Source: Candidatus Dactylopiibacterium carminicum (lineage in GTDB: Bacteria > Pseudomonadota > Gammaproteobacteria > Burkholderiales > Rhodocyclaceae). Taken from it: a stretch of 64,000 nt of DNA. The DNA lies in assembly GCF_014736495.1 (NCBI RefSeq), contig NZ_MDUX01000002.1:62001-126000 (forward strand). The letters are read 5' to 3'. The notes under the pieces were generated by a model. That model was not told where the DNA came from. It made no database searches and saw only the letters and a list, made by a program, of their open reading frames with translations. Both the position numbers and the translations under genes were made by a program. This document shows, piece after piece, positions 1 through 64,000 of the stretch; position 1 is the first letter of the stretch; each line of letters begins with the position of its first letter.

Positions 1-495
1 ATCGTGGCGAACAACTTTGCAGGCTATGAAGCCCTGCAGGAACTCGTGCGCGAAAAGGGTTTGTCCATTGGCAAAAGCCAGCTTCACCGCCACGGCCAGA
101 AGATCGAACGCCGCATGGCCGCGATCAAGAGCAGCGTGGAGGCCAGCAAGCTGATCGTGCAGGCCGCTGGCGATGACCAGGACGTGCTCTCGGAAAGCGT
201 GATCGCCCTGGTGCAGTCCGAAATGTTCGAAGCCATCGTCAGCCTGCAAGAGGCCACCGGCGAAGAGGCGATGAGCAATGAAGATCGCATCGGCCTGCTC
301 TCCAGCGCTGCGAAGAACATCGCAACCCTCTCGCGCGCCTCGGTGAATCAGAAGAAGTGGCGCCTGGAAGTGGAGGAATCCGCCCGCAAGAAGCTGCTCG
401 CCGAGCAGGCCGAGAAGCTGGCCGCGATGCCCAACAAGGGCGGCGTTACCGCCGAGACCAAGGCGGCGATTCGCGAAGCACTGGGGATTGTGTGA
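1..495 (+). CDS. Mu-like phage gp27 family protein (DUF3486), 5' end outside window
   Basis: The reading frame is open from the first base, and the usual N-terminal start of the family lies upstream of the window. The 164 visible residues match the Mu gp27/DUF3486 family: an 'FAGYEALQELVREKGLSIGKS' type helix-turn-helix-like start followed by long charged helices. In Mu-like phages this gene sits just before the gp28 large terminase gene, and that order is kept here, with the next start directly at the stop codon. The role in head morphogenesis or DNA packaging is known only by association. This is the edge of a prophage or prophage remnant. Confidence 0.8.
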   Translation: MVANNFAGYEALQELVREKGLSIGKSQLHRHGQKIERRMAAIKSSVEASKLIVQAAGDDQDVLSESVIALVQSEMFEAIVSLQEATGEEAMSNEDRIGLLSSAAKNIATLSRASVNQKKWRLEVEESARKKLLAEQAEKLAAMPNKGGVTAETKAAIREALGIV

Positions 496-785
496 TGGCT
501 ACGCACAAGGGCCGGGCGAAGTGCATTCCGAAAGATCCGGACGCGATCTTTCTGCCGTTCCAGTCCAAATGGATCATGGATTCGTCGCGGCTGAAGCTGA
601 TGGAGAAGACGCGCCAGATCGGCATCAGCTGGTCGACCGCCTACGGCTCGGCAGAGCGCACCGCCGCGCAAGGCGCCCGCCACGATGAGTGGGTGAGCAG
701 TCGCGACGACATCCAGGCACGCCTGTTCATTGAGGATTGCAAGCTGTGGGCCGGCATCATGAACCTAGCCGCCAAGGAGCATGCA
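495..785 (+). pseudogene. Mu gp28-like terminase large subunit, N-terminal fragment
   Basis: The frame starts with ATG at 495, overlapping the previous stop. About 95 residues resemble the N-terminus of Mu gp28-type terminases: 'LPFQSKWIMDSSRLKLMEKTRQIGISW' like text (split here as LPFQSKWI and EKTRQIGISW), then SSRDDIQARLFIEDCKLWAG. Similarity ends near 'NLAAKE' at about 780, before the rest of the ATPase and nuclease domains (the family is usually about 500 residues). The frame runs without a stop into the ABC permease. This is a deletion junction that removed the rest of the prophage, so packaging function is lost. Confidence 0.75.
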
Positions 786-824
786 GCGCAATCTCCGGCA
801 GGGCGAAATGAACGGGCCTTCCTG

Positions 825-2555
825 ATGCTCCCCATCCGCCAGAACCTTCCACGCAGAGTGGTCGACACCAGCATCAACCGCTGGGATCTCTATCTATTGC
901 CGCTGGTGCTGGCCGTGCTGATCCTGGCGGCCTATGGCGCGCGCCAGATGACGGGCCCCTTCCAGCTGGGCACGCCTCTGCCGATCACGCTCGACCCCTG
1001 GAGCCTGCCCTACTACCTGCTGCGCACCACCGTGCGCATGTTCCTGGCGCTGGCGGCCTCCCTGCTCTTCGCCTGCGCCTTCGCGGCCATCGCCGCCAAG
1101 TACCGGGCGGCCGAGAAAGTGCTCGTCCCGATCCTCGACATCCTCCAGTCGATCCTTATCCTGGGTTTCCTGTCGATCACCGTGACCGGCTTCATCGCGC
1201 TTTTCCCCGGCAACCTGCTGGGCGTGGAATGCGCCGCCGTCTTCGCGATCTTCACCTCGCAGGCCTGGAACATGGTGTTCAGCCTGTATCAATCGCTCAA
1301 GACCGTTCCCGGCGAACTCCGCGAAGCCTCCGACGTCTTCCAGCTTTCCGGCTGGCAGCGCTTCTGGCGCCTGGAGCTGCCCTTCGCCATGCCGGGCCTG
1401 CTGTGGAACATGATGATGTCGATGTCGGGAGGCTGGTTCTTCGTCGTGGCCTCGGAAGCCATCTCCGTGGCGAACCAGAACATCAAGCTGCCCGGCATCG
1501 GTTCCTACATCGCCACGGCCATCGAAATGCGCGACCTGGGCGCCATCGGCTGGGCCATCGGCGCCATGCTGGTCGGCGTGGTGATCTACGACCAGCTTTT
1601 CTTCCGCCCCCTGCTGGCCTGGGCGGACAAATTCCGTTTCGAGGAATCCGGCGGTGAAAACGCCCAGTCCTCCTGGCTGCTGACCTGGCTGCGGCGCACG
1701 GGACGCATCCAGGCGCTGGGGCTCACAGGCATCCGCCTGCTGGCGAGCAGCTTCACGCTGTTCCGCCGCGATTACGACGGCACCTCGATCCGGGCACGGC
1801 TGCGTGGCCGTCTGGCGGGGCTCGAACGCGTGTGGGATGCCACCCTCGCGGCGCTGGTGCTGCTTTCGCTGTGGCATCTGCTCGCCTTCATCCATACCGA
1901 AGTCGGCTGGCGCGAGGCCGCCCATGTCGTGCAGCTGGGCTTCTACACCTTGCTGCGCGTCAGCTTGCTGATCGCCCTGGCCGCGCTGATATGGGTCCCC
2001 GTGGGCATCTGGATCGGCATGAACCCGCGCTGGGCCCACCGCCTGCAGGCCGTCGCACAGTTCCTTGCCGCATTCCCCGCCAACCTGATGTTCCCGCTGG
2101 CCGTCATGCTGATCCACCGCTGGAATCTGAACACCGAGATCTGGCTCTCGCCACTGATGGTGCTGGGCACCCAGTGGTACATCCTCTTCAACGTGATCGC
2201 GGGCGCTTCCAGCATCCCCGTCGAGCTGCGCTACGCGGCGGACAACGTCGGCCTGCGGGGCTGGTTGAGATGGCGCCGCTACCTGCTGCCGGCGATCTTT
2301 CCGAGTTTCGTCACGGGTGCGATCACGGCCAGTGGCGGCTCATGGAACGCCAGCATCGTCGCCGAGTACGTTACCTGGGGCGGTACCACCCTCAAGGCAC
2401 ACGGGCTGGGCAGCTACATCGCGGAGATGACCGCCACGGGCGATTTCCCGCGCATCGCGCTGGGAATCGGCGTGATGTGCCTCTTCGTGATGTCGATGAA
2501 TCACTTTCTGTGGCGCCGCCTCTACGACATGGCGCAAAACCGGCTGCACTTCTGA
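825..2555 (+). CDS. ABC transporter permease, duplicated BPD_transp_1 modules (COG4986-like)
   Basis: About 576 residues with two permease halves, each carrying an EAA-type cytoplasmic loop: 'ELREASDVFQLSGWQRFW' in the first half and 'ELRYAADNVGLRGWLRW' in the second. This matches the duplicated permease of nitrate/sulfonate/taurine-type anion uptake systems. ATG 825 is the first in-frame start after the prophage junction and gives a full family length. The frame is also open from the phage ATG at 495, so a fusion protein of about 686 residues is possible. The ATPase gene follows after 11 bases. No periplasmic binding protein gene is adjacent. The native promoter may have been lost at the junction. 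The substrate is unknown. Confidence 0.8.
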   Translation: MLPIRQNLPRRVVDTSINRWDLYLLPLVLAVLILAAYGARQMTGPFQLGTPLPITLDPWSLPYYLLRTTVRMFLALAASLLFACAFAAIAAKYRAAEKVLVPILDILQSILILGFLSITVTGFIALFPGNLLGVECAAVFAIFTSQAWNMVFSLYQSLKTVPGELREASDVFQLSGWQRFWRLELPFAMPGLLWNMMMSMSGGWFFVVASEAISVANQNIKLPGIGSYIATAIEMRDLGAIGWAIGAMLVGVVIYDQLFFRPLLAWADKFRFEESGGENAQSSWLLTWLRRTGRIQALGLTGIRLLASSFTLFRRDYDGTSIRARLRGRLAGLERVWDATLAALVLLSLWHLLAFIHTEVGWREAAHVVQLGFYTLLRVSLLIALAALIWVPVGIWIGMNPRWAHRLQAVAQFLAAFPANLMFPLAVMLIHRWNLNTEIWLSPLMVLGTQWYILFNVIAGASSIPVELRYAADNVGLRGWLRWRRYLLPAIFPSFVTGAITASGGSWNASIVAEYVTWGGTTLKAHGLGSYIAEMTATGDFPRIALGIGVMCLFVMSMNHFLWRRLYDMAQNRLHF

Positions 2556-2566
2556 ATGGTGTTCAC

Positions 2567-3874
2567 ATGGAACAGGCCCTGATTGAACTCAGAGACGTCG
2601 GCAAGACCTTCCGCTCTGCCGACGGCTCCGCACGCTCGGTGCTGGAGCATGTGGATTTCGACCTCCGCCCGGGCGAGATCGTCGCTCTGCTGGGCCAGTC
2701 CGGCTCGGGCAAATCGACCCTGCTGCGCATCATGGCCGGTCTGATCGGCGCGGATGGCGGCAGCGTGCTGTATCGCGGCCAGCCGCTGTACGGGCCGGCA
2801 CGCGGTATCGCGATGGTATTCCAGTCCTTCGCGCTCTTCCCCTGGCTGACGGTGCAGCAGAACGTCGAACTGGGCCTCGAAGCCCGTGGCATGGCCCCGG
2901 AGGAAAGAGCCGCACGGGCCAGCCAGGCCATCGGCATGATCGGCCTTACCGGCTTCGAGGGCGCCCTGCCGCGCGAACTCTCCGGCGGGATGAAACAACG
3001 CGTGGGCATCGCCCGGGCGCTGGTCGTCGAGCCGGAAGTGTTGCTGATGGATGAAGCCTTCTCTGCACTCGATGTCCTCACCGGCGAACGCCTGCGCGAC
3101 GACATCCTGGAACTGTGGGAAGGTGGCAGCATGCCGGCCAAGGCCATCCTGGTCGTCTCCCACAACATCGAGGAAGCCGTCCTGATGGCGGACCGCGTGC
3201 TGATCTTCGCCAGCGACCCGGGACGCGTGAGAGTGGAGCTGCCTATCCACCTGCCCCACCCGCGAGACGCCAAGGCGCCCGCCGTACGTGCCCTGATCGA
3301 CGAGGTCTACGCCCTGATGACGGCCAGCCGTGCCGCGCCGCCCACAGAAGCGCCAGCCAGGCCGCATCTGGTGGAACGCCTGCCGGCGGCGGACGTCGAG
3401 AGCATGGAGGGCATCCTGGAGCTGCTCGCGGCACGCCCCTTCGCCGGACACGCCGACCTGCCACAACTCGCCGAGGAATCCGGGCTGACGGACGAGGATC
3501 TGCTGCCCATCTCCAGCGCCCTGCACATGCTGCGGCTGGCCGTGCTGGAAAAAGGCGACATCAGCCTCACGCCCATCGGCCAGCGCTACGTGGCAGGCAG
3601 CAATCTGCTGCGCCACGAGATCTTCGGCCAGCAACTGCTCGAACACGTGCCCCTCATCGCCAACATCCGCCACAACCTGGAGCAGGAAGAGCACGGCGCA
3701 TTGCGTGCCGAGCACTTTCTCAAGCTGCTCAGCGACAGCATGAACCTGGAGGAAGCCAGAGACGTGCTCAGCACGGCCGTCGAATGGGCGCGCTACGGTG
3801 AAGTCTTCGAATACGACTACCACAACGGCATCATTCACCTGCCGGAAGGCACGCCGCTGACATTGCGCATGTGA
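2567..3874 (+). CDS. ABC transporter ATP-binding protein with C-terminal AAA-associated domain
   Basis: 435 residues. The N-terminal ATPase has Walker A GQSGSGKST near residue 43, signature LSGGMKQRVGIARAL near 138, Walker B EVLLMDEAFSALD and the switch histidine in VVSHN. After about residue 265 comes a second domain, 'ESMEGILELLAARPFAGHA...LPQLAEESGLT', typical of the AAA-associated C-terminal domain found on nitrate/sulfonate-type ATPases paired with duplicated permeases. ATG 2567 lies 11 bases after the permease stop, so the pair is an operon. It energises uptake of an unidentified anion at the inner membrane. Confidence 0.88.
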   Translation: MEQALIELRDVGKTFRSADGSARSVLEHVDFDLRPGEIVALLGQSGSGKSTLLRIMAGLIGADGGSVLYRGQPLYGPARGIAMVFQSFALFPWLTVQQNVELGLEARGMAPEERAARASQAIGMIGLTGFEGALPRELSGGMKQRVGIARALVVEPEVLLMDEAFSALDVLTGERLRDDILELWEGGSMPAKAILVVSHNIEEAVLMADRVLIFASDPGRVRVELPIHLPHPRDAKAPAVRALIDEVYALMTASRAAPPTEAPARPHLVERLPAADVESMEGILELLAARPFAGHADLPQLAEESGLTDEDLLPISSALHMLRLAVLEKGDISLTPIGQRYVAGSNLLRHEIFGQQLLEHVPLIANIRHNLEQEEHGALRAEHFLKLLSDSMNLEEARDVLSTAVEWARYGEVFEYDYHNGIIHLPEGTPLTLRM

Positions 3875-3965
3875 GGCTCAGCGCCGTATTCCGGCCTGAT
3901 TTCCAGCGCCCCGTCATCCTACCCGGGGCTGGCGCGTTAGGCCGCCAAGCCTCTGGCGCACAAGT

Positions 3966-4006
3966 GATTTTCCGCCCATGTAAAGGAAGGAAAATCTGGC
4001 AGATTT
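3966..4006 (+). other. Overlapping hairpins in the mdtA leader
   Basis: GATTTTCC (3966-3973) pairs with GGAAAATC (3989-3996). AAATCT (3992-3997) pairs with AGATTT (4001-4006). The two stems share bases 3992-3996, so they exclude each other. The site lies in the 187-base gap before the efflux operon. It could be an attenuator-like leader or an operator; which one is unknown. Confidence 0.3.
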
Positions 4007-4061
4007 GCCGAGCCGGATACTTCATATTGCCGCACCAGTTTCCTGCCGGAGACGTAAATCC

Positions 4062-5429
4062 ATGCCCGCTCTGACGCCTGCCGCCAACTCTCGAAACGCC
4101 ACCCGCAGAGGCCGCCGAGGCTTGCTGCTACTGCTTGTCCTCGTACTGGTGCTGACCGGTGCCGGTGGTTGGTGGTGGTATCGCGGCCACAAGGCACAGC
4201 CTGCTGAAACGGCCGCCAAGCCCAAACGCATCGTGCCGGTACAGATCGGCACGGTCGGTGAGGACGACATCCGCGTCTTCTACAGCAGCCTGGGAACGGT
4301 GACAGCCTCCAGTTCGGTGATCGTGCGCTCGCGCATCGATGGCTACGTCACGAAACTCGGCTTCAAGGAGGGCGACAGCGTCGAAACAGGGCAGCTGCTG
4401 GCCGAAATCGATACGCGCCCTTACAAGATCCAGCTTACCCAGGCCGAAGGGCAGCTCGCCAAGGATCAGGCGCAACTGGCCAATGCGCGCAACGATCTGG
4501 CCCGCTATCAGGGACTGCTTGCCGAGGATTCCATCGCCCGCCAGCAAGTGGATACCCAGCAGACCCTGGTACGCCAGCTCGAAGGCACGGTGAAAGCCGA
4601 TCAGGCGCAGGTTGAAAGTGCACGCCTGCAACTGACCTATGCGCGGGTAACCGCCCCTGCCGCGGGGCGCCTCGGCCTGCGCAACGTCGATATCGGCAGC
4701 CTGGTACGCAGTTCGGAAACGGGGGGGCTGGTCACCATCAACCAGATGCAACCCATCAACGTGCTCTTCACGCTGCCGGAAGCCCAGGTGCCCCTCATTC
4801 TGGACGCCCTGCACGCAGGCAAGAAAGTGCGCGTCGAAGCCTGGGATCGTGAGCGCAAGCAACAGCTCGCCGTCGGGCGCATCGCGGCGGCGGATAACCA
4901 GATCGACACGGTTACGGGCACTCTCAAGCTCAAGGCCATCTTCCCCAACAAGGACGAGAAGCTCTTCCCCAATCAGTTCGTGAACGTCCGCGTGCTGGCC
5001 GAGACCCACAAAGGGGTGACCGTCGTCCCCACCGCTGCGATCCAGCGCGGCCGGGACGGCGCCTTCGTCTATCTCGTCAAGGATGAAGGCGTGGCCACAC
5101 TGCGGCGGGTGACCCTGGGGCCCACCGAAGGCTCGCTGAACGAGGTACTCAAGGGGCTGGAGCCCGGCGACGCGGTCGTCACCGACGGCATCGACCAATT
5201 GCGCGAAGGCACCCGCGTCGAAGTGGCAAACCCGGGCGACCTGCTCAAGCGCAAATCGAAAAAGAAGAAGAATGTGCCGGCGGCTCAGTCAGCCCCGTCA
5301 GCACCAGACGACAAAACGCAGCGGCACGCGGCAACCGGCGCAGAAGAAACACGCCAGCCACCGCGCAGCGAAAGCAGCGCCCCCACGGACAGACAACACC
5401 GCCAATCCCGGGCCGACGCCAACGGTTGA
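4062..5429 (+). CDS. mdtA: RND efflux periplasmic adaptor, MdtA type
   Basis: 455 residues. An N-terminal hydrophobic anchor (about residues 20-35, '[16 protein letters not shown]') is followed by the membrane-fusion core: lipoyl half-motifs around '[16 protein letters not shown]' and '[17 protein letters not shown]', an alpha-hairpin rich in Gln and Ala, and a beta-barrel. The C-terminus has a lysine block (KRKSKKKK) and about 50 low-complexity polar residues. ATG 4062 was chosen over the upstream ATG 4005 because GGAG lies at 4048-4051. It bridges the MdtB/MdtC pump to the outer-membrane channel encoded next in this operon. Substrates are not predictable; MdtABC of E. coli exports bile salts and novobiocin. 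Confidence 0.88.
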
Positions 5430-5436
5430 ATCCGGC

Positions 5437-8400
5437 ATGAACCCCTCCCGTCTGTTCATTCTGCGGCCGGTGGCGACCTCGCTGCTGATGCTTGCCCTGT
5501 TCCTCGCCGGCCTGATTGCCCTGCGCGTGCTGCCTATCTCGGCGCTGCCGCAGGTGGATTACCCGACGATCCAGGTGGTCACGCTCTACCCGGGGGCCAG
5601 CCCCGATGTGGTCACCGCCACCATCACCGCACCGCTGGAGCGCCAGTTCGGCCAGATGCCGGGGCTGGTGCAGATGAGCTCGCAGAATTCCGGCGGCGCT
5701 TCGGTGATCACCCTGCAGTTCTCGCTGGACCTCGATCTGGATATCGCCGAACAGCAGGTACAGGCCGCCATCAATGCCGGCAACAACCTGCTGCCCTCCG
5801 ATCTGCCCAGCCCGCCGATCTACAGCAAGGTCAATCCGGCGGACGCACCGATCATGACGCTGGCTGTGATGTCTGCCGCCATGCCGATGCCTCGCGTGCG
5901 CGACATGGCCGAAACGCGCGTGGCGCAAAAAATCTCGCAGATCTCGGGTGTCGGTCTCGTCGGCATCTCCGGCGGCCAGCGCCCGGCCGTGCGGGTACAG
6001 GTCAATCCGCGTGCACTGGCAGCCCTGGGGCTGGATCAGGATGACATCCGCACCGTCATCAACAACGCCAACGCGCGTCAGGCCAAGGGCAACTTCGATG
6101 GCCCCCAGCGCGCCTCCACCATCGATGCCAACGATCAGCTCAAGTCGGCCAACGATTACCGGCAGCTGATCCTGGCCTACAAGAACGGAGCGCCCGTCAG
6201 ACTGGCACAGGTGGCGACCGTGATCGATGGCGCCGAAGATGCACGCCTGGCAGCCTGGGCCGACACCACGCCGGCCATCGTGCTCAACATCCAGCGCCAG
6301 CCCGGTGCCAACGTGATCGAAACGGTAGACCGGATCAAGGCACAGCTGCCGGAGCTGCAGGCCAGCCTGCCCGGCGCGGTGGAGATCCGGATGCTCACCG
6401 ACCGCACCGTGACCATCCGCGCCTCCATCGAAGATGTCGGCATCGAGCTGGCCTTCTCCATCGCCCTGGTGGTGCTGGTGATCTTCCTCTTTCTGCGCAA
6501 CCTGCCGGCCACTCTCATCCCGGGCGTTGCGGTGCCGCTGTCGCTGGTCGGCACATTTGGCGTGATGTATCTGGCGGGCTTCTCGGTCAACAACCTCACG
6601 CTGATGGCGATGACGATCGCCACCGGCTTCGTGGTCGATGACGCCATCGTCATGATCGAGAACGTCTCCCGCTACATCGAGGCTGGCGAATCCCCCTTGC
6701 AGGCAGCACTCAAGGGCGCGCGCCAGATCGGTTTCATTATCATCTCGCTGACCATCTCGCTGATCGCCGTGCTGATCCCGCTGCTGTTCATGGGCGATGT
6801 GGTCGGCCGTCTGTTCCGCGAATTCGCCATCACCCTGGCGGTGGCCATCCTGCTCTCGGCAGTGGTTTCGCTCACCCTCACGCCGATGATGTGTTCGCGC
6901 CTGCTGCGTCATGTGCCGGAAGCCAGGCAGGGCCGTTTCTACCGCAGCAGCGGCCGCTTCTTCGAGTGCCTGATCGCGGCCTACGACCGGGCCCTGCGCT
7001 GGGTGCTGCGCCACCAGACCGCCACGCTGCTGGTGGCCGTCGCCACCTTGCTGCTCACCGCCCTGCTCTACCTCTGGATTCCCAAGGGTTTCTTCCCGGT
7101 GCAGGACACGGGCCTCATCCAGGGCATCTCCGAGGCCCCTCAATCTATCTCCTTCCAGGCCATGGCCGAGCGCCAGCGCCAGCTCGCCGAGCTGATGCTG
7201 CAGGACCCCGACGTGGCCAGCGTCTCCTCCTTCATCGGCACCGACGGCGCCAATGCGGCACTCAACAACGGCCGCATGCTGATCAACCTGCAGCCCGTGC
7301 AGGATCTGTCGCTGGACAACCGCGTGACCCGTACCCAGTACCAATACACGCTACAGGCCAGCGATCCGGAAGTGCTGGGCGAATGGATGCCGCGCCTGAC
7401 CGGACAGCTGCAGGCCCTGCCCCAGCTCGCCGACGTGATCAGCGACTACCAGGATCAGGGCCTGCAAACCTACATCGAGATCGACCGTGAAGCAGCCTCG
7501 CGGCTCAACGTGACCGCGGCTGGCATCGACAATGTGCTCTACAGCGCCTTCGGCCAGCGCCTGGTATCGACGATCTTCACGCAGTCCAACCAGTACCGTG
7601 TGGTGCTGGAGGTGAAGCCGGAGTATCAGCGAGGGCCGGAATCGCTCTCCGAACTCTACGTGCCGGCGGGCGGCGGCAAGGTGGTGCCGCTGACCAGCGT
7701 GGCACGCATCGTCGAGCGCAACGGGCTGCTGGTGATCAACCGTCTGGCGCAGTTTCCCGCCGGCACGATCTCCTTCAACCTGGCCCCCGGCATATCGCTC
7801 GGCGAAGCCGTGGCAGCCATCGACGCGGCACGCGCGCAGATCGGCGTACCGGCCTCGATCCGTGTTGGCTTCCAGGGTGCGGCGCTGGCCTTCCGCGCCT
7901 CGCTCGGCAACGAACTGTGGCTGATCCTCGCCGCCGTGGTCACCATGTACATCGTGCTCGGCGTGCTCTACGAGAGCACCATCCATCCGGTGACCATCCT
8001 GTCCACACTGCCCTCGGCCGGTGTCGGTGCGCTGATCGCGCTGATGCTCGCGGGCAGCGCACTCGACGTGATCGGCATCATCGGCATCGTGCTGCTGATC
8101 GGCATCGTCAAGAAGAACGCCATCATGATGATCGACTTCGCACTGGAGGCCGAGCGCGAAGAGGGTAAATCACCGCAGGAGGCCATCCACCAGGCCTGCC
8201 TGCTGCGCCTGCGCCCGATCCTGATGACCACGCTGGCCGCACTGCTCGGTGCGCTGCCGCTGATGCTCGGCACCGGCATGGGCTCGGAGCTGCGCCACCC
8301 GCTCGGCATCACCATGGTGGGCGGCCTGATCTTCAGCCAGGTACTCACGCTATTCACCACGCCGGTGATCTACCTGGCATTCGACCGGGCCAAACGCTGG

Positions 8401-8439
8401 CTCACCGGCGCGGCGCCTGCAGGCGCCGCCGCGCCATGA
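5437..8439 (+). CDS. mdtB: RND efflux pump inner-membrane subunit, MdtB type, with apparent internal deletion
   Basis: 1000 residues, against about 1040 usual. It has the RND architecture: N-terminal [12 protein letters not shown], the proton-relay Asp pair in TM4 (D401-D402 in [14 protein letters not shown]), and the [16 protein letters not shown] motif near the C-terminus. It matches MdtB rather than MdtC in the sequence around SRTQYQ-like '[12 protein letters not shown]'. At about base 7289 'GRMLINL' runs straight into '[10 protein letters not shown]'. MdtB proteins have about 33 more residues here, in the periplasmic porter region. The missing length is a multiple of three, so the frame continues. 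Function of the pump is doubtful unless the deletion is an assembly error. It overlaps mdtC by 4 bases. Confidence 0.88.
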
Positions 8440-11400
8440 AATTCTTCGCGCTCTTCATCCGGCGCCCGGTCGCCACCTCGTTGCTCACGCTGGCCATCGT
8501 ACTGGCCGGCATGGCAGCCTTCGTGCTGCTGCCGGTCTCACCGCTGCCGCAAGTGGATTACCCGACCATCTCGGTGAGCGCCTCGCAGGCCGGCGCCAGC
8601 CCGGAAACCATGGCGGCCACCGTGGCCACACCGCTGGAGCGCGCACTCGGCCGCATTGCCGGCATCAGCGAGATCACCTCGTCGAGCACGCTGGGCAACA
8701 CACGCATCACCCTGCAGTTCGAGCTGGACCGCGACATCAACGCCTCGCGTAGCCTGCTGCCGGCACTGCCGCGCAACCCCGGCTACCGCAAGGTGAATCC
8801 GGCGGATGCACCGATCCTCGTGCTGTCACTGACATCCTCCACCGCCACACGCGGCCAGATGTACGACATGGCCGCCACCGTGCTCGCCCAGCAGTTGCTG
8901 CAGATGCAGGGCGTGGGTGACGTGGGCATCGGCGGCAGCTCGCTGCCCGCCGTGCGCATTGAACTGAATCCGGAGCAGCTTGCCAGCTACGGCATCTCGC
9001 TCGATGCGGTGCGCACCGCGATCAACAATGCCAACGCCAACCGGCCGAAGGGCTTTCTCGAAACGGACGAGCGCCGCTGGCAGATCGTGGCCAACGACCA
9101 GATCGAACGCGCCGCCGACTACCGCCCGCTGATCATCCGTCATAGCGAAGGCCGCCTGGTACGCCTTGAAGATGTGGCCACGGTGAGCGATTCGGTGCAG
9201 GACATCCGCAACGCAGGCTCCGCCAATGGCGAGCCAGCCGTGTTGCTGTCGATCTACCGCGAACCCGGCGCCAACGTGATCCGCACCATCGACGGCGTGC
9301 GCGCGCTGTTGCCGCACCTGGAAGCGCAGATCCCGGCATCGATGCAACTGGCGGTAGCGCTCGACCGCTCGCCGATGATCCGCGCCTCGCTCAAGGAAGT
9401 GGAACGCGCCCTGGTGCTCTCCGTCGCGCTGGTGATCCTGGTGGTGTTCCTGTTCCTCAAGAACGGGCGTGCCTCGCTGGTGCCTGCCGTGGTGGTGCCG
9501 GTGTCCTTGATCGGCAGCTTCGGTGCGATGTACCTGTGCGGCTTCTCGCTGAACAACCTCTCGCTGATGGCGCTCACCATCTCGACAGGCTTCGTCGTCG
9601 ATGACGCCATCGTCGTCATGGAAAACATCCACCGCCACGTCGAGCGCGGCATCCCGCCCTTCCGCGCCGCCCTGCTCGGTGTACGCCAGGTCGGCTTCAC
9701 GGTGCTGTCGATGAGCCTGTCGCTGATCGCCGTATTCATCCCGCTGCTGGCGATGGGCAGCATCGTCGGGCGGCTGTTCCGCAAATTCGCCATCACGTTG
9801 TCCGTGGCGATCCTGATCTCGCTCGTCGTCTCGCTGACGACCACGCCGATGATGTGCGCTCGCCTGATCCGCCGCCAGCCGGCCACCGACAGTGAAACTC
9901 CCCGGGGCGGATGGCTTTACCGCCTGCTCTTCGCTGCTTACCGGCACTCGCTGGCCTGGGCGCTGCGTCATGGCATATGGATGCTCATCCTGCTCGCTGC
10001 GACCATCGCCCTGAATGTGTATCTCTACACCATCGTGCCCAAGGGGTTCTTCCCGCAACAGGATACCGGCATCCTCTCGGGCTCCATCCAGGCGGACCAG
10101 AGCATTTCCTTCCAGGCCATGCAGGTCAAGCTCAAGCGCTTCATCGACATCGTGCGTGCCGATCCGGCGGTCGCCAATGTCATCGGCTATACCGGCGGCT
10201 CGCGTACCAACAGCGGCAGTGTCTCGATCGCGCTGAAACCGCTGGATGAACGGCGGGAGCCGGCCGAAGCGGTGGTCGACCGGCTGCGCGAAAAACTGGC
10301 CCACGAGCCCGGCGCCCGCCTGTATTTCCAGGCCGTGCAGGATCTGCGCATCGGCGGACGCTCTGGCGGCGCGCAATACCAATACACCTTGCAGGCCGAT
10401 GACCTGGACCTGCTGCTGAAGTGGGAGCCGCGCGTGCGGCTGGCCTTCTCCAACCTGCCGCAGCTGGAAGACGTGAATACCGACCAGCAGGAGCGCGGCT
10501 CGCAGACCTCCATCCTCATCGATCGCGATGCAGCCTCGCGCCTTGGCTTGTCGCCCCGCCTGATCACCGCTGCGCTGAGCAACGCCTACAGCCAGCGTCA
10601 GATCGCCACGCTCTACCGGCCCCTGAATCAGTATCGCGTGGTCATGGAAGTGGCCCCGCGCTTCCGTGAAGGACCGGAAGCGCTGGAGCGGATGGTGCTC
10701 ATCAATGCCGCCGGCGAGCGCATCCCGTTCGCCGCCTTTGCCCGCTACAGCCAGACCTTCGCCTCGCTCGCGGTGAGCCACCAGGGCGAATTCCCCGCCT
10801 CGACGATCTCCTTCAACCTGAAGAACGGGGTATCCCTGTCGGAAGCCTCCGCCGCCATCGACAACGCGATGCGCCAGATCGGCGTGCCCAGCAGTGTGCA
10901 TGGCAGCCTGCAGGGCTCGGCCAATGCCTTCAAGAAGAATCTCGCCGAACTACCGCTGCTGATCCTCGCGGCGATCGTCACGCTATACATCGTGCTCGGC
11001 ATCCTCTACGAAAGCCTCATCCATCCGCTCACCATCCTGTCCACGCTGCCCTCGGCCGGCGTCGGCGCGCTGCTCGCGCTGATCGCCTTCATCGGCGTGC
11101 TGCTGCTCATCGGCATCGTCAAGAAGAACGCCATCATGATGATCGACTTCGCACTGGAGGCCGAACGCCGCGAAGGGCTGGCCCCGCGCGAAGCCATCCA
11201 CAAGGCCTGTCTCCTGCGCTTCCGCCCGATCATGATGACCACCCTGGCCGCCATCCTCGGTGCCGTGCCGCTCGCGCTCGGCTCCGGCGATGGCGCCGAG
11301 CTGCGCGCACCGCTCGGCATCTCGATCATCGGCGGGCTGCTGCTGAGCCAGTTGCTCACGCTCTACACCACGCCGGTGGTCTATCTCTATCTCGACCGCT

Positions 11401-11471
11401 TCCGCCTGTGGTGCCACCGCTGGCGCCACGCAGCCCCAGCCCGGCCCGAAGCCACGGGAGTCCGCCCATGA
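8436..11471 (+). CDS. mdtC: RND efflux pump inner-membrane subunit, MdtC type, with two apparent internal deletions
   Basis: 1011 residues. The TM4 Asp pair is at D389-D390 in [13 protein letters not shown], and the C-terminal [16 protein letters not shown] motif is present. MdtB and MdtC form a mixed trimer in the characterised E. coli system. Compared with remembered MdtC sequences, about 12 residues are missing after 'LDRDIN' (near base 8740, before ASRSLLP) and about 10 residues at '[14 protein letters not shown]' (near 11080), where a transmembrane helix start is shortened. Both keep frame. The start overlaps the end of mdtB (ATGA), and the stop overlaps the outer-membrane gene (ATGA). 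Confidence 0.87.
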
Positions 11472-12918
11472 ACAGGATCACCGCCTTTCCGCTGCTTGCC
11501 CTCTGCCTGCTCACGGCCTGTAAGGTCGGCCCGGACTACACCCGCCCCGATCTGCCGCTGCCCGCCGCGTTCAAGGAGAACCCGGCCTGGAAGCCTGCCG
11601 AACCGCGCGACGATGCACCGCGCGGGCGCTGGTGGACCGTCTTCGGCGACCCACAGCTGGATGCCCTGCTCAGCCAGGTGGCGGGCGCCAACCAGAGCGT
11701 GCAGGTGGCACTGGCGCAATTCCGGCAAGCCGACGCCGCCACAGCGCTGACGCGTGCCGACCTGTTCCCCGAAGTGGATGCCAGCGGCGGCGCAACACGA
11801 TCCCGCAGCAAGGACAAGCTGACGACCAATCACACGCTGGGCCTGTCAGCAAGCTGGGAGCCCGACCTCTGGGGGGCATCGCGCGGAGCGTGGAAGCCGG
11901 CGAAGCGAGTACTGCAGCCAGCCTCGCCACGCTGGCCTCGGCACGCCTGTCAGCCGAAGCCAGCCTGGCGCAAAACTATTTCCTGCTGCGCGTGGCTGAC
12001 GCCAGCGCCAATCTGCAGCGTGCGACGGTGCAGGCCTACCAGCGCGCCTTGCAGATCACCGAAAATCAACTCAAGGCCGGCATCGTGACCCGGGCTGACG
12101 TAGCCCAGGCGAAAACCCAGCTGCACAACGCCGAAGTCACGCTGACCGATCTCGCGGTCTCCCGCGCCCAGTATGAGCATGCGATCGCGATCCTGATCGG
12201 CAAGGCACCGGCGGATTTCTCGCTCGCACCAGCCACGCTGCCCGAAACGCTGCCCTCCGTGCCCGCCCTGCTGCCGGCAGACCTGCTGGAACGCCGGCCG
12301 GACGTGGCCGCTGCCGAACGCAAGATGGCCGCCGCCAACGCACAGATCGGCGTAGCCCGGGCAGCCTGGTTTCCCAGCCTCAAGCTGACGGCCGGGAGCA
12401 GCCTGCAGAACACCGACCTCACGGAATGGCTGAATGCCCCCAGCCGCGTCTGGTCGCTCGGCGCCACACTGGCCGAAACCCTGTTCGATGGCGGACAACG
12501 CACGGCCAAGGATCGCCAGACCCATGCGGCCTACGACATCACCGTCGCCCAATACCGGCAGACCGTGCTCGGCGCGCTGCAGGAAGTCGAAGACAATCTC
12601 GTCGCACTGCGCGTGCTCGCCGACGAGGCCCGACAGCAAGCCACCGCACTGGCCGCTGCACGTGAAGCCGAGCGCCTCATGCTCAACCGCTACAAGGCCG
12701 GCACCGTGAGCTACACCAGTGTGGTGAGCACCCAGGCCACCGCCAACAGCAGTGAACGCAATGCCCTGCAGATCCTCGCCCGTCGCTATACCGCCTCGGT
12801 ACTGCTGATCAAGGCGCTCGGGGGCGGCTGGCAAGGGCTGACGCAGGAATCCCCGCCGCTGGCATTCCGCCAGCCCCGGGAAAAACCGATGCCCGCCCCC
12901 GACGGACATCCGTCATGA
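11468..12918 (+). pseudogene. Outer-membrane efflux factor (NodT/OprM family), single-base frameshift
   Basis: The first 136 or so codons give a lipoprotein signal peptide (LLALCLLTACKVGPDYTRP, lipobox Cys) and the first coiled-coil half, ending 'LGLSASWEPDLWG'. The frame then changes at the six-G run 11871-11876, and the rest ('IARSVEAGEASTAASLATLAS' onward, about 345 codons) is in another frame. Restoring one base gives a protein of about 483 residues, the normal length of RND outer-membrane channels. So this is one gene broken by loss of one nucleotide or by a sequencing error. It is the last gene of the mdt operon and would supply the exit duct. Confidence 0.85.
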
Positions 12919-12938
12919 CGACACCGGGTCGGTGAAAC

Positions 12939-13073
12939 TCAGATCCGGCTGATGACCCGATCGACCGGCAGGCGGGATTTGGGCAGCTTGGCGTTGAAAT
13001 CCTCGCCGCCGCCGTAGCCCAGCGCCACGATCACCACGCTGGTCAGCCCTCGGGCGCGCAGGCCGAGTTCCTC
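12939..13073 (-). repeat. 135-bp direct repeat, left copy: displaced 3' end of nfsB
   Basis: This stretch is nearly identical (one difference seen, C versus T in the 'GCCGCC/TGTAG' stretch) to 23102-23236, in the same orientation. Read on the minus strand it is the last 44 codons and stop of the nitroreductase gene. The copy ends exactly at the stop codon on its outer side (12939) and loses similarity at 13074. It sits 20 bases after the outer-membrane factor gene. It has no start or upstream coding part, so it is a gene remnant. Confidence 0.9.
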
Positions 13074-13154
13074 ATACTTGTTTCGCCCCATGGCCTGCCA
13101 GACGCAGCACCCGGTTCGAACGATGACGCGCTTTGTTAGCTGCGCTAAAGACTG

Positions 13155-13913
13155 TTACGGAGCCGCCTCTTCCGCAGTTTCTGCGCGCCGCAGGCTGCGA
13201 AAAGCACCCAACTCCCACTGCCGGAATGCCAGCACGAAGCCTACGCCGTGCCGTTTGTGCAACGGCACGGCGAGGCTTTCCTCGTGCAGCTCCGCCAGCT
13301 TCGCGCGGACCCTGCGGGCTTCTTCGTGCAAGCGCCCGAGCGCGGACTCCGTCAGCATGCCGTGGGCGAAGGCGAAGTATTCGTCCTCGCCGCCGAAACC
13401 GCCGTCGAAGAAGTCGCCCAGGCCGTTGCGGGCGAAGAAGCCGCGGATGGGGCCATGAGGCAGCCAGTCGAAGTCGCGGGTGACGTTCAGGCGCACACGG
13501 TTGCCGGGCAGCACATCAAGCAGGCGCAGTTTGTCCAGCCGCAGCAGCAGCGAGATCACTTCCGCCTCGCTCAACGCGTAGTTGGCCATGATGTCCTGCA
13601 CGCGCCATTGGTTGAGCGTACACACCGCCACCAGCAACAGCTTCGGGTTGGAAACCAGTTCGGTTTCCTGCGTCGCGTCCAGCGTGCGAATCCGGCGCTC
13701 CTGCTCGGCGGCTTCCTGCGCCAGCTCGGCGATGCTCACACCGAGCAGGTTGGCCACCGCCATCAGGCGGTCCAGCGTCATGCGCTTGATGGAGAACATC
13801 CGCTTGACGCTGGCCTCAGCCAGCCCGAGCGCCACCGCCACGTCTCGGTAGGTCAGCCCCTGTTGCCGCAGCATGCGCTTGGCGCAGTCGATCAGCTTGC
13901 TCGCCTCATCCAT
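13155..13913 (-). CDS. XRE-type helix-turn-helix regulator with C-terminal effector-like domain
   Basis: 252 residues. Residues 8-65 form a lambda-repressor-like HTH ('LTYRDVAVALGLAEASVKRMFS', here LTYRDVAVALGL and EASVKRMFS). The remaining about 185 residues have no domain I recognise. They contain a winged-helix-like stretch ('LLLRLDKLRLLDVLPGNRVRL') and many Gly-Phe pairs ('GFFARNGLGDFFDGGFGGE'). It diverges from the YiiX-like gene, with a 116-base gap, and may regulate that gene and aas-lplT. It is the first gene inside the repeat-bounded segment. Confidence 0.7.
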   Translation of the reverse strand: MDEASKLIDCAKRMLRQQGLTYRDVAVALGLAEASVKRMFSIKRMTLDRLMAVANLLGVSIAELAQEAAEQERRIRTLDATQETELVSNPKLLLVAVCTLNQWRVQDIMANYALSEAEVISLLLRLDKLRLLDVLPGNRVRLNVTRDFDWLPHGPIRGFFARNGLGDFFDGGFGGEDEYFAFAHGMLTESALGRLHEEARRVRAKLAELHEESLAVPLHKRHGVGFVLAFRQWELGAFRSLRRAETAEEAAP

Positions 13914-14029
13914 ATTGGTATCGTTTTTCTATACCTTTGATGCACAAATCCTAAACATCTCCGGCATTCATTGCAAACAGGGATACCTGAATGAAAACTG
14001 GGCCACCTTCATTCACGGAGATCCCTCGC

Positions 14030-14713
14030 ATGTCACATATCCGCTTTCTCCTGGCCCTGATGAGTCTCACGCTGGGGCTGTCGGCCGCTCCGGTACTGGC
14101 TACCCCTGCCGCTGCCGCTGCCGATGGCACTTTTGCCGATACCCCGCTGGCTGCGCCTGCCGTAGATAGCATCCGCATCGGCGATCTCATCTTCATCCAC
14201 GTCACACCTCTGCCCTTCGAGAAGGTTTCGCAAGCCACGGGAAGCTGGACCAATCACGTCGGCATCGTGGTCGATGTCGTGGAGGGCGAGCCGGTGGTGG
14301 CGGAAAGCACCTTTCCACGTTCGAAGATGACGCGGTTTTCCGCCTTCGTCGCCCGCTCGGCCGAAGGCCGGTACGCCGTCAGGCGTCTCAACGCGCCGCT
14401 GGACGACACCATGCGCCAAGGGCTGCTGGAAGCCAGTCGGAAGCGGATGGGCATCTTCTATGACACGGGGTTCAACCTGGATTCCTCGCGCCAGTTCTGC
14501 TCGCGCTTCGTGCATGAAGTGCTGCAGGAAGCCATCGGCGTGCAGGTGGGGGAAAGCGAGACCTTCCGTGAGCTGCTGGCCCGAAATCCGGAAACAGAGC
14601 TGGGCTTCTGGCGTGCCTGGTACTTCGGCTTCATTCCCTGGGAGCGGACGACGATCACGCCCGCCAGCCTCTATCACAGCCCGACGCTGATCACCGTAAC
14701 CACGGCAGAGTAA
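14030..14713 (+). CDS. YiiX/YebB-like permuted NlpC/P60 family cysteine hydrolase, secreted
   Basis: 227 residues. ATG 14030 was chosen over 13991 because GGAG lies at 14017-14020 and the protein then begins with a clean signal peptide (MSHIRFLLALMSLTLGLSA...LATPAAAA). The mature part has the permuted papain-like order: His in 'WTNHVGIVVDVVEG' and later the nucleophile Cys in 'RQFCSRFVHEVLQEA'. Families of this type (YiiX) act on amide or thioester/ester bonds of lipid or cell-wall substrates. The location is periplasmic. Only 31 bases separate it from aas, so it is probably co-transcribed; this suggests a link to lipid or envelope recycling, which is inference. Confidence 0.72.
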   Translation: MSHIRFLLALMSLTLGLSAAPVLATPAAAAADGTFADTPLAAPAVDSIRIGDLIFIHVTPLPFEKVSQATGSWTNHVGIVVDVVEGEPVVAESTFPRSKMTRFSAFVARSAEGRYAVRRLNAPLDDTMRQGLLEASRKRMGIFYDTGFNLDSSRQFCSRFVHEVLQEAIGVQVGESETFRELLARNPETELGFWRAWYFGFIPWERTTITPASLYHSPTLITVTTAE

Positions 14714-14744
14714 GCCCAACGCCATGAATCAAGGGAGATTTCTC

Positions 14745-16886
14745 ATGCGCAGCTTCATCAAGGCCGTGCTCGCCGTCATCCTCAAATGCCTGTTCCGCGT
14801 CCGCCTCAAGGGCGGCCAGAAAGGCCTGGACGCCCGCCGCCTGCTCATCATCGCCAATCACGAATCACTGCTCGACGGTTTGCTGCTGGGCGTCTTCCTG
14901 CTGATCGATCCAGTGTTCGTGGTGCATACCGGGGTGGCCCGCAGCCGCCTCTATCGCCTGATCCTCACGCTGGTCGACCACCTCACCGTAGACCCGAGCA
15001 GCCCGATGGCCATGAAGGCGGTAATCCGTCTGATCGAATCCGGCCGGCCGGTGATGATATTCCCCGAGGGGCGCATCACCGTGACCGGCTCACTGATGAA
15101 GGTGTATGACGGCCCGGCCTTCATCGCCGCACGCACTGGCGCCACGATCCTGCCGGTGCGCCTGGACGGCCCGGCGCGCTCCTTCTTCTCGCGCATGCCG
15201 GGCCGTGCAGACCGCCGACTCTTCCCGCGCATCACCCTCACGCAACTGCCGCCCACCACGCTGCCGATGCCCACCGGCGCCACCGCGCGCGAACGCCGCC
15301 GCGAGGCCGGCGAGGGCATGCGCCGGTTGATGCAGCGGATGCTCTTCGCCTCGCGCGAACGCCGCACGCTGTACGCCGGGCTGGTCGACGCCATGCACCG
15401 CTTCGGCCGCCGCCGCCCCATCGTGGAGGATCTCAAGCAGATCGAATACACCTATGGCGATCTGCTGAAGATGACGCTCGGGCTCGGCCGCCTGGTGAGC
15501 CGGCATTCCGCGCCCGGTGAAAACGTGGGCATCCTGATGCCCAATCTGGCCGCCACGCTGGGCATGATCATCGGCACTGGCGCCACCGGCCGCGTGCCCG
15601 CGCTGCTCAACTACAAGGCCGGCGTGCGGGGCATGCAGGATGCCTGCACGGCCGCCGGCATCCGCACGGTGTTCGCCTCGCGCGCCTTCGTGCAGCAGTC
15701 GAAGATCGAACAGGACGTGGCCGCGCTAAGCGACCTGCGCGTGCTGTACCTGGAAGACCTGCGCCCCACGCTGACGCTGGCCGACCGCCTGTGGATCCTG
15801 AAGGGCATACTGCTGCCCCGCACGGTGGAGCGCCAGCGCGATCCGTCGCACCCGGCGGTGCTGCTGTTCACCTCCGGCTCGGAGGGCAAGCCCAAGGGCG
15901 TGGCGCTCTCGCATGACGCGCTGATGGCCAACATCGAGCAGATCCGCGCCGTGATCGGCTTCACCCCCGACGACAAGATGCTCAACGCGCTGCCGGTGTT
16001 CCATTCCTTCGGCCTCACCGCCGGCGCGCTGTTGCCGGTGATGACCGGCATGAACCTCTTCCTCTACGCCACGCCGCTGCATTACCGCGTCATCCCGGAG
16101 ATCGCCTACGACCGCAACTGCACGGTGCTCTTCGGCACCAGCACCTTCCTCGCCAACTACGCGAAATTCGCCCATCCCTACGATTTCTTCCATCTGCGCT
16201 ACGTGGTGGCCGGCGCCGAGAAGCTGGCCGACCCGGTGCGCGAGCTGTGGCTGGAGAAGTTCGGCATCCGCATCCTGGAAGGCTACGGCGCCACCGAGAC
16301 CGCGCCGGTGCTGGCGGTGAACACGCCGCTGGCCTACCGCTCGGGCAGTGTGGGGCAGTTCCTGCCGGCCATCGAGCACCGCCTGGTGAAGGTGCCCGGC
16401 ATCGAGCGCGGCGGCATGCTGCACGTGCGCGGGCCGAACCTGATGTCCGGCTACTACCGCTTCGAGGCGCCCGGCCGCCTGCAGCCGCCGGCTTCCAGCC
16501 AGGGCGAAGGCTGGTACGAAACCGGCGACATCGCCGACGTCGATGAGGACGGCTTCGTCTCCATCGTCGGCCGCGTCAAGCGCTTCGCCAAGGTGGCCGG
16601 TGAAATGGTGTCGCTCGAAGTCGTCGAGCATCTGGCCGCGCAGGCCTCGGCCAGCGCCCTGCACGGTGCCACCACGCGGCCGGACGGCGCACGCGGCGAA
16701 AGCATCGTGCTGTTCACCACCGACGCGAGTCTCACCCGCGAACGCCTGTCGGACGCCGCACGCAGCCTCGGCATCCCCGAGATCGCCGTGCCGCGCAGCC
16801 TCCGGCCGCTGGCGGCGCTGCCCCTGCTCGGCACCGGCAAGATCGATCACGTCACCCTCAAGCACCTGGCGGAGGCCATCGCATGA
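14745..16886 (+). CDS. aas: Bifunctional 2-acyl-glycerophosphoethanolamine acyltransferase / acyl-ACP synthetase
   Basis: 713 residues, against 719 in E. coli Aas, and similar throughout. The N-terminal PlsC-like acyltransferase has NHESLLDG (HX4D) and FPEGRIT motifs. The C-terminal AMP-forming ligase has LLFTSGSEGKPKG, the EGYGATETAPV motif and 'YETGDIADVDEDGFV'. ATG 14745 is preferred to 14724 because GGGAG at 14733-14737 is well placed and it aligns with the E. coli start. Aas re-acylates lysophosphatidylethanolamine at the inner membrane using fatty acid activated on ACP. The next gene is its usual partner lplT, overlapping by 4 bases; in E. coli the order is lplT-aas. Confidence 0.93.
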   Translation: MRSFIKAVLAVILKCLFRVRLKGGQKGLDARRLLIIANHESLLDGLLLGVFLLIDPVFVVHTGVARSRLYRLILTLVDHLTVDPSSPMAMKAVIRLIESGRPVMIFPEGRITVTGSLMKVYDGPAFIAARTGATILPVRLDGPARSFFSRMPGRADRRLFPRITLTQLPPTTLPMPTGATARERRREAGEGMRRLMQRMLFASRERRTLYAGLVDAMHRFGRRRPIVEDLKQIEYTYGDLLKMTLGLGRLVSRHSAPGENVGILMPNLAATLGMIIGTGATGRVPALLNYKAGVRGMQDACTAAGIRTVFASRAFVQQSKIEQDVAALSDLRVLYLEDLRPTLTLADRLWILKGILLPRTVERQRDPSHPAVLLFTSGSEGKPKGVALSHDALMANIEQIRAVIGFTPDDKMLNALPVFHSFGLTAGALLPVMTGMNLFLYATPLHYRVIPEIAYDRNCTVLFGTSTFLANYAKFAHPYDFFHLRYVVAGAEKLADPVRELWLEKFGIRILEGYGATETAPVLAVNTPLAYRSGSVGQFLPAIEHRLVKVPGIERGGMLHVRGPNLMSGYYRFEAPGRLQPPASSQGEGWYETGDIADVDEDGFVSIVGRVKRFAKVAGEMVSLEVVEHLAAQASASALHGATTRPDGARGESIVLFTTDASLTRERLSDAARSLGIPEIAVPRSLRPLAALPLLGTGKIDHVTLKHLAEAIA

Positions 16887-18118
16887 ATACCCGCACCCTG
16901 AATCTCCCGCTCGCCTCCACCGGCATGTTTGCCGTGCTCGGCGCGCAGTTCTTCTCCGCGCTGGCGGACAACGCCATCCTCATCGTCGCCATCGCCCTCG
17001 TGAAGGCCCGGGGCGCCGGCGAGATGGCGCCCTTGCTGCAAGGCGCCTTCGTGCTGCCCTTCATCCTGCTCGCGCCCTTCGTCGGCCAGATCGCGGATGG
17101 TTTTCCGAAAGGCCGCGTGATGCTTGCCGCCAATGCGTTCAAGCTCATCGGCGCGGTGCTGATAGCCTGCGGCATCCAGCCCATCCTCGGCTACGGGCTG
17201 ATCGGCGTGGGCGCGGCCGTGTATTCGCCGGCCAAGTACGGCATCCTCTCGCAGATGTTCGCGGCGGACCGCCTGGTGCGCGCCAACGGCATGCTCGAAG
17301 GCTCCACCATCGCCGCCATCCTGCTGGGCTTGCTGCTCGGCGGCTGGCTGGCCGACCATTCGATGGCCTGGGCGTTCGCCGGCGTCATCGGCGCCTACGC
17401 GCTGGCGGCGGCTATCAACCTGCTCATCCCGCGCCTGGCGCCGGAAAACCCCGCCCCCACCTTCGCGCCGCGCGCACTCATCCGCCGCTTCGGCCAAGCC
17501 CTGCGCACGCTCATGCGCGACCCCGACGCCCGCTTCAGCATGCTCGGCACCAGCGTGTTCTGGGGCTGCGGCAGCACGCTGCGCCTGATGCTGTTCGCCT
17601 GGGTGCCGGTGGCCCTGACGATCCAGGACAACCAGACGCCGGCCAACCTCATGGGCGTGGTGTCCATCGGCATCGTCGCCGGTGCCGCCATCGCCGCCGG
17701 TGCCGCCATCGCCGCCGGCTGCATCTCGCTCGACAAGGTGAACCGCAGCCTGATCGGCGGCCTGCTGATCAGCCCCATCGTGCTCTGCCTGGCCCACATC
17801 AACCAGTTGCTGCCCGCCTCGCTGCTCATGGCCACGATCGGCGTCTGCGGCGGGATCTTCGTGGTGCCGCTGAATGCCCTGCTGCAACAGCGCGGGCACG
17901 AATCGGTGGGCGCCGGCAACGCGCTGGCGGTGCAGAACTCCATGGAGAACACCGTCATGCTGCTGTTCGTTGGCGCATACTCGCTGGCCAACCGGGCCGA
18001 CCTTGCGGTGGGTACGGCAATGACCGGTTTTGGCCTGCTGCTGTCGGTGTCCATCCTCCTGCTGGCTCTGGCACGTCTGGCCCGTGGCAAGGCAACGATG
18101 GCCCGGAGCCGTTGCTGA
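16883..18118 (+). CDS. lplT: Lysophospholipid transporter LplT (MFS)
   Basis: 411 residues with about 12 hydrophobic segments and LplT-like text: 'FFSALADNAILIVAIALVK' at the start, PFVGQIADGFPKGRVM in loop 2-3, and 'VPLNALLQQRGHESVGAGNA'. LplT flips lysophosphatidylethanolamine across the inner membrane for Aas, and its ATG overlaps the aas stop (ATGA). An 18-base tandem duplication (17681-17716) adds six residues (GAAIAA repeated) in a transmembrane helix. The gene lies inside the repeat-bounded segment. Confidence 0.92.
   Translation: MNTRTLNLPLASTGMFAVLGAQFFSALADNAILIVAIALVKARGAGEMAPLLQGAFVLPFILLAPFVGQIADGFPKGRVMLAANAFKLIGAVLIACGIQPILGYGLIGVGAAVYSPAKYGILSQMFAADRLVRANGMLEGSTIAAILLGLLLGGWLADHSMAWAFAGVIGAYALAAAINLLIPRLAPENPAPTFAPRALIRRFGQALRTLMRDPDARFSMLGTSVFWGCGSTLRLMLFAWVPVALTIQDNQTPANLMGVVSIGIVAGAAIAAGAAIAAGCISLDKVNRSLIGGLLISPIVLCLAHINQLLPASLLMATIGVCGGIFVVPLNALLQQRGHESVGAGNALAVQNSMENTVMLLFVGAYSLANRADLAVGTAMTGFGLLLSVSILLLALARLARGKATMARSRC
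17681..17716 (+). repeat. 18-bp tandem duplication inside lplT
   Basis: The unit GGTGCCGCCATCGCCGCC occurs twice head to tail and encodes GAAIAA twice. It keeps frame and lies in a membrane helix. It is typical of replication slippage and could vary in copy number between strains. Confidence 0.9.
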
Positions 18119-18198
18119 CCCCATCCCGCAAACAAACGGGCGGTGCGCATATCCGCCATCGCGGCATGTGCACCGCCCAGACGAAAACAGACGAAAAC

Positions 18199-19188
18199 AT
18201 GACCTTGCACCAGCACCGTTCGCGCGCCGTCAGCCTGCTCGGCACCGGCCACGCGCTTCCCTCCGTCGTGATGACCAGCACCGACCTGGACCGCACGCTC
18301 AACCACGCCCCCGGCACCATCGAACGCCTCAGCGGCGTACGCGTGCGGCATTTCGCCCGGCGTGATGAAACGGCGGCCATGCTGGCCGCGGCCGCCGCCA
18401 GCCTGGCGCTGGCGGACATCGATTGCCTGGTCGCGGCCAGCGGCACACAGGATTAGGGCCTGCCGCACAACGCCGCGCTCATCCACCGGGAACTCGGCCT
18501 GCCGGCAGACGTTCCGGCCTTCGACATCAACGCTTCCTGCCTGGGCTTTCTGACCGCGCTGGACACGCTGGCGTGGCCCATCGTCGCCGGCCGCTACCGG
18601 CACGTTCTCATCGTGGCGGCAGACATCGCCTCCTGCGGCCTGGACTGGAGCAAGCTGGAGGCCAGCGCCATCTTCGGCGACGGCGCGGCAGCGGCCGTGG
18701 TCGGTACGGCGCCTGCCGGAGCCTCCCGTCTGCTTGCGGCCGAACACCAGACTTTCTCCGAAGGCGTAGCCCTGTGCCGCATCCCCGGCGGTGGCAGCCG
18801 CTACCATCCGACCCGCATCAATCAGCCCTTCGAGCCACTGGCCCGCTTCCACATGGACGGCAAGGGCGTGTTCAGGCTGGCGGCGCAGCATCTGCCGGCA
18901 TTCGTCGCGCGGCTGCTGGTCCGCGCCGGCCTGCGCCTGGAACAGATCGACTGGATCGTGCCGCATCAGGCCAGCCAGTTGGCCCTGACGCATCTGGGCC
19001 GCCGCCTTGGCTTCGCCCGGAACAAGTTCATCGACGTCTTCGCCGACCACGGCAATCAGGTGGCCGCCTCGCTGCCCACGGCGCTCGACATCGCCATCCG
19101 CGATGGCCGCATCCAGCGCGGGCAGCGGGTGCTGCTGCTGGGCACGGGGGCCGGCCTGGCCGTCGGCGGCATGATCTTGGAGTACTGA
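18199..19188 (+). pseudogene. KAS III / OleA-like ketoacyl synthase with in-frame amber codon
   Basis: One frame from ATG 18199 to TGA 19188 is interrupted only by TAG at 18454-18456, between 'AASGTQD' and 'GLPHNAAL'. CAG (Gln) is the likely ancestral codon, one transition away. Downstream all three thiolase-fold residues are present: Cys in DINASCLGF, His in VPHQAS and Asn in DHGNQVAAS. The region around 18380-18410 (AAMLAAAAASLALADID) looks about 8-10 residues shorter than typical FabH, suggesting another small in-frame loss. The protein would condense an acyl-CoA or acyl-ACP with a second acyl chain. Its stop overlaps the ATG of the reductase gene. It may be inactivated recently, read through, or mis-sequenced. 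Confidence 0.82.
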
Positions 19189-20189
19189 TGAAGATCGTCA
19201 TTACCGGAGGCACGGGCTTCCTCGGGCGCCACCTGGTCTGGCGTGCGGCCGCCGAAGGCGCGCAGGTCATCTTCACCGGCCGCGACGCCAGCGCCGCCCG
19301 CGAAGTGATCGATCACGCCCCTGCGGGCGCCGTCCGCTGGCAGGCCGTGGCGCACGGCGAGGCCGACGCCCAGGCTACGCTCACCGACATCGCCCACGAT
19401 GCCGACGCCCTCGTGCACTGCGCGGCCCTGTCCGCCCCCTGGGGCCGGCGCGAGGCCTTCCATCGCGCCAACGTCCTCGGCACGGCGGAGGTCATCGCTG
19501 CCTGCCAGGCCAATGCGGTGCCGCGCCTGGTTCACATTTCCACCCCCAGCGTGTACTTCGGCTTCGCTGACCGCCTGAGGATCAACGAAGACGCGTCATT
19601 GCCGACGCCCGCCAACGAGTACGTGCGCACCAAGCTGGCCGCCGAAGCGCTGGTGCGCAAGGCGGTGCTGCCTTCGGCGGCCATCCTGCGGCCGCGCGCC
19701 CTGCACGGTCCCTGGGATCAGGCACTGGTGCCGCGGCTGCTGCGCGTGATGCGCCGCGGCCCCATCCCCATCATGCGAGGCACGGACATCCAGCTGGACC
19801 TGACCTACATCGACAACGCCGTGGACGCCGTCTGGCTGGCGCTGACCCGACCATTGCCACGCCCGCTCAGCGTCTACAACGTCAGCAACGGCCAGCCGGC
19901 CACGCTGGGCGCGCTGCTGGAAGCCATCGCCCGGGAATTCGGCCTGCCCCTGCGCACGCGCGTGCTGCCCTGGCCGGTGGCGGCACTGGTGGCGCGCGGG
20001 CTGGAAGCCACGGCCCGCCTGGGGCGCGGCAAGGAGCCGCTGATCACGCGCTACAGCGCCGGCGTGCTGGCGTTCAGCCAGACGCTGGATGTCTCGCGTC
20101 TGCGCAACGAACTGGGCTGGCAGGCATCGGTTTCGACGGAAGAAGGCATCCAGCGCCATGCCCGCTGGTGGAAGGCCCGGCAAACATGA
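19188..20189 (+). CDS. NAD(P)-dependent epimerase/3-beta-HSD family reductase, OleD-like
   Basis: 333 residues of an extended short-chain dehydrogenase. The Rossmann motif TGGTGFLG is at residues 6-13, the active-site Ser is in 'HISTPSVYFG', and Tyr and Lys are in YVRTK. The segments 'VHCAALSAPWGRREAFHRANVLGT' (in parts: HCAALSAPWG, FHRANVLGT) and DLTYIDNAVDAV resemble OleD, the 2-alkyl-3-ketoalkanoate reductase of olefin/beta-lactone clusters. ATG 19188 shares one base with the KAS III stop, so the two are translationally coupled. It probably reduces the product of the KAS III enzyme; this is inference. Confidence 0.82.
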   Translation: MKIVITGGTGFLGRHLVWRAAAEGAQVIFTGRDASAAREVIDHAPAGAVRWQAVAHGEADAQATLTDIAHDADALVHCAALSAPWGRREAFHRANVLGTAEVIAACQANAVPRLVHISTPSVYFGFADRLRINEDASLPTPANEYVRTKLAAEALVRKAVLPSAAILRPRALHGPWDQALVPRLLRVMRRGPIPIMRGTDIQLDLTYIDNAVDAVWLALTRPLPRPLSVYNVSNGQPATLGALLEAIAREFGLPLRTRVLPWPVAALVARGLEATARLGRGKEPLITRYSAGVLAFSQTLDVSRLRNELGWQASVSTEEGIQRHARWWKARQT

Positions 20190-21034
20190 CCCGCGTCAGC
20201 CTGGAGGTGTTACGCGTGGGCGCCTGCCGCCATCTGGAATGCATGGCGGCGCGCGGCGGCCGCTGGCGCCTGGTGGACTTCCCCGCCCTGTGCGGCCTGA
20301 TCCGCCACCCCACGCGGGGCTGGCTGCTCTACGACACGGGCTATGCCGATCACTTCTTCACCGCCACGGCAGGCTGGCCAGAGCGGCTTTACCGCACGGC
20401 ACTGCCCGTGGAACTACCCACGAACGAAATCCTGGGCACCCAGCTGGCGGCATGGAATCTACGCCTCGCGGACATCGGCACACTCATCGTGTCGCACTAC
20501 CACGGTGACCACATCGCGGGCCTGCGCGATTTTCCCGCCGCGCGCTTCATCGCCCTGCAGGCGGATTCCGCGCCTTTCATGGCGCTCAGGGGCAAGCGCT
20601 GGCGGGCCACCCTCGGCGGCCACCTGCCCGGCCTGCTGCCCGACGACTATGCCAGCCGCCTCACGTTCGCCGAAACCTGCCCGCTGCGCGACCTGCCCGG
20701 CTGGCTGGCCCCCTTCACGCAAGGATTCGATCTGCTCGGCGACGGCAGCCTGCTCGGGGTGCCCCTGCCCGGGCACAGCCACGGCCAGCTCGGACTTTTC
20801 ATGCCGGATGCCGATGGCCGGCCGGTCTTCCTGATTGCGGACGCCTGCTGGTCGCTGCCTGCGCTGCGCGAAGGGCGCCCGCCCGCGTTCCCGGCGATGC
20901 TCCTCAGCGCCGAGCGCCAACGCTTCCACCACACCTTCAACGCGCTGGCCGGCCTGGCCGCGCGCGAACCGGCCATCGCCCTGCTGCCCTCGCACTGCCC
21001 GGCAGCCTGGCAGGAGTACCAGAATGAACGCTGA
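20186..21034 (+). CDS. Metallo-beta-lactamase-fold hydrolase
   Basis: 282 residues. The zinc-binding motif HxHxDH appears as SHYHGDHIAG, a further His is in 'LPGHSHGQLGL', and a metal-bridging Asp is probably in 'LIADACWS'. The N-terminal layout (DFPALCGLIRHP...LLYDTGYADHF) resembles lactonase-like members that open or cleave esters and lactones. There is no signal peptide, so it is cytoplasmic. It overlaps the reductase gene by 4 bases (ATGA) and the next gene by 11. In the Ole-like reading of this cluster it would take the hydrolase position. Confidence 0.8.
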   Translation: MTRVSLEVLRVGACRHLECMAARGGRWRLVDFPALCGLIRHPTRGWLLYDTGYADHFFTATAGWPERLYRTALPVELPTNEILGTQLAAWNLRLADIGTLIVSHYHGDHIAGLRDFPAARFIALQADSAPFMALRGKRWRATLGGHLPGLLPDDYASRLTFAETCPLRDLPGWLAPFTQGFDLLGDGSLLGVPLPGHSHGQLGLFMPDADGRPVFLIADACWSLPALREGRPPAFPAMLLSAERQRFHHTFNALAGLAAREPAIALLPSHCPAAWQEYQNER

Positions 21035-22301
21035 TGCATTGATCATGGCGGCGCATTTCGCGCATACCCGCTGGCGGCTGGCCTTCGACGACAGGCAGAA
21101 GCTGGAGGACTGGCAGCAGGCGCGCCTGCAACGCTTCCTGCGCGAAACGCTGCCGCGCGCGAGTGCTTTCCGCCATGCCGGATACGAACGGCTGAGCGAT
21201 CTTCCCATGATGGATAAGGCTTCGATGATGGCGGCATTCGACGCCTACAACACCCGGGGCATCCTGCTCGACGAAGCCTTGCCGATCGCGATGCAGGCGG
21301 AGCGCTCGCGGGACTTCGAGCCGACCTTGGGCCAGGGCAGCCGGGCGCTGACGGTGGGGCTTTCCAGCGGCACTTCCGGCAATCGCGGCGTGTTTCTCGT
21401 CAGCAAGGCCGAACGGCTGCGCATCGCCTTCTTCCTGCGCGCCAACAGCAATCTGTACACCACGCTCAACAGCCGGCGCATCGATTTCGCATTCCACGAC
21501 CTGCTGGAAGGCATCGAACCGGCATTGCCACGGCTAAACGCGAACAGGCCCGACGTGCTGGTCGGCCCGCCTTCACTGCTGCGCGCGTTGGCCACCGAAG
21601 CGGCCGCAGGGCGGCTCCACATCCAGCCCGCGCACATCATCTCGGTGGCCGAAGTGCTCGAGGATGACGACCGGGGAGCCATCCAGGCCAGTTTCGGGCA
21701 GGCGCCCCATCAGCTCTATCAGGCGACCGAAGGCCTCCTGGGCTACACCTGCGAGCATGGCTGCGTGCATCTGAACGAAAGCTTCGTGCACATCGAGCCG
21801 GACTGGCTCGACGAGGCACGCACCCGATTCCAGCCCATCGTGACCGACTTCACCCGGCAGACGCAGTTGATCGTGCGCTACCGCCTCAACGACGTGCTAC
21901 GCGTGTGCGACGCGCCCTGCCCCTGCGGCCGCGCCGAACGGGCCATCGCCGCCATCGAAGGGCGCAGCGATGAAGTTCTCTGGCTGCCCGCGCTGGCCGA
22001 CGGCCGCGCGACACCGGTATTCCCGGACTTTCTGCGCCGTGCCATGCTGTTTGCCGGTACGACGGTGCGCGAGTACCGCATCGTCCAGGCCGGCATGCGG
22101 CTGGACATCGCGCTGCAGATCCCGGGCGATCGTCCGCAGGCCATCCAGCGCGTAAGCCACGAACTGGCCGGCCTGTGGCAGGCCCTTGGGCTGCAAGCCC
22201 CCGCGCTGAACTTCAACGACTGGCAGGCACCGGCAGCAGGCGTGAAACGCCGCCGGGTGGAACGCCGGCAGGCGCCCCCGGGGCTCGCATGCACGTTCTG
22301 A
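21024..22301 (+). CDS. F390 synthetase-related adenylate-forming enzyme
   Basis: 425 residues. The phosphate-binding loop LSSGTSGNRGVFL replaces the usual TSGTTGxPKG, as in coenzyme F390 synthetase and phenylacetate-CoA ligase relatives. Other family marks are 'DVLVGPPSLLRALA', 'LYQATEGLLGYTCEHG' and a Cys cluster CDAPCPCGRAE. The family is often called putative adenylate-forming enzyme; the substrate is not known. ATG 21024 overlaps the hydrolase stop by 11 bases. It probably activates a carboxylic acid made by the preceding enzymes, which is inference from the context. Confidence 0.8.
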   Translation: MNADALIMAAHFAHTRWRLAFDDRQKLEDWQQARLQRFLRETLPRASAFRHAGYERLSDLPMMDKASMMAAFDAYNTRGILLDEALPIAMQAERSRDFEPTLGQGSRALTVGLSSGTSGNRGVFLVSKAERLRIAFFLRANSNLYTTLNSRRIDFAFHDLLEGIEPALPRLNANRPDVLVGPPSLLRALATEAAAGRLHIQPAHIISVAEVLEDDDRGAIQASFGQAPHQLYQATEGLLGYTCEHGCVHLNESFVHIEPDWLDEARTRFQPIVTDFTRQTQLIVRYRLNDVLRVCDAPCPCGRAERAIAAIEGRSDEVLWLPALADGRATPVFPDFLRRAMLFAGTTVREYRIVQAGMRLDIALQIPGDRPQAIQRVSHELAGLWQALGLQAPALNFNDWQAPAAGVKRRRVERRQAPPGLACTF

Positions 22302-23101
22302 TCCTCGGTGCCCGCGCGCCGGCCAGTCTCGAATGGGCACGCGCCTTCCATGCCGCAGGCTGGCGGGTCACGGCCGGGGACAGCCTACGCTGGCCGCTGA
22401 CGCGTTTTTCCAGCGCGGTCGATGCCTGGCTTCCTCTGCCGTCGCCCCGGCGGGCTCCTTCGGCCTGGATCGAAACGCTGCGGCAGGTGGTCCAGCAGCG
22501 ACACATCGACCTCGTGCTGCCCACCTGTGAAGAGGTCTTCTATCTCGCGCACGGTCGTGACCGGATTCCGGCACGCGTGCTGGTGCCGGACTTCGATCTC
22601 CTGCACGAGTTGCACCACAAGGGGCGTTTCGCCGCGCAGGTCCGGGGCTGGAGTGTGGAAGCACCCGAAACGTATCTGCTCTCCAGCCGCGAAGAACTTC
22701 ATGCGTTCATGGCCGGACACGATCCTCGGTCCTGGGTATTCAAGCCGACGTACTCCCGCTTTGCCAGCCACACGCTGATCCGCCCGGACGCCAGCGCCTT
22801 GGCTCGCCTGAGCCCCACACCGGCCCAGCCCTGGGTGGCCCAGCACCATGTCAGTGGCCGGGAATGCTGCAGCTACAGCCTGCTGGTGGAGGGCCGCCTG
22901 ACGGCGCATACCTGCTACCGCCCCCGCCATCGTGCGGGCCGTGGCGCGGGGATCTGGTTCGAGCCGGTCCGGCCTGCACCCGTGCAGGCCTTTGTCGAGC
23001 ACTTCGGCCGCCAGACAGGCTACACGGGCCAGGTCGCCTTCGATTTCATCGAGCACGCCGACGGCCGCTGCCACGTCATCGAATGCAACCCGCGCGCCAC
23101 T
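22289..23101 (+). pseudogene. ATP-grasp enzyme, C-terminally truncated at the repeat junction
   Basis: About 271 residues remain. There is a Rossmann-like preATP-grasp start 'HVLILGARAPASLEWARAF', the ATP-binding 'WVFKPTYSRFASHT', and 'TGQVAFDFIEHADGRCHVIECNPRATS' (here GQVAFDFIEH and VIECNPRATS), the metal-binding E..N motif of carbamoyl-phosphate-synthase-like ATP-grasp proteins. Coding similarity stops exactly where the nfsB stop codon begins (23102). The frame continues antisense through nfsB to 23911, giving an open frame of 541 codons. The last 100 or more residues of the enzyme are gone. It starts 13 bases inside the adenylating enzyme gene, so it belonged to that operon. It would have ligated an acid to an amine or similar group. 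Confidence 0.8.
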
Positions 23102-23236
23102 TCAGATCCGGCTGATGACCCGATCGACCGGCAGGCGGGATTTGGGCAGCTTGGCGTTGAAATCCTCGCCGCCGCTGTAGCCCAGCGCCACGATCACCAC
23201 GCTGGTCAGCCCTCGGGCGCGCAGGCCGAGTTCCTC
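23102..23236 (-). repeat. 135-bp direct repeat, right copy: 3' end of intact nfsB
   Basis: This matches 12939-13073 in the same orientation with one visible difference. It begins at the stop codon of nfsB and covers its last 44 codons. Recombination between the two copies would remove 10,163 bases and leave nfsB facing the efflux operon. Confidence 0.9.
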
Positions 23237-23755
23237 GTCGAGCACGGTCGCATCGAAGCCTTCGATGGGGCAGGCATCCACATCCAGCGCGGCAGCGCCG
23301 AGCAGCAGGGTGCCGACGGCGATGTAGACCTGCTTCTCCATCCAGTGCTGGGCGTCCTTGCGGTCGAAGCGGTGCAGGTTGACGTAATAGCCACGCCCCT
23401 TGAGCTGGCCGGCCTTGGCCTCGGCGTTGGCGATGCGGCCATCCACCTCTTCCTGATCGATCACGGCGGCGAGATGCGCGTCGTCGAAATCCTGGCGCGC
23501 GCAGAAAACCACCACATACGAGGCATTCAGGATCTTCGGTGCGTTGTAGGCCGTGGAGCCATAGGTCGCTTTGGCGACACGCGCCTTGCCTTCATCCGAG
23601 CCGGCCACCACGAAATGCCAGGGCTGGGAATTGATGGACGAAGGCGAGAAACGCAGCAGCTCTTCCAGCTCGGCGACAGCCTCCGCCGGGATCTTCCGGG
23701 TCGGGTGGAAAGCCTTGGTGGCACGCCGTTGATGGACGATTTCCGAGATCTTCAT
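23102..23755 (-). CDS. nfsB: Oxygen-insensitive NAD(P)H nitroreductase, NfsB family
   Basis: 217 residues, the same length as E. coli NfsB and similar throughout: RRATKAF, the FMN-binding 'SPSSINSQPWHFVVAGSDEGKARVAK' (here SSINSQPWHF and EGKARVAK), VDQEEVDGR, and the C-terminal 'FNAKLPKSRLP'. ATG 23755 has AGGAG just upstream on this strand. The FMN-dependent cytoplasmic enzyme reduces nitroaromatics and quinones. Its 3' end is duplicated at 12939-13073, and its stop codon directly abuts the broken ATP-grasp gene, so the gene marks the edge of an inserted or rearranged segment. Confidence 0.93.
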   Translation of the reverse strand: MKISEIVHQRRATKAFHPTRKIPAEAVAELEELLRFSPSSINSQPWHFVVAGSDEGKARVAKATYGSTAYNAPKILNASYVVVFCARQDFDDAHLAAVIDQEEVDGRIANAEAKAGQLKGRGYYVNLHRFDRKDAQHWMEKQVYIAVGTLLLGAAALDVDACPIEGFDATVLDEELGLRARGLTSVVIVALGYSGGEDFNAKLPKSRLPVDRVISRI

Positions 23756-23934
23756 GAAACGACTCCTTGTAGGGGTGAAAACCTGGCGACGATCTTGCCA
23801 CGCCGGCCCCCGCCAGCGCCGGATACTTGCGCGGGAGTTGCAGGGCGTCAAACCACCGGAGTGCCCCTTTTCCATGAATCGCGCCCCGAAGATAAGGCTA
23901 CCGCCGGGTAATGCCATGCATTTCGGACATTCTC

Positions 23935-24038
23935 GTCATCCCGGCGAAAACCGGAATGGCGCCGATCTGAAAGAACTCACGCTTAAGTGAACAGCATCGG
24001 GTATGCAAACCCGCCCCTCCGGCTGGGGAGGGTTTTGC
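23935..24038 (-). repeat. Composite repeat, diverged copy of the 33141-33307 element
   Basis: Read on the minus strand it has, in order, AAAACCCTCCCC, ATGCTGTTCACTTA and a short palindrome ending CCGGGATGAC. The same three blocks in the same order make up 33141-33307. The outer hairpin at 24005-24038 lies 50 bases after gap. Confidence 0.65.
24005..24038 (-). terminator. Candidate terminator hairpin after gap
   Basis: GCAAACCC...CCCTCC pairs with GGAGGG...GGGTTTTGC around a short loop. It is GC-rich with a short T run on either strand. It lies 50-83 bases downstream of the gap stop, so it is probably its terminator, borrowed from a repeat end. Confidence 0.5.
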
Positions 24039-24087
24039 ATGGCAGACGGAAGATCAGGAACAGCTTCTATCTAAGTGGACGGGATGC

Positions 24088-25098
24088 CTACAGCCCCCTG
24101 CTCTCCATATGCAGCGCCAGATCCACGAGACGGTTCGAGAAGCCCCATTCGTTGTCGTACCAGGCGAGCACCTTCACCAGGCGGCCACCGATCATCAACG
24201 TCGACAGGCCGTCGATGATCGAAGAGCGCGCGTCGCCCTGGTAATCGCTGGAAACCAGCGGCTCATCGCTATAGCCGAGAATGCCCTGCAACGGACCGGA
24301 CTCGGCCGCACGGCGGAAGGCAGCGTTGATCTTCTCGACGCTGGTCTCGCGCTGGAGCGTCACCGAAAGATCGACGATGGAAACCACCGGCACGGGCACG
24401 CGTAGCGAATAGCCCGTCATGCGTCCGTCCAGCGCCGGGATCACCTTGCCGATAGCCTTCGCCGCGCCACTGGAGTACGGCACGATGGAAAGCGCCGCGG
24501 CACGCGCACCGCGCAGATCCTTCTCGGGCTGGTCGTGCAGCGCCTGGCTGTTGGTGTAGGCATGCGTGGTGTTCATCATGCCGTACTCGATACCGAAATT
24601 TTGATGCAGCACCAGCGCCGCAGGTGCCAGGCCGTTAGTGGTACAGCTACCGTTGCTCACCACGTGATGCAGCGCAGGATCGTAACGCTCGTGATTGACG
24701 CCCATCACCACCGTGATGTCATCGTTCTTGCCCGGCGCCGAGATGATCACGCGCTTCGCGCCGCCGTGGGTGATGTGTGCCTCGGCCTTCACCTTGTCGG
24801 TGAAAAAGCCTGTGGCCTCGATCACGATGTCGACTCCGGCACTGGCCCACGGAATGGCGCCGGGATCACGCTCGGCAAAGACACGGATCGGCCTGCCGGC
24901 CACGGCGATCTGCCGCTCAGTCGCCTCCACCGTGGCAGGCAAGGCGCCCTGAATGGAATCGTGCTTGAGCAGATGGGCGAGCGTCTTGCTGTCGGTGAGA
25001 TCGTTGATTGCAACGATCTGGAAATCCTCACGCCCGAGGGCCGCACGCAGCACATTGCGGCCGATGTGGCCAAAACCGTTGATGCCTACCTTGACCAT
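24088..25098 (-). CDS. gap: Glyceraldehyde-3-phosphate dehydrogenase, type I
   Basis: 336 residues. The NAD-binding start is VKVGINGFGHIGRNVLRA, the catalytic Cys is in SNGSCTTNG, and the substrate-binding text includes THAYTNSQALHD and the C-terminal AWYDNEWGFSNR. It oxidises glyceraldehyde-3-phosphate in glycolysis or gluconeogenesis, in the cytoplasm. The usual CTTNC is CTTNG here, so the second Cys is absent; that Cys is not catalytic. ATG 25098 was chosen because the upstream extension is not family-like and GGGAG precedes it. It has no glycolytic neighbours in this window. Confidence 0.95.
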   Translation of the reverse strand: MVKVGINGFGHIGRNVLRAALGREDFQIVAINDLTDSKTLAHLLKHDSIQGALPATVEATERQIAVAGRPIRVFAERDPGAIPWASAGVDIVIEATGFFTDKVKAEAHITHGGAKRVIISAPGKNDDITVVMGVNHERYDPALHHVVSNGSCTTNGLAPAALVLHQNFGIEYGMMNTTHAYTNSQALHDQPEKDLRGARAAALSIVPYSSGAAKAIGKVIPALDGRMTGYSLRVPVPVVSIVDLSVTLQRETSVEKINAAFRRAAESGPLQGILGYSDEPLVSSDYQGDARSSIIDGLSTLMIGGRLVKVLAWYDNEWGFSNRLVDLALHMESRGL

Positions 25099-25176
25099 GA
25101 CTGGCTCCCTTGTCGTTCGTCGTGTCGCCAATCTAACGCCAGCCTCCAATGACGTACACGACAACAAAGGATCAAA

Positions 25177-26157
25177 TCAGGACAGAATGCGCGGCTGGAA
25201 TCTCTCCCTGTACTCGCCCGGAGTCACCTGCAGGTTGCGCTCGAACACACGGCGCAGGTTCAGGCTGCTGCCAAACCCCGCCGCCAGCGCCACCTGCTCG
25301 ATACCCTGGCCGCCCTGCTCCAGCAACTGGCGCGCAGCACCGAGACGCATCTCCTCGACGTAGCGGGCTGGCGGAATACCCGTCTCGCGCGTGAACACCC
25401 GGGTGAAGTTGCGTGGGCTCATGGCCACGCGTGCGGCCAGGCGCTCGACGCTGAGATCCTCATCCAGATGCACCATGATCCACGCCTGCAAATCGCGAAT
25501 CGGCCCGGGCCTAGCCGCCTCCGTCTGCAGGAAACGCGAGAATTGCGATTGCCCGCCAGGCCGGCGCAAGAACATCACCAGCTCCTGCGCCACGTCGCGA
25601 GCCACCGCGAACCCATGGTCCACCTCGACAAGCGCCAGCGTGAGGTCGAACGCCGAGCTGACGCCGGCCGAGGTCCACAGCGCCCCGTCCTGCACGTAGA
25701 TCGGCCCGCGCTCCACCCGCACCTGCGGAAACTGCGCCTGCATCGCATCCAGCAAGCGCCAGTGCGTGGTGACGCGGCGCCCCGCCAGCAACCCCGCCTG
25801 CGCCAGCAGCAAGGAGCCCGCACATACCGCCGCGATGCGCTGCGCCTGCGGCGCAGCAAGCCGCAGCCAGTCGGCCACCGCCGCGCGCTCTTCCTCGCTG
25901 CTGCCGCGCCCGCTGAGCATGATCGTGTCGCGCGGTGCATGCGGATCGAGATCCGTCAGGCGCACATCCGCCAGCAGATTCAAGCCGGAGCGGCTGTGCA
26001 CCACGCGATGCGGCTGCGTGGTGGCCACGGTGACGACATAAGGCGCCTTTGCCGAATCCGGCGCACGCGTCCGGTTGGCCTGCATGAGGATGTCGGCAAT
26101 GCCGGCCGCCTCGAAAAGCATGCCGCCATCGAGAACGATGATCAGAAAATCGCACAT
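25177..26157 (-). CDS. GlxA-family AraC-type regulator (DJ-1/PfpI-like domain plus HTH)
   Basis: 326 residues. Residues 1-180 form a DJ-1/PfpI glutamine-amidotransferase-like domain with the elbow Cys in AAVCAGSLLLAQAG. Residues 225-326 carry two helix-turn-helix motifs of the AraC type ('LSVERLAARVAMSPRNFTRVF' in parts LSVERLAARVAMS and RNFTRVF; and 'IEQVALAAGFGSSLNLRRVF' in the second). ATG 26157 was chosen; upstream non-ATG starts would add about 10 residues. Relatives regulate amino-acid, choline or thiosulfate metabolism genes, but no target is evident here. It shares strand with gap, with a 78-base gap. Confidence 0.87.
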   Translation of the reverse strand: MCDFLIIVLDGGMLFEAAGIADILMQANRTRAPDSAKAPYVVTVATTQPHRVVHSRSGLNLLADVRLTDLDPHAPRDTIMLSGRGSSEEERAAVADWLRLAAPQAQRIAAVCAGSLLLAQAGLLAGRRVTTHWRLLDAMQAQFPQVRVERGPIYVQDGALWTSAGVSSAFDLTLALVEVDHGFAVARDVAQELVMFLRRPGGQSQFSRFLQTEAARPGPIRDLQAWIMVHLDEDLSVERLAARVAMSPRNFTRVFTRETGIPPARYVEEMRLGAARQLLEQGGQGIEQVALAAGFGSSLNLRRVFERNLQVTPGEYRERFQPRILS

Positions 26158-26316
26158 GGCGTGGATGATACATTCAGCACAGATCAAGCCACAACGCAGA
26201 GCACGCAGCCCTGAAGGATGGGCCAGCCCCCGGACAGTCAGGAAGCGCGGTCTTCCCCAAGGAAGGCCTGATAATGGCGGCCAACTCGTTTTTGCACGCC
26301 ATTTCAGGATTTCCCC

Positions 26317-28513
26317 ATGGAAATCAAGGTCAACTTCCTCGACAAACTGCGTCTCGAAGCCAGGTTCGACGACTTCACGGTCATCGCCGACCAGCCCATC
26401 CGCTACAAGGGCGATGGCTCAGCGCCGGGGCCTTTCGATTACTTTCTGGCTTCATCCGCCCTGTGTGCCGCGTACTTCGTGAAGCTGTACTGCGACACCC
26501 GCAGTATTCCCACCGAGAACATCCGCCTTTCGCACAACAACATCGTCGATCCGCACGACCGCTACAAACAGATCTTCAAGATCCAGATCGAGTTGCCGGC
26601 GGATATCTCCGCCAAGGACCGCCAGGGCATCCTGCGCTCCATCGAGCGTTGCACAGTGATAAAGGGTGGTGCAGACCGGGCCGGATTTCGTGATCGAGGA
26701 AGTGGAGAATCTGGATGCCGACGCCCAGGCCCTGCTCACGCTGAATCCGGATGCGGAAACCAGCACCTACATCACCGGCAAGGATCTGCCGCTGGAGCAG
26801 ACCATCGCCAACATGTCCGGCTTTCTGGCAGGCCTGGGCATCAAGATCGAAATCGCCTCGTGGCGCAATCTGGTGCCCAATGTATGGTCGCTGCATATCC
26901 GCGACGCGCATTCGCCGATGTGCTTCACCAACGGCAAGGGCGCAACCAAGGAAAGCGCGCTAGCATCCGCCCTGGGCGAATATATCGAGCGCCTGAACTG
27001 CAACCATTTCTACAACGACCAGTTCTGGGGCGAAGACATCGCCAATGCGCCGTTCGTGCATTACCCGAGCGAGCGCTGGTTCAAGCCGGGCCGGAAAGAT
27101 GCGCTGCCGAAGGAAATCCTCGACGAATACTGTCTGGCGATTTACAACGCCGACGGCGAGCTGCGTGGCTCGCATCTGTTCGACACCAATTCCGGCAACG
27201 TGCAGCGCGGCATCTGTGCGCTGCCCTATGTGCGCCAGTCGGACGGCGAGGTGGTGTATTTCCCGACCAATCTGATCGACAACCTTTTTCTCAGCAACGG
27301 CATGAGCGCCGGCAACACGCTGGCCGAGGCGCAGGTGCAATGCCTGTCGGAGATTTTCGAGCGCGCGGTAAAACGCGAAATCCTCGAAGGCGAAATCACT
27401 CTGCCGGGTGTGCCGCAAGAAGTGCTGGCGAAATACCCCGGCATTCTGGCCGGCATCGAAGAGCTTGAGAAACAGGGCTTCCCGGTACTGGTGAAAGACG
27501 CGTCACTGGGCGGGCAATTTCCCGTGATGTGCGTCACCTTGATGAACCCGCGCACAGGTGGCGTGTTTGCCTCGTTCGGCGCGCATCCCAGCCTGGAGGT
27601 GGCACTGGAGCGCAGCCTGACCGAATTGCTGCAAGGGCGCAGCTTCGAAGGCCTAAACGATCTGCCCCGCCCCACCTTCGAGAGCAACGCGGTGACGGAG
27701 CCGAACAACTTCGTCGAGCACTTCATCGACTCCAGCGGCGTGGTGTCCTGGCGCTTTTTCAGCGCCAAAGCGGATTTCGGCTTCGTTGAATGGGATTTCA
27801 CCAGCCAGGCTGAAAACGCCAACGCCGAGGAAGCCGCGGCCCTGTTCGGCATTCTCGAAGGCATGGGCAAAGAAGTTTACGTGGCGGTGTATGACCAATT
27901 GGGCGCCACGGCCTGCCGCATCCTGGTGCCAGGGTATTCGGAAATCTACCCGGTGGAAGACCTGATCTGGGACAACACCAACAAGGCGCTGCAATTCCGC
28001 GCCGACATCCTGAACCTGCATCGCCTGGACGACGCCAGCCTGGAAGCGCTGCTCGAACGCCTGGAAGACAGCGAGCTGGACGATTACACCGACATCATCA
28101 CCCTGATCGGCATCGAATTCGATGAAAACACGGCCTGGGGTCAGCTGACGATTCTGGAACTGAAACTCCTGATCCGCCTCGCCCTGCAGCAATTCGAAGA
28201 AACCAAAGAACTGGTGGAAGCCTACCTGCAATACAACGAAAACACGGTCGAACGCGGCTTGTTCTATCAGGCCTTGAATGCGGTGCTGGAAGTGCTACTG
28301 GACGATGAGCTGGAGCTCGACGATTACATCGTCAATTTCCGCCGCATGTTTGGCGACCCGCGCATGGATGCGGTGATGGGGTCCGTAGACGGCAGCGTGC
28401 GCTTCTTCGGCTTGACGCCCACGAGCATGAAACTCGAAGGTCTCGACAGACACCAGCGCCTGATCGACAGCTACAGGAAACTGTACACGGCGCGGGCCAA
28501 GGCGGCGAGCTGA
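26317..28513 (+). pseudogene. ycaO: OsmC domain/YcaO domain fusion protein, single-base frameshift
   Basis: Bases 26317-26660 encode an OsmC-like domain ('FDYFLASSALCAAYFVKLYC', ending ERCTVIK). From 26666 a second frame encodes a YcaO domain of about 615 residues ('VWSLHIRDAHSPMCFTNGKGATKESA', in parts SLHIRDAHSP and FTNGKGATKESALASALGEY) very like E. coli YcaO, which aids RimO in methylthiolating ribosomal protein S12. Removing one G from the GGG at 26664-26666 joins both into 731 residues, the known size of OsmC-YcaO fusions. It is a +1 insertion, real or a sequencing error. A GTG at 26666 could start YcaO alone, but without a clear ribosome site. YcaO ATP-binding and Pro-rich tail features were not checked. 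Confidence 0.85.
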
Positions 28514-29149
28514 TTCACTCAGGAATGCGATCCGTGGATGGATCAACCGGGAGCGGCTCGGTGACTGACCGCAAAAACTGCCTGATGCAGCTGCTCACAG
28601 GCGGCTCCTAGACCAGAGCGACCGGTCACTACGGTGAGAGCCGATGGCTGCTGCCGACTCTAAGTGGGAATAACCAGCTCGCAGAAGCGGACGTTCAGGG
28701 CTATTTGATGCGGAGACCGGTACCTATGCGGTGAGTCATGCTTCATCTGTCCCTAGACTAAGCACCTCCCCGCATCGGTCGCGATTGTGAACAAACACAG
28801 AGGAATATCTGGATTGAATGTCTTCGTTTCCAACATCGAGACGAGGCGCAACAGCATCGTCTTGCCCGGGCAGTTCCATCCGTAAATGAGGCTCTTGACT
28901 CCAAATTCGACAGCGCCAGCAGGTGGGGTGTAGTCGGCGAACATGCCAAGCCCCTTGATACGTAGGAAGCTCTTCAGCATGGCAGCCCCTTATATCTTTG
29001 AATCTCTGGCCGGATCGGATCGATGCCAATGGTCGCGATCGTTCGAAATCGATCCGTAGCATTCCGTGATGCGGCAACCAACATCGGATCTATTTCACCA
29101 CAACAACGCCCAAGGCGTTCATCGTCTCAGTACTCATTATGAATCGCCC
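28514..29149. other. Degraded region between ycaO and IS3 element
   Basis: 636 bases without an intact gene. It contains an AAA-protein remnant on the minus strand (28753-28980). The rest (28514-28750 and 28981-29149) shows no recognisable coding or structural signal. Base composition looks less GC-rich than the neighbours, suggesting acquired and decayed DNA. Confidence 0.55.
28753..28980 (-). pseudogene. N-terminal remnant of an RloC-like AAA_13 ATPase
   Basis: 75 codons from ATG 28980. The start 'KSFLRIKGLGMFADYTPPAG' and the P-loop in LIYGWNCPGKTMLLRL closely follow the N-terminus of large SMC-like proteins of the RloC/AAA_13 kind (typically IKNLGxFxDYxP...LIYGWNGSGKTTLSRLF). The P-loop is damaged: GxxGSGKT has become GWNCPGKT. 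Full proteins have about 700-800 residues and include anticodon nucleases and phage-defence factors. Everything after residue 75 is missing. Confidence 0.6.
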
Positions 29150-29167
29150 TGAATCGCCCCGGGTTTC

Positions 29168-30078
29168 CTAGACAGCCCCGAGCTTCATGAAATACTGTTT
29201 TTCATAGTCTATCGGAGACATGCCATTTGCGTGGCTGTGTCGCCGTTTCGGGTTGTAGAACATCTCGATGTAATCGAACACGTCACGGCGGGCATCCTCG
29301 CGTGTTGGATAGATTTTGCGTTTGATCCGCTCGCGCTTGAGCAGCTGGAAGAAACTTTCTGCGACTGCGTTGTCGTGGCAGTTTCCTCGGCGACTCATGC
29401 TGCCCTTGAGCTTGTTGGCGCGCAGGAACGACTGCCAATCGTCGCTGCTGAACTGGCTGCCCTGATCCGAATGAACCATGACCTCCTGCGTCGGCTTGCG
29501 GTGCCAGACGGCCATCAGCAAGGCGTTCAGTGCGAGGTCTGCCGTCATCTGAGCACTCATCGACCAGCCCACGACCTGTCGCGAGAACAGATCCAGGACT
29601 GCCGCCAAAAACAGCCAGCCCTCATGCGTGCGGATGTACGTAATGTCAGTCACCCAGACCTTGTTCGGTTCGCTCACGTCGAACTCGCGCTGAAGATGGT
29701 TCGGTGACACGTTGGCAGGACAGCCCCCCCCGTAGCGGCCCGGCCGACGCCCATAGCCCGTCAGGGACTTGAGGCCGATCTGGCGCATCAGCCGAGCAAC
29801 ACGATGCTTGCCGCAGGATTCGCCCAGATCGCGCAGGTCATGCGTGATCTTACGGTAACCATACACGGCACCACTTTCCAGCCAGCACTGCTTGATCAGG
29901 CCTTCAATGCGCTGATCTTCCAGGGCACGTGCAGACAGCGGCTGGGCTTGTGCCAGGCGTAGTACCCACTCGGATGGACCCGCATGACCTTGCACATGCG
30001 TCGGATTGGCCAGACGTTCTGATGCGCTTCGATGAAGGCGTACCTTACCCGGACTGCTTGGCAAAGTACGCTGTGGCC
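29168..30078 (-). pseudogene. IS3-family transposase OrfB, frameshifted
   Basis: The DDE residues are present: D in VTDITYIRTHEGWLF, D in HSDQGSQFSSDDW and E in 'CHDNAVAESFFQLLKRE'. After the expected -1 shift, translation gives 'RYAFIEAHQNVWPIRRMC' and 'VHPSGYYAW', but the frame then has to change again near 29950-29956 to read LAQAQPLSARALEDQR and the rest. This extra frame change is not part of the IS3 mechanism. So the full OrfAB transposase cannot be made, and the copy is probably immobile by itself. Confidence 0.75.
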
Positions 30079-30323
30079 TTTTTTAGGATGTCGCGCTCCT
30101 CGGTTACCCGCTTGAGCTCGGCTCGTAGCCGACGTAACTCGTCCTCTTGGCTATCCTGCGTTTGACGCTCCTGCGGCGTCAGGCTGTAGCGCTTGATCCA
30201 TGCGTACAGACTGTAAATGCTCACATCCAGTCGCCCGGCAACGTCCGCAACGCTATGTCCGCGATCGGTCACTTGCTTGACCGCTTCAATCTTGAACTCT
30301 TCCGTGTATCGCTTGCTACTCAT
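30045..30323 (-). CDS. IS3-family transposase OrfA
   Basis: 92 residues. The helix-turn-helix start is 'SKRYTEEFKIEAVKQVTDRG', followed by a leucine-zipper-like helix (ELRRLRAELKRVTEERDILKKA). ATG 30323 has GGAGG 4 bases upstream on this strand. It ends 'FAKQSG' after the A6G slippery sequence in LKKAT, where ribosomes would slip by -1 into orfB. It binds the IS ends as part of OrfAB. Confidence 0.88.
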   Translation of the reverse strand: MSSKRYTEEFKIEAVKQVTDRGHSVADVAGRLDVSIYSLYAWIKRYSLTPQERQTQDSQEDELRRLRAELKRVTEERDILKKATAYFAKQSG

Positions 30324-30436
30324 AGACACCTCCACTTGGTTGCCAGCTTAAGGCTTCGAAGTGTCTAGTGAACCGGGGGCGATTCAAGGCAAAGAGTCGA
30401 ATGGCTCCTTTGGCCGAGATCCGGGCGCTAAAGGGT

Positions 30437-30464
30437 AAAAAAGAAGGGCCCCTCAGGGCCCTTT
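30437..30464 (-). terminator. Rho-independent terminator of glmS
   Basis: On the minus strand AAGGGCCC, a TGAG loop and GGGCCCTT are followed by C and six T (complement of 30437-30442). It lies 80 bases after the glmS stop. Confidence 0.85.
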
Positions 30465-30543
30465 CTCTTGTACGCAGTCCGACAGACTTTGTTTTTCTCC
30501 GACAGACTTTATTCCCTGAATACATCAATTGCAGTCCCTCAAC

Positions 30544-32382
30544 TCACTCCACCGTCACACTCTTCGCAAGATTTCTGGGCTTGTCCACATCCGTTCCCCG
30601 CGCGCAGGCAGTGTGATACGCGAGCAATTGCAGCGGCACGACATGCAGGATCGGTGAGAGCGCGCCGTAGTGTTCCGGCATGCGGATGACGTGGATGCCG
30701 GGTTCGCTTTCGATGCTGGAGTCGGCGTCGGCGAAGACATACAACTCGCCGCCACGTGCGCGTACTTCCTGCATATTGCTCTTGAGCTTTTTCAGCAGCT
30801 CGTCGTGCGGGGCGACGGTGACCACCGGCATGTTGGCGTCCACCAGCGCGAGCGGGCCGTGCTTGAGTTCGCCGGCCGGGTAGGCCTCAGCATGGATGTA
30901 GCTGATTTCCTTGAGTTTGAGCGCGCCTTCGAGGGCGATCGGGTAATGCTTGCCGCGGCCGAGGAAGAGCGCGTTGTGCTTCTTCGCGAAGTCCTCGGCC
31001 CAGGCCATGATCTGAGGCTCCAGCGCGAGCACGCCCTGCAGCGCGACCGGCAGGTGGCGCATCTGGCGCAGGTGTTCGGCTTCCTGTGCTTCGGTGAGGC
31101 GGCCGCGCACCTGGGCGAGCGCCAGCGTGAGCAGGAAGAGGCCGGCGAGCTGGGTGGTGAAGGCCTTGGTGGAGGCCACGCCAATCTCGACACCGGCGCG
31201 CGTGATGTAGGCCAGCCGGCATTCGCGCACCATGGCGCTGGTGGCAACGTTGCAAATGGTGAGCGTGTGCTCCATGCCCAGGCTGCGGGCATGCTTGAGC
31301 GCGGCGATGGTGTCTGCCGTTTCGCCCGATTGCGAGATAGTGACGACCAGGGTGCGCGGGTTGGGCACGCTGTCGCGGTAACGGTATTCGCTGGCGATCT
31401 CCACCTGGGTGCTGATGCGGGCGATGGATTCGAGCCAGTATTTGGCTGTGCAGCCGGCGTAATAGCTGGTGCCGCAGGCAAGGATCAGCACCGAGTCGAT
31501 ATCCCGGAAGATCTTCCAGGCTTCGTCACCGAAGAATTCCGGCGTGATGCCGGTGACGCCCTCGAGCGTGTCGCCAATGGCGCGCGGCTGCTCGAAGATT
31601 TCCTTCTGCATGAAGTGGCGATACGGGCCCAGCTCAGCCGCGCCACTGTGGGCATACACCGTGCGCACTTCGCGCGTGGCGCGCACGAAGCCCTCGCCTT
31701 CGCGGGCTTCGACCCAGAACTTGCCGATCTGCAGATCCACCACGTCGCCTTCTTCCAGATAGACGATCTGGTTGGTGACGCCGGCCAGTGCCATGGCGTC
31801 GGAGGCGAGGAAGTTCTCCCCTTCGCCCGCGCCGAGGATCAATGGCGAGCCGGCACGCGCGCCGACCACCCGGTGCGGTTCGTCGCGGCAGAAGACGGCG
31901 ATGGCATAGGCGCCCTTGAGACGCACGATGGCGGCCTTCACGGCGGCGAAGAGATCACCCGCGTAATGATGATCGACGAGGTGAGCGATGACTTCGGTGT
32001 CGGTCTGGCTGACGAAGGTGTAGCCCTTGGCCTGCAACTCGGCACGCAGCGCTTCGTGATTCTCGATGATGCCGTTGTGCACCAGCGCGATGCGCGCATT
32101 GGCGTCGCTTGGCGAGAAATGCGGGTGCGCATTGTGCACTGCCGGCGCGCCGTGCGTGGCCCAACGCGTGTGGGCGATGCCGGTGAAGCCGGCCACGCCG
32201 TCTTCCACGATGAGGGTATCCAGCTCGGCCACGCGCGAGGTGGAGCGCGCCCGGCGCAGCGCGCCCTCTTGGTGCACAGCCACGCCGCAGGAGTCATAGC
32301 CCCGATATTCCAGGCGCTTCAAGCCTTCGACGAGAACGGGAACGATATTGCGCTGGGAAACGGCTGCAACGATGCCACACAT
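30544..32382 (-). CDS. glmS: Glutamine--fructose-6-phosphate aminotransferase (isomerizing)
   Basis: 612 residues (E. coli 609). Cys2 after Met1 is the glutaminase nucleophile (MCGIVAAVS), with '[10 protein letters not shown]' and 'HNGIIENHE' in the N-terminal Ntn domain. The C-terminus holds two SIS domains ('[18 protein letters not shown]', [10 protein letters not shown]) and ends 'NLAKSVTVE', the conserved closing tail. It makes glucosamine-6-phosphate, the first step towards UDP-GlcNAc for peptidoglycan and lipid A. It diverges from the Lrp-type regulator with a 255-base gap. In many betaproteobacteria glmU lies next to it, but not here. No glmS ribozyme is present. Confidence 0.97.
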
Positions 32383-32637
32383 GGCGCTACCTCACGGAAA
32401 GGGCTGACGATGCCGTGCATGCTAGACGCCACCCGGAGAAATTTGATTGCAAATACACAGAAGATTTGTGCTTTTATTTCTACGCACAGAATCCGTGAAA
32501 TAATATTTCGTGACTGCGTCACTTTCCTAGATCGGGCGAGCTTGTGCCAACGACGGTATCGACGACCTCATCTCGTGACCCATCACTTCGCAAATGCAAG
32601 GCCAGCGTTTGCGTCAGCCTACATTGGAGGCAGCAAC

Positions 32638-33141
32638 ATGAACGTTTCCCCGTCGCTGGATGCCACCGATCTGCGCATCCTGGCGCAGTTGCAGCAGGAT
32701 GCCGGGTTGACCAACCAGGATCTTGCCCAACGCGTGCATGTGTCGCCCGCCACCTGCCTGCGGCGCGTGCAGCGGCTGGTGGAGGCCGGCATCATCGAGC
32801 GACGCGTGGCGATCCTCTCGGCGGAGAAGCTTGGTTTCGGGCTGACGACCATCGTGGAGGTGACGCTGGATGAGCAGGCCACCGAGCGGCTGGATGCCTT
32901 CGAGGCCCGTGCGGTGGCGGATGTGTCCGTACAGCAGTGCTACCGCGTGGCGAGCGGCCCGGATTTCGTGCTGATCCTGCAGGTGGCGGACATGCAGGCC
33001 TATCAGCAGGCGGCCAACCGGCTGTTCGCGGCGGATGCCAATGTACGCAACGTGCGCAGCTTCTTCAGCCAGCATCGGGCGAAGTTCTCCCCGCACATCT
33101 GCCTGCCTGAGAACCTGTCCAAGGATTTCCATATGCCATGA
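32638..33141 (+). CDS. Lrp/AsnC family transcriptional regulator
   Basis: 167 residues. The N-terminal HTH is 'LDATDLRILAQLQQDAGLTN' and 'LAQRVHVSPATCLRRVQRL', and a RAM/AsnC ligand-binding domain covers about 70-150 ('VQQCYRVASGPDFVLILQV'). ATG 32638 follows GGAGG at 32626-32630. It is divergent from glmS and may control itself and neighbours; the ligand is probably an amino acid. The stop overlaps the first base of the repeat element that follows. Confidence 0.9.
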   Translation: MNVSPSLDATDLRILAQLQQDAGLTNQDLAQRVHVSPATCLRRVQRLVEAGIIERRVAILSAEKLGFGLTTIVEVTLDEQATERLDAFEARAVADVSVQQCYRVASGPDFVLILQVADMQAYQQAANRLFAADANVRNVRSFFSQHRAKFSPHICLPENLSKDFHMP

Positions 33142-33307
33142 AAACCCCTCCCGACCTCCAATGCTGTTCACTTAGGCCCCGATCCTTGCGGGTCGGCGTC
33201 ATCCCGGCGCAAGCCGGGATCCAGAGGTACCCGAAAACACTGGATTCCGGCTTGCGCCGGAATGACGAAATTGAACTGAACGGTATTAAGGGTTGGGGAG
33301 GGGTTTT
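33141..33307 (+). repeat. 167-bp MITE-like element with 12-bp perfect terminal inverted repeats
   Basis: The ends are AAAACCCCTCCC (33141-33152) and GGGAGGGGTTTT (33296-33307). Inside are ATGCTGTTCACTTA (33161-33174) and a long imperfect palindrome whose arms are 33198-33224 (GTCATCCCGGCGCAAGCCGG...) and 33240-33266 (...TTGCGCCGGAATGAC). A diverged copy is at 23935-24038. It begins right at the stop of the Lrp-type gene and may serve as its terminator. The rest of the gap to 33644 shows no gene. Confidence 0.75.
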
Positions 33308-33644
33308 ACACAGGAATCCAACCCTGAAGCTGCCGGATGTATGGCGATGAAAAGACTATGCGCAGGTTCTGAGGGTACGACAGGCAACAACAAGGGCTGA
33401 TCTCAGGTGCGAACCGGGTTACGGCAGCCGGATCCGACTCCACGCGCTTCGGGGCTTCGGGGCATCGACGCCCGCATAGAAAGACGAAAACAGATTGCAG
33501 ACCTTCAAACCCGAACCGCACACAAACGCCATGTGACCGAATGCACACCTGACACCACGAACGGCCCTGGCCGATGGACCATTGCTCCTACAATGCCCTC
33601 ACCTGTCGCCGGTCGGCGGCCTTGGGTGGATGCAGGAGTTCGCA

Positions 33645-34319
33645 ATGGCTAGATATCGGATCGTGTTTGGCGGGAACTTGCGCGAGGATGTCGAACCGGT
33701 CACCGCTAAGGCGCGCATCGCGAAGCGCTTTGCGCTCAGCCCGGAAAATACCGGAAAGCTGTTTTCGGGCTGCCGGGTGATACTCAAGCACGATCTCGAC
33801 GAGGCCACAGGTCAGGCCTATGCGGCCCGGCTCACGCAGCTTGGCATGCTGGTGCAGCTTGAGCACCTTGAAGAAACGCCGGCCGCGGCCGTCGCCACAT
33901 CCGATGGCGAAGCCGCGATGCTCAACACCATGGCCCGCATCCACAGCAACCTCGCCCGTGCGGAGGCAGTGCTACAAGGCACGGCGCGCACCGAACAGGA
34001 TACCCAGCCCAATCTCGCCACACAGGGATTGGCCATGCCGGAGGAGGAGCACTCGCCCTCCGTCGAAACGCAAACGCCCGTACAGGAAAGTGTTGCGGCA
34101 GGCAGCACGGAACCACCTCCAGCGGAAACCCCGGCACGCCTCGACGAAACCGCGCCGCTCGCCCGAGCCGCGCGTGAAGCCCTGCCTGAGGCGAATGCAC
34201 CGGCCCGGTCCCTGGCGCTGGCAGGCAGCTTCGTCTGCCCGCACTGCGGCTCGACACACCGGCTGGAACTCGGCCTGCAAATCAGCACCGCCACGACTCA
34301 ACACCAGCACTCGGCCTGA
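33645..34319 (+). CDS. Hypothetical protein with small N-terminal domain and zinc-ribbon-like end
   Basis: 224 residues. ATG 33645 follows CAGGAG (33633-33638). Residues 1-70 ('ARYRIVFGGNLREDVEPVTA', FALSPENTGKLFSGCRVILK, DLDEATGQAYAARL) match a small domain I know from uncharacterised proteobacterial proteins, where it often precedes membrane or zinc-ribbon parts. The middle is acidic, Pro- and Glu-rich linker. The end has CPHCGSTHRLEL, half of a possible metal site. No signal peptide or membrane segment is seen. Function unknown. Confidence 0.7.
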   Translation: MARYRIVFGGNLREDVEPVTAKARIAKRFALSPENTGKLFSGCRVILKHDLDEATGQAYAARLTQLGMLVQLEHLEETPAAAVATSDGEAAMLNTMARIHSNLARAEAVLQGTARTEQDTQPNLATQGLAMPEEEHSPSVETQTPVQESVAAGSTEPPPAETPARLDETAPLARAAREALPEANAPARSLALAGSFVCPHCGSTHRLELGLQISTATTQHQHSA

Positions 34320-34337
34320 GTGCCCGATGCCGCTCCC

Positions 34338-34434
34338 TCGTGATTTCGGTGCAAGCCGAAATCCAAACCCATGGTGCGCGTAGCGCACCCTACACGCCCT
34401 GCCCCACCTCGTAGGGTGCGCCATACGCACCGTC
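34338..34434. repeat. Short palindromes between two convergent genes
   Basis: GATTTCGGTGCAAGCCGAAATC-type hairpin (34341-34363) is a diverged member of the GTCAT..CCGG palindrome family. Next, GTGCGCGTAGCGCACCCTAC and GTAGGGTGCGCCATACGCAC (34375-34428) form a long inverted pair. The site may stop transcription from both sides. Confidence 0.55.
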
Positions 34435-34496
34435 CTACGGAGCCCGGCATCGCCCGCATTCCAGTCGCGAAATGCGGACGGTTCTCCCGCTGTCTG

Positions 34497-36149
34497 TCAG
34501 CTTTTTAGGCGTGCCTCGCGCATCGCACGCTTGTTGATCTTGCCCACGCTGGTGCGTGCCAGTGCTTCGACGAACTGCACCTGCAGCAGCACGCCGTGGC
34601 GCGAGGTGCCGGTTTCCTCGATCAGGCGTGCCGCGTGATTGCGCAGGGCGTGTTCGCTGAGCTGGCCGACGAACTCCGGTTTGAGCACCACCAGGGCCAG
34701 CGGGCGCTCGCCCCATTTTTCGTCTGGCAGACCGATCACCGCCACCTCGGCCACGGCCTCGTGCTTGCCGACCACGTCTTCCAGCGCGAGGGAGGAGGTC
34801 CATTCGCCCGCAGTCTTGATCACATCCTTGATGCGGTCGGTGATCTTGAGGAAGCCCCGTGCATCGATGTAGCCGATGTCCTGGGTGTGCAGATAGCCGC
34901 CGTCCCAAAGCCCTTCGGAGGCGTCCGTCGCCTTCAGGTAGCCCTGCGTGAGCCAGGGCGTGCGCACCACGACCTCGCCCGTGCTCTTGCCGTCCGGCGG
35001 CAGCGGTGCCATGTCCGGATCGACCACGCGCAGATCCACCAGCATCATCGGGCGGCCGGTCTTGGCGCGCAGCAGGGCCTGATCCTCGGCGGACTGACGC
35101 ATGTCGCCGCTGTTCAGGTTGGCCAGCGTGAGCACCGGGCAGGTCTCGGACATGCCGTAGCCAGTACACAGGTCGATGCCGCGCTTCATGGCGGTGAGTG
35201 CCAGCGCGGGCGTCAGCGCGGAGCCGCCGATGAGTACCTTCCAGCCGGTGAATTCCATGCCCTGCGAAGTCGGGTGCGTCAGCAGCATCTGCATGATGGT
35301 GGGCACACAGTGCGAGTAGGTGACCTTCTCTTCGCGGATCAGGCGCAGCAGGGTTTCCGGCATGTACTTGCCGGGATACACCTGGCGCACGCCAAGCATC
35401 GTCGCCAGATACGGGAAGCCCCAGGCATGCACGTGGAACATCGGCGTGATCGGCATGTACACGTCTTCGCGATGAAAGCGCCCCTGCCCGGGCGCCGTGC
35501 CCAGGGATGCCGCCAGCGACATCGTGTGCAGCACCAGCTGGCGATGGCTGAAGTACACGCCCTTGGGGTCTCCCGTGGTGCCGGTGGTGTAGAACACCGT
35601 GGCCTGGGCGTTTTCGTCGAAATCCGGGAAGTCGTAGCGGCTGCCGGCCGCGGCGAGCAGCGCTTCGTATTCGCCGGCAAATTCGATCGGCGATTCAGCC
35701 GGCGGCGCGCCGTCGGCGATCAGCACGAAGCTGCGCACCCGGGTGAGGCGCGGCGCGATGCTCGCCAGCAATGGCAGGAATTCGCTGTTAACCAGCACCA
35801 CTTCAGCCTCGGCGTGATTCAGCGTGTAGAGGATCTGCTCGGCCGAGAGGCGCACGTTCACGGTCTGCAGGATCGCGCCCATCATCGGCACGGCGAAGAA
35901 GCATTCGAGGTAGCGATGGCTGTCCCAGTCCATCATGGCCACGGTCTGCCCGGGTGCCACGCCCAGGGCGGCCAGCGTGTTGGCGAACTGGCCGAGGCGG
36001 GCATTGAATTCACGGTAGGTGTAGCGCAGCCGCCCCTGATAGCTGATTTCCTGTTCCGGCGCGGTGGCCAGCGGCGTGTGCAGCAGTTGCTTGATCAGCA
36101 GCGGGTACTGGTAGGCCGAGGGTGTGGACGGCACGATCTTCACGGGCAT
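34497..36149 (-). CDS. AMP-dependent fatty acyl-CoA ligase, medium/long chain (AlkK/DmdB-like)
   Basis: 550 residues. The ATP-binding loop is YTTGTTGDPKGVYFSH, then TPMFHVHAWGFPY, GYGMSETCPV, 'DIGYIDARGFLKITDRIKDVIK' (parts) and the C-terminal catalytic Lys region RTSVGKINKRAMREARLK. ATG 36149 was taken because the extended frame upstream is antisense of ampG. The type resembles AlkK and DmdB ligases, acting on medium to long fatty or related acids in the cytoplasm. It diverges from ampG with a 141-base gap. The substrate is not certain. Confidence 0.88.
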   Translation of the reverse strand: MPVKIVPSTPSAYQYPLLIKQLLHTPLATAPEQEISYQGRLRYTYREFNARLGQFANTLAALGVAPGQTVAMMDWDSHRYLECFFAVPMMGAILQTVNVRLSAEQILYTLNHAEAEVVLVNSEFLPLLASIAPRLTRVRSFVLIADGAPPAESPIEFAGEYEALLAAAGSRYDFPDFDENAQATVFYTTGTTGDPKGVYFSHRQLVLHTMSLAASLGTAPGQGRFHREDVYMPITPMFHVHAWGFPYLATMLGVRQVYPGKYMPETLLRLIREEKVTYSHCVPTIMQMLLTHPTSQGMEFTGWKVLIGGSALTPALALTAMKRGIDLCTGYGMSETCPVLTLANLNSGDMRQSAEDQALLRAKTGRPMMLVDLRVVDPDMAPLPPDGKSTGEVVVRTPWLTQGYLKATDASEGLWDGGYLHTQDIGYIDARGFLKITDRIKDVIKTAGEWTSSLALEDVVGKHEAVAEVAVIGLPDEKWGERPLALVVLKPEFVGQLSEHALRNHAARLIEETGTSRHGVLLQVQFVEALARTSVGKINKRAMREARLKS

Positions 36150-36290
36150 CTTGGTCTGTCTCCGGATTGCAGGCTGCGGGTGCGCCTGCTTGTCGCGGAA
36201 TCTTACCGTCTGCGCGGCTCCGGTGCCCGTGATGAATCCCGGTGACGCCATCGGGCATAATCGCGCTTCCGCAGCATCCCATCGTTCGCC

Positions 36291-37955
36291 ATGCCCGCGC
36301 TGGCCCGTTTCCGCCGCTTCTTCGCCATCCTCCTGCTGGGCTTCGCATCCGGCCTGCCGCTGGCGCTCACCGGGCAGGCCATGCAGGCCTGGCTTACGGT
36401 CGATGGCGTGGATCTGGTCACCATCGGTTTCCTCGGCCTGGTCGGCCTGCCCTACACCTTCAAGTTCCTCTGGGCGCCGTTGATGGACCGCTTCGAGCCG
36501 CCCTGGCTGGGGCGGCGACGCGGCTGGCTGCTGCTCAGCCAGCTGGCACTGGGGGGCGTGCTGTTCGCCATGAGCGGGCTGAGCCCGCATGCCAACCCCG
36601 CGCTCTTCGCGCTGGCAGCTGTGGGCGTGGCCTTCCTTTCCGCCTCGCAGGACGTGGTGGTGGATGCCTACCGCACCGATGTGCTGCCGGACCGCAGCGA
36701 GCACGGTCTTGGCGCGTCCATCCACGTCTTCGGCTATCGCGTGGCGATGATCGTCTCGGGTGGCATCGCGCTGATCTGGGCAGACCAGTGGGACTGGCCG
36801 AGCGTGTACCGCGTGATGGCCGCGCTGATGGTCGGCGTGGCGGTGATCGTGGCGCTGGGCGCACCGCGCATCGACGGCCCGGCACAGCCCGCCGGACAGC
36901 AGCAGGCAGGACAACGGGAAGTCGCCGGTTTCCTGGCGATGCTCGCAGGCGTGGCCGTGGGCTGCCTCGGCGTGAGCCTGCTGGCAGAGGCCAGCGGGCT
37001 GGCGCAGACACTGCCGCCGAATGCCTGGCGCCTGCTGGTGCTGTTCAGCCAGATCGGCGTGGCCGCCCCGCTGGCCTGGGCCTGCGCGCGTGGCGGGCGC
37101 CTCGCCGTGCTGTGCTGGATCGCGGCGCACGGCTTCGCGGCCTTCTGGCTGCTGGCACAGGGATATGGCTGGGCGCAGGTGCTGCTGCCGCTGCTCGGGC
37201 TGTTGCTGCTCAGCACACCCTGGATCGCCCGCCAGGCGCGCTTCGAGACCTTGAATGCCTCGCTGGTGAGCTATTTCTCCCTGCCCGGCGCCGGCGCCTT
37301 CCTGCTGCTGATCGTGCTCTACAAGCTGGGCGACGCCTTCGCGGGCAGCCTGACCACACCTTTCCTGATCAAGGGCATGGGCTTCACGCAGGCCGAAGTC
37401 GGCATCGCCAACAAGATCATCGGCATCTGGCTGACCATCTTCGGCGCCTTCCTCGGCGGCCTGCTGATGCTGCGACTGAAGCTCTACCGCGCGCTGCTGG
37501 TCTTCGGCCTGCTGCAGTTGATTTCCAACGCCGGTTTCTACGTGCTGGCCTCGCTCGGCAAGGGCGCCTGGGGATCGGTGCTGGTGCAGCCCTTCGACTG
37601 GACCTTCGTCGCCCTGAAGGAAGCCGCCTCGCTGGACTGGCTGCTGCTCACCGTGATCGCCGGCGAGAACATCAGCGGCGGCATGGGCACCGTGGCCTTC
37701 GTCGGCCTGCTGATGGCGCTGTGCAACAGCCGCTTCACGGCCACGCACTACGCGCTGCTGTCCGCCTTCTCGGCCGTCGGCCGCATCTACGTAAGCCCGC
37801 TCGCCGGCGTGCTTTCCGAGCAGCTCGGCTGGCCCGGCTTCTTCCTTCTGTCCATCGGCATCGCCACCCCCGGCGTGCTCATGGTGTGGTTCATGCGGCC
37901 CAGCATCCTCGCCCTGATCCAGCCCTCCAACAGCACGCCGGAATCCGGAAAATGA
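36291..37955 (+). CDS. ampG: Muropeptide permease AmpG (MFS)
   Basis: 554 residues and about 14 hydrophobic segments. The N-terminus 'FASGLPLALTGQAMQAWLT' with 'LVGLPYTFKFLWAPLMDR' is diagnostic of AmpG. It also has ASQDVVVDAYRTDVL and, late, 'CNSRFTATHYALLSAFSAVGR'. It imports GlcNAc-anhydroMurNAc peptides from the periplasm for cell-wall recycling. The imported muropeptides are the signal read by AmpR, which is encoded 6 kb downstream next to a beta-lactamase. Its stop overlaps the ATG of the glycosylase gene (ATGA). Confidence 0.93.
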   Translation: MPALARFRRFFAILLLGFASGLPLALTGQAMQAWLTVDGVDLVTIGFLGLVGLPYTFKFLWAPLMDRFEPPWLGRRRGWLLLSQLALGGVLFAMSGLSPHANPALFALAAVGVAFLSASQDVVVDAYRTDVLPDRSEHGLGASIHVFGYRVAMIVSGGIALIWADQWDWPSVYRVMAALMVGVAVIVALGAPRIDGPAQPAGQQQAGQREVAGFLAMLAGVAVGCLGVSLLAEASGLAQTLPPNAWRLLVLFSQIGVAAPLAWACARGGRLAVLCWIAAHGFAAFWLLAQGYGWAQVLLPLLGLLLLSTPWIARQARFETLNASLVSYFSLPGAGAFLLLIVLYKLGDAFAGSLTTPFLIKGMGFTQAEVGIANKIIGIWLTIFGAFLGGLLMLRLKLYRALLVFGLLQLISNAGFYVLASLGKGAWGSVLVQPFDWTFVALKEAASLDWLLLTVIAGENISGGMGTVAFVGLLMALCNSRFTATHYALLSAFSAVGRIYVSPLAGVLSEQLGWPGFFLLSIGIATPGVLMVWFMRPSILALIQPSNSTPESGK

Positions 37956-38674
37956 CCGTCTCCCAGCCCCAGCTCCTCATCGACGCCGCCCGCAAGCTCT
38001 CCGCCGCAGTCTCCCCGATGCGTTTCGCCGCGCCGATCACCCACGTCTATAACCCGCTGGACTACGCCTGGGCGCCGCACGAGGAATACCTGCGCAAATT
38101 CGGCGGCGGCAACAAGCGCGTGGTCTTCGTCGGCATGAACCCCGGCCCCTTCGGCATGGTGCAGATCGGCGTGCCCTTCGGCGAGATCGCCGCTGCGCGC
38201 GACTGGATGGGTCTCTCCGCGCCGGTGGCAAAACCCGCCGCGGAAACGCCGGCCCGCCCCATCGAGGGCTGGGCGTGCCCACGCTCGGAGGTCTCCGGTC
38301 GCCGCCTGTGGAGGCTCTTCGCCGAACGTTTCGGCACGGCGGATGCCTTCTTCCGCGAGCACTTCGTGGCCAACTATTGCCCGCTGGCCTTCTTCGAGGG
38401 CAAACGCAACGTCACGCCGGACAAGCTGCCGGTCGCCGAGCAGGCACCGCTGCTGGCAGCCTGCGACGCGCACCTGCGCACGCTGGTGGAAACCACCCGT
38501 GCCGAGTGGGTGATCGGTATCGGCGCCTGGAGCGAGCTGCGCGCGCGCGAAGCCTGCAAGGGGATGGCGCTGGCATTCGGCCGCGTGCTGCACCCCAGCC
38601 CGGCCAGCCCTGCGGCCAACCGCGGCTGGAGCGAAGCGGCCACCAGGCAGCTGACCGAACTCGGCGCCTGGTGA
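37952..38674 (+). CDS. SMUG1-family single-strand-selective uracil-DNA glycosylase
   Basis: 240 residues. The motif VGMNPGPFGMVQIGVPFG is the SMUG1 active-site signature, and HPSPASPAANRGW is the matching His motif. It would remove uracil or oxidised pyrimidines from DNA in the cytoplasm. SMUG1 is known mainly from animals; bacterial members are scattered, so this copy may be old or transferred. It is translationally coupled to ampG (4-base overlap), with no obvious functional link. Confidence 0.88.
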   Translation: MTVSQPQLLIDAARKLSAAVSPMRFAAPITHVYNPLDYAWAPHEEYLRKFGGGNKRVVFVGMNPGPFGMVQIGVPFGEIAAARDWMGLSAPVAKPAAETPARPIEGWACPRSEVSGRRLWRLFAERFGTADAFFREHFVANYCPLAFFEGKRNVTPDKLPVAEQAPLLAACDAHLRTLVETTRAEWVIGIGAWSELRAREACKGMALAFGRVLHPSPASPAANRGWSEAATRQLTELGAW

Positions 38675-38705
38675 GACGCCAGCGCTCTCCGCGCCAGGTC
38701 TGAAC

Positions 38706-38790
38706 GTCATGCCGGCGCAAGCCGGAACCCGGGGTTTTCGTGCCTCGGTCTGGATCCCGGCCCAGGGAGGCGCCGAGATTCTGCCGGAGG
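38706..38790. repeat. REP-like palindrome between convergent genes
   Basis: GTCATGCCGGCGCAAGCCGG (38706-38725) and, 25 bases on, CTGGATCCCGGC form the same two arms as in 33198-33266, more diverged. It lies between the glycosylase stop and the CheW-type gene stop. Confidence 0.65.
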
Positions 38791-38857
38791 CAAATGGTCT
38801 CTACCCGGGATCGTCAGGCTGGAAAACCCATTTATCAAAGGATGCTTCTGCGCACCA

Positions 38858-41392
38858 CTACTGCGCCGTGCGGACCACGGGCGTCTGCGGTTCCCCCTGG
38901 GCGTTCAGCGCCGAAAAGGATTCCACCAGCCGCAGCATGAATACCTCGTCCAGCACCAGGATCGGGCGCACGCCCTCCGATTCGGGCAAGGGCAGGATGG
39001 CTTCATGCGAGAAGCCGTATTGCTCGTGCGCCAGCAAGTTGGCCCGCCCGATGCGCTTGGCGTCCACGGTAATCACGGTATCGATGGCATCCACCCGCAG
39101 CCCCATCAGCTTGCCCTGCACGCGGATCACGACGATGTAATCCCCCGTGCCTTGTTCGGCGCCGCGCCGGAAGAAGCGCCTGGCGTCCAGCACGGTGAGG
39201 TGCACCACCATGTTGTTGCCGCCGGCCGTGCTGTCCCGGTAAACAGCGCTGCCCGCGAGATAGGGGCTGGCTTCCATGCTGGGCGGCGTAAGACCTTCCG
39301 CGGTGATGGTTTCGCAGACCGAGACGGCCGGCAAGGCGTAGCGCTCGCCAGCGACGAGGACGGTGGCGAAGTGCGCCGGCTCGACGACCCGCCCTTCTTC
39401 ATGGCGCTGATCGTCCAGCAGGCTACGCACGGTACTTGCCGCGGGCGGATCGCCGATGGGCAGCACGACCAGGCTGATCACGGGATTGCTGTAATCCCCG
39501 GTGGTCTTGTATTCGCGATAGCCATTCGTGGCCACGGCAGCCACCACGTTGTACTGGCCACGGAACACCGTGAGCGCTTCGCGGGACTGCCCGGGCATCA
39601 ACTCGAAGAACGCCGGATCGAGTGGCACGACCTCGCCGATGCCCAGCCCCGAGCCACTGCTGCCCGCGATCACGCGGCGGCTGTCGCGTTCCACGTAGAG
39701 CGCGTAGGCCCCGGCGAAATCGGGCACGCAATCGTCGAGCATGCGCCGGAACTCCGGCCCTGCATCGAAGACGATGCCGATGCCACCGACCACCTCGCCC
39801 TCATGCGCGGGCGAGCGGATCGCCGCCGCGTAGACGTAGCTCGGGAAGCCTCCGTAGAGACGCGTCGGCTCGAAGGGCGAAACCACGTACTGACGTGTCT
39901 GCGTCAGCGCCAGCGTCTGCTTCACCCAGCCATCGGTCAGCATGTCGCCACGCAGTGCGATGTTGTCGCCATGCAGGTTGGATGCGGCGACCACGCGGCC
40001 GGCCGTGTCGAACACGAACAGCCGCGTATAGACCGTGTACAGCGCATTGATCTCGGCGAGGATGCCTTCCAGGCGCCGCACGTCCTCCACGCCACGGCCG
40101 GGATCGGCCAGGATGGCGCGCAGCTCGGAGGTGAGCGCCCACCAGCGGCAATCGTCCGAACGCTCGTAGAGGTTGCGGTCCATGATGTTGCCGGCGAGCC
40201 GCGCCAGATCGCTACCGGTACGCAGATAGGAGGAAACCTCCATCGTGATCAGGTTGCCAATGGCATCCGAAAAGGCCTGCGCGGTTTCGGCGCCGGCCTG
40301 CTGGATCTGGCGCAGCACGGCCTTGAGCGGCTCGCGCGAAGCCTCGTGATCGTGGATCGCTTCCACGCTGCCGTTCCACACCACGATGCGCAGCGCGGTA
40401 TTCACGCGGTTGGCCGAATCCAGGATGCTGCGCAGCGCCGGGCAGAGCACGTCCACATAGCCGAGCACGTCGCCCAGCGTGCCATCCGAAAGCTCGCGGA
40501 TGCCGGTTTCGCCCAGATATTCCTTGGGCACCAGTGCATGCCCGTACCAGGCCGGGCCGCGATGGCTCTGATAGGGCCGGCCACGGTGCGAGACCATGAA
40601 GAAACGGCGCCCCATGAAACTTACCTCGCGACCGCTTTCTTCCTCGACGATGGGAATGCGCTTGCCCGGCTCCAGATAGGTTTCGTCGCTGGAGGCGAGA
40701 ATCCTGCCGCTGGCATCCGACAGGCACATGAAGCTCATGCCCACGGCGCCGAGGTCGCGGAAGATGCCTTCCATTTCGTTCTCGAAACGGAACACCAGCG
40801 CCAGCACGCCGATGGCGGCCCCCTGATCGTCCCGGATGGCCTGGGCGTACACCAGGTTGCGCGCGCCATCGAGGAAATCGAAGGTGCCGAAGGCCTCGAC
40901 ATACTCCGCACCCGCCAGCGCACGTGCGAGGAAGGCATCCGCGCTGCGTGCGCCCGGCGCCTGCGCATCGAGGCGGGCCAGGACTTCGCCCGTGGTGGCG
41001 AAAATCACCACGTCGCGATAGACGCTGTATTTCTGCGCGTATTCCGACAGACGATGGCGGATTGTCTCCCTGCCGCCCACGCCGCCAGTCGTCACGAAAT
41101 GGCGGATGTCCGCATCCTGCGACAGATAACCGATATCGGCCGTGCGCTCGTAGAGGTTGCGGAACAGGATGTCGACCGCCTGACACGCCCTGAAGCGGAG
41201 CAGGAGCAAGGCATTCTTGTACACCGCCGCATCCAGCTCGGATTGCAGCGCGTTCTCCAGCGTCAGGAATTCATCGCGCGTACTGCGGATCATGTTCAGG
41301 ATCCGCGACGCCCGGTGCGAGAGCACGGCATCCGCGATCCGCCCGATGACATCCCATGAAACTCCAAGCCTCGAAAGGGTGGCGTTCTGCAT
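38858..41392 (-). CDS. Soluble double sensor (cache-like) protein with C-terminal CheW domain
   Basis: 844 residues. There are two stretches that look like cache/PAS-type sensors: about 100-330 ('YSVYRDVVIFATTGEVLARLD', GVLALVFRFENEMEGIF, 'LSDASGRILASSDETYL') and about 440-660 (LFVFDTAGRVVAASNLHG, YVYAAAIRSPAHEGEVVGGIGIVFDAG in parts). The last about 150 residues form a CheW-like domain (ALPAVSVCETITAEGLT, VVIRVQGKLMGLRVDAIDTV, ILVLDEVFMLR). No transmembrane helix and no MCP signalling hairpin is visible. It probably couples a signal to a CheA-type kinase. ATG 41392 lies 10 bases from GGAGG; ATG 41401 is an alternative. There are no chemotaxis genes nearby. Confidence 0.82.
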   Translation of the reverse strand: MQNATLSRLGVSWDVIGRIADAVLSHRASRILNMIRSTRDEFLTLENALQSELDAAVYKNALLLLRFRACQAVDILFRNLYERTADIGYLSQDADIRHFVTTGGVGGRETIRHRLSEYAQKYSVYRDVVIFATTGEVLARLDAQAPGARSADAFLARALAGAEYVEAFGTFDFLDGARNLVYAQAIRDDQGAAIGVLALVFRFENEMEGIFRDLGAVGMSFMCLSDASGRILASSDETYLEPGKRIPIVEEESGREVSFMGRRFFMVSHRGRPYQSHRGPAWYGHALVPKEYLGETGIRELSDGTLGDVLGYVDVLCPALRSILDSANRVNTALRIVVWNGSVEAIHDHEASREPLKAVLRQIQQAGAETAQAFSDAIGNLITMEVSSYLRTGSDLARLAGNIMDRNLYERSDDCRWWALTSELRAILADPGRGVEDVRRLEGILAEINALYTVYTRLFVFDTAGRVVAASNLHGDNIALRGDMLTDGWVKQTLALTQTRQYVVSPFEPTRLYGGFPSYVYAAAIRSPAHEGEVVGGIGIVFDAGPEFRRMLDDCVPDFAGAYALYVERDSRRVIAGSSGSGLGIGEVVPLDPAFFELMPGQSREALTVFRGQYNVVAAVATNGYREYKTTGDYSNPVISLVVLPIGDPPAASTVRSLLDDQRHEEGRVVEPAHFATVLVAGERYALPAVSVCETITAEGLTPPSMEASPYLAGSAVYRDSTAGGNNMVVHLTVLDARRFFRRGAEQGTGDYIVVIRVQGKLMGLRVDAIDTVITVDAKRIGRANLLAHEQYGFSHEAILPLPESEGVRPILVLDEVFMLRLVESFSALNAQGEPQTPVVRTAQ

Positions 41393-41580
41393 GCTTTTCA
41401 TGCCTCCATCAACAACGATAGATGTGATCCTGCTCGAATTACAGCCAGCCCCTCTGCGAAGCAGGTTCTGCACCAAACGTCTGTTTCGCCACAACTTTTC
41501 ATCATCACGACAAAGCGGCAGGCAGCTTTAGGGCGCATCCCTTTCATTCACTGCCGCGGATAACCATTCGGACTGAAAGG

Positions 41581-41623
41581 TTGAACCGGGAAGCCTTGCC
41601 CTTAGAATGCAACTTCGTTGCAT
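41581..41623 (+). promoter_or_regulatory. Promoter with palindromic operator before the COG0523 gene
   Basis: TTGAAC (41581-41586) and TAGAAT (41603-41608) are 16 bases apart. The perfect inverted repeat ATGCAAC-TTC-GTTGCAT (41607-41623) overlaps the -10 box and start region, the usual place for a repressor. The same core GCAAC-N3-GTTGC is at 48147-48159, also before a COG0523 locus. The start codon follows 12 bases later. Confidence 0.7.
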
Positions 41624-41635
41624 CTGGAGCTCCAT

Positions 41636-42679
41636 ATGCCCTCTCCTGGCCGTATCCCGGTGACTGTCCTGACTGGTTTCCTCGGCGCGGGCAAGACCAC
41701 CTTGCTCAACTACATCCTCACGACGGAGCACGGCCATCGCATTGCCGTGATCGAGAACGAGTTCGGCGGGGCGGATGTCGATGGCGCACTGCTGCGGCAG
41801 CGCGGTGAAGAGCAGGTCGTGCTGATGAGCAATGGCTGCATCTGCTGCACCGTGCGCGAAGATCTGGTGCGCATGCTGGGCGAGCTTGCCGCCCGCCGTG
41901 AAGCCGGCAGCCTGGCGTTTGACCGCGTGCTGATCGAGACCACCGGCATGGCGGATCCCGCACCGGTTGCGCAGACCTTCTTCGTCGAACCGGAGGTCGT
42001 CGGGCACTTCGCGCTGGACGCCGTGATCACGCTGGTCGATGCGATGCATGGCATGCAGCAGCTGGATAGGCACCGTGAAGCCCGGCAGCAGGCCGGCTTT
42101 GCCGACCGCTTGCTGATCACCAAGGTGGATCTGGTCGACCCGGTCGCACTCGACTTGCTGGTCGCACGGCTGGGCTCGCTCAATCAGCGCGCACCGGTCG
42201 CGCTGGCCCATTTCGGTGAAACGCCACTGGCAGAGATCCTGGACATCGATGCCTTCAGTCTCGCCCGTGTGGAGGCCATCGATCCGGCGTTCCTGCTGCC
42301 GCAACAGCACCACCACACGGATGACATCCGTTCCTTCGTCATCCGCGAGCGTCGCCCCTACGATATGGATCGCCTGCGCTTTGCGCTGGGCGGCCTGATC
42401 GACCGCTATGGCAGTCGCATGCTCCGCTACAAGGGCGTACTGCAGCTGGCCGGTTTCGATGAGCGCATCGTCCTGCAGGGTCTACACACCCTGATGGCGC
42501 TCAATCTCGCGGAAGCATGGCGCACGGACGAGGCACGCGAATCCATCCTGGTGTTCATCGGCGAAACCTTGCCGGAAGCAGAATTCCGCCGCGTGCTCCA
42601 CGCCTGCCTTCTGGGCGCCAGCGAGCGCTCCGAGACGACCTTCGCCCGCGTGATGGGGCTGCTCGGTGGCAGCAGCTGA
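41636..42679 (+). CDS. COG0523 (CobW-like) metal-chaperone GTPase with His stretch
   Basis: 347 residues. Walker A is GFLGAGKTTLLNY, the metal site CxCC is NGCICCTVRED, Walker B is in LIETTGMADPAP, and the guanine motif is TKVD. A QQHHHTDD stretch links the GTPase and the C-terminal CobW domain. ATG 41636 follows GGAG at 41626-41629. COG0523 proteins deliver metals, chiefly zinc under zinc shortage (ZagA/ZigA type), cobalt or iron-linked substrates. The palindromic operator over its promoter, shared with the second COG0523 gene at 48842, supports a zinc-starvation role; this is inference. Confidence 0.9.
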   Translation: MPSPGRIPVTVLTGFLGAGKTTLLNYILTTEHGHRIAVIENEFGGADVDGALLRQRGEEQVVLMSNGCICCTVREDLVRMLGELAARREAGSLAFDRVLIETTGMADPAPVAQTFFVEPEVVGHFALDAVITLVDAMHGMQQLDRHREARQQAGFADRLLITKVDLVDPVALDLLVARLGSLNQRAPVALAHFGETPLAEILDIDAFSLARVEAIDPAFLLPQQHHHTDDIRSFVIRERRPYDMDRLRFALGGLIDRYGSRMLRYKGVLQLAGFDERIVLQGLHTLMALNLAEAWRTDEARESILVFIGETLPEAEFRRVLHACLLGASERSETTFARVMGLLGGSS

Positions 42680-42712
42680 ACCCGACCGACACCGAAGACC
42701 TGGCGAACCGCG

Positions 42713-43576
42713 CTACCGGGTGCGGACCGCGCGCCCCAGCGTGGCGATGGTGGCCGCCTGTGCCGCCCCATCGAACCGGGCACCCGTCAGGAACACGCAC
42801 AGAACGATAGGGTCGCCAGCGGGCGTCCAGTAGATGCCCACATCGTTGGCGGTGCCGTTACGACCGGAGCCGGTCTTGTCCGCCAGCCGCCAGCCTTCCT
42901 CAAGGCCCGCACGCAGCCGCGCGCCGCTGGTGCGGGTGGCAAGCATCCAGTCCGTAAGCTGGCGACACGAGGCGGCACTGAGCCTGTCCTCCAGCAACAG
43001 ACGATGCAGATCCCGCCCCATGGCGGATGGCGTGGAGGTGTCACGCGGATCGCCGGCACGGGCTTCATTGAGTTCCGGCTCGGGCCTGTCCAGCCGCGTG
43101 ACCTGATCTCCCTGCATCCGCAGGAAGGCGTTGAAGCCGGAGGGGCCACCCAGGGCATTCAGCAGCAGGTTGGCCGCCGTATTGTCACTATCGACGATGG
43201 CGCCTTCACACAGCTGCGCGAGGCTCATCCCCGGGCCATCGGCAAAGGGCGTGGTGGCTGGCGAGTATTCGAGCAGATCCCGACGGCTGAAGCGCACGCG
43301 ACGATCCAGCCGTTCCTGGCCGGCATCCACACGCCCCAGCACGGCTGCGGCGAGCAGCCATTTGAAGGTGCTGCACATGGCGAAGCGTTCGTCCTCGCGA
43401 TAAAGAAATTCTTGGCTTCGACACACGTCATGCATGTAAACGCCGAGCCGTCCGCCACTGCTCTGCTCCAGCCGTTTGCACAATGCCCGGAGATCGTCCG
43501 ATGCACTGGCAAGCATTGCACGGGTGGCAAAAGCGAGGCCAAGGCTTCCCGTCAGCAAAAAGTTACGGCGATTCAT
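42713..43576 (-). CDS. Class A serine beta-lactamase with Tat-type signal
   Basis: 287 residues. The motifs fall almost on Ambler numbers: S69-T-F-K72, S130-D-N132, E166-P-E-L-N170 and K234-T-G236. Cys68 precedes the catalytic Ser, as in L2- and carbapenemase-type enzymes, but the partner Cys after KTG is absent (KTGSGRNG). The N-terminus MNRRNFLLTGSLG is a twin-arginine signal. It hydrolyses beta-lactams in the periplasm; the spectrum cannot be told. ATG 43576 follows AGGAG. It is divergent from ampR and thus probably inducible. Confidence 0.92.
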   Translation of the reverse strand: MNRRNFLLTGSLGLAFATRAMLASASDDLRALCKRLEQSSGGRLGVYMHDVCRSQEFLYREDERFAMCSTFKWLLAAAVLGRVDAGQERLDRRVRFSRRDLLEYSPATTPFADGPGMSLAQLCEGAIVDSDNTAANLLLNALGGPSGFNAFLRMQGDQVTRLDRPEPELNEARAGDPRDTSTPSAMGRDLHRLLLEDRLSAASCRQLTDWMLATRTSGARLRAGLEEGWRLADKTGSGRNGTANDVGIYWTPAGDPIVLCVFLTGARFDGAAQAATIATLGRAVRTR

Positions 43577-43695
43577 GTGTCTGGCTCCTGGTTGTCTGGA
43601 CGGACGCATCCTAAGAACCTTGGCCGGTGGCCTCAAACGGGAAATCCAAGCGGCGCCCACAAGAAAAACTTGGGCATACAGTCAATAATGCACGC
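43577..43695. promoter_or_regulatory. Divergent control region bla/ampR
   Basis: A 119-base gap between two outward genes, the classic layout for an AmpR operator that lies over the ampR promoter. I can see A/T-rich text near the ampR start (GAAAAACTTGGGCATACAG, 43661-43679) with T-N11-A spacing possibilities, but no single operator stands out. Confidence 0.5.
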
Positions 43696-44583
43696 ATGAA
43701 TGTTCCACTCAACGCCCTGCGAGCCTTCGAAGCATCAGCCCGCCATCTGAGCTTCACGCTGGCCGCCCAGGAACTCAACGTCACGCAGGCGGCGGTGAGC
43801 CAACAGGTCAAGAATCTCGAAGCGCGGCTCAACACGCAGCTGTTCCGGCGCCTGCCGCGCGGGCTCCTGCTAACCGACGAAGGATTGGCCCTGTTGCCGG
43901 CGCTCTCGGACGCCTTCGGGCGCCTCAGCGCGGTGCTGCAGCAGTTCGAGGGCGGCCGGGTGCGCGAGGTGCTGAACCTGGCCGTGGTCGGGACTTTCGC
44001 TGCAGGCTGGCTGCTGCCCCGCCTGGTGGGCTTCCGCCAGATCCATCTATTCATCGACCTGCGCGTCTTCACGCACAACAACCGCGTGGACCTGGCTGCG
44101 GAAGGGCTGGACTTTGCCATCCGCTTCGGTGACGGCGCCTGGCGCGGCATGGGTGCGGAAATGCTGGTGGAGGCGCAGATGGCGCCACTGTGCGCACCAC
44201 GCCTGGCCACCACCCTGAAGACACCGGCCGATCTGCTCGGCCATGAGTTGCTGCGCTCTTACCGTGCGGATGAATGGTCACGCTGGTTTGCCGCGGCAGG
44301 GCTGCCCGATCCACTCATCCATGGCCCGGTGTTCGACTCTTCGCTGGCCATGGCTGACGTCGCGATGCAGGGCCTGGGCGTGGCCCTGCTGCCCCTGGCG
44401 ATGTTCGAGCGCCCCTTGCGCGAGGGGCTGTTGGTGCAGGCGTTCGATCTCACGGTCACCACCGGTCAGTACTGGCTGACCTGGCAGAAATCACGCCCCC
44501 ACACCCGCGCCATGCGCGACCTGCACGAATGGCTGTCGGATCAAGCCCGAAACACGCACAGTCCTGCGACGACGCGGGTCTGA
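43696..44583 (+). CDS. ampR: LysR-family regulator AmpR
   Basis: 295 residues. The HTH is 'PLNALRAFEASARHLSFTLA' and 'LNVTQAAVSQQVKNLEARLN', and the effector domain carries the AmpR-like segments 'VVGTFAAGWLLPRL', 'THNNRVDLAAEGLDFAIRFG', 'LLRSYRADEWSRWF' and 'VFDSSLAMADVA'. It senses muropeptides (activating) and UDP-MurNAc-pentapeptide (repressing) and controls the divergent beta-lactamase. With ampG in the same window, the uptake and sensing parts of the induction loop are both present. Confidence 0.92.
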   Translation: MNVPLNALRAFEASARHLSFTLAAQELNVTQAAVSQQVKNLEARLNTQLFRRLPRGLLLTDEGLALLPALSDAFGRLSAVLQQFEGGRVREVLNLAVVGTFAAGWLLPRLVGFRQIHLFIDLRVFTHNNRVDLAAEGLDFAIRFGDGAWRGMGAEMLVEAQMAPLCAPRLATTLKTPADLLGHELLRSYRADEWSRWFAAAGLPDPLIHGPVFDSSLAMADVAMQGLGVALLPLAMFERPLREGLLVQAFDLTVTTGQYWLTWQKSRPHTRAMRDLHEWLSDQARNTHSPATTRV

Positions 44584-44620
44584 ATACGTCATGGACGCGC
44601 GCCGCGCAGGGCCGGCTCTC

Positions 44621-45775
44621 TCAGAACAGCTTGCGGTACAGCGCCAGGATCTCGGCTTCGCTCACGTCACGCGGGTTACCCGGCGTACAGACATCGCGAT
44701 AGGCCGCATTCGCCAATGCCGGCAGGTCGGCCTCCCTGGCGCCGATCTCGGCCAGGTGCTGCGGGATGCCCACATCCAGCGCCAGCTGGCGCACGGCCTT
44801 GCAGGCAGCCTCGCGGTACTGCGCCTGACTCATCGCTTCGGTATCGGACACCCCCATGGCACGGGCGATGTCGCGATATTTCTCGCCGCTGGCGGGGGCG
44901 TTGAACTCCATCACCGTGGGCAGCAGCAGCGCGTTGGCGACACCGTGCGGCGTATCGTAAAAAGCCCCCAGGGGATGCGCCATGCCATGCACCAGCCCTA
45001 GCCCGACGTTGGAGAACCCCATGCCGGCGATGTATTGCGCCAGGCCCATCTTCTCGCGTGCGGCAGGGGCCTCGTCGAGCACCGAGCCGCGCAGGTTGGC
45101 GGCGATCAGCTCGATCGCCTTGAGCGTGAACATGTCGCTCATCTCCCAGGCGCCACGCGTGATGTAGCCCTCGATGGCGTGGGTGAGTGCATCCATGCCG
45201 GTGGCTGCCGCCAGGGATCTCGGCATCGACGCCATCAGCTCGGCATCGACGATGGCCAGCACGGGGATGTCGTGCGGGTCGACGCAGACGAACTTGCGGC
45301 GGTTCTCCACATCGGTAACGACGTAGTTGATCGTCACCTCGGCGGCCGTGCCGGCGGTGGTCGGAATGGCGATCACCGGCAGGCAGGGCTTTTTCGTGGG
45401 TGACAGGCCTTCGAGCGAACGGATGTCCTCGAATGCCGGATTGGTGATCACGATACCGATCGCCTTGGCGGTATCGATGGCCGACCCGCCGCCCACGGCG
45501 ATCAGGAAATCCGCCTTGGCCGCACGACAGGCCGCCACGCCCTGCTGCACGTTTTCGATGGTGGGGTTGGGCTTGACATCGGTATAGCGCGTGAAGGGGA
45601 TACCGCCTTTCTGCAGTACGGCCTCGACCCTTTCCACCGGGCCGACGCCGACCAGCCCCTTGTCGGTGACCAGCAGTGCGTGCCTGTAACCACGCCGCGC
45701 CACTTCCTCTGCGATCACGCCCACGCTGCCGGCGCCGAAGTACGAGGTTTCGTTGAGTACGATGCGGGATGCCAT
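44621..45775 (-). CDS. fucO: Lactaldehyde reductase / iron-containing alcohol dehydrogenase
   Basis: 384 residues, close along its length to E. coli FucO (LNETSYFGAGSVG, LIAVGGGSAIDTAKAIGI, 'RSLEGLSPTKKP', PTTAGTAAEVTINYVVTD, RKFVCVDPHDIP, 'ALTHAIEGYITRGAWEMSD'). The metal site His residues are in GLVHGMAHPLGAFYDTPHG. It reduces lactaldehyde to 1,2-propanediol or oxidises other alcohols, using NAD and iron. No fucose or rhamnose genes are nearby, so the in vivo substrate may be another diol or aldehyde. Divergent from cytochrome b561 with a 277-base gap holding a strong palindrome. Confidence 0.92.
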   Translation of the reverse strand: MASRIVLNETSYFGAGSVGVIAEEVARRGYRHALLVTDKGLVGVGPVERVEAVLQKGGIPFTRYTDVKPNPTIENVQQGVAACRAAKADFLIAVGGGSAIDTAKAIGIVITNPAFEDIRSLEGLSPTKKPCLPVIAIPTTAGTAAEVTINYVVTDVENRRKFVCVDPHDIPVLAIVDAELMASMPRSLAAATGMDALTHAIEGYITRGAWEMSDMFTLKAIELIAANLRGSVLDEAPAAREKMGLAQYIAGMGFSNVGLGLVHGMAHPLGAFYDTPHGVANALLLPTVMEFNAPASGEKYRDIARAMGVSDTEAMSQAQYREAACKAVRQLALDVGIPQHLAEIGAREADLPALANAAYRDVCTPGNPRDVSEAEILALYRKLF

Positions 45776-45949
45776 GATTTTCCTCCTGTCAGATCGCGGG
45801 ATTCACTGCAAAAACCATTGCGGGTGAGTAAGCGACAGGCCGGATCAGCCCGGGCCCAGAGCGCCCGTACTGGTTTCAGTCTGGACGCCGGAGATCGGCT
45901 CCGCGTTGTTTCAGCGCAAAGAACGGGGAATCCGAAAAAGTTCCCCTCA

Positions 45950-45974
45950 GATCATTGCAATTATTGCAATGATC
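45950..45974. promoter_or_regulatory. Perfect 25-bp palindrome, candidate operator
   Basis: Arms GATCATTGCAAT (45950-45961) and ATTGCAATGATC (45963-45974) around a single T. It lies 175 bases before fucO's start and 79 bases before cytochrome b561. A further half-like ATCAATTGC follows. Such long perfect symmetry suggests a dimeric repressor or activator site; the regulator is unknown. Confidence 0.7.
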
Positions 45975-46052
45975 AATTGCGCGCCGTTGCGTTGAACGCA
46001 TCGCAGGGCTTGCGTAGATTTCGGCGCACTGCCCCGGATGCTGCGACGCAAT

Positions 46053-46601
46053 ATGAAAAACAAATCTCATCGCTACACCACGACGGCCGTCTCGCTGCAC
46101 TGGCTCATCACGCTGGGCCTGACCGGCACGCTCGCGCTCGGCTTCTACATGAACTCGCTGCCGTTTTCCCCGGCCAAGCTGCAATACATTTCCTGGCACA
46201 AGTGGGCCGGTATCAGCCTGCTGCTGCTGGCGCTGTTTCGCCTGGGCTGGCGCGCGACCCATCCACAGCCTTCGCCGCCCGCCGGCATGCCGGCCTGGCA
46301 GCACGCCGCAGCCGAATGGACGCATCGCGTGCTCTATCTGCTGATGATCGCGATTCCACTATCCGGCTGGCTGATGAGCTCCGCCAAAGGCTTTCCCACC
46401 GTGTATTTCGGCCTAGTCCAGCTGCCGGACCTGATCGGCCGCGATGTGGAACTGGGCAAACAGCTTACCGCCTTGCACGTCTGGCTGAATTTCGCTCTGA
46501 TCGGGCTGGTTGGGCTGCACGCGCTGGCTGCGGTGAAACACCACCTGATCGACCGGGACGACGTGCTGAGCCGCATGCTGCCCTTTCTCGCCCGTAACTG
46601 A
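46053..46601 (+). CDS. yceJ: Cytochrome b561 (YceJ family)
   Basis: 182 residues with four hydrophobic segments. The haem-ligand histidines fit: 'SLHWLITLGLTGTLALGFYM', 'ISWHKWAGISLLLLALFRL', 'WTHRVLYLLMIAIPLSGWLM' and 'LHVWLNFALIGLVGLHALAA'. ATG 46053 was chosen over 46038. The di-haem b-type cytochrome of the inner membrane may pass electrons between quinone and periplasm. Followed after 18 bases by a YceI gene, as in E. coli yceJ-yceI. Confidence 0.9.
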   Translation: MKNKSHRYTTTAVSLHWLITLGLTGTLALGFYMNSLPFSPAKLQYISWHKWAGISLLLLALFRLGWRATHPQPSPPAGMPAWQHAAAEWTHRVLYLLMIAIPLSGWLMSSAKGFPTVYFGLVQLPDLIGRDVELGKQLTALHVWLNFALIGLVGLHALAAVKHHLIDRDDVLSRMLPFLARN

Positions 46602-46619
46602 CCCGCCCCCGGAGCCTTC

Positions 46620-47183
46620 ATGAACATCCGTGCGTCCCTCGCCGCCCTCGTCTTGCTGACCGCCACCGTCAGCGCCGCCCAGGCGGCCGAATACACCCGT
46701 GTGCTGACCGACAAGAGCAGCCTGGGCTTCACATACCGCCAGATGAATGTGCCCATGGAAGGCGGGTTCAAGCGCTTCCAGGCGCAACTCGCCTTCGATC
46801 CCGCGCAAGCCGCCAAGGGCAGTGCCAGTTTCGACATCGACGTGAAAAGCATCGACGTGGGCTCTCCAGACGGCAACGGCGAGATCGGCGGTAAAGCCTT
46901 GTTCGACAACGCCGCGCATCCCGCCGCACGCTTCGTTTCCAGCAGCATCAAGCCCCTGGGCAACAACCGCTTCGAGGTCGCCGGCAAGCTGACGATCAAA
47001 GGCCGCACGCGTGACGTGACGGCACCGGTGGCTTTCCGTCAGGATGGCAGCAATGGCGTCTTCGAAGGCGCTCTGAACATCAAGCGCACCGATTTCGCCA
47101 TTGGCGAAGGCGTGTGGGCCGACACCAGCATCGTGGCCGATGAGGTGCAGATCCGCTTCCGCCTGCTCGCCGCCGGCAAATAG
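46620..47183 (+). CDS. YceI family periplasmic protein, first copy
   Basis: 187 residues with a signal peptide (MNIRASLAALVLLTATVSAAQAA cut after AQA). The lipocalin-like YceI barrel shows LGFTYRQMNVPMEGGFKRF, 'GSASFDIDVKSIDVGSPDGN' and KLTIKGRTRDVTAPV. YceI proteins bind isoprenoids such as polyprenyl chains or ubiquinone-like lipids. It is the second gene of the b561 operon. It is only moderately like the following YceI, so this is an old duplication or separate types. Confidence 0.9.
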   Translation: MNIRASLAALVLLTATVSAAQAAEYTRVLTDKSSLGFTYRQMNVPMEGGFKRFQAQLAFDPAQAAKGSASFDIDVKSIDVGSPDGNGEIGGKALFDNAAHPAARFVSSSIKPLGNNRFEVAGKLTIKGRTRDVTAPVAFRQDGSNGVFEGALNIKRTDFAIGEGVWADTSIVADEVQIRFRLLAAGK

Positions 47184-47224
47184 AAGAAACGCCCCACCAC
47201 CCCAACCCCGACAGAGGACCCCTC

Positions 47225-47791
47225 ATGAAGAAAATCCTGCTCTCGCTCGCCCTGCTGGCTGCCACCGGCAGCAGTTTCGCCGCCCCCGAAATCTACGTAA
47301 TCGATCCGACTCACACCTTCCCTGTCTTCGAATACAACCACTTCGGCCTGAGCAAGCAGAAACACGGCTTCGACAAGACCAGTGGCCAGATCGTGCTGGA
47401 CCGCGAAGCACGCACCGCGTCGGTGGATGTGGTGATCGACGCGAAATCGGTCAACACCGGCATTCCGGTGTTCAACGGCCACCTGCAGGATGAGGATTTC
47501 TTCGACACGGCCAAGTACGACAGCATCCGCTTCAAGTCCACCCGCGTGAAGTTCGAGGGAGACCAGCCCGTTGCCGTGGAAGGCGAGCTGACGCTCAAGG
47601 GCGTGACCAAGCCGGTGACGCTGACCATCACCCACTTCACCGCCCAGCAGCACCCGATGATGAAGAAGGACGCAGTCGGCGCCAATGCCACCGCCACGAT
47701 CAAGCGCAGTGACTTCAACATGGGCAAGTTCGCGCCCTACGTCTCGGACGAAATCACACTCTACCTGGCCGTGGAAGCCATCAAGCCCTGA
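47225..47791 (+). CDS. YceI family periplasmic protein, second copy
   Basis: 188 residues. The signal peptide MKKILLSLALLAATGSSFA is followed by the YceI fold: 'YVIDPTHTFPVFEYNHFG', KQKHGFDKTSGQIVLD, 'ASVDVVIDAKSVNTGIPVFN', GELTLKGVTKPVTLTI and 'IKRSDFNMGKFAPYVSDE'. This copy is closer to E. coli YceI than the previous one. It starts 41 bases after the first YceI and ends the b561-YceI-YceI operon. The terminator at 47995-48020 probably closes it. Confidence 0.92.
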   Translation: MKKILLSLALLAATGSSFAAPEIYVIDPTHTFPVFEYNHFGLSKQKHGFDKTSGQIVLDREARTASVDVVIDAKSVNTGIPVFNGHLQDEDFFDTAKYDSIRFKSTRVKFEGDQPVAVEGELTLKGVTKPVTLTITHFTAQQHPMMKKDAVGANATATIKRSDFNMGKFAPYVSDEITLYLAVEAIKP

Positions 47792-47871
47792 CCCCCGTAC
47801 CGCTCGGCGGAACTTCACAGAGCCGCAGCCTCGCTCATGCCAGCCATCGCCCGATGGCTGGGCGGTGACGT

Positions 47872-47965
47872 CCGCTCATGTTTCGATACCTCGGCACGAG
47901 CGGAATCGTGGCAATGATCGCCCCCTCACTAATCCGTTCGCACTGAAGTATCGAAGTGCGGGCGG
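47872..47965. repeat. Dispersed TTCGATACCTC.. palindrome, two arms
   Basis: CCGCTCATGTTTCGATACCT (47872-47891) is followed 50 bases later by CCGTTCGCACTGAAGTATCG (47935-47954), roughly its reverse complement. The same family occurs at 57466-57501 and 57801-57920. Confidence 0.6.
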
Positions 47966-47994
47966 ATTTCGTCGCCGCCCTGCTCACTCATCTG

Positions 47995-48020
47995 AAGCCA
48001 CCGTCCCCGGTGGCTTTTTG
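47995..48020 (+). terminator. Rho-independent terminator after the yceI operon
   Basis: AAGCCACCG, a TCCC loop and CGGTGGCTT, then more T. It lies 204 bases downstream of the second yceI stop and before the next promoter. Confidence 0.82.
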
Positions 48021-48146
48021 CCGCCGGGGCGCCCCAAGGTAAAAGCGTCCTCTTGGGGGACGGCGAGCCCACTCAGCAGTGATAGTGGCTGTTTTGGCCT
48101 GTCGCATCCCAGGGCTCCGCCTGCCGCCAGTTTCATGACCCTACGC

Positions 48147-48183
48147 GCAACACTGTTGCATCTCCGGGTGAGCGCCTTAGAAT
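48147..48183 (+). promoter_or_regulatory. Promoter with GCAAC-N3-GTTGC operator before gamma-CA/COG0523
   Basis: GCAAC-ACT-GTTGC at 48147-48159 followed by AT, the same core as 41609-41621. A possible -35 TTGCAT (48156-48161) overlaps it, and TAGAAT (48178-48183) lies 16 bases further, the same -10 as at 41603. The gene starts at 48292, leaving a leader of about 100 bases. Confidence 0.65.
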
Positions 48184-48291
48184 TCCGGGTATCGTCCTCG
48201 CCACAGTCATGCGCCAGAGCGAAAACCCGACACATTCCCCCACGGGCGGCGCGCCCATCCGTGATCGCCCTCCCCCGAGAGAATCCACAAC

Positions 48292-48852
48292 ATGATCCGC
48301 AAGAACCCCAGCGGCGATCTGCCGCAGATCCACGAATCCGCCTTCGTCGACCCCACCGCGATCATCTGCGGCAAGGTAATCATCCATGAGAACGTCTTCA
48401 TCGGCCCTTACGCGGTGATCCGTGCCGATGAGCTGAATGCCACGGGCGACATGGATCCCATCGTGATCGGCGCGCACTCCAACATCCAGGATGGGGTGGT
48501 GATCCACTCCAAGTCCGGTGCCGCCGTACTCATCGGCGAACACACCTCGATCGCCCACCGCAGCATCGTGCACGGCCCGTGCGAAGTCGGCAGCCGCGCC
48601 TTCATCGGCTTCAACAGCGTGCTGTTCAACTGCAAGATCGGCGAAGGTTGCGTGGTACGGCACAATTCGGTGGTGGACGGGCTGGACCTGCCGGCAGGTT
48701 TCTACGTGCCCTCGACCACCCACATCCATCCGGACACCGATCTGGAGACCATCCCCAAGGTCACCGCCTCGGCCACCGAATTCTCCGAAGACGTGGTTCG
48801 CACCAACAACGAACTCGTGGCCGGCTACAAGCGCCTGCAGAATGAATTCTGA
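48292..48852 (+). CDS. Gamma-class carbonic anhydrase family protein
   Basis: 186 residues of left-handed beta-helix hexapeptide repeats (VFIGPYAVIRADELN, 'IQDGVVIHSKSG', TSIAHRSIVHGPCEVG). The three metal-binding His are present: VVIH, SIAH and IVHG. It has a C-terminal helix (ATEFSEDVVRTNNELVAGYKRL). Gamma-CA enzymes can use iron, cobalt or zinc, so they can replace zinc-only beta-CA when zinc is scarce. It overlaps the COG0523 GTPase gene by 11 bases, and both share the operator-containing promoter. Confidence 0.9.
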   Translation: MIRKNPSGDLPQIHESAFVDPTAIICGKVIIHENVFIGPYAVIRADELNATGDMDPIVIGAHSNIQDGVVIHSKSGAAVLIGEHTSIAHRSIVHGPCEVGSRAFIGFNSVLFNCKIGEGCVVRHNSVVDGLDLPAGFYVPSTTHIHPDTDLETIPKVTASATEFSEDVVRTNNELVAGYKRLQNEF

Positions 48853-49918
48853 AAACGATGCCCGCATCCCCGTCACACTGCTGACGGGCTTTCTCGGCAG
48901 TGGCAAGACCACGCTGCTCAACGCCATGCTGCGCGCGCCAGAGATGGCGGGCTGTGCCGTGCTGATCAACGAGGTCGGTGCCATCGGCATCGATCATCTG
49001 CTGGTCGAGCAGGTCACCGAAGACGTGGTACTGCTCGAATCCGGCTGCCTGTGCTGCACGGTGCGCGGCGAGTTCTCGCGCAGCCTGCGCGATCTCTTCA
49101 TGCGCCGCCTGCGCGGCGAGGTGAAGGATCTGCGCCGCGTGGTGATCGAGACCACCGGGCTGGCCGATCCGGCACCGGTGGCGCACATGCTGATGCGCGA
49201 TTTCTTCCTCGCCGAGCGCTTCCGCCTGGATGGCATCGTGACCACCGTGGATGCACGCAACGTGGCCTGGCAACTGGGCCAGCACGAAGAGGCCGTGCGC
49301 CAGGTGGCGATGGCGGACCGTGTGGTGCTGACCAAGTGCGACCTGCTGGATGAAGAAGAACTGGCCGACGGCGAAGCGCGCGTGCGCCGCCTCAACCCGC
49401 TGGCCTCGCAGTGGCGCAGCCGCCCCGGCGCCATGCCTGAAGGCCTGCTCACCGGCATGGCGCTTTACGATCCCGCCAGCAAGGGCGAAGATGTGCTGCG
49501 CTGGCTGAGCGAAACGGCCGCCGCCGAACAGACGCGGCTACGCACCGCCTCCGCGTTTGGCCGCCGCACCGCCAGCGTGAGCGCCGTGCGCCACGACGAA
49601 CGCGTGGAAACCCACGTGCTGCGTTTCACCGAGCCCTTCACCTGGCCGGTCTTCAGCGATGCGCTGGACTTCATCCTGTCTCTCGCTGGCGAGCGCATCC
49701 TGCGCATCAAGGGCCTGGTCGCCATTGCGGGAGAGCCCGGACCACGCGTGGTCCATGGCGTGCGCCAGGAACGCTATCCCAGCTTCTCACTGCCAGCCTG
49801 GCCCGACGAGGACCGCGACACGCGCCTGGTCTTCATCGTGCGCGATGTGCCGCTGGAAGCACTGGAGCTGGGTTTCAAGCTGCGCACGGAAGCGGCGTCA
49901 GAAACCACCGGAGAGTAA
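48842..49918 (+). CDS. COG0523 (CobW-like) metal-chaperone GTPase, second copy
   Basis: 358 residues. Walker A GFLGSGKTTLLNAML, metal motif SGCLCCTVRGEF (CxCC), VIETTGLADPAP and TKCD. The C-terminal CobW domain includes 'HVLRFTEPFTWPVFSDALDF' and RILRIKGLVAIAGE. It lacks the His stretch of the copy at 41636. Translation is coupled to the gamma-carbonic anhydrase, suggesting it loads metal into that enzyme or serves the same shortage response; this is inference. Confidence 0.9.
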   Translation: MNSENDARIPVTLLTGFLGSGKTTLLNAMLRAPEMAGCAVLINEVGAIGIDHLLVEQVTEDVVLLESGCLCCTVRGEFSRSLRDLFMRRLRGEVKDLRRVVIETTGLADPAPVAHMLMRDFFLAERFRLDGIVTTVDARNVAWQLGQHEEAVRQVAMADRVVLTKCDLLDEEELADGEARVRRLNPLASQWRSRPGAMPEGLLTGMALYDPASKGEDVLRWLSETAAAEQTRLRTASAFGRRTASVSAVRHDERVETHVLRFTEPFTWPVFSDALDFILSLAGERILRIKGLVAIAGEPGPRVVHGVRQERYPSFSLPAWPDEDRDTRLVFIVRDVPLEALELGFKLRTEAASETTGE

Positions 49919-49975
49919 GGCGGCAATATTCCAGACGCGATCCACAATGAAGAAAACACTTCAGGAAGAACGCAG

Positions 49976-50458
49976 ATGAAACTCCTTGCCCTGCTGACGC
50001 TCGCCCTGCTCGCCGGCCTCGTCCAGGCAGAGCTCTACAAATGGGTGGATGCGGAAGGGCACGTACATTACAGCGACACGCCCCCCATCAACGGCAAGGC
50101 GCAGCCGGTGCGCGATGGCGTATCCGTCGTTCCGGCCCTGCCGCCCCAGACCGCGCCGGATGCCACGCTGGCGACACCGAGCCAGGCAAGCGCCATCTCA
50201 CGCCCGGCCGTCACCACCGGCACGAGTGCAACGGAACGCCAGCGCCTCATCGAACGCTGCGAACAGAATCGCGGCACGGACTGCGCGCTGGAAGCCGACA
50301 ACATCCTCCGCGGGGGCGCAGGCACGGTCTATGTTCCCGTGCCGGTTCTGGTCCAGCCACCACGCCCACCCAGGCCTCCCGCATCCTCGTCTTCCGCTTC
50401 GAGCAGTCGGCGCGCCTGGAGTGCCGTACGCCCGGAAGAACGCCAGCCCTCGCGCTGA
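49976..50458 (+). CDS. DUF4124 domain secreted protein
   Basis: 160 residues. The signal peptide MKLLALLTLALLAGLVQA is followed directly by the DUF4124 motif 'LYKWVDAEGHVHYSDTPP'. The rest is low complexity, with a CEQNRGTDCA pair of Cys and a Pro/Ser-rich end (PPRPPRPPASSSSASSSRR). It is a periplasmic or envelope protein of unknown role. It lies 57 bases after the COG0523 gene and may be co-transcribed with it. Confidence 0.82.
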   Translation: MKLLALLTLALLAGLVQAELYKWVDAEGHVHYSDTPPINGKAQPVRDGVSVVPALPPQTAPDATLATPSQASAISRPAVTTGTSATERQRLIERCEQNRGTDCALEADNILRGGAGTVYVPVPVLVQPPRPPRPPASSSSASSSRRAWSAVRPEERQPSR

Positions 50459-50579
50459 CACGGGCAGGTCGAGACGCCATCGGTCGCACTTCATCTTTCT
50501 TTACATCCGGGACACAGACCCCGGAATGCATCCGTGGGAGACTTTCGCTTCTCCTTTAACTCCTTTTACGACCATCCCG

Positions 50580-51422
50580 ATGAATCCCATGCGCATCAAT
50601 CGCCCCCTGTGCCTGACGGCAGCGGCCCTCGCAAGCACGGTCATCTGGCATGGAGCCCATGCGCAGACCACAACCGCAGCCCCCGCCACCAAGACTGACG
50701 CCGCCTCGGACGACGGCTGGAAATTCATGATCGGGGCGGGTGCGGCAAACCGGCCGAAGTACCCGGGCGCCAGCGAGCGCAAAACGCAGTTCGTGCCCAT
50801 GATCAGCGCCAGCTACGGCCGCTACTTCATCGGCGGCGTACCAGGATCCGGCGCGCCTGCCGGCCTCGGCGCCCATCTCTATCGCTCCACGAACACACGC
50901 ATCGGCCTGGCCGTCGGCGTGGGCTTCTCCAAGGCACGCAAGGAATCGGACGACGAACGTCTGCGTGGGCTTGGCGACATCGACAACGCCACGCGCGCGG
51001 CACTGTTCGCCTCGCACACGATGCTGGGCTGGCTGACGTTTGCAGGCAGCGTTTCTGCAGATGTCAGCGGCAAGGACCAGGGCGTGCTCGCCACCTTCGA
51101 TGTCGAGGGTAAATACCGCGTGACCGAGCGCCTCGCACTCTCGGCAGGCCCTGGCCTCACCTGGGCGGACAGCGATTACACCCAGACTTTCTTCGGCATC
51201 GATTCCGGGCAGAGTGCCCGCTCCGGCCTGCCCACCTACACCGCGAAGAGCGGCCTCAACCTGCTGCGTTTCTCGGTCGGCGCGGAGTACGCCCTGGATC
51301 GCCAATGGGGCCTCGCGGCACGCGCCAGCTTCGCGCGTCTGCAAGGCGACGCGGCAGACAGCCCGATCACGGCTAGCCGCGCACAAAACACCTACGGCAT
51401 TTTCGCGACCTATCGCTTCTGA
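50580..51422 (+). CDS. MipA/OmpV family outer-membrane protein
   Basis: 280 residues. The signal peptide ends near HGAHAQ. The mature beta-barrel shows MipA/OmpV marks: 'PKYPGASERKTQFVPMISAS', YRSTNTRIGLAVGVGFSKAR, 'HTMLGWLTFAGSVSADVSG', and a C-terminal aromatic Phe (TYRF). MipA acts as a scaffold for murein enzymes in E. coli; other members respond to drugs or osmolarity. ATG 50580 was chosen; ATG 50589 is also possible. Confidence 0.87.
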   Translation: MNPMRINRPLCLTAAALASTVIWHGAHAQTTTAAPATKTDAASDDGWKFMIGAGAANRPKYPGASERKTQFVPMISASYGRYFIGGVPGSGAPAGLGAHLYRSTNTRIGLAVGVGFSKARKESDDERLRGLGDIDNATRAALFASHTMLGWLTFAGSVSADVSGKDQGVLATFDVEGKYRVTERLALSAGPGLTWADSDYTQTFFGIDSGQSARSGLPTYTAKSGLNLLRFSVGAEYALDRQWGLAARASFARLQGDAADSPITASRAQNTYGIFATYRF

Positions 51423-51467
51423 CGCACTGCTCGGCAACGCAAGATGCCGCGCACTCGAGGCTTTGTC

Positions 51468-51541
51468 GTCATTCCGAGCCGGAATCCATCAGCGTTCCAG
51501 CAGGGATGAAGTCGCTGGATCCCGGCTTTCGCCGGGATGAA
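51468..51541. repeat. REP-like palindrome copy
   Basis: GTCATTCCGAGCCGGAATCC (51468-51487) and CTGGATCCCGGCTTTCGCCG (51515-51534, continuing GGATGA) are inverted arms of the same family as 33198-33266. It lies between convergent mipA and the FabMG-like gene. Confidence 0.65.
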
Positions 51542-51589
51542 GCCGAGCGGGAAAGCTCGGACCTTGCCTTCCGCGCTGCGCTGAAACGC

Positions 51590-51613
51590 AACAGCCCGCA
51601 TTACGCGGGCTGT
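51590..51613. terminator. Bidirectional terminator hairpin
   Basis: AACAGCCCGC, ATTA loop and GCGGGCTGTT, between the stops of two convergent genes, 21 bases from the FabMG-like stop. T runs are short on both sides. Confidence 0.6.
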
Positions 51614-51633
51614 TTGCATTGGGCGTCGCCGGA

Positions 51634-52950
51634 TCAGCCGTGCAGCTTCGCCAACTGCTTCGCAATCACATCATGCGACAGCCACAGCACCGGGCCGGTG
51701 GGCTGGGCGGCTTCGTTGAACATCAACGGGCCAGTCGCTTCGATCACCAGTGCGCTGAGGTGATCGGTGATCAGCGCCTTGCCATCCTTGTGCTGGGCCG
51801 TGATGGATTCGGCGGTGCCGATCATGCGATCCGCCAGCGCCGGCGTGTTGTCCATCGGCCAGGCGGCGAAGTCGCGGAAACCGATCATCACCGGGTCCTG
51901 GTTGTAGGTGTCGAGCTGTTCCAGGATCGCGGCCAGCGGGCTGCCATCCTGCAGCAGGCCTTGGCAGGCGGCCCACTGTGCCTCGCCCCACGCGCCGCAG
52001 CCTTCGCGCTTGAAGGCGTTGAGCAAGGGGACCAGCGAGAGTTCGACGCCGACGAAGATGTCCGACGAGTTGGTACGGATCTCGGGGCAATTGAAGACGG
52101 TGGCCTTCACGCCCTTTTCCCACGCGGCGCGGGCAATGTCTTCCAGGCGCTTCTTGGCGTAGCCCTGGGTGTAGTTGGTATAGGTCTGCCAGGTGTATTC
52201 GCCGCCGATCAGGATTTCGGTGCCGTGATAGCCGTAGGCGGTGTAGCGCACCTGTTGGCCGGCCGCCTCGATGCGGGCACGGATGGCGGCGGAACCGTCG
52301 ATGAGGTGGCCGAAGGTATTGGGGGTGACCTCGTCGAAGTTCATCAGGTTGAGCTTGCCGAGGTCGGAATCGAGCAGCGCACGCGAGGACATGAAACGGT
52401 CGCCACGGCCCTTGTAGATGCGGTTGGCGATCGCCAGGAAGACCTTGGCCTTGACCAGGCCACCAGCCATGGTATGGGCGAAGAAGACGTTGGCACCAGC
52501 CGGGATCAGCGCATCGAGCTGGGTCATGGCCTCGGCCACGGCTGCCTTGAAACGCGCCACGCCGAGTTCGCGGCAGGCATTCACATGGGCCCAGTCGAGC
52601 TTGTCTTCCTGCCAGGTCTTCAGCCCCATTTCATTGACCAGCGCGGTCACGGTGGGCGTACCGGCAGGTGCGTCCAGATCGAAGCCAGCCATCATCGGCA
52701 CGTTGACGATCCTGCCGCCCAGATTGGCTTCCGCCGTGGCCAGCTCCTCGGCATTCAGCGGGCGCAGGCTGCCATCGGCTTCGCGGCGGCCCACGGTCAT
52801 GCCGATGATGGTCATGCCGGCGGCACGCGCTTCGTTCACGAGGCCATTGGCGTAGCCGCGGCCGAAGAGTTCGCCGAACAGCACGAACACGTCGCCCTTC
52901 TTGAACAGGGTCTGGCTGGAAAGGGTTCTCAAACCGGTCACTGCGCTCAC
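51634..52950 (-). CDS. FabMG-like putative enoyl-ACP reductase family protein
   Basis: 438 residues, with a GTG start and GAGGA upstream. The text 'GDVFVLFGELFGRGYANGLV' and 'AGMTIIGMTVGRREADGSLR' suggests a nucleotide-binding start. 'HTMAGGLVKAKVFLAIANRI', 'YGYHGTEILIGGEYTWQTYTNYTQGYAKKRL' (in parts) and 'SDIFVGVELSLVPLLNAFK' are conserved in a family I remember as FabMG-type enoyl-ACP reductases. The assignment is from memory of the family name and is not firm. No fatty-acid genes are adjacent. Downstream of hpt on the same strand. Confidence 0.55.
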   Translation of the reverse strand: MSAVTGLRTLSSQTLFKKGDVFVLFGELFGRGYANGLVNEARAAGMTIIGMTVGRREADGSLRPLNAEELATAEANLGGRIVNVPMMAGFDLDAPAGTPTVTALVNEMGLKTWQEDKLDWAHVNACRELGVARFKAAVAEAMTQLDALIPAGANVFFAHTMAGGLVKAKVFLAIANRIYKGRGDRFMSSRALLDSDLGKLNLMNFDEVTPNTFGHLIDGSAAIRARIEAAGQQVRYTAYGYHGTEILIGGEYTWQTYTNYTQGYAKKRLEDIARAAWEKGVKATVFNCPEIRTNSSDIFVGVELSLVPLLNAFKREGCGAWGEAQWAACQGLLQDGSPLAAILEQLDTYNQDPVMIGFRDFAAWPMDNTPALADRMIGTAESITAQHKDGKALITDHLSALVIEATGPLMFNEAAQPTGPVLWLSHDVIAKQLAKLHG

Positions 52951-52995
52951 GTCAAATCCTCGTTACGGGTAACAGGGGGCGGATTCTACCTTAGA

Positions 52996-53032
52996 GGCTG
53001 TTCACGGTCTTACTGCGAAACCGTGGACAGCC
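52996..53032 (-). other. Stem-loop between hpt and the FabMG-like gene
   Basis: GGCTGTTCACGGT (52996-53008) pairs with ACCGTGGACAGCC (53020-53032) with one mismatch, loop 11. CCTTTTACC follows on the plus strand. On the minus strand the T run is poor. It may end or weaken transcription from hpt. Confidence 0.5.
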
Positions 53033-53064
53033 TTTTACCCGCCGCGGTCTCCGGCGCCAGGCGA

Positions 53065-53631
53065 TCAACAGCCCTTCAACGCGTAAATCCCCGGCGCATT
53101 GCGCCAGTACCCCTTGTAATCCATGCCACAACCGAAGAGGAAGCGGTCGGCCACGTCGATGCCGGTGAAATCCGCGCGCATGCCGGGATAGGCCTTGCGC
53201 TCGTGGATCTTGTGGATGAGCACCGCCGAGTGCACCTCTGCCGCACCTTCATCCTTGAAGAAGTTCAGGATCGCTTGCAGCATCCAGCCTTCATCCAGGA
53301 TGTCATCCAGCACCAGCACCGTACGGCCGCGCAGATCCTGCGTGGGGCGCACACGCCAGTCGAGCAGCGTGCCATTGAGCGAATGCCCGTAGCGCGAGGC
53401 GTGCAGGTAGGAAAGCTGCAGGGGAAAATCCAGCTTGGGCAGCAGACGACCGGCGAGCACCAGACCGCCGTTCATGACGACGAATACGAGCGGGTCCTTG
53501 TCGTGCAGCTTCTCGGTGATCTGCCGGGCCAGCGCATCCAGCGCGCGATCGACCTGCCGACCGTCAACCAGGCACTCGGCCTCGGCCATGGCGCGACGCA
53601 CGTCCACCAGGGTTTCTTCGCGACTTTCCAT
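53065..53631 (-). CDS. hpt: Hypoxanthine-guanine phosphoribosyltransferase
   Basis: 188 residues. The PRPP-binding motif is VLVLDDILDEGWML. 'VFVVMNGGLVLAGRLLPKLDFP' (in parts VMNGGLVLAG) and 'RYGHSLNGTLLDW' fit purine salvage PRTases of betaproteobacteria, with the C-terminal FGCGMDYKGYWRNAPGIYAL. ATG 53631 has GAGAAGG just upstream, preferred to the upstream start at 53700. It converts hypoxanthine or guanine to IMP or GMP. A gap of 115 bases separates it from opgD. Confidence 0.88.
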   Translation of the reverse strand: MESREETLVDVRRAMAEAECLVDGRQVDRALDALARQITEKLHDKDPLVFVVMNGGLVLAGRLLPKLDFPLQLSYLHASRYGHSLNGTLLDWRVRPTQDLRGRTVLVLDDILDEGWMLQAILNFFKDEGAAEVHSAVLIHKIHERKAYPGMRADFTGIDVADRFLFGCGMDYKGYWRNAPGIYALKGC

Positions 53632-53746
53632 CGCCTTCTCCAGCAAAAAGTGGCCGATTTTAGCCGCCCGGCCACCGGACAAGAACCGATTTTCGTCCAT
53701 CGGGTCCAGAACAGGTGGCCAAACGATGTTTTCGGCTAACAGATCA

Positions 53747-55345
53747 TCAGGGGCGGGGCAGGATGTTGCGGCGGTCGAACTGGTAGAGCCAGGTCTCGGT
53801 CAACGGTTTGCCATCCAGCGCCAGGTACATACGCAGTTCGGCGATGCGTTCCGGCTCGACGGACAGATCGACCGTGGCGCGCCAGACATTGCCACCGGGC
53901 ACCGGTTCGGAGAAGGAGCGGATCACCTTGCCCGAGGATGTGCTGAACACCACTTCAGTGAACACGCCCCACGGAATCTGGCGCATCACGCTAGGCCGGT
54001 CGAACTCGACGACGAATTTGTATTCATCGGCCGGCCGAGGCTTGCCCGGCTCGCCACCACGGCCGATGCGGGTGGCCACGGTCTGGGCGATGTTCTCTGC
54101 CGGATACGGTTCGTTATCCAGCCAGTGCAGCCGGTAGTGCAGGCTGTACTGGCTGCCCGCCTTTGCCTCGCCCGCCGGCACCCAGAAGGCGCCAATGTTG
54201 TCGTGGATCTCGTCGTCGGTCGGGATTTCGAGCAGTTGCACCTGCCCCTTGCCCAGCGGCGCGAGCGGCTCCACCCACAAGCTGGGGCGGCGGTCGTAGA
54301 ACACGCCATCACGGTAGTGATCGAAGTTGCGGTCGCGCTGAAGCAGGCCGAAGCCGCGCGGATTTTCGTCCTGGAAGGTGGAAACGGTGATGCCGGCGGG
54401 GTTGTTCAACGGACGCCAGATACGCTCGCCATTGCCGGTCCACAGAGCCAAACCGTCGGAGTCGTGCACCTCGGGACGCCAATCGTTGATGCGCTCGTGG
54501 CCGTATTCACCGAACCAGAACATCGAGGTCAGCGGGATCAGGCCCAGACGGGCGACATCACGGCGCAGGAACAAACGGGATTCGACCTCCATGGTCACGC
54601 CCTTGGTGCGCTCCAGCCCTCGTGTGAGCCTGAAACGATAGGCACCGGTGATGCTGGGGCCATCGAGGAGGGCACTGATGGTGACGGGTGCGGCGGGGTC
54701 TGCCTGCTCTTCGATATAGAACTCGGTGAAGTCGGGAAACTCCTCGGGCATGCCGGCAACCGCCGGGTTGACCGCCACCCCGCGCGCCGACAGCCCGTAC
54801 TGGCCGGAAGCGCCGATGCTGCGGAAATAGGAGGCGCCGAGGAAGGCGACCCAATCCTGCGTGCGCCAGTCGGACGCGCCATTCCATTCCTGCAGGCGGA
54901 AACCGGCAAAACCGGAGTCACGCGGCAACTGGCGTGCCGGGCTGCTGGCCGGCATTTCGAACAGGCTCGGGTTGTAGCCGAACTCGCGTGCCACACCATC
55001 GCGCACGAGATACATGTTCACCCGCTTGGCAAACAGTTCTCCGAGGTGGAAGAAAGTCACCGGATAGGCGCCGCCCTGCCCGGGTTTGGCATAGGGGGCT
55101 TGATCGGTCTTGAAGCGCAGCTTGCCATGTTCTTCGTAATTGATACGGCGGACCACGTCCGGTGCCGGCCGGTAAGGCGGCACATAGGCCTGGCGTGAAG
55201 CCTGCTGGGCACGTTCGACCAATCGCTCGAACGAGAAGGGTCGCCCGGTGTCTGGCGAAGCGCCCGCAGCGCCAAACGGAGCGAGCAGCAAGGCGACAAG
55301 ACCTGTCGCCGCCAGCAGGGTTTTGCGTCTGCCCAGACTGATCAT
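53747..55345 (-). CDS. opgD: Periplasmic glucan biosynthesis protein, OpgD/OpgG family
   Basis: 532 residues. The N-terminus MISLGRRKTLLAATGLVALL has the double Arg of Tat signals, favouring OpgD (Tat-exported) over OpgG. Family text: RPFSFERLVERAQ, YPVTFFHLGELFAKRVNMYL, 'ASYFRSIGASGQYGLSARG', 'MFWFGEYGHERINDWRPEVHDSDGLALW' (in parts), RNFDHYRDGVFYDRRPSLWVEP. It shapes the beta-glucan backbone of osmoregulated periplasmic glucans. It diverges from opgC, but the synthase gene opgH is not in the window. Confidence 0.9.
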   Translation of the reverse strand: MISLGRRKTLLAATGLVALLLAPFGAAGASPDTGRPFSFERLVERAQQASRQAYVPPYRPAPDVVRRINYEEHGKLRFKTDQAPYAKPGQGGAYPVTFFHLGELFAKRVNMYLVRDGVAREFGYNPSLFEMPASSPARQLPRDSGFAGFRLQEWNGASDWRTQDWVAFLGASYFRSIGASGQYGLSARGVAVNPAVAGMPEEFPDFTEFYIEEQADPAAPVTISALLDGPSITGAYRFRLTRGLERTKGVTMEVESRLFLRRDVARLGLIPLTSMFWFGEYGHERINDWRPEVHDSDGLALWTGNGERIWRPLNNPAGITVSTFQDENPRGFGLLQRDRNFDHYRDGVFYDRRPSLWVEPLAPLGKGQVQLLEIPTDDEIHDNIGAFWVPAGEAKAGSQYSLHYRLHWLDNEPYPAENIAQTVATRIGRGGEPGKPRPADEYKFVVEFDRPSVMRQIPWGVFTEVVFSTSSGKVIRSFSEPVPGGNVWRATVDLSVEPERIAELRMYLALDGKPLTETWLYQFDRRNILPRP

Positions 55346-55686
55346 CGTTTCAATACCTTTCCTTCTGTGAGTAAGCATTCCGGCCATGCCTGAGGGCTTC
55401 GCCCCGTGGTGCGCCGGATCAGGCGATGCGGACAACAGATGCATTCCCTTCGCGGGACAGACCGGCAGGCACGCCATGAATTCCCTGAAGCGGCGCGACA
55501 CAGCGCCTGCCTTTCCCTGTCTGCCGGGAATTCTGGCACATCCGGCACCAGCGCCCGATAGAACGCACGAACCGCCATGGAGGTTGTCATGGCGCAGCCT
55601 GCGCCGGAGAAAATCCTCGCCCCGGACGAACGGCCGGAACATTCGGCGGCACACCTCTGTCAGGAAGTGTCTGCCGTCTGGATTTC
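55346..55686. promoter_or_regulatory. Divergent intergenic region opgD/opgC (341 bases)
   Basis: It must hold both promoters. A small palindrome GGCGCAGCCTGCGCC is at 55589-55603. No gene is convincing; the open frames crossing it lack family similarity. Confidence 0.5.
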
Positions 55687-56811
55687 ATGATGCGAAGACT
55701 CTGGGAATTCGATGCCCTGCGGGGACTAATGCTGGTGCTGATGACGCTGACGCATCTGCCCTCTCCGCTGACCACCCCCGCCAGCCAGCCTTTCGGCTAC
55801 GTTTCCGCGGCGGAGGGCTTCGTGCTGCTCTCCGCCTTCATGGCGGCCCTGGTGTATGGGCGCAAGGGTCTGCGCGATGGTGCGGGCGTGATGCGCGGTG
55901 CGTTGCTGCGGCGTTCGGCCAAGGTCTACCTGTGCCACCTGGGGCTGATGTTGTTCGCCTTCACGCTGTTCGCGGGGCTGGCTCGCTACACCAGACAGGT
56001 GGCCGCCACAGGACTGCTGTCCTACTATCTGGACGCCCCGCTGACAGCCACGCTGGCGGCGCTGGTGCTGCTCTACACACCGCCGCTGCTGGATATCCTG
56101 CCGATCTACGTGATGTTCATGCTGATCAGCCCGTGGCTGATGACCTGGGGCATGCGCAACGGCTGGAGCACCATCCTGACGGCCAGCGTGGCCCTGTGGT
56201 TCGGTGCTCAGTTCGGCCTCGGCGTGTGGCTGTACGAAACGCTGTTCCAGTCGTTCGGGATCGGAGTCCCGGTCAGCCAGACAGGCTCATTCGCGCTCTG
56301 GGCCTGGCAATTGCTGTGGGTGATCGGCCTCTGGCTCGGCGCAGCCAAAGCCCAGGGGCAACTCGAAGTCTTCAGCATCCCCCGCTCCGCTGTCCGGATT
56401 GCATGGGCACTCGCGCTGGCGTTCCTGAGCTGGCGCCACCTCGCCGGCCCCTACCCTTTCGGCATGGAAAGCCCGCTCAACCTGCTGTTCGAAAAATGGA
56501 CGCTGGGGCCGCTACGGATGATCAACCTGTTTGCGCTGACCATCCTGATCATGCATCACGGGCCAGCGCTGGCCGCCAGGATCAGGAAGCCTGGCTTCCT
56601 CGTCACGCTCGGGCAATCCTCGCTCACCGTGTTCTGCACGCACCTCATGATCGTGCTGCTGGCACTGGCCACGCTCGGCGGTGAAACCGAGCCGCACGAC
56701 TGGCGGGTAGACGCTCCACTGATCGCGCTGTGCTTCGCGATCCTTTACGGCGTGGCGTGGCTGGGCCAACACCGGCAACGCACGAGGGCCGGCGCCGTCA
56801 TGCCGGCCTGA
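55687..56811 (+). CDS. opgC: OpgC family membrane protein (periplasmic glucan modification)
   Basis: 374 residues and about 10 hydrophobic segments. The start 'RRLWEFDALRGLMLVLMTLTHLP' (here in part) with SAAEGFVLLSAFMAALVYGRK is typical of OpgC, an acyltransferase-3-related protein that adds succinyl groups to periplasmic glucans. 'YTPPLLDILPIYVMFMLISP' is also characteristic. ATG 55687 or 55690 may be used. Divergent from opgD, forming a glucan synthesis/modification pair. Confidence 0.88.
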   Translation: MMRRLWEFDALRGLMLVLMTLTHLPSPLTTPASQPFGYVSAAEGFVLLSAFMAALVYGRKGLRDGAGVMRGALLRRSAKVYLCHLGLMLFAFTLFAGLARYTRQVAATGLLSYYLDAPLTATLAALVLLYTPPLLDILPIYVMFMLISPWLMTWGMRNGWSTILTASVALWFGAQFGLGVWLYETLFQSFGIGVPVSQTGSFALWAWQLLWVIGLWLGAAKAQGQLEVFSIPRSAVRIAWALALAFLSWRHLAGPYPFGMESPLNLLFEKWTLGPLRMINLFALTILIMHHGPALAARIRKPGFLVTLGQSSLTVFCTHLMIVLLALATLGGETEPHDWRVDAPLIALCFAILYGVAWLGQHRQRTRAGAVMPA

Positions 56812-56855
56812 TACAAGTCTGGTTCCCCGACCCGAGAGCACTGAAGCCGACAGCG

Positions 56856-57425
56856 CTACTTCTGCCCGGGCAGGGCCATCAGCCGGCCGCCCCGGCGACG
56901 CGTGGTCTTCGCCATCGCAACGAGTCCGCCGGCCGCCGCGCCGCCATGTGCGTGCGAGATAGCCACCGCCAGCGCATCGGCGGCATCGGCCTGCGGGTCA
57001 CCCTCGAGCTGCAGCAGACGTTTCACCATGTGCTGCACCTGCTCCTTGTTGGCCTTGCCATACCCCACCACGGCCTGCTTGACCTGCAACGCGGTGTATT
57101 CGGACACCGGCAGATCACGGCTCACCAGCCCACAGATCGCAGCCCCCCGCGCCTGCCCGAGCAGCAGCGTGGACTGCGGATTCACGTTCACGAACACGAT
57201 TTCCACCGCCGCCTCGGCCGGATGATAGGTATCCACCACTTCCTGCACGCCGGCCAGGATCACTTTCAGGCGCTGGGGCAGACTCCCGTCCGGGGTCCGA
57301 ATGCAGCCACTGGCGATGTAGCGCAGCTGACTGCCGACCCGCTCGATCACGCCGAAGCCGGTAATGCGCAGGCCGGGATCGATGCCGAGGATACGGGTGG
57401 GAGGAAGCGAAGCAGGAAGGCTCAT
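56856..57425 (-). CDS. ruvC: Holliday junction endonuclease RuvC
   Basis: 189 residues. Acidic active-site residues: D in [15 protein letters not shown] in '[22 protein letters not shown]' (in part), and D in '[19 protein letters not shown]'. It cleaves Holliday junctions with RuvAB, which are not next to it here. The start 57425 gives the [11 protein letters not shown] leader before ILGIDPG; an internal start is unlikely. It is convergent with opgC. Confidence 0.95.
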
Positions 57426-57465
57426 ATAGGCGGACTCTCAAACATTCCCGTTCACACGTACAACC

Positions 57466-57501
57466 CCGTTCGTGCTGAGGTATCGAAGCACTCACGGGCG
57501 G
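57466..57501. repeat. Dispersed TTCGATACCTC.. palindrome copy
   Basis: CCGTTCGTGCTGAGGTATCG, then AAGCACTCACGGGCGG: imperfect inverted halves of the same family as 57801-57834 and 47872-47965. It lies between ruvC and the GIY-YIG gene. Confidence 0.65.
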
Positions 57502-57506
57502 ACAGC

Positions 57507-57785
57507 TCAGATTCTGGACAGGCGCGCAACTTCACCCCAATCGCCTTTCATCATCGCCTCTTTCTTGGCCCGGCTCCAGCCCTTGATCTGCCGTTCAGCC
57601 GCCACGGCCTCTTCACGTGTAGCGAAAGCCTGTTGAAAAACCAGACTCACTGGCAGACGGCTTGCCGTGTAGCAGGTTCTGATGGCCCCTGTGACATGCA
57701 TTTGCATGCGCGCTTCGAGATCATCCGAGTGGCCGGTGTAATAGCTGCCGTCAGCGCATCTCGGGATGTAGACGTAAAAGGCCAT
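57507..57785 (-). CDS. GIY-YIG nuclease superfamily protein (YhbQ-like)
   Basis: 92 residues from ATG 57785. 'AFYVYIPRCADGSYYTGHSD' is the GIY-YIG motif (VYI...YYTGHS) followed by the Arg/His of LEARMQMHVTGA, and the family's tail 'REEAVAAERQIKGWSRAKKE'. It is a small stand-alone GIY-YIG protein of the kind common in proteobacteria, with a proposed role in DNA repair. It is bracketed by two palindromic repeats, so it may travel with them. Confidence 0.87.
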   Translation of the reverse strand: MAFYVYIPRCADGSYYTGHSDDLEARMQMHVTGAIRTCYTASRLPVSLVFQQAFATREEAVAAERQIKGWSRAKKEAMMKGDWGEVARLSRI

Positions 57786-57800
57786 GTGCTTCTCCGCGCG

Positions 57801-57920
57801 CCCGTTCATGCTTCGATACCTCAGCATGAACGGGCCTGTGGCAGCCGGTATGCCTGAACCGAAGTCCGTTCGCCCCCCGGATCAGGTCAAGGGCAGGCTC
57901 CAGGGTATCGAAGGGTGAGC
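57801..57920. repeat. Dispersed palindromes, perfect copy plus diverged copy
   Basis: CCCGTTCATGC (57801-57811) and GCATGAACGGG (57824-57834) are perfect 11-base arms around TTCGATACCTCA. A looser unit (CCGTTCGCC...GGTATCGAAGGGTGAGCGG) covers 57866-57921. The gap to 58027 holds nothing else. Confidence 0.75.
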
Positions 57921-58027
57921 GGATTTCGCATCCTGCCGCTATCTTTCAAGCACTTGTCGGAATACGCCCAATCGATTGCAACTCAGCGAACCTCCGCGTC
58001 CTCTGCGGCAAAACTCAAACCTGATCC

Positions 58028-58750
58028 TCAAACCCGCCGGAACACCAGATCCCACACGCCATGCCCCAGACGCAGGCCACGTGCCTCGAACTTGGTGAGC
58101 GGCCGGTAATCCGGCTTCGGGGCGTAGTCAGCAGCAGTGTTTTGCAGCAATGGCTCGGCGGACAGCGTCTCCAGCATGAATTGCGCATACTCCTCCCAGT
58201 CGGTCGCGCAGTGCAGATAGCCTCCGGGCGACAGACGCTCGGCCAGTTGATGCACGAAATCCGGCTGCAGGATGCGGCGCTTGTGGTGACGCTTCTTCGG
58301 CCAGGGATCCGGGAAATAGACGTGGATGCCAGCCAGCGATGCGGGGGCGACCATGTCGCGCACCACTTCGGTGGCATCGTGCTGCATCACACGCAGATTG
58401 GTGAGCTGCTGCTCGTCGATGAGCTTGCACAGGTTACCCACGCCGGGGCCATGCACCTCGATGCCGATGAAATCGGTTTCCGGGCACGCGGCGGCGATCT
58501 TCGCGGTCGTGTCGCCCATGCCACAGCCAATCTCCAGTACCACCGGGGCCTCACGACCGAACACGGCAGGGTAATCGATCGGCTGCACGCGGTACGGAAT
58601 CGCGTAACGGGGCAACAGCTCTTCCATGTAACGCTTCTGCGCATCGGACATGCGCCCTTGGCGCAGCACGAAGGAACGGATGGGTTGGCGCGAGAAACGG
58701 CCACCGGGCTCGCCCTGCGGGCTGTCTTGATCTTGGATGGGATCGGTCAT
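58028..58750 (-). CDS. trmB: tRNA (guanine-N7-)-methyltransferase TrmB
   Basis: 240 residues. SAM-binding [17 protein letters not shown], the TrmB signature '[20 protein letters not shown]' and the C-terminal [16 protein letters not shown]. It makes m7G46 in tRNA. It is the last gene of a thiS-thiG-(CSD/DUF1294)-trmB run on the same strand, 9 bases after the previous stop. Confidence 0.96.
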
Positions 58751-58759
58751 GGCAGCTGG

Positions 58760-59365
58760 TTATAGTCCGAGAGTCTTCAGGAATGCCTGCCCCGACGGGA
58801 AGAAAAGCCATCCCGCAAAGCTGCAGTTGAGCAGTACGGTCAACCAGAAGACCCGCTGAAATTCTGGCTTGCGGCTCTTGTGGCGCTCGATCCGCTGGGC
58901 AGCCAACGCGCCTGGCCAGCCACCGATCAGGGCCAGCAGATGCAGGTTGCTCTCCGGCGTGCGCCGCATCTCGTTCAGCGCCTTCTTCTTGTCCAGCCAG
59001 TAGGCAATATAGGTGGCGAACGAAAGCGCCAGGCAATAGACCGGCACCCAGAACGACAGCAGACCGGCGAGCGATGCGAGGACCAGCGCCAGGCAGAACA
59101 CGGCCGCCAATGCCGGTGCCTTGCGCCCCTGTGCCGAAGACGCTTCCGGAATCCGTTCGTCTGCCCGCCGGACGTTGGCGGCCCGCAGGCGCTTCCGTTC
59201 ATCGAACGCGAGTTCGTAGGTCAGGGAATCGCCCTCAGCAGGACGGGATGCATCCCGGTGAAATGCCTTGATATGGCAGAAAACACGCTCCCCTCCACCA
59301 TCCGGCGTGATGAACCCGAAGCCCTGATCGTCCTTCCAGACCGTCAGCTGTCCGCTGTAACGCAT
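58760..59365 (-). CDS. Cold-shock domain plus DUF1294 membrane protein
   Basis: 201 residues. Residues 1-65 form a cold-shock domain (GQLTVWKDDQGFGFITPDG, VFCHIKAF). A charged linker follows, then about four hydrophobic segments with the DUF1294 text 'YIAYWLDKKKALNEMRRTPE', 'LIGGWPGALAAQRIERHKSRK' (in parts GGWPGALAAQRIERHKSRK) and FQRVFWLTVLLN. Its role is unknown. The domain fusion is common in proteobacteria. Confidence 0.9.
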   Translation of the reverse strand: MRYSGQLTVWKDDQGFGFITPDGGGERVFCHIKAFHRDASRPAEGDSLTYELAFDERKRLRAANVRRADERIPEASSAQGRKAPALAAVFCLALVLASLAGLLSFWVPVYCLALSFATYIAYWLDKKKALNEMRRTPESNLHLLALIGGWPGALAAQRIERHKSRKPEFQRVFWLTVLLNCSFAGWLFFPSGQAFLKTLGL

Positions 59366-59372
59366 AGCCGGC

Positions 59373-60158
59373 TCAGCTCCCGATCAGGCCAGCGGTGGGC
59401 GAACTGGGGCTCGCGGAGTAGAACTTCCGCGGCATGCGTCCGGCCAGGAATGCTTCGCGCCCGGCTTCCACCGCCTTTTTCATCGCGCCAGCCATCAGCA
59501 CTGGCTGCTGTGCCTTGGCGATGGCGGTATTAATCAACACGCCATCGCAGCCCAGCTCCATGGCGATGGCGGCATCCGAGGCGGTGCCCACGCCGGCATC
59601 GACGATCACCGGCACCTTGGCATGCTGGATGATCAGCTGGAGATTCCAGGGATTCAGGATGCCCATGCCGGAGCCGATCAGCGAAGCCAGCGGCATCACG
59701 GCGACGACGCCGATATCCTCCAGCATCTTCGCCTGGATCGGGTCGTCCGAGCAGTAGACCATGACCTTGAAGCCTTCGCGTACCAGCGTCCCGGCGGCCT
59801 TCAGCGTTTCGGGCATGTTCGGGAACAGTGTGGTCTGGTCGCCCAGCACTTCCAGCTTCACCAGATCGTGACCATCCAGCAGTTCGCGCGCCAGCCGCAG
59901 AGTGCGGACGGCCTCGTCGGCGGTATAGCAGCCGGCGGTGTTGGGCAGATAGGTAAATTCCTTCAGCGGCAATGCCTCGAGCAGACTGGGCTCGCCCGCG
60001 TTCTGGCCGATGTTCACGCGGCGCACCGCCACGGTGACGATCTGCGCGCCGGAAGCCAGCACGGCCTCACGCGTCTCGTCGAAATCCTTGTACTTACCTG
60101 TTCCGACGAGCAAGCGGGAATGATATTCGCGGCCGGCAATCAACAACGGGTCTTGCAT
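59373..60158 (-). CDS. thiG: Thiazole synthase ThiG
   Basis: 261 residues. '[20 protein letters not shown]', '[20 protein letters not shown]', '[16 protein letters not shown]' (Schiff-base Lys region) and '[22 protein letters not shown]' (in parts). It joins deoxyxylulose phosphate, dehydroglycine and ThiS-thiocarboxylate into the thiamin thiazole. ATG 60158 has GGAG upstream. thiS precedes it by 37 bases. Confidence 0.96.
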
Positions 60159-60195
60159 GGTGTTCTCCAGGAAGGGCAAGGGCAGGCCCGGCGTT

Positions 60196-60399
60196 TCAGC
60201 CGCCGCCCACGGCCACGACGATTTCGAGGGCATCGTCCTCGGCCAGCACGGTAGCGCCATGCTGCCCACGCGGCACGATCTCACCATTGCGTTCGACCGC
60301 GACACGCTTGCCGATCAGGTCGAGCTCCGCGAGCAGATCGGCGACAGTGGAAGCCGGCGCGATTTCGCGTGCTTCGCCGTTGAGGGTGATGTGCAGCAT
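60196..60399 (-). CDS. thiS: Sulfur carrier protein ThiS
   Basis: 67 residues of ubiquitin-like fold ending VVAVGGG, the diglycine tail that is adenylated and thiocarboxylated. '[20 protein letters not shown]' and '[12 protein letters not shown]' are typical. First gene of the thiS-thiG run. I looked for a TPP riboswitch upstream (60400-60530) and did not find its conserved boxes. Confidence 0.95.
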
Positions 60400-60473
60400 G
60401 ATGATCGGGTTCCAGGCCGGCGCGTCACGGCCAGCGAGCGGCGGAGTCTACCACGCCGTGCAGAGGCCCCAGC

Positions 60474-60503
60474 TTGCGCCCGGGGATGGAGCGCCCTTAC
60501 AAT
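60474..60503 (+). promoter_or_regulatory. tRNA-Gly promoter
   Basis: TTGCGC (60474-60479) and TACAAT (60498-60503), 18 bases apart, 30 bases before the mature tRNA. Confidence 0.6.
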
Positions 60504-60532
60504 CGCGCCCTGCCCTGCATCGGGGCAGCAGA

Positions 60533-60606
60533 GCGGGCGTCGTATAATGGTAATACCCTAGCTTCCCAAGCTAGAGCCGTGGGTTCGATTCCCATCGCCC
60601 GCTCCA
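60533..60606 (+). tRNA. tRNA-Gly (CCC)
   Basis: 74 bases including the encoded CCA. Acceptor GCGGGCG (60533-60539) pairs with CGCCCGC (60596-60602), discriminator T. Anticodon arm CTAGC-TTCCCAA-GCTAG gives anticodon CCC, reading GGG. The T-arm has GTTCGATTC. It has its own promoter and terminator and no island at its 3' end. Confidence 0.96.
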
Positions 60607-60631
60607 CGCAGGATTCCAGCAGTACCTTCGC

Positions 60632-60660
60632 AAGGCCAACCCGCCTGGTTGGCCTTTTGC
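60632..60660 (+). terminator. Rho-independent terminator after tRNA-Gly
   Basis: AAGGCCAACC, loop CGCCT and GGTTGGCCTT, then TT. It is 26 bases after the tRNA and also lies just past the end of the convergent paiB remnant. Confidence 0.85.
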
Positions 60661-60663
60661 ATT

Positions 60664-61300
60664 TCAATCGGAAGAAGACGCGGGCCTTTCCATCGCGGCG
60701 ACCATCCCGTGCTCGTGCTTTTCCCGCAGGGCGTGGATCACGCCTTCCCGATCGCGTGCATCCTTGTTCTGGCTGAGCTTGCGCTTGCCTTCCAGGCGGG
60801 TGAGCTCGATCTCGATACCGACAATCTGTGCCAGCAACTGGTCGATGAAGTCGCGGGGCGCGTCGCTCATCCTCCAGGGAGCGGCTTCACTGCGCTCATG
60901 CTCGCGCGTCAGCCGGCCGACAAGCCCGCGCACGAACTTCTCCTCATCGATGATCCGGAGCCGCCCGTGGGCATGAACCGCTTCGTAGTTCCAGGTCGGC
61001 ACCTGTCGGTGAGTCTCCTGCTTGGAGGGATACCAGTTGGGAGAAACGTAGGCCTGCGCCCCCCCGGAACACGACCATCACCTCCGTACCGGCCGGAGTC
61101 TCCTGCCAGAGCGGGTTCGCTCGCGCGACATGCGCCTGCAGCGAGCCCAGTGCGCCGCGTCCGGCCACGAATTCGAAAGGCAGGTGATTGGCATCCAGCC
61201 CCGCAGCCGAATGCGTGACGAGCACTCCCAGCGGATGCTGCCGGATGATGGCGTGCAACTCGTCTGGATTCGTCTCCTTGAAATGCTCGGGTCGATACAT
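60664..61300 (-). pseudogene. PaiB-like FMN-binding protein, frameshifted at a seven-G run
   Basis: From ATG 61300, 'YRPEHFKETNPDELHAIIRQ', 'HPLGVLVTHSAAGLDANHLPFEF' (in parts) and VMVVFRG match PaiB-type proteins. The frame breaks in seven C (plus strand 61059-61065). With six, translation continues as GAQAYVSPNWYPSKQETHRQ, then VPTWNYEAVHAHGRLRI to the stop at 60664, giving about 211 residues, the normal size. PaiB members are FMN-binding, split-barrel proteins with a regulatory or stress role. The break is either a true one-base insertion or a homopolymer sequencing error. Confidence 0.85.
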
Positions 61301-61318
61301 GGGCAGCAACGCTCCTGG

Positions 61319-62200
61319 TTACAGACTGGACGCACGCAACAACTGGTCTGCCGCCATACCGGCAAACACCGCCGCGCCCAGCCAGTTGTTGTGCCGGAAT
61401 GCCTTGAAGCAGCCGTCACGGCTGCGGGTACGGATCAGCGTGAAGTGATGAACCGCGAGCACCGCTGCCACGGCCAACCCGACGCGATAGGGCCAGCCGG
61501 CACCGAACGATTCGCCGGCAAGCCACATCAGACCGAGAAATGCGCCGTAGCACAGCATCACGGCCAGCACATCATGGCGGCCGAAGGTGATGGCCGACGT
61601 ACGGATGCCGATCTTGAGATCATCCTCGCGATCCACCATCGCGTACTCGGTGTCATAGGCCACCGCCCAGAAGACATTGGCCAGCAGCATCAGCCAACCC
61701 ACCGGCGGCACGCTGCCGAGCTGCGCAGCAAAAGCCATCGGGATGCCGAAGCCGAAGGCCACGCCCAGATAGGCCTGCGGAATCGCCAGGAAACGCTTGG
61801 TGAAGGGATAGCTGACTGCCAGCAACAGGGCGGGCACAGACAGCCACAGCACCAGCGCCGGCAAGGGCAGAATCAGCAGAAAGGCCAGCAGGGCCAGCAC
61901 CGCAGCGAGCACCAGCGCCTCGCATCCGCCGACTTCACCCGTAACCAGCGGGCGAAGCCTGGTGCGCTCCACATGGCCGTCAAAATCGCGATCAGCCCAA
62001 TCATTGATCACGCAACCGGCCGAACGCATCAAAATGGTGCCCAACGTGAAGATCAGCAGCAAGGCGAAATCAGGAAAGGCACCGGCGCTGGCTGCCCACA
62101 AGCCCCAATAGGTCGGCCACAGCAGCAATAGCGAACCAATGGGCTTATCCAGGCGCATCAGGCGCGCATAGGCATCGAATCTGTGCAGGAGGGTGGGCAC
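61319..62200 (-). CDS. ubiA: 4-hydroxybenzoate polyprenyltransferase
   Basis: 293 residues with about eight hydrophobic segments. The first Asp-rich motif is '[20 protein letters not shown]', the second [18 protein letters not shown]. It attaches the polyprenyl chain to 4-hydroxybenzoate in ubiquinone synthesis at the inner membrane. It is preceded on the same strand by a possible short gene and followed by the paiB remnant after 18 bases. Confidence 0.95.
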
Positions 62201-62251
62201 GGGAAAGCTCCAGCGTCAGGGGCGCACATGATAGCCGCTGACGCTGCAGCT

Positions 62252-62425
62252 TCAATCGCGGCGAGACGCTTCCCCGCGCGTGAAATCGTGCTCCTGGAGC
62301 CGTGGCATCACCAGCGGCAAGGGCGGACGGGTTGCGCCAGCCCCCATTGCTTCTCCGGCGGCGTCCATCTCTACGCTGGTCGGCCATTCCCACGGGGACT
62401 CATGCATATCACGTTCGATGATCAT
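62252..62425 (-). CDS. Small hypothetical protein (57 residues)
   Basis: From ATG 62425 with AAGGAG 6 bases upstream. Starts MIIERDMHESPWEWPTS and ends 'LPLVMPRLQEHDFTRGEAS' before RRD. No domain recognised. The strong ribosome site, position between a VanZ gene and ubiA and an ordinary amino-acid mix favour a real gene, but it could be chance. Confidence 0.45.
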   Translation of the reverse strand: MIIERDMHESPWEWPTSVEMDAAGEAMGAGATRPPLPLVMPRLQEHDFTRGEASRRD

Positions 62426-62495
62426 GACCGTCTCCTTGAACAAGCACAGGCAAAGCGCCTGTACAGGACCACGCATAAACCGTTCTCGGCAATGC

Positions 62496-63551
62496 TCAGC
62501 GGCGGGACAAGGTCGCCTGGGCCGACAGGAAGACCAGCGCCAGGAAGGGCCACACGGCAACAGTCAGGCGCGTAAGTCCGTGGAAGCTCAGGAAATGCCC
62601 CTGCTGCAGCGTGCGCACGGAGGCATCGATGAACGGGTTGTCCGGCATCAGGTTCATCAGCGCGGTGGCACACAGCAGGGTCAGGCTGGCCAGGCTGTGC
62701 TGGCTCCAGCGTGGCAGCCGGCTGACCACCGCCAGCGCCGCCAGCCCGATCAGCAGCCCGCGCCAGGCACCGCTGCCTGCCCATTGCAAGGCATCGGGCG
62801 GCACCAGGAACAGCGCGCCCGCGAGGGAACGCAAGCCCAAGCCTGCAAGCAGCACCAGAACCACCACGTGGAAACGGCGCAAGCACATGCAGCGCAGCAC
62901 CAGCAGGCCGACGCTGACCGTGCCGAAGGCCGCCACCGCCAGCTCCAGCAACATGTAACGGCGCGCAGAGAAGGCTACGGGTGCCGGCAGATCGAACAGG
63001 AATCGCAGGTCGCCGGTACCGAACAGGGGCGAGCGCGGCTCCAGTTGCGTCAGCCACCACAGCGCGATCAGGATCAACCCAAGTTCCCCCAGATGCCCCG
63101 GCTGGATGTAGCGCTCACGCCAGCGACGGATCCAGCCATCCGGGGCAAATACCCGCCCCCCCCAGAGCCCGGCCATACCCCCCAGCACACCACCCAGCAC
63201 ATTGGTGGCCAGATCGAGATTGGAGGAAATACGACTGGGCAGGTAGTACTGCAGACATTCCACACTGAAGCTGAGCGTGAAGCTGACCAGCGTCACCCAG
63301 GCCAGCACGGCCACAGCATGCTGCCCACGAAGCGTCGCCGCGAGCATGAAGCCCAGCGGCAGATAGCCCAGCACATTCAGGTAGACGTCCGAATACGAGA
63401 TGTACTTCTGCCAGGGCTCGAACAAGAAGGAGAAAGGCGACCCCACGGGCGTCTGCCAGCCCGCAAGCGGGAACAGGCAGACGTAGAGAATCAGCAGCGC
63501 ATAGGATGCGCACAGATAGGGGGGAAGCCGCCCTCGCCTGTCCGCCCCCAT
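62496..63551 (-). CDS. VanZ family membrane protein
   Basis: 351 residues with about eight to nine hydrophobic segments. The N-terminal half is VanZ-like: 'YSDVYLNVLGYLPLGFMLAA', 'SFSVECLQYYLPSRISSNLDLATN' (in parts VECLQYYLPSRISSNLDLATN shortened) and GGVLGGMAGL. The C-terminal half is a less conserved membrane region. VanZ proteins affect teicoplanin or antimicrobial-lipid tolerance in some Gram-positives; in proteobacteria the role is unclear. ATG 63551 lies 3 bases after the symporter stop on this strand, so they are co-transcribed. Confidence 0.82.
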   Translation of the reverse strand: MGADRRGRLPPYLCASYALLILYVCLFPLAGWQTPVGSPFSFLFEPWQKYISYSDVYLNVLGYLPLGFMLAATLRGQHAVAVLAWVTLVSFTLSFSVECLQYYLPSRISSNLDLATNVLGGVLGGMAGLWGGRVFAPDGWIRRWRERYIQPGHLGELGLILIALWWLTQLEPRSPLFGTGDLRFLFDLPAPVAFSARRYMLLELAVAAFGTVSVGLLVLRCMCLRRFHVVVLVLLAGLGLRSLAGALFLVPPDALQWAGSGAWRGLLIGLAALAVVSRLPRWSQHSLASLTLLCATALMNLMPDNPFIDASVRTLQQGHFLSFHGLTRLTVAVWPFLALVFLSAQATLSRR

Positions 63552-63554
63552 CAC

Positions 63555-64000
63555 TCAGGCGTGCTGCAGATGCCCCTGCGGATCATGGCGGATCCACTGC
63601 GGCAGCAAAGAGCCCACCACCATGCCGAGCAGGCTGGCGAGCAGTCCGAAGAATTGGGGCGGCACCTGATTGGCCAGCTCAATCCACGCCTCGGGCGCCG
63701 GTAGCCAGCCGATCATGGGCAACAGGAGCGACATCCATACGAAGCCCCCCGCGAAAATCGAGAAGATGGCGCCCTGATTGGTGGCACGCTTCCAGAACAA
63801 GCCCAGCGCCAGAGGGGTGAAAGCCATCGCCAGCGTCACCGAATAGGCCTGTTCGACCATTTCGTAAATCGTGGCCTCGCTGTTGAGCGCGAACAGCAGC
63901 ACCAGGGCGGTGAAGCACACCACCACGATACGGGTCATGACGAGGAACTTCTTGTCACGCATGCCGGGAAAATAATCGCGCAACACGTTCTCGGAGAAAG
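63555..64000 (-). CDS. Sodium:solute symporter family protein, C-terminal part (5' end outside window)
   Basis: The frame is open to the window edge. The visible about 148 residues hold four or so hydrophobic segments: 'RIVVVCFTALVLLFALNSEA', 'VEQAYSVTLAMAFTPLALGLFW' (in parts), then KRATNQGAIFSIFAGGFVWM and 'FGLLASLLGMVVGSLLP'. This matches SSS-family transporters of the PutP type. The substrate cannot be told from this end. Confidence 0.78.
   Translation of the reverse strand, partial: FSENVLRDYFPGMRDKKFLVMTRIVVVCFTALVLLFALNSEATIYEMVEQAYSVTLAMAFTPLALGLFWKRATNQGAIFSIFAGGFVWMSLLLPMIGWLPAPEAWIELANQVPPQFFGLLASLLGMVVGSLLPQWIRHDPQGHLQHA

Follow-up and report, generated by a model that had tools for sequence, protein, structure and literature searches.

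The described systems closest to the locus studied here are OleABCD and the condensing enzymes MxnB and CorB. Like OleABCD, the locus groups a condensing enzyme of thiolase fold with an extended SDR that resembles OleD, an AMP-forming enzyme and a hydrolase. OleB belongs to the alpha/beta hydrolase Pfam family and OleC to the AMP-binding family, whereas the locus has a metallo-beta-lactamase fold (MBL) hydrolase and a PaaK/F390-type adenylating enzyme instead. Relatives of the cluster carry additional polar decorating genes and its condensing enzyme, a KAS III, is nearer to FabH and MxnB, and the comparison with OleABCD is overall a weak one.

MxnB and CorB (myxopyronin and corallopyronin) share with the KAS III of the cluster the Cys-His-Asn triad, the family's invariant Gln and, at the OleA site, a hydrophobic residue rather than Glu (PMC4578411, PMC5724707). 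The glutamate at this site is required by OleA and PpyS (PMC4578411). Unlike MxnB, which works in a type I PKS pathway (PMC5724707), the cluster KAS III adjoins genes for an SDR, an MBL hydrolase, an F390-type enzyme and often an ATP-grasp ligase.

The adenylating enzyme belongs to NCBI TIGR02304, 'F390 synthetase-related protein', a model name that carries no tested function. An F390-synthetase-like gene is present in D. psychrophila, in a paper whose main text does not contain the terms 'ATP-grasp' or 'metallo' (PMC2649909). In P. syringae pv. actinidiae, a mutant with a transposon in a gene named 'coenzyme F390 synthetase' had a virulence score of 2 (PMC9823363). No description of the cluster was recognised among the literature matches listed, in a search that left most subscription papers and all preprints outside its reach.

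Results

Layout of the locus

The window, a stretch of 64,000 nucleotides from Candidatus Dactylopiibacterium carminicum (contig NZ_MDUX01000002.1, positions 62,001 to 126,000), encodes the five families at 18199-23101 in the order given below, all on the plus strand and with ATG starts. The features of the region are:

13155..13913, minus strand: Cro/C1-type HTH regulator (Pfam HTH_26/HTH_3), candidate cluster regulator
13991..14713, plus strand: C92 family (YaeF/YiiX) permuted papain-like amidase (PF05708, 123.3 bits)
14724..16886, plus strand: Aas acyl-ACP synthetase / lysophospholipid acyltransferase (PRK08043, 957.7 bits, cut-off 886)
16883..18118, plus strand: LplT lysophospholipid transporter (PRK11195, 442.3 bits, cut-off 297)
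18199..19188, plus strand: KAS III gene, with an in-frame TAG at 18454-18456
19188..20189, plus strand: extended SDR gene, OleD/NSDHL type
20186..21034, plus strand: MBL-fold hydrolase gene, AHL-lactonase type
21024..22301, plus strand: gene for an F390-synthetase-related adenylating enzyme (TIGR02304, PaaK-like) that is 27 residues short internally next to close relatives
22289..23101, plus strand: ATP-grasp ligase gene (PRK06849), truncated to its 5' two thirds
23102..23917, minus strand: nitroreductase gene, abutting the broken ATP-grasp gene

Successive genes of the five overlap by 1, 4, 11 and 13 bases, which confirms the overlaps of 1-13 bases noted in the sequence-only reading, and profile matches bear out the MBL-fold hydrolase and F390-type adenylating enzyme that it placed in the cluster. 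The coordinate at which it ended the unit, 23101, is a break in ATP-grasp homology and not a gene end.

Homologues of the Cro/C1-type HTH regulator (46-55% identity) lie directly upstream of KAS III in four of 90 related loci (L033, L044, L045 and L055). The C92 amidase gene opens the upstream plus-strand run, with 10 bases between its end and aas, and its membership in the pathway is uncertain. Across the 90 related loci Aas finds only matches of 22-29% identity and LplT a single match of 27%; since close homologues are missing there, Aas and LplT were rejected as general members of the pathway. LplT matches at E<=1e-60 occur in two of eight genomes of the genus, the window's own included. 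Aas and LplT may be partners of the cluster in the window genome only.

Recurrence of the gene set

The KAS III, SDR, MBL and F390-type genes are found together repeatedly, with partners that vary. Ninety loci were collected by the F390-type gene alone, and in the 79 with enough flank for counting we scored partners on the same strand within 6 kb. KAS III was found in 76, SDR in 77 and MBL in 76, beyond what chance would give, and ATP-grasp in 62; the five families grouped by the sequence-only reading do form a recurrent unit. The counting cut-offs were low (130 bits for KAS III, 150 for SDR, 90 for MBL and 200 for ATP-grasp) and the profiles were built from the window and L033-L042, so that a match is built in for those ten loci but not for the other 80. 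All four core genes were present in each of the ten loci first examined. A mild negative control, 18 weak PaaK-like loci (L005-L022) with flanks of only 1.5 kb, gave no KAS III, MBL or ATP-grasp match and one weak SDR match.

In the reverse direction, the MBL subfamily scored at least 268 bits in 11 of 398 Pseudomonadota genomes, with the next score at 117, and the ten genomes positive for TIGR02304 are all among these 11. The MBL alignment has rows from seven of the 11, with G115 set aside; G213, G353, G390 and G426 score 268-368 bits and have no rows in it. Partial arrangements were also seen: G213 has KAS III-MBL-SDR with no F390-type gene detected (L140), and on P. amygdali pMPPla107 the F390-type gene is accompanied by an ATP-grasp gene, the other three being absent from the 15 kb read.

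Clusters occur in Pseudomonas, Paenibacillus, cyanobacteria, Fusobacterium and a subset of E. coli, where a seven-gene version is found in 672 of 5,426 complete genomes, including that of Nissle 1917, in which all seven genes are intact. Catalytic residues are conserved across 69-90 sequences per family.

The condensing enzyme

The best NCBIfam match of KAS III is PRK07204, which stays below its cut-off of 402 both for the two window fragments (54.6 and 284.8 bits) and for the intact Nissle protein (331). Against PRK09258, which we take to be the OleA-type model (cut-off 285), the window fragment scores 89 bits and the intact Nissle protein 87. Among solved structures MxnB and CorB are nearest (347 and 339 bits), followed by a FabH type at 276, and entries that are presumably OleA match at about 117 bits. 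MxnB and CorB also fall inside the cluster KAS III sequences in a tree with long branches and own FabH as its single outgroup, with 0.957 support for the clade joining them to 52 cluster sequences. The site of the OleA glutamate is occupied by I (47), L (19) or M (14) in 80 homologues and by Glu in none; the window protein has L. Judged by these comparisons, KAS III is closer to MxnB/CorB and FabH than to OleA, and the absence of Glu together with the low PRK09258 scores speaks against its earlier assignment as the OleA counterpart.

The SDR, the hydrolase and the ligases

The SDR, which had been read as a counterpart of OleD, does have OleD as its closest curated model, although its 171 bits are well under the cut-off of 580; the Nissle SDR matches Shewanella-type OleD at 154 bits. 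Ser118, Tyr145 and Lys149 are kept in the window enzyme.

The MBL hydrolase belongs to Pfam PF00753, and its conserved set H104, H106, D108, H109, H197, D219 and H270, presumably the dinuclear metal ligands, is complete in the window. The first 26 Foldseek rows are all AHL lactonases or pyridoxolactonase; by sequence, the AttM lactonase model reaches 57.2 bits against a cut-off of 390. This proximity to AHL lactonases makes lactone opening or signal turnover possible in place of thioester release. PqsE-type MBL thioesterases act on a beta-ketoacyl thioester and have the fold in common with the cluster enzyme. A PqsE-like assignment by sequence was rejected as weak, the entry 'Quinolone signal response protein', which we take to be PqsE, matching at 22 bits against 96 for an AHL lactonase.

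The adenylating enzyme matches TIGR02304 at 392.6 bits in the window and 755.5 in Nissle (cut-off 251.9), whereas no Pfam family, not even AMP-binding PF00501, is matched. To the model of coenzyme F390 synthetase proper (TIGR03335, cut-off 458.7) the Nissle homologue is only a weak match (21.8 bits), and the window enzyme has no match to it at E<=0.001.

The extra ATP-grasp ligase of the sequence-only reading is present as a family from 22289, but it is truncated (332 bits to PRK06849 against a cut-off of 406, covering positions 5-277 of 389) and does not belong to every version, being absent from the Nissle cluster. Nor is the family exclusive to the cluster, an idea rejected because two of its eight strong matches (G070 and G342) lie in other surroundings.

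A sixth gene, present in 55 of the 90 loci, often comes after ATP-grasp. The predicted model of its product (pLDDT 95.7) has tRNA-dependent aminoacyl transferases as closest folds, with Sbb17, FemX and MprF tied (Z 17.3, 17.0 and 16.7) at an identity of only 9-13%, and tandem GNATs and N-myristoyltransferases next (Z 13-14.6). From this predicted fold, the protein resembles an aminoacyl transferase of the FemX/MprF type. In Psychromicrobium (L074) ATP-grasp (residues 48-428) and the sixth protein/GNAT (469-806) are naturally fused. A search of the window genome, run without a positive control, did not find the sixth gene.

Other partners differ among clusters: PAP2 with a fatty-acid hydroxylase and a desaturase, a sulfotransferase, DUF3419, a Rieske enzyme and, read by eye, glycosyltransferase-like genes. 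Such variation agrees with a lipid-like scaffold on which the polar groups can be exchanged.

Decay of the window copy

The sequence-only reading treated the unit as working; as assembled, the window copy is damaged and carries three lesions. Codon 86 of KAS III is an in-frame TAG (18454-18456) where all 80 relatives have Gln; the frame is otherwise open, and the catalytic Cys, His and Asn all lie 3' of the TAG and are kept. The F390-type enzyme lacks 27 residues that its close relatives L044 and L046 have (about 20 in comparison with more distant ones), and three alignment columns with at least 95% conservation are lost in the gap. ATP-grasp homology ends near position 23100, around residue 271 of some 389, and beyond this point the frame is antisense to the nitroreductase gene.

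In the window genome only one other full-length KAS III-like match was found, FabH-like at 251 bits, with one F390 match and one ATP-grasp match at E<=1e-25; no second copy of the cluster was seen there. The pathway is probably dead in this genome. Other genes of the contig, read by eye, show apparent frameshifts. In-frame gaps occur in an RND transporter gene of that contig as well, so assembly artefacts may account for part of the breaks.

Discussion

We consider, with a probability of roughly 0.55, that the cluster in the window is a decayed copy of one that is widespread and uncharacterised and that serves the biosynthesis of a lipid-like metabolite. KAS III, of FabH/MxnB type, would extend or join an acyl thioester into a beta-ketoacyl chain, which the SDR would reduce. 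The MBL enzyme would open the thioester or lactone in which the product is held and so yield the free acid, and the PaaK-like enzyme would adenylate this acid, readying it for coupling; the order of these middle steps is a guess. In some lineages ATP-grasp and the FemX/MprF-like transferase may add an amino acid, while in others the polar group could be sulfate, an aminocarboxypropyl group or a sugar, and in some the fatty-acid hydroxylase, desaturase and Rieske enzyme would modify the chain. The product is probably a fatty, polar molecule. The enzyme set agrees with the earlier proposal of a condensed and reduced acyl product that, once activated, might be coupled to an amine. The proposal is strengthened by the FemX/MprF-type fold of the extra gene and the ATP-grasp/GNAT fusion. 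That proposal had left the product undefined, and no defined product turned up in the searchable literature.

Three other chemistries were weighed against this lipid-like product. A pathway of the OleABCD kind, with a beta-keto acid made by KAS III and reduced by the SDR, a beta-lactone closed by the F390-type enzyme in the role of OleC and opened or decarboxylated by the MBL enzyme in the role of OleB, has its four functional counterparts here, an SDR whose best curated match is of OleD type and a hydrolase that groups with lactonases. We find it decidedly unlikely, as the OleA-type and OleD models stay under their cut-offs and an olefin would not call for polar decorating enzymes; membership in OleABCD itself was rejected on the absent OleA glutamate and on a hydrolase (PF00753) and an adenylating enzyme outside the OleB and OleC families. 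KAS III might instead join two beta-ketoacyl chains as MxnB and CorB do, with the SDR and MBL enzyme reducing and opening the resulting alpha-pyrone or another lactone; the product could be a signal or antibiotic. The bit scores, the nesting of MxnB and CorB in the tree and the shared Gln and hydrophobic residue all point this way, and LuxI/LuxR-like genes, noticed by eye, lie beside the L034 cluster. Yet they were noticed at that locus only, the tree has its single outgroup and long branches, no PKS assembly line was seen in the neighbourhoods read by eye, and MxnB/CorB clusters are not known to carry such a set of SDR, MBL and F390 genes; we judge this outcome unlikely. Acyl catabolism or quorum quenching, in which an AHL lactonase would release an acyl chain for processing by the ligase and SDR, draws on the closeness of the MBL enzyme to AHL lactonases in sequence and fold. 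It seems very improbable to us, as lactonase models score far under their cut-offs (57 of 390 bits) and KAS III with aminoacyl-transferase-like, ATP-grasp, sulfotransferase or glycosyltransferase-like partners suggests synthesis.

That the window copy still works, the TAG being a sequencing error or read through, the short F390-type enzyme active and the ATP-grasp fragment dispensable, is in our view improbable. The otherwise open KAS III frame with its catalytic residues, the clusters in which no ATP-grasp is detected and the small gaps and apparent frameshifts elsewhere on the contig, which could be assembly errors, would agree with it. Against it stand three separate lesions in five genes, a TAG where 80 of 80 relatives share the same residue, a gap that takes highly conserved columns and an ATP-grasp break that abuts an unrelated gene.

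The clusters may, and here we are tentative and put the odds somewhat below even, represent an unrecognised and widely traded lipid pathway, in which one acyl scaffold made by the KAS III, SDR, MBL and F390-type enzymes receives a lineage-specific polar group, so that membrane or secreted lipids of a new family result. The pathway is conserved in many environmental and host-associated bacteria, those 672 of 5,426 complete E. coli genomes and one probiotic among them included, and the intact version of Nissle 1917 makes its product approachable experimentally. Should it prove to be a polar lipid or signal not described before, it would matter for the chemistry of the envelope and for contact with the host. 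The lineage of the window, with its broken copy, would be one in which production has ceased or is ceasing.

A recurrent five-gene set

The sequence-only reading had described five overlapping genes as a single unit, Ole-like but distinct. Their placement was borne out, with the same positions and overlaps of 1, 4, 11 and 13 bases, and hmmscan assigned them to the KAS III, extended SDR, MBL hydrolase, TIGR02304 (above cut-off) and PRK06849 ATP-grasp families:

18199-19188, plus strand, KAS III
19188-20189, plus strand, extended SDR
20186-21034, plus strand, MBL hydrolase
21024-22301, plus strand, F390-type adenylating enzyme (TIGR02304)
from 22289, plus strand, ATP-grasp

This five-family unit is real and recurrent, and no description of it was found in the literature that could be searched. 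TIGR02304 is rare: of 398 Pseudomonadota genomes, 10 have it at E ≤ 1e-40, and in seven of these it exceeds the cut-off. The gene travels with the set. The first ten loci examined were those of the congener G003 and of nine TIGR02304-positive genomes, the window's own being left out. KAS III, SDR, MBL and F390-type genes are adjacent in all ten, with the SDR in two pieces in locus L041; ATP-grasp is found in six, and in L038 and L039 it lies nearby on the opposite strand.

Further loci came from named genomes scanned with an F390-type alignment. Of 583 confirmed stretches, the 80 best entered the analysis and brought the total to 90, 11 of which were excluded because their flanks were too short. 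In the 79 loci with enough flank, KAS III was present in 76, SDR in 77, MBL in 76 and ATP-grasp in 62. The order KAS III-ATP-grasp-SDR-MBL-F390-type was found in 40 of the 79, mostly Bacillota by record title, the order of the window (KAS III-SDR-MBL-F390-type-ATP-grasp) in 15 and KAS III-SDR-MBL-F390-type in eight; the remaining 16 varied.

The reverse test started from an MBL alignment. At E ≤ 1e-25 it matched 22 of 398 genomes; scores of at least 268 bits were reached by eleven, the next coming at 117. All ten TIGR02304-positive genomes are among these eleven. Rows of the alignment had come from six of the eleven genomes (G000, G110, G190, G229, G280 and G427) and not from the other five (G115, G213, G353, G390 and G426). 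The eleventh genome, G213, carries KAS III, MBL and SDR genes with glycosyltransferase-like genes (by eye) at L140, 7395-13144, where an F390-type gene was not detected.

Among the best 80 of 583 stretches, the closest to the window copy came from Cupriavidus, an unclassified proteobacterial bin and Thiothrix, with 62–65% identity in the F390-type enzyme, whereas the version carried by the congener G003 differs (43–45% identity). These identities suggest horizontal transfer of the cluster.

Intact clusters and their partner genes

Intact versions carry various additional genes. In E. coli the order is KAS III-SDR-MBL-F390-type-PAP2-fatty-acid hydroxylase-desaturase, and this stretch was matched in 672 of 5,426 complete genomes, the match covering 80% or more of it in 671. 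Both records examined place it immediately after narI; in Nissle 1917 it follows narGHJI and is itself followed by tRNA-Tyr genes. ATP-grasp and a GNAT gene occur on Paenibacillus and Paraburkholderia plasmids, a divergent sulfotransferase/TetR pair in Ketogulonicigenium and Paracoccus, and a DUF3419 gene, of the BtaA-type aminocarboxypropyl transferase family, with the Rhizobium cluster. Glycosyltransferase-like genes (by eye) were seen in eight of the 90 loci (acidobacterial, one gemmatimonad, cyanobacterial and one Paenibacillus), and a Rieske-type gene in 20, one representative of which was confirmed. There are exceptions: P. amygdali pMPPla107 has only the F390-type and ATP-grasp genes in the 15 kb examined, the set of Pseudomonas Leaf58 is spread across about 14 kb, and in a Fusobacterium record the order is SDR-MBL-F390-type-KAS III.

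Two further loci were noted. In G280, which belongs to the same class, the intact cluster of L034 has genes resembling LuxI and LuxR upstream of it, at 2745-4113 (by eye). L142 (9030-10184, genome G342) holds an ATP-grasp family member outside any KAS III cluster, whose neighbours resemble carotenoid or photosynthesis genes (by eye).

A sixth gene, present in 55 of the 90 loci, encodes a GNAT-like protein of ~385 residues. Pfam gave 25.8 bits, 20.5 bits and no match for three members (cut-off 22), and there were no significant sequence relatives in the PDB. The best structural matches of its AlphaFold2 model (pLDDT 95.7) are tRNA-dependent aminoacyl transferases, with Sbb17/Sba18 (Z 17.3, rmsd 3.5–3.6, 261–264 aligned), FemX (Z 17.0, rmsd 4.3, 290 aligned) and MprF (Z 16.7, rmsd 3.7, 261 aligned) effectively tied. 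These are followed by the tandem GNATs VipF (Z 14.6) and mycothiol synthase (13.9), and by N-myristoyltransferase (13.6). The fold shared by the model is no proof of tRNA use. In Psychromicrobium the sixth gene is fused to ATP-grasp, and this fusion and the adjacency of the two genes argue that both act on one product.

The window copy is broken as assembled

The window's genome (3.59 Mb, 122 contigs, 99.3% complete) carries a cluster that is broken, as assembled. The KAS III gene is interrupted by an in-frame stop:

18454-18456, plus strand, TAG in KAS III

The residue at this position is Gln in 80 of 80 relatives and also in MxnB and CorB. The F390-type enzyme aligns with 27 residues fewer than its close relatives L044 and L046 (about 20 fewer than more distant ones), and three columns conserved at ≥95% are lost with the gap. 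In L046, TTGCGC precedes the missing piece and TTGCGG forms its end, making a short repeat (by eye). In the ATP-grasp gene, homology breaks off near residue 271 of ~389, ~3 bases short of the stop codon that ends a convergent nitroreductase gene. The catalytic residues that are left in the copy are conserved: the KAS III Cys-His-Asn, the SDR Ser-Tyr-Lys, seven ligand-type positions in the MBL enzyme and, in the adenylating enzyme, the C-terminal Lys, with the roles usual for these folds.

No second copy of the cluster was seen in this genome, where there is one F390 match, one ATP-grasp match (E ≤ 1e-25) and one other full-length KAS III-like match, which is FabH-like (251 bits); a search run without a positive control gave no match for the sixth gene. 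With these lesions and no second copy seen, the pathway probably does not function here, unless the lesions are assembly errors.

The cluster of L041 (genome G110) is complete except that its SDR gene lies in two frames at 7982-8991, so decay of the set may not be confined to the window copy. Other breaks were seen around the window copy. The RND transporter frame (8436-11471, plus strand) lacks 11 and 9 residues, in frame, at places that are filled in four of five aligned relatives, the fifth being a wrong-frame sequence, and has a further 10-residue gap in a variable linker. Together with the 27-residue gap, these suggest that this contig has repeatedly lost small pieces or that its assembly is faulty. 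By eye, a NodT-like outer-membrane efflux gene (11408-12918, plus strand) is apparently in two frames with a break near 11850, a YcaO-like gene whose start is OsmC-like (26317-28513, plus strand) is apparently split by a frameshift near 26690, and two overlapping IS3-type transposase-like frames (29168-30335, minus strand) lie downstream, ~6 kb from the point where the cluster breaks off.

Upstream of the cluster is a possible regulator:

13155-13913, minus strand, Cro/C1-type regulator

Because its homologues lie directly upstream of KAS III in four of the 90 loci, it is a reasonable candidate for controlling the cluster. In the window, C92 amidase, Aas and LplT genes stand between it and KAS III. 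These three may supply or recycle acyl chains; their recurrence with the cluster was not found in the 90 related loci, and LplT was matched in two of eight genomes of the genus, the window's own counted.

Relatives of the enzymes and a putative pathway

The Ole-like reading was in part mistaken. The SDR resembles NSDHL-type and OleD-type enzymes, but KAS III does not look like OleA. Among solved relatives it scored highest with MxnB (347 bits) and CorB (339), followed by the FabH type (276), PqsD (170) and the OleA type (about 117); we take the entries 'PQS biosynthetic enzyme' and '3-oxoacyl-[ACP] synthase III' to be PqsD and OleA, respectively. When 80 cluster sequences were placed in a tree with the window copy, MxnB and CorB, and the genome's own FabH as outgroup, MxnB and CorB branched within the cluster sequences, a result limited by the single outgroup and long branches. 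The glutamate used by OleA and PpyS is replaced by Val94 in MxnB and CorB (PMC4578411), and this site is Ile, Leu or Met in 80 of 80 cluster KAS III sequences. Given the nearness to MxnB/CorB and the absence of the glutamate, malonyl-type or MxnB-type condensation is more likely than OleA-type.

The MBL enzyme resembles AHL lactonases in both sequence and fold, PqsE scoring just 22 bits, and the adenylating enzyme belongs to the PaaK family. ATP-grasp is distantly related to carbamoyl-phosphate synthase and to AMdnB, a microviridin-type ligase.

From these families we infer a biosynthetic set with a lipid-like product. In one possible order, KAS III would extend or join an acyl thioester, the SDR would reduce its product, the MBL enzyme would release the reduced product and the F390-type enzyme would activate it; lineage-specific enzymes might afterwards attach a polar group or alter the chain. 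The interest of the cluster lies in the intact family, and less in the window copy.
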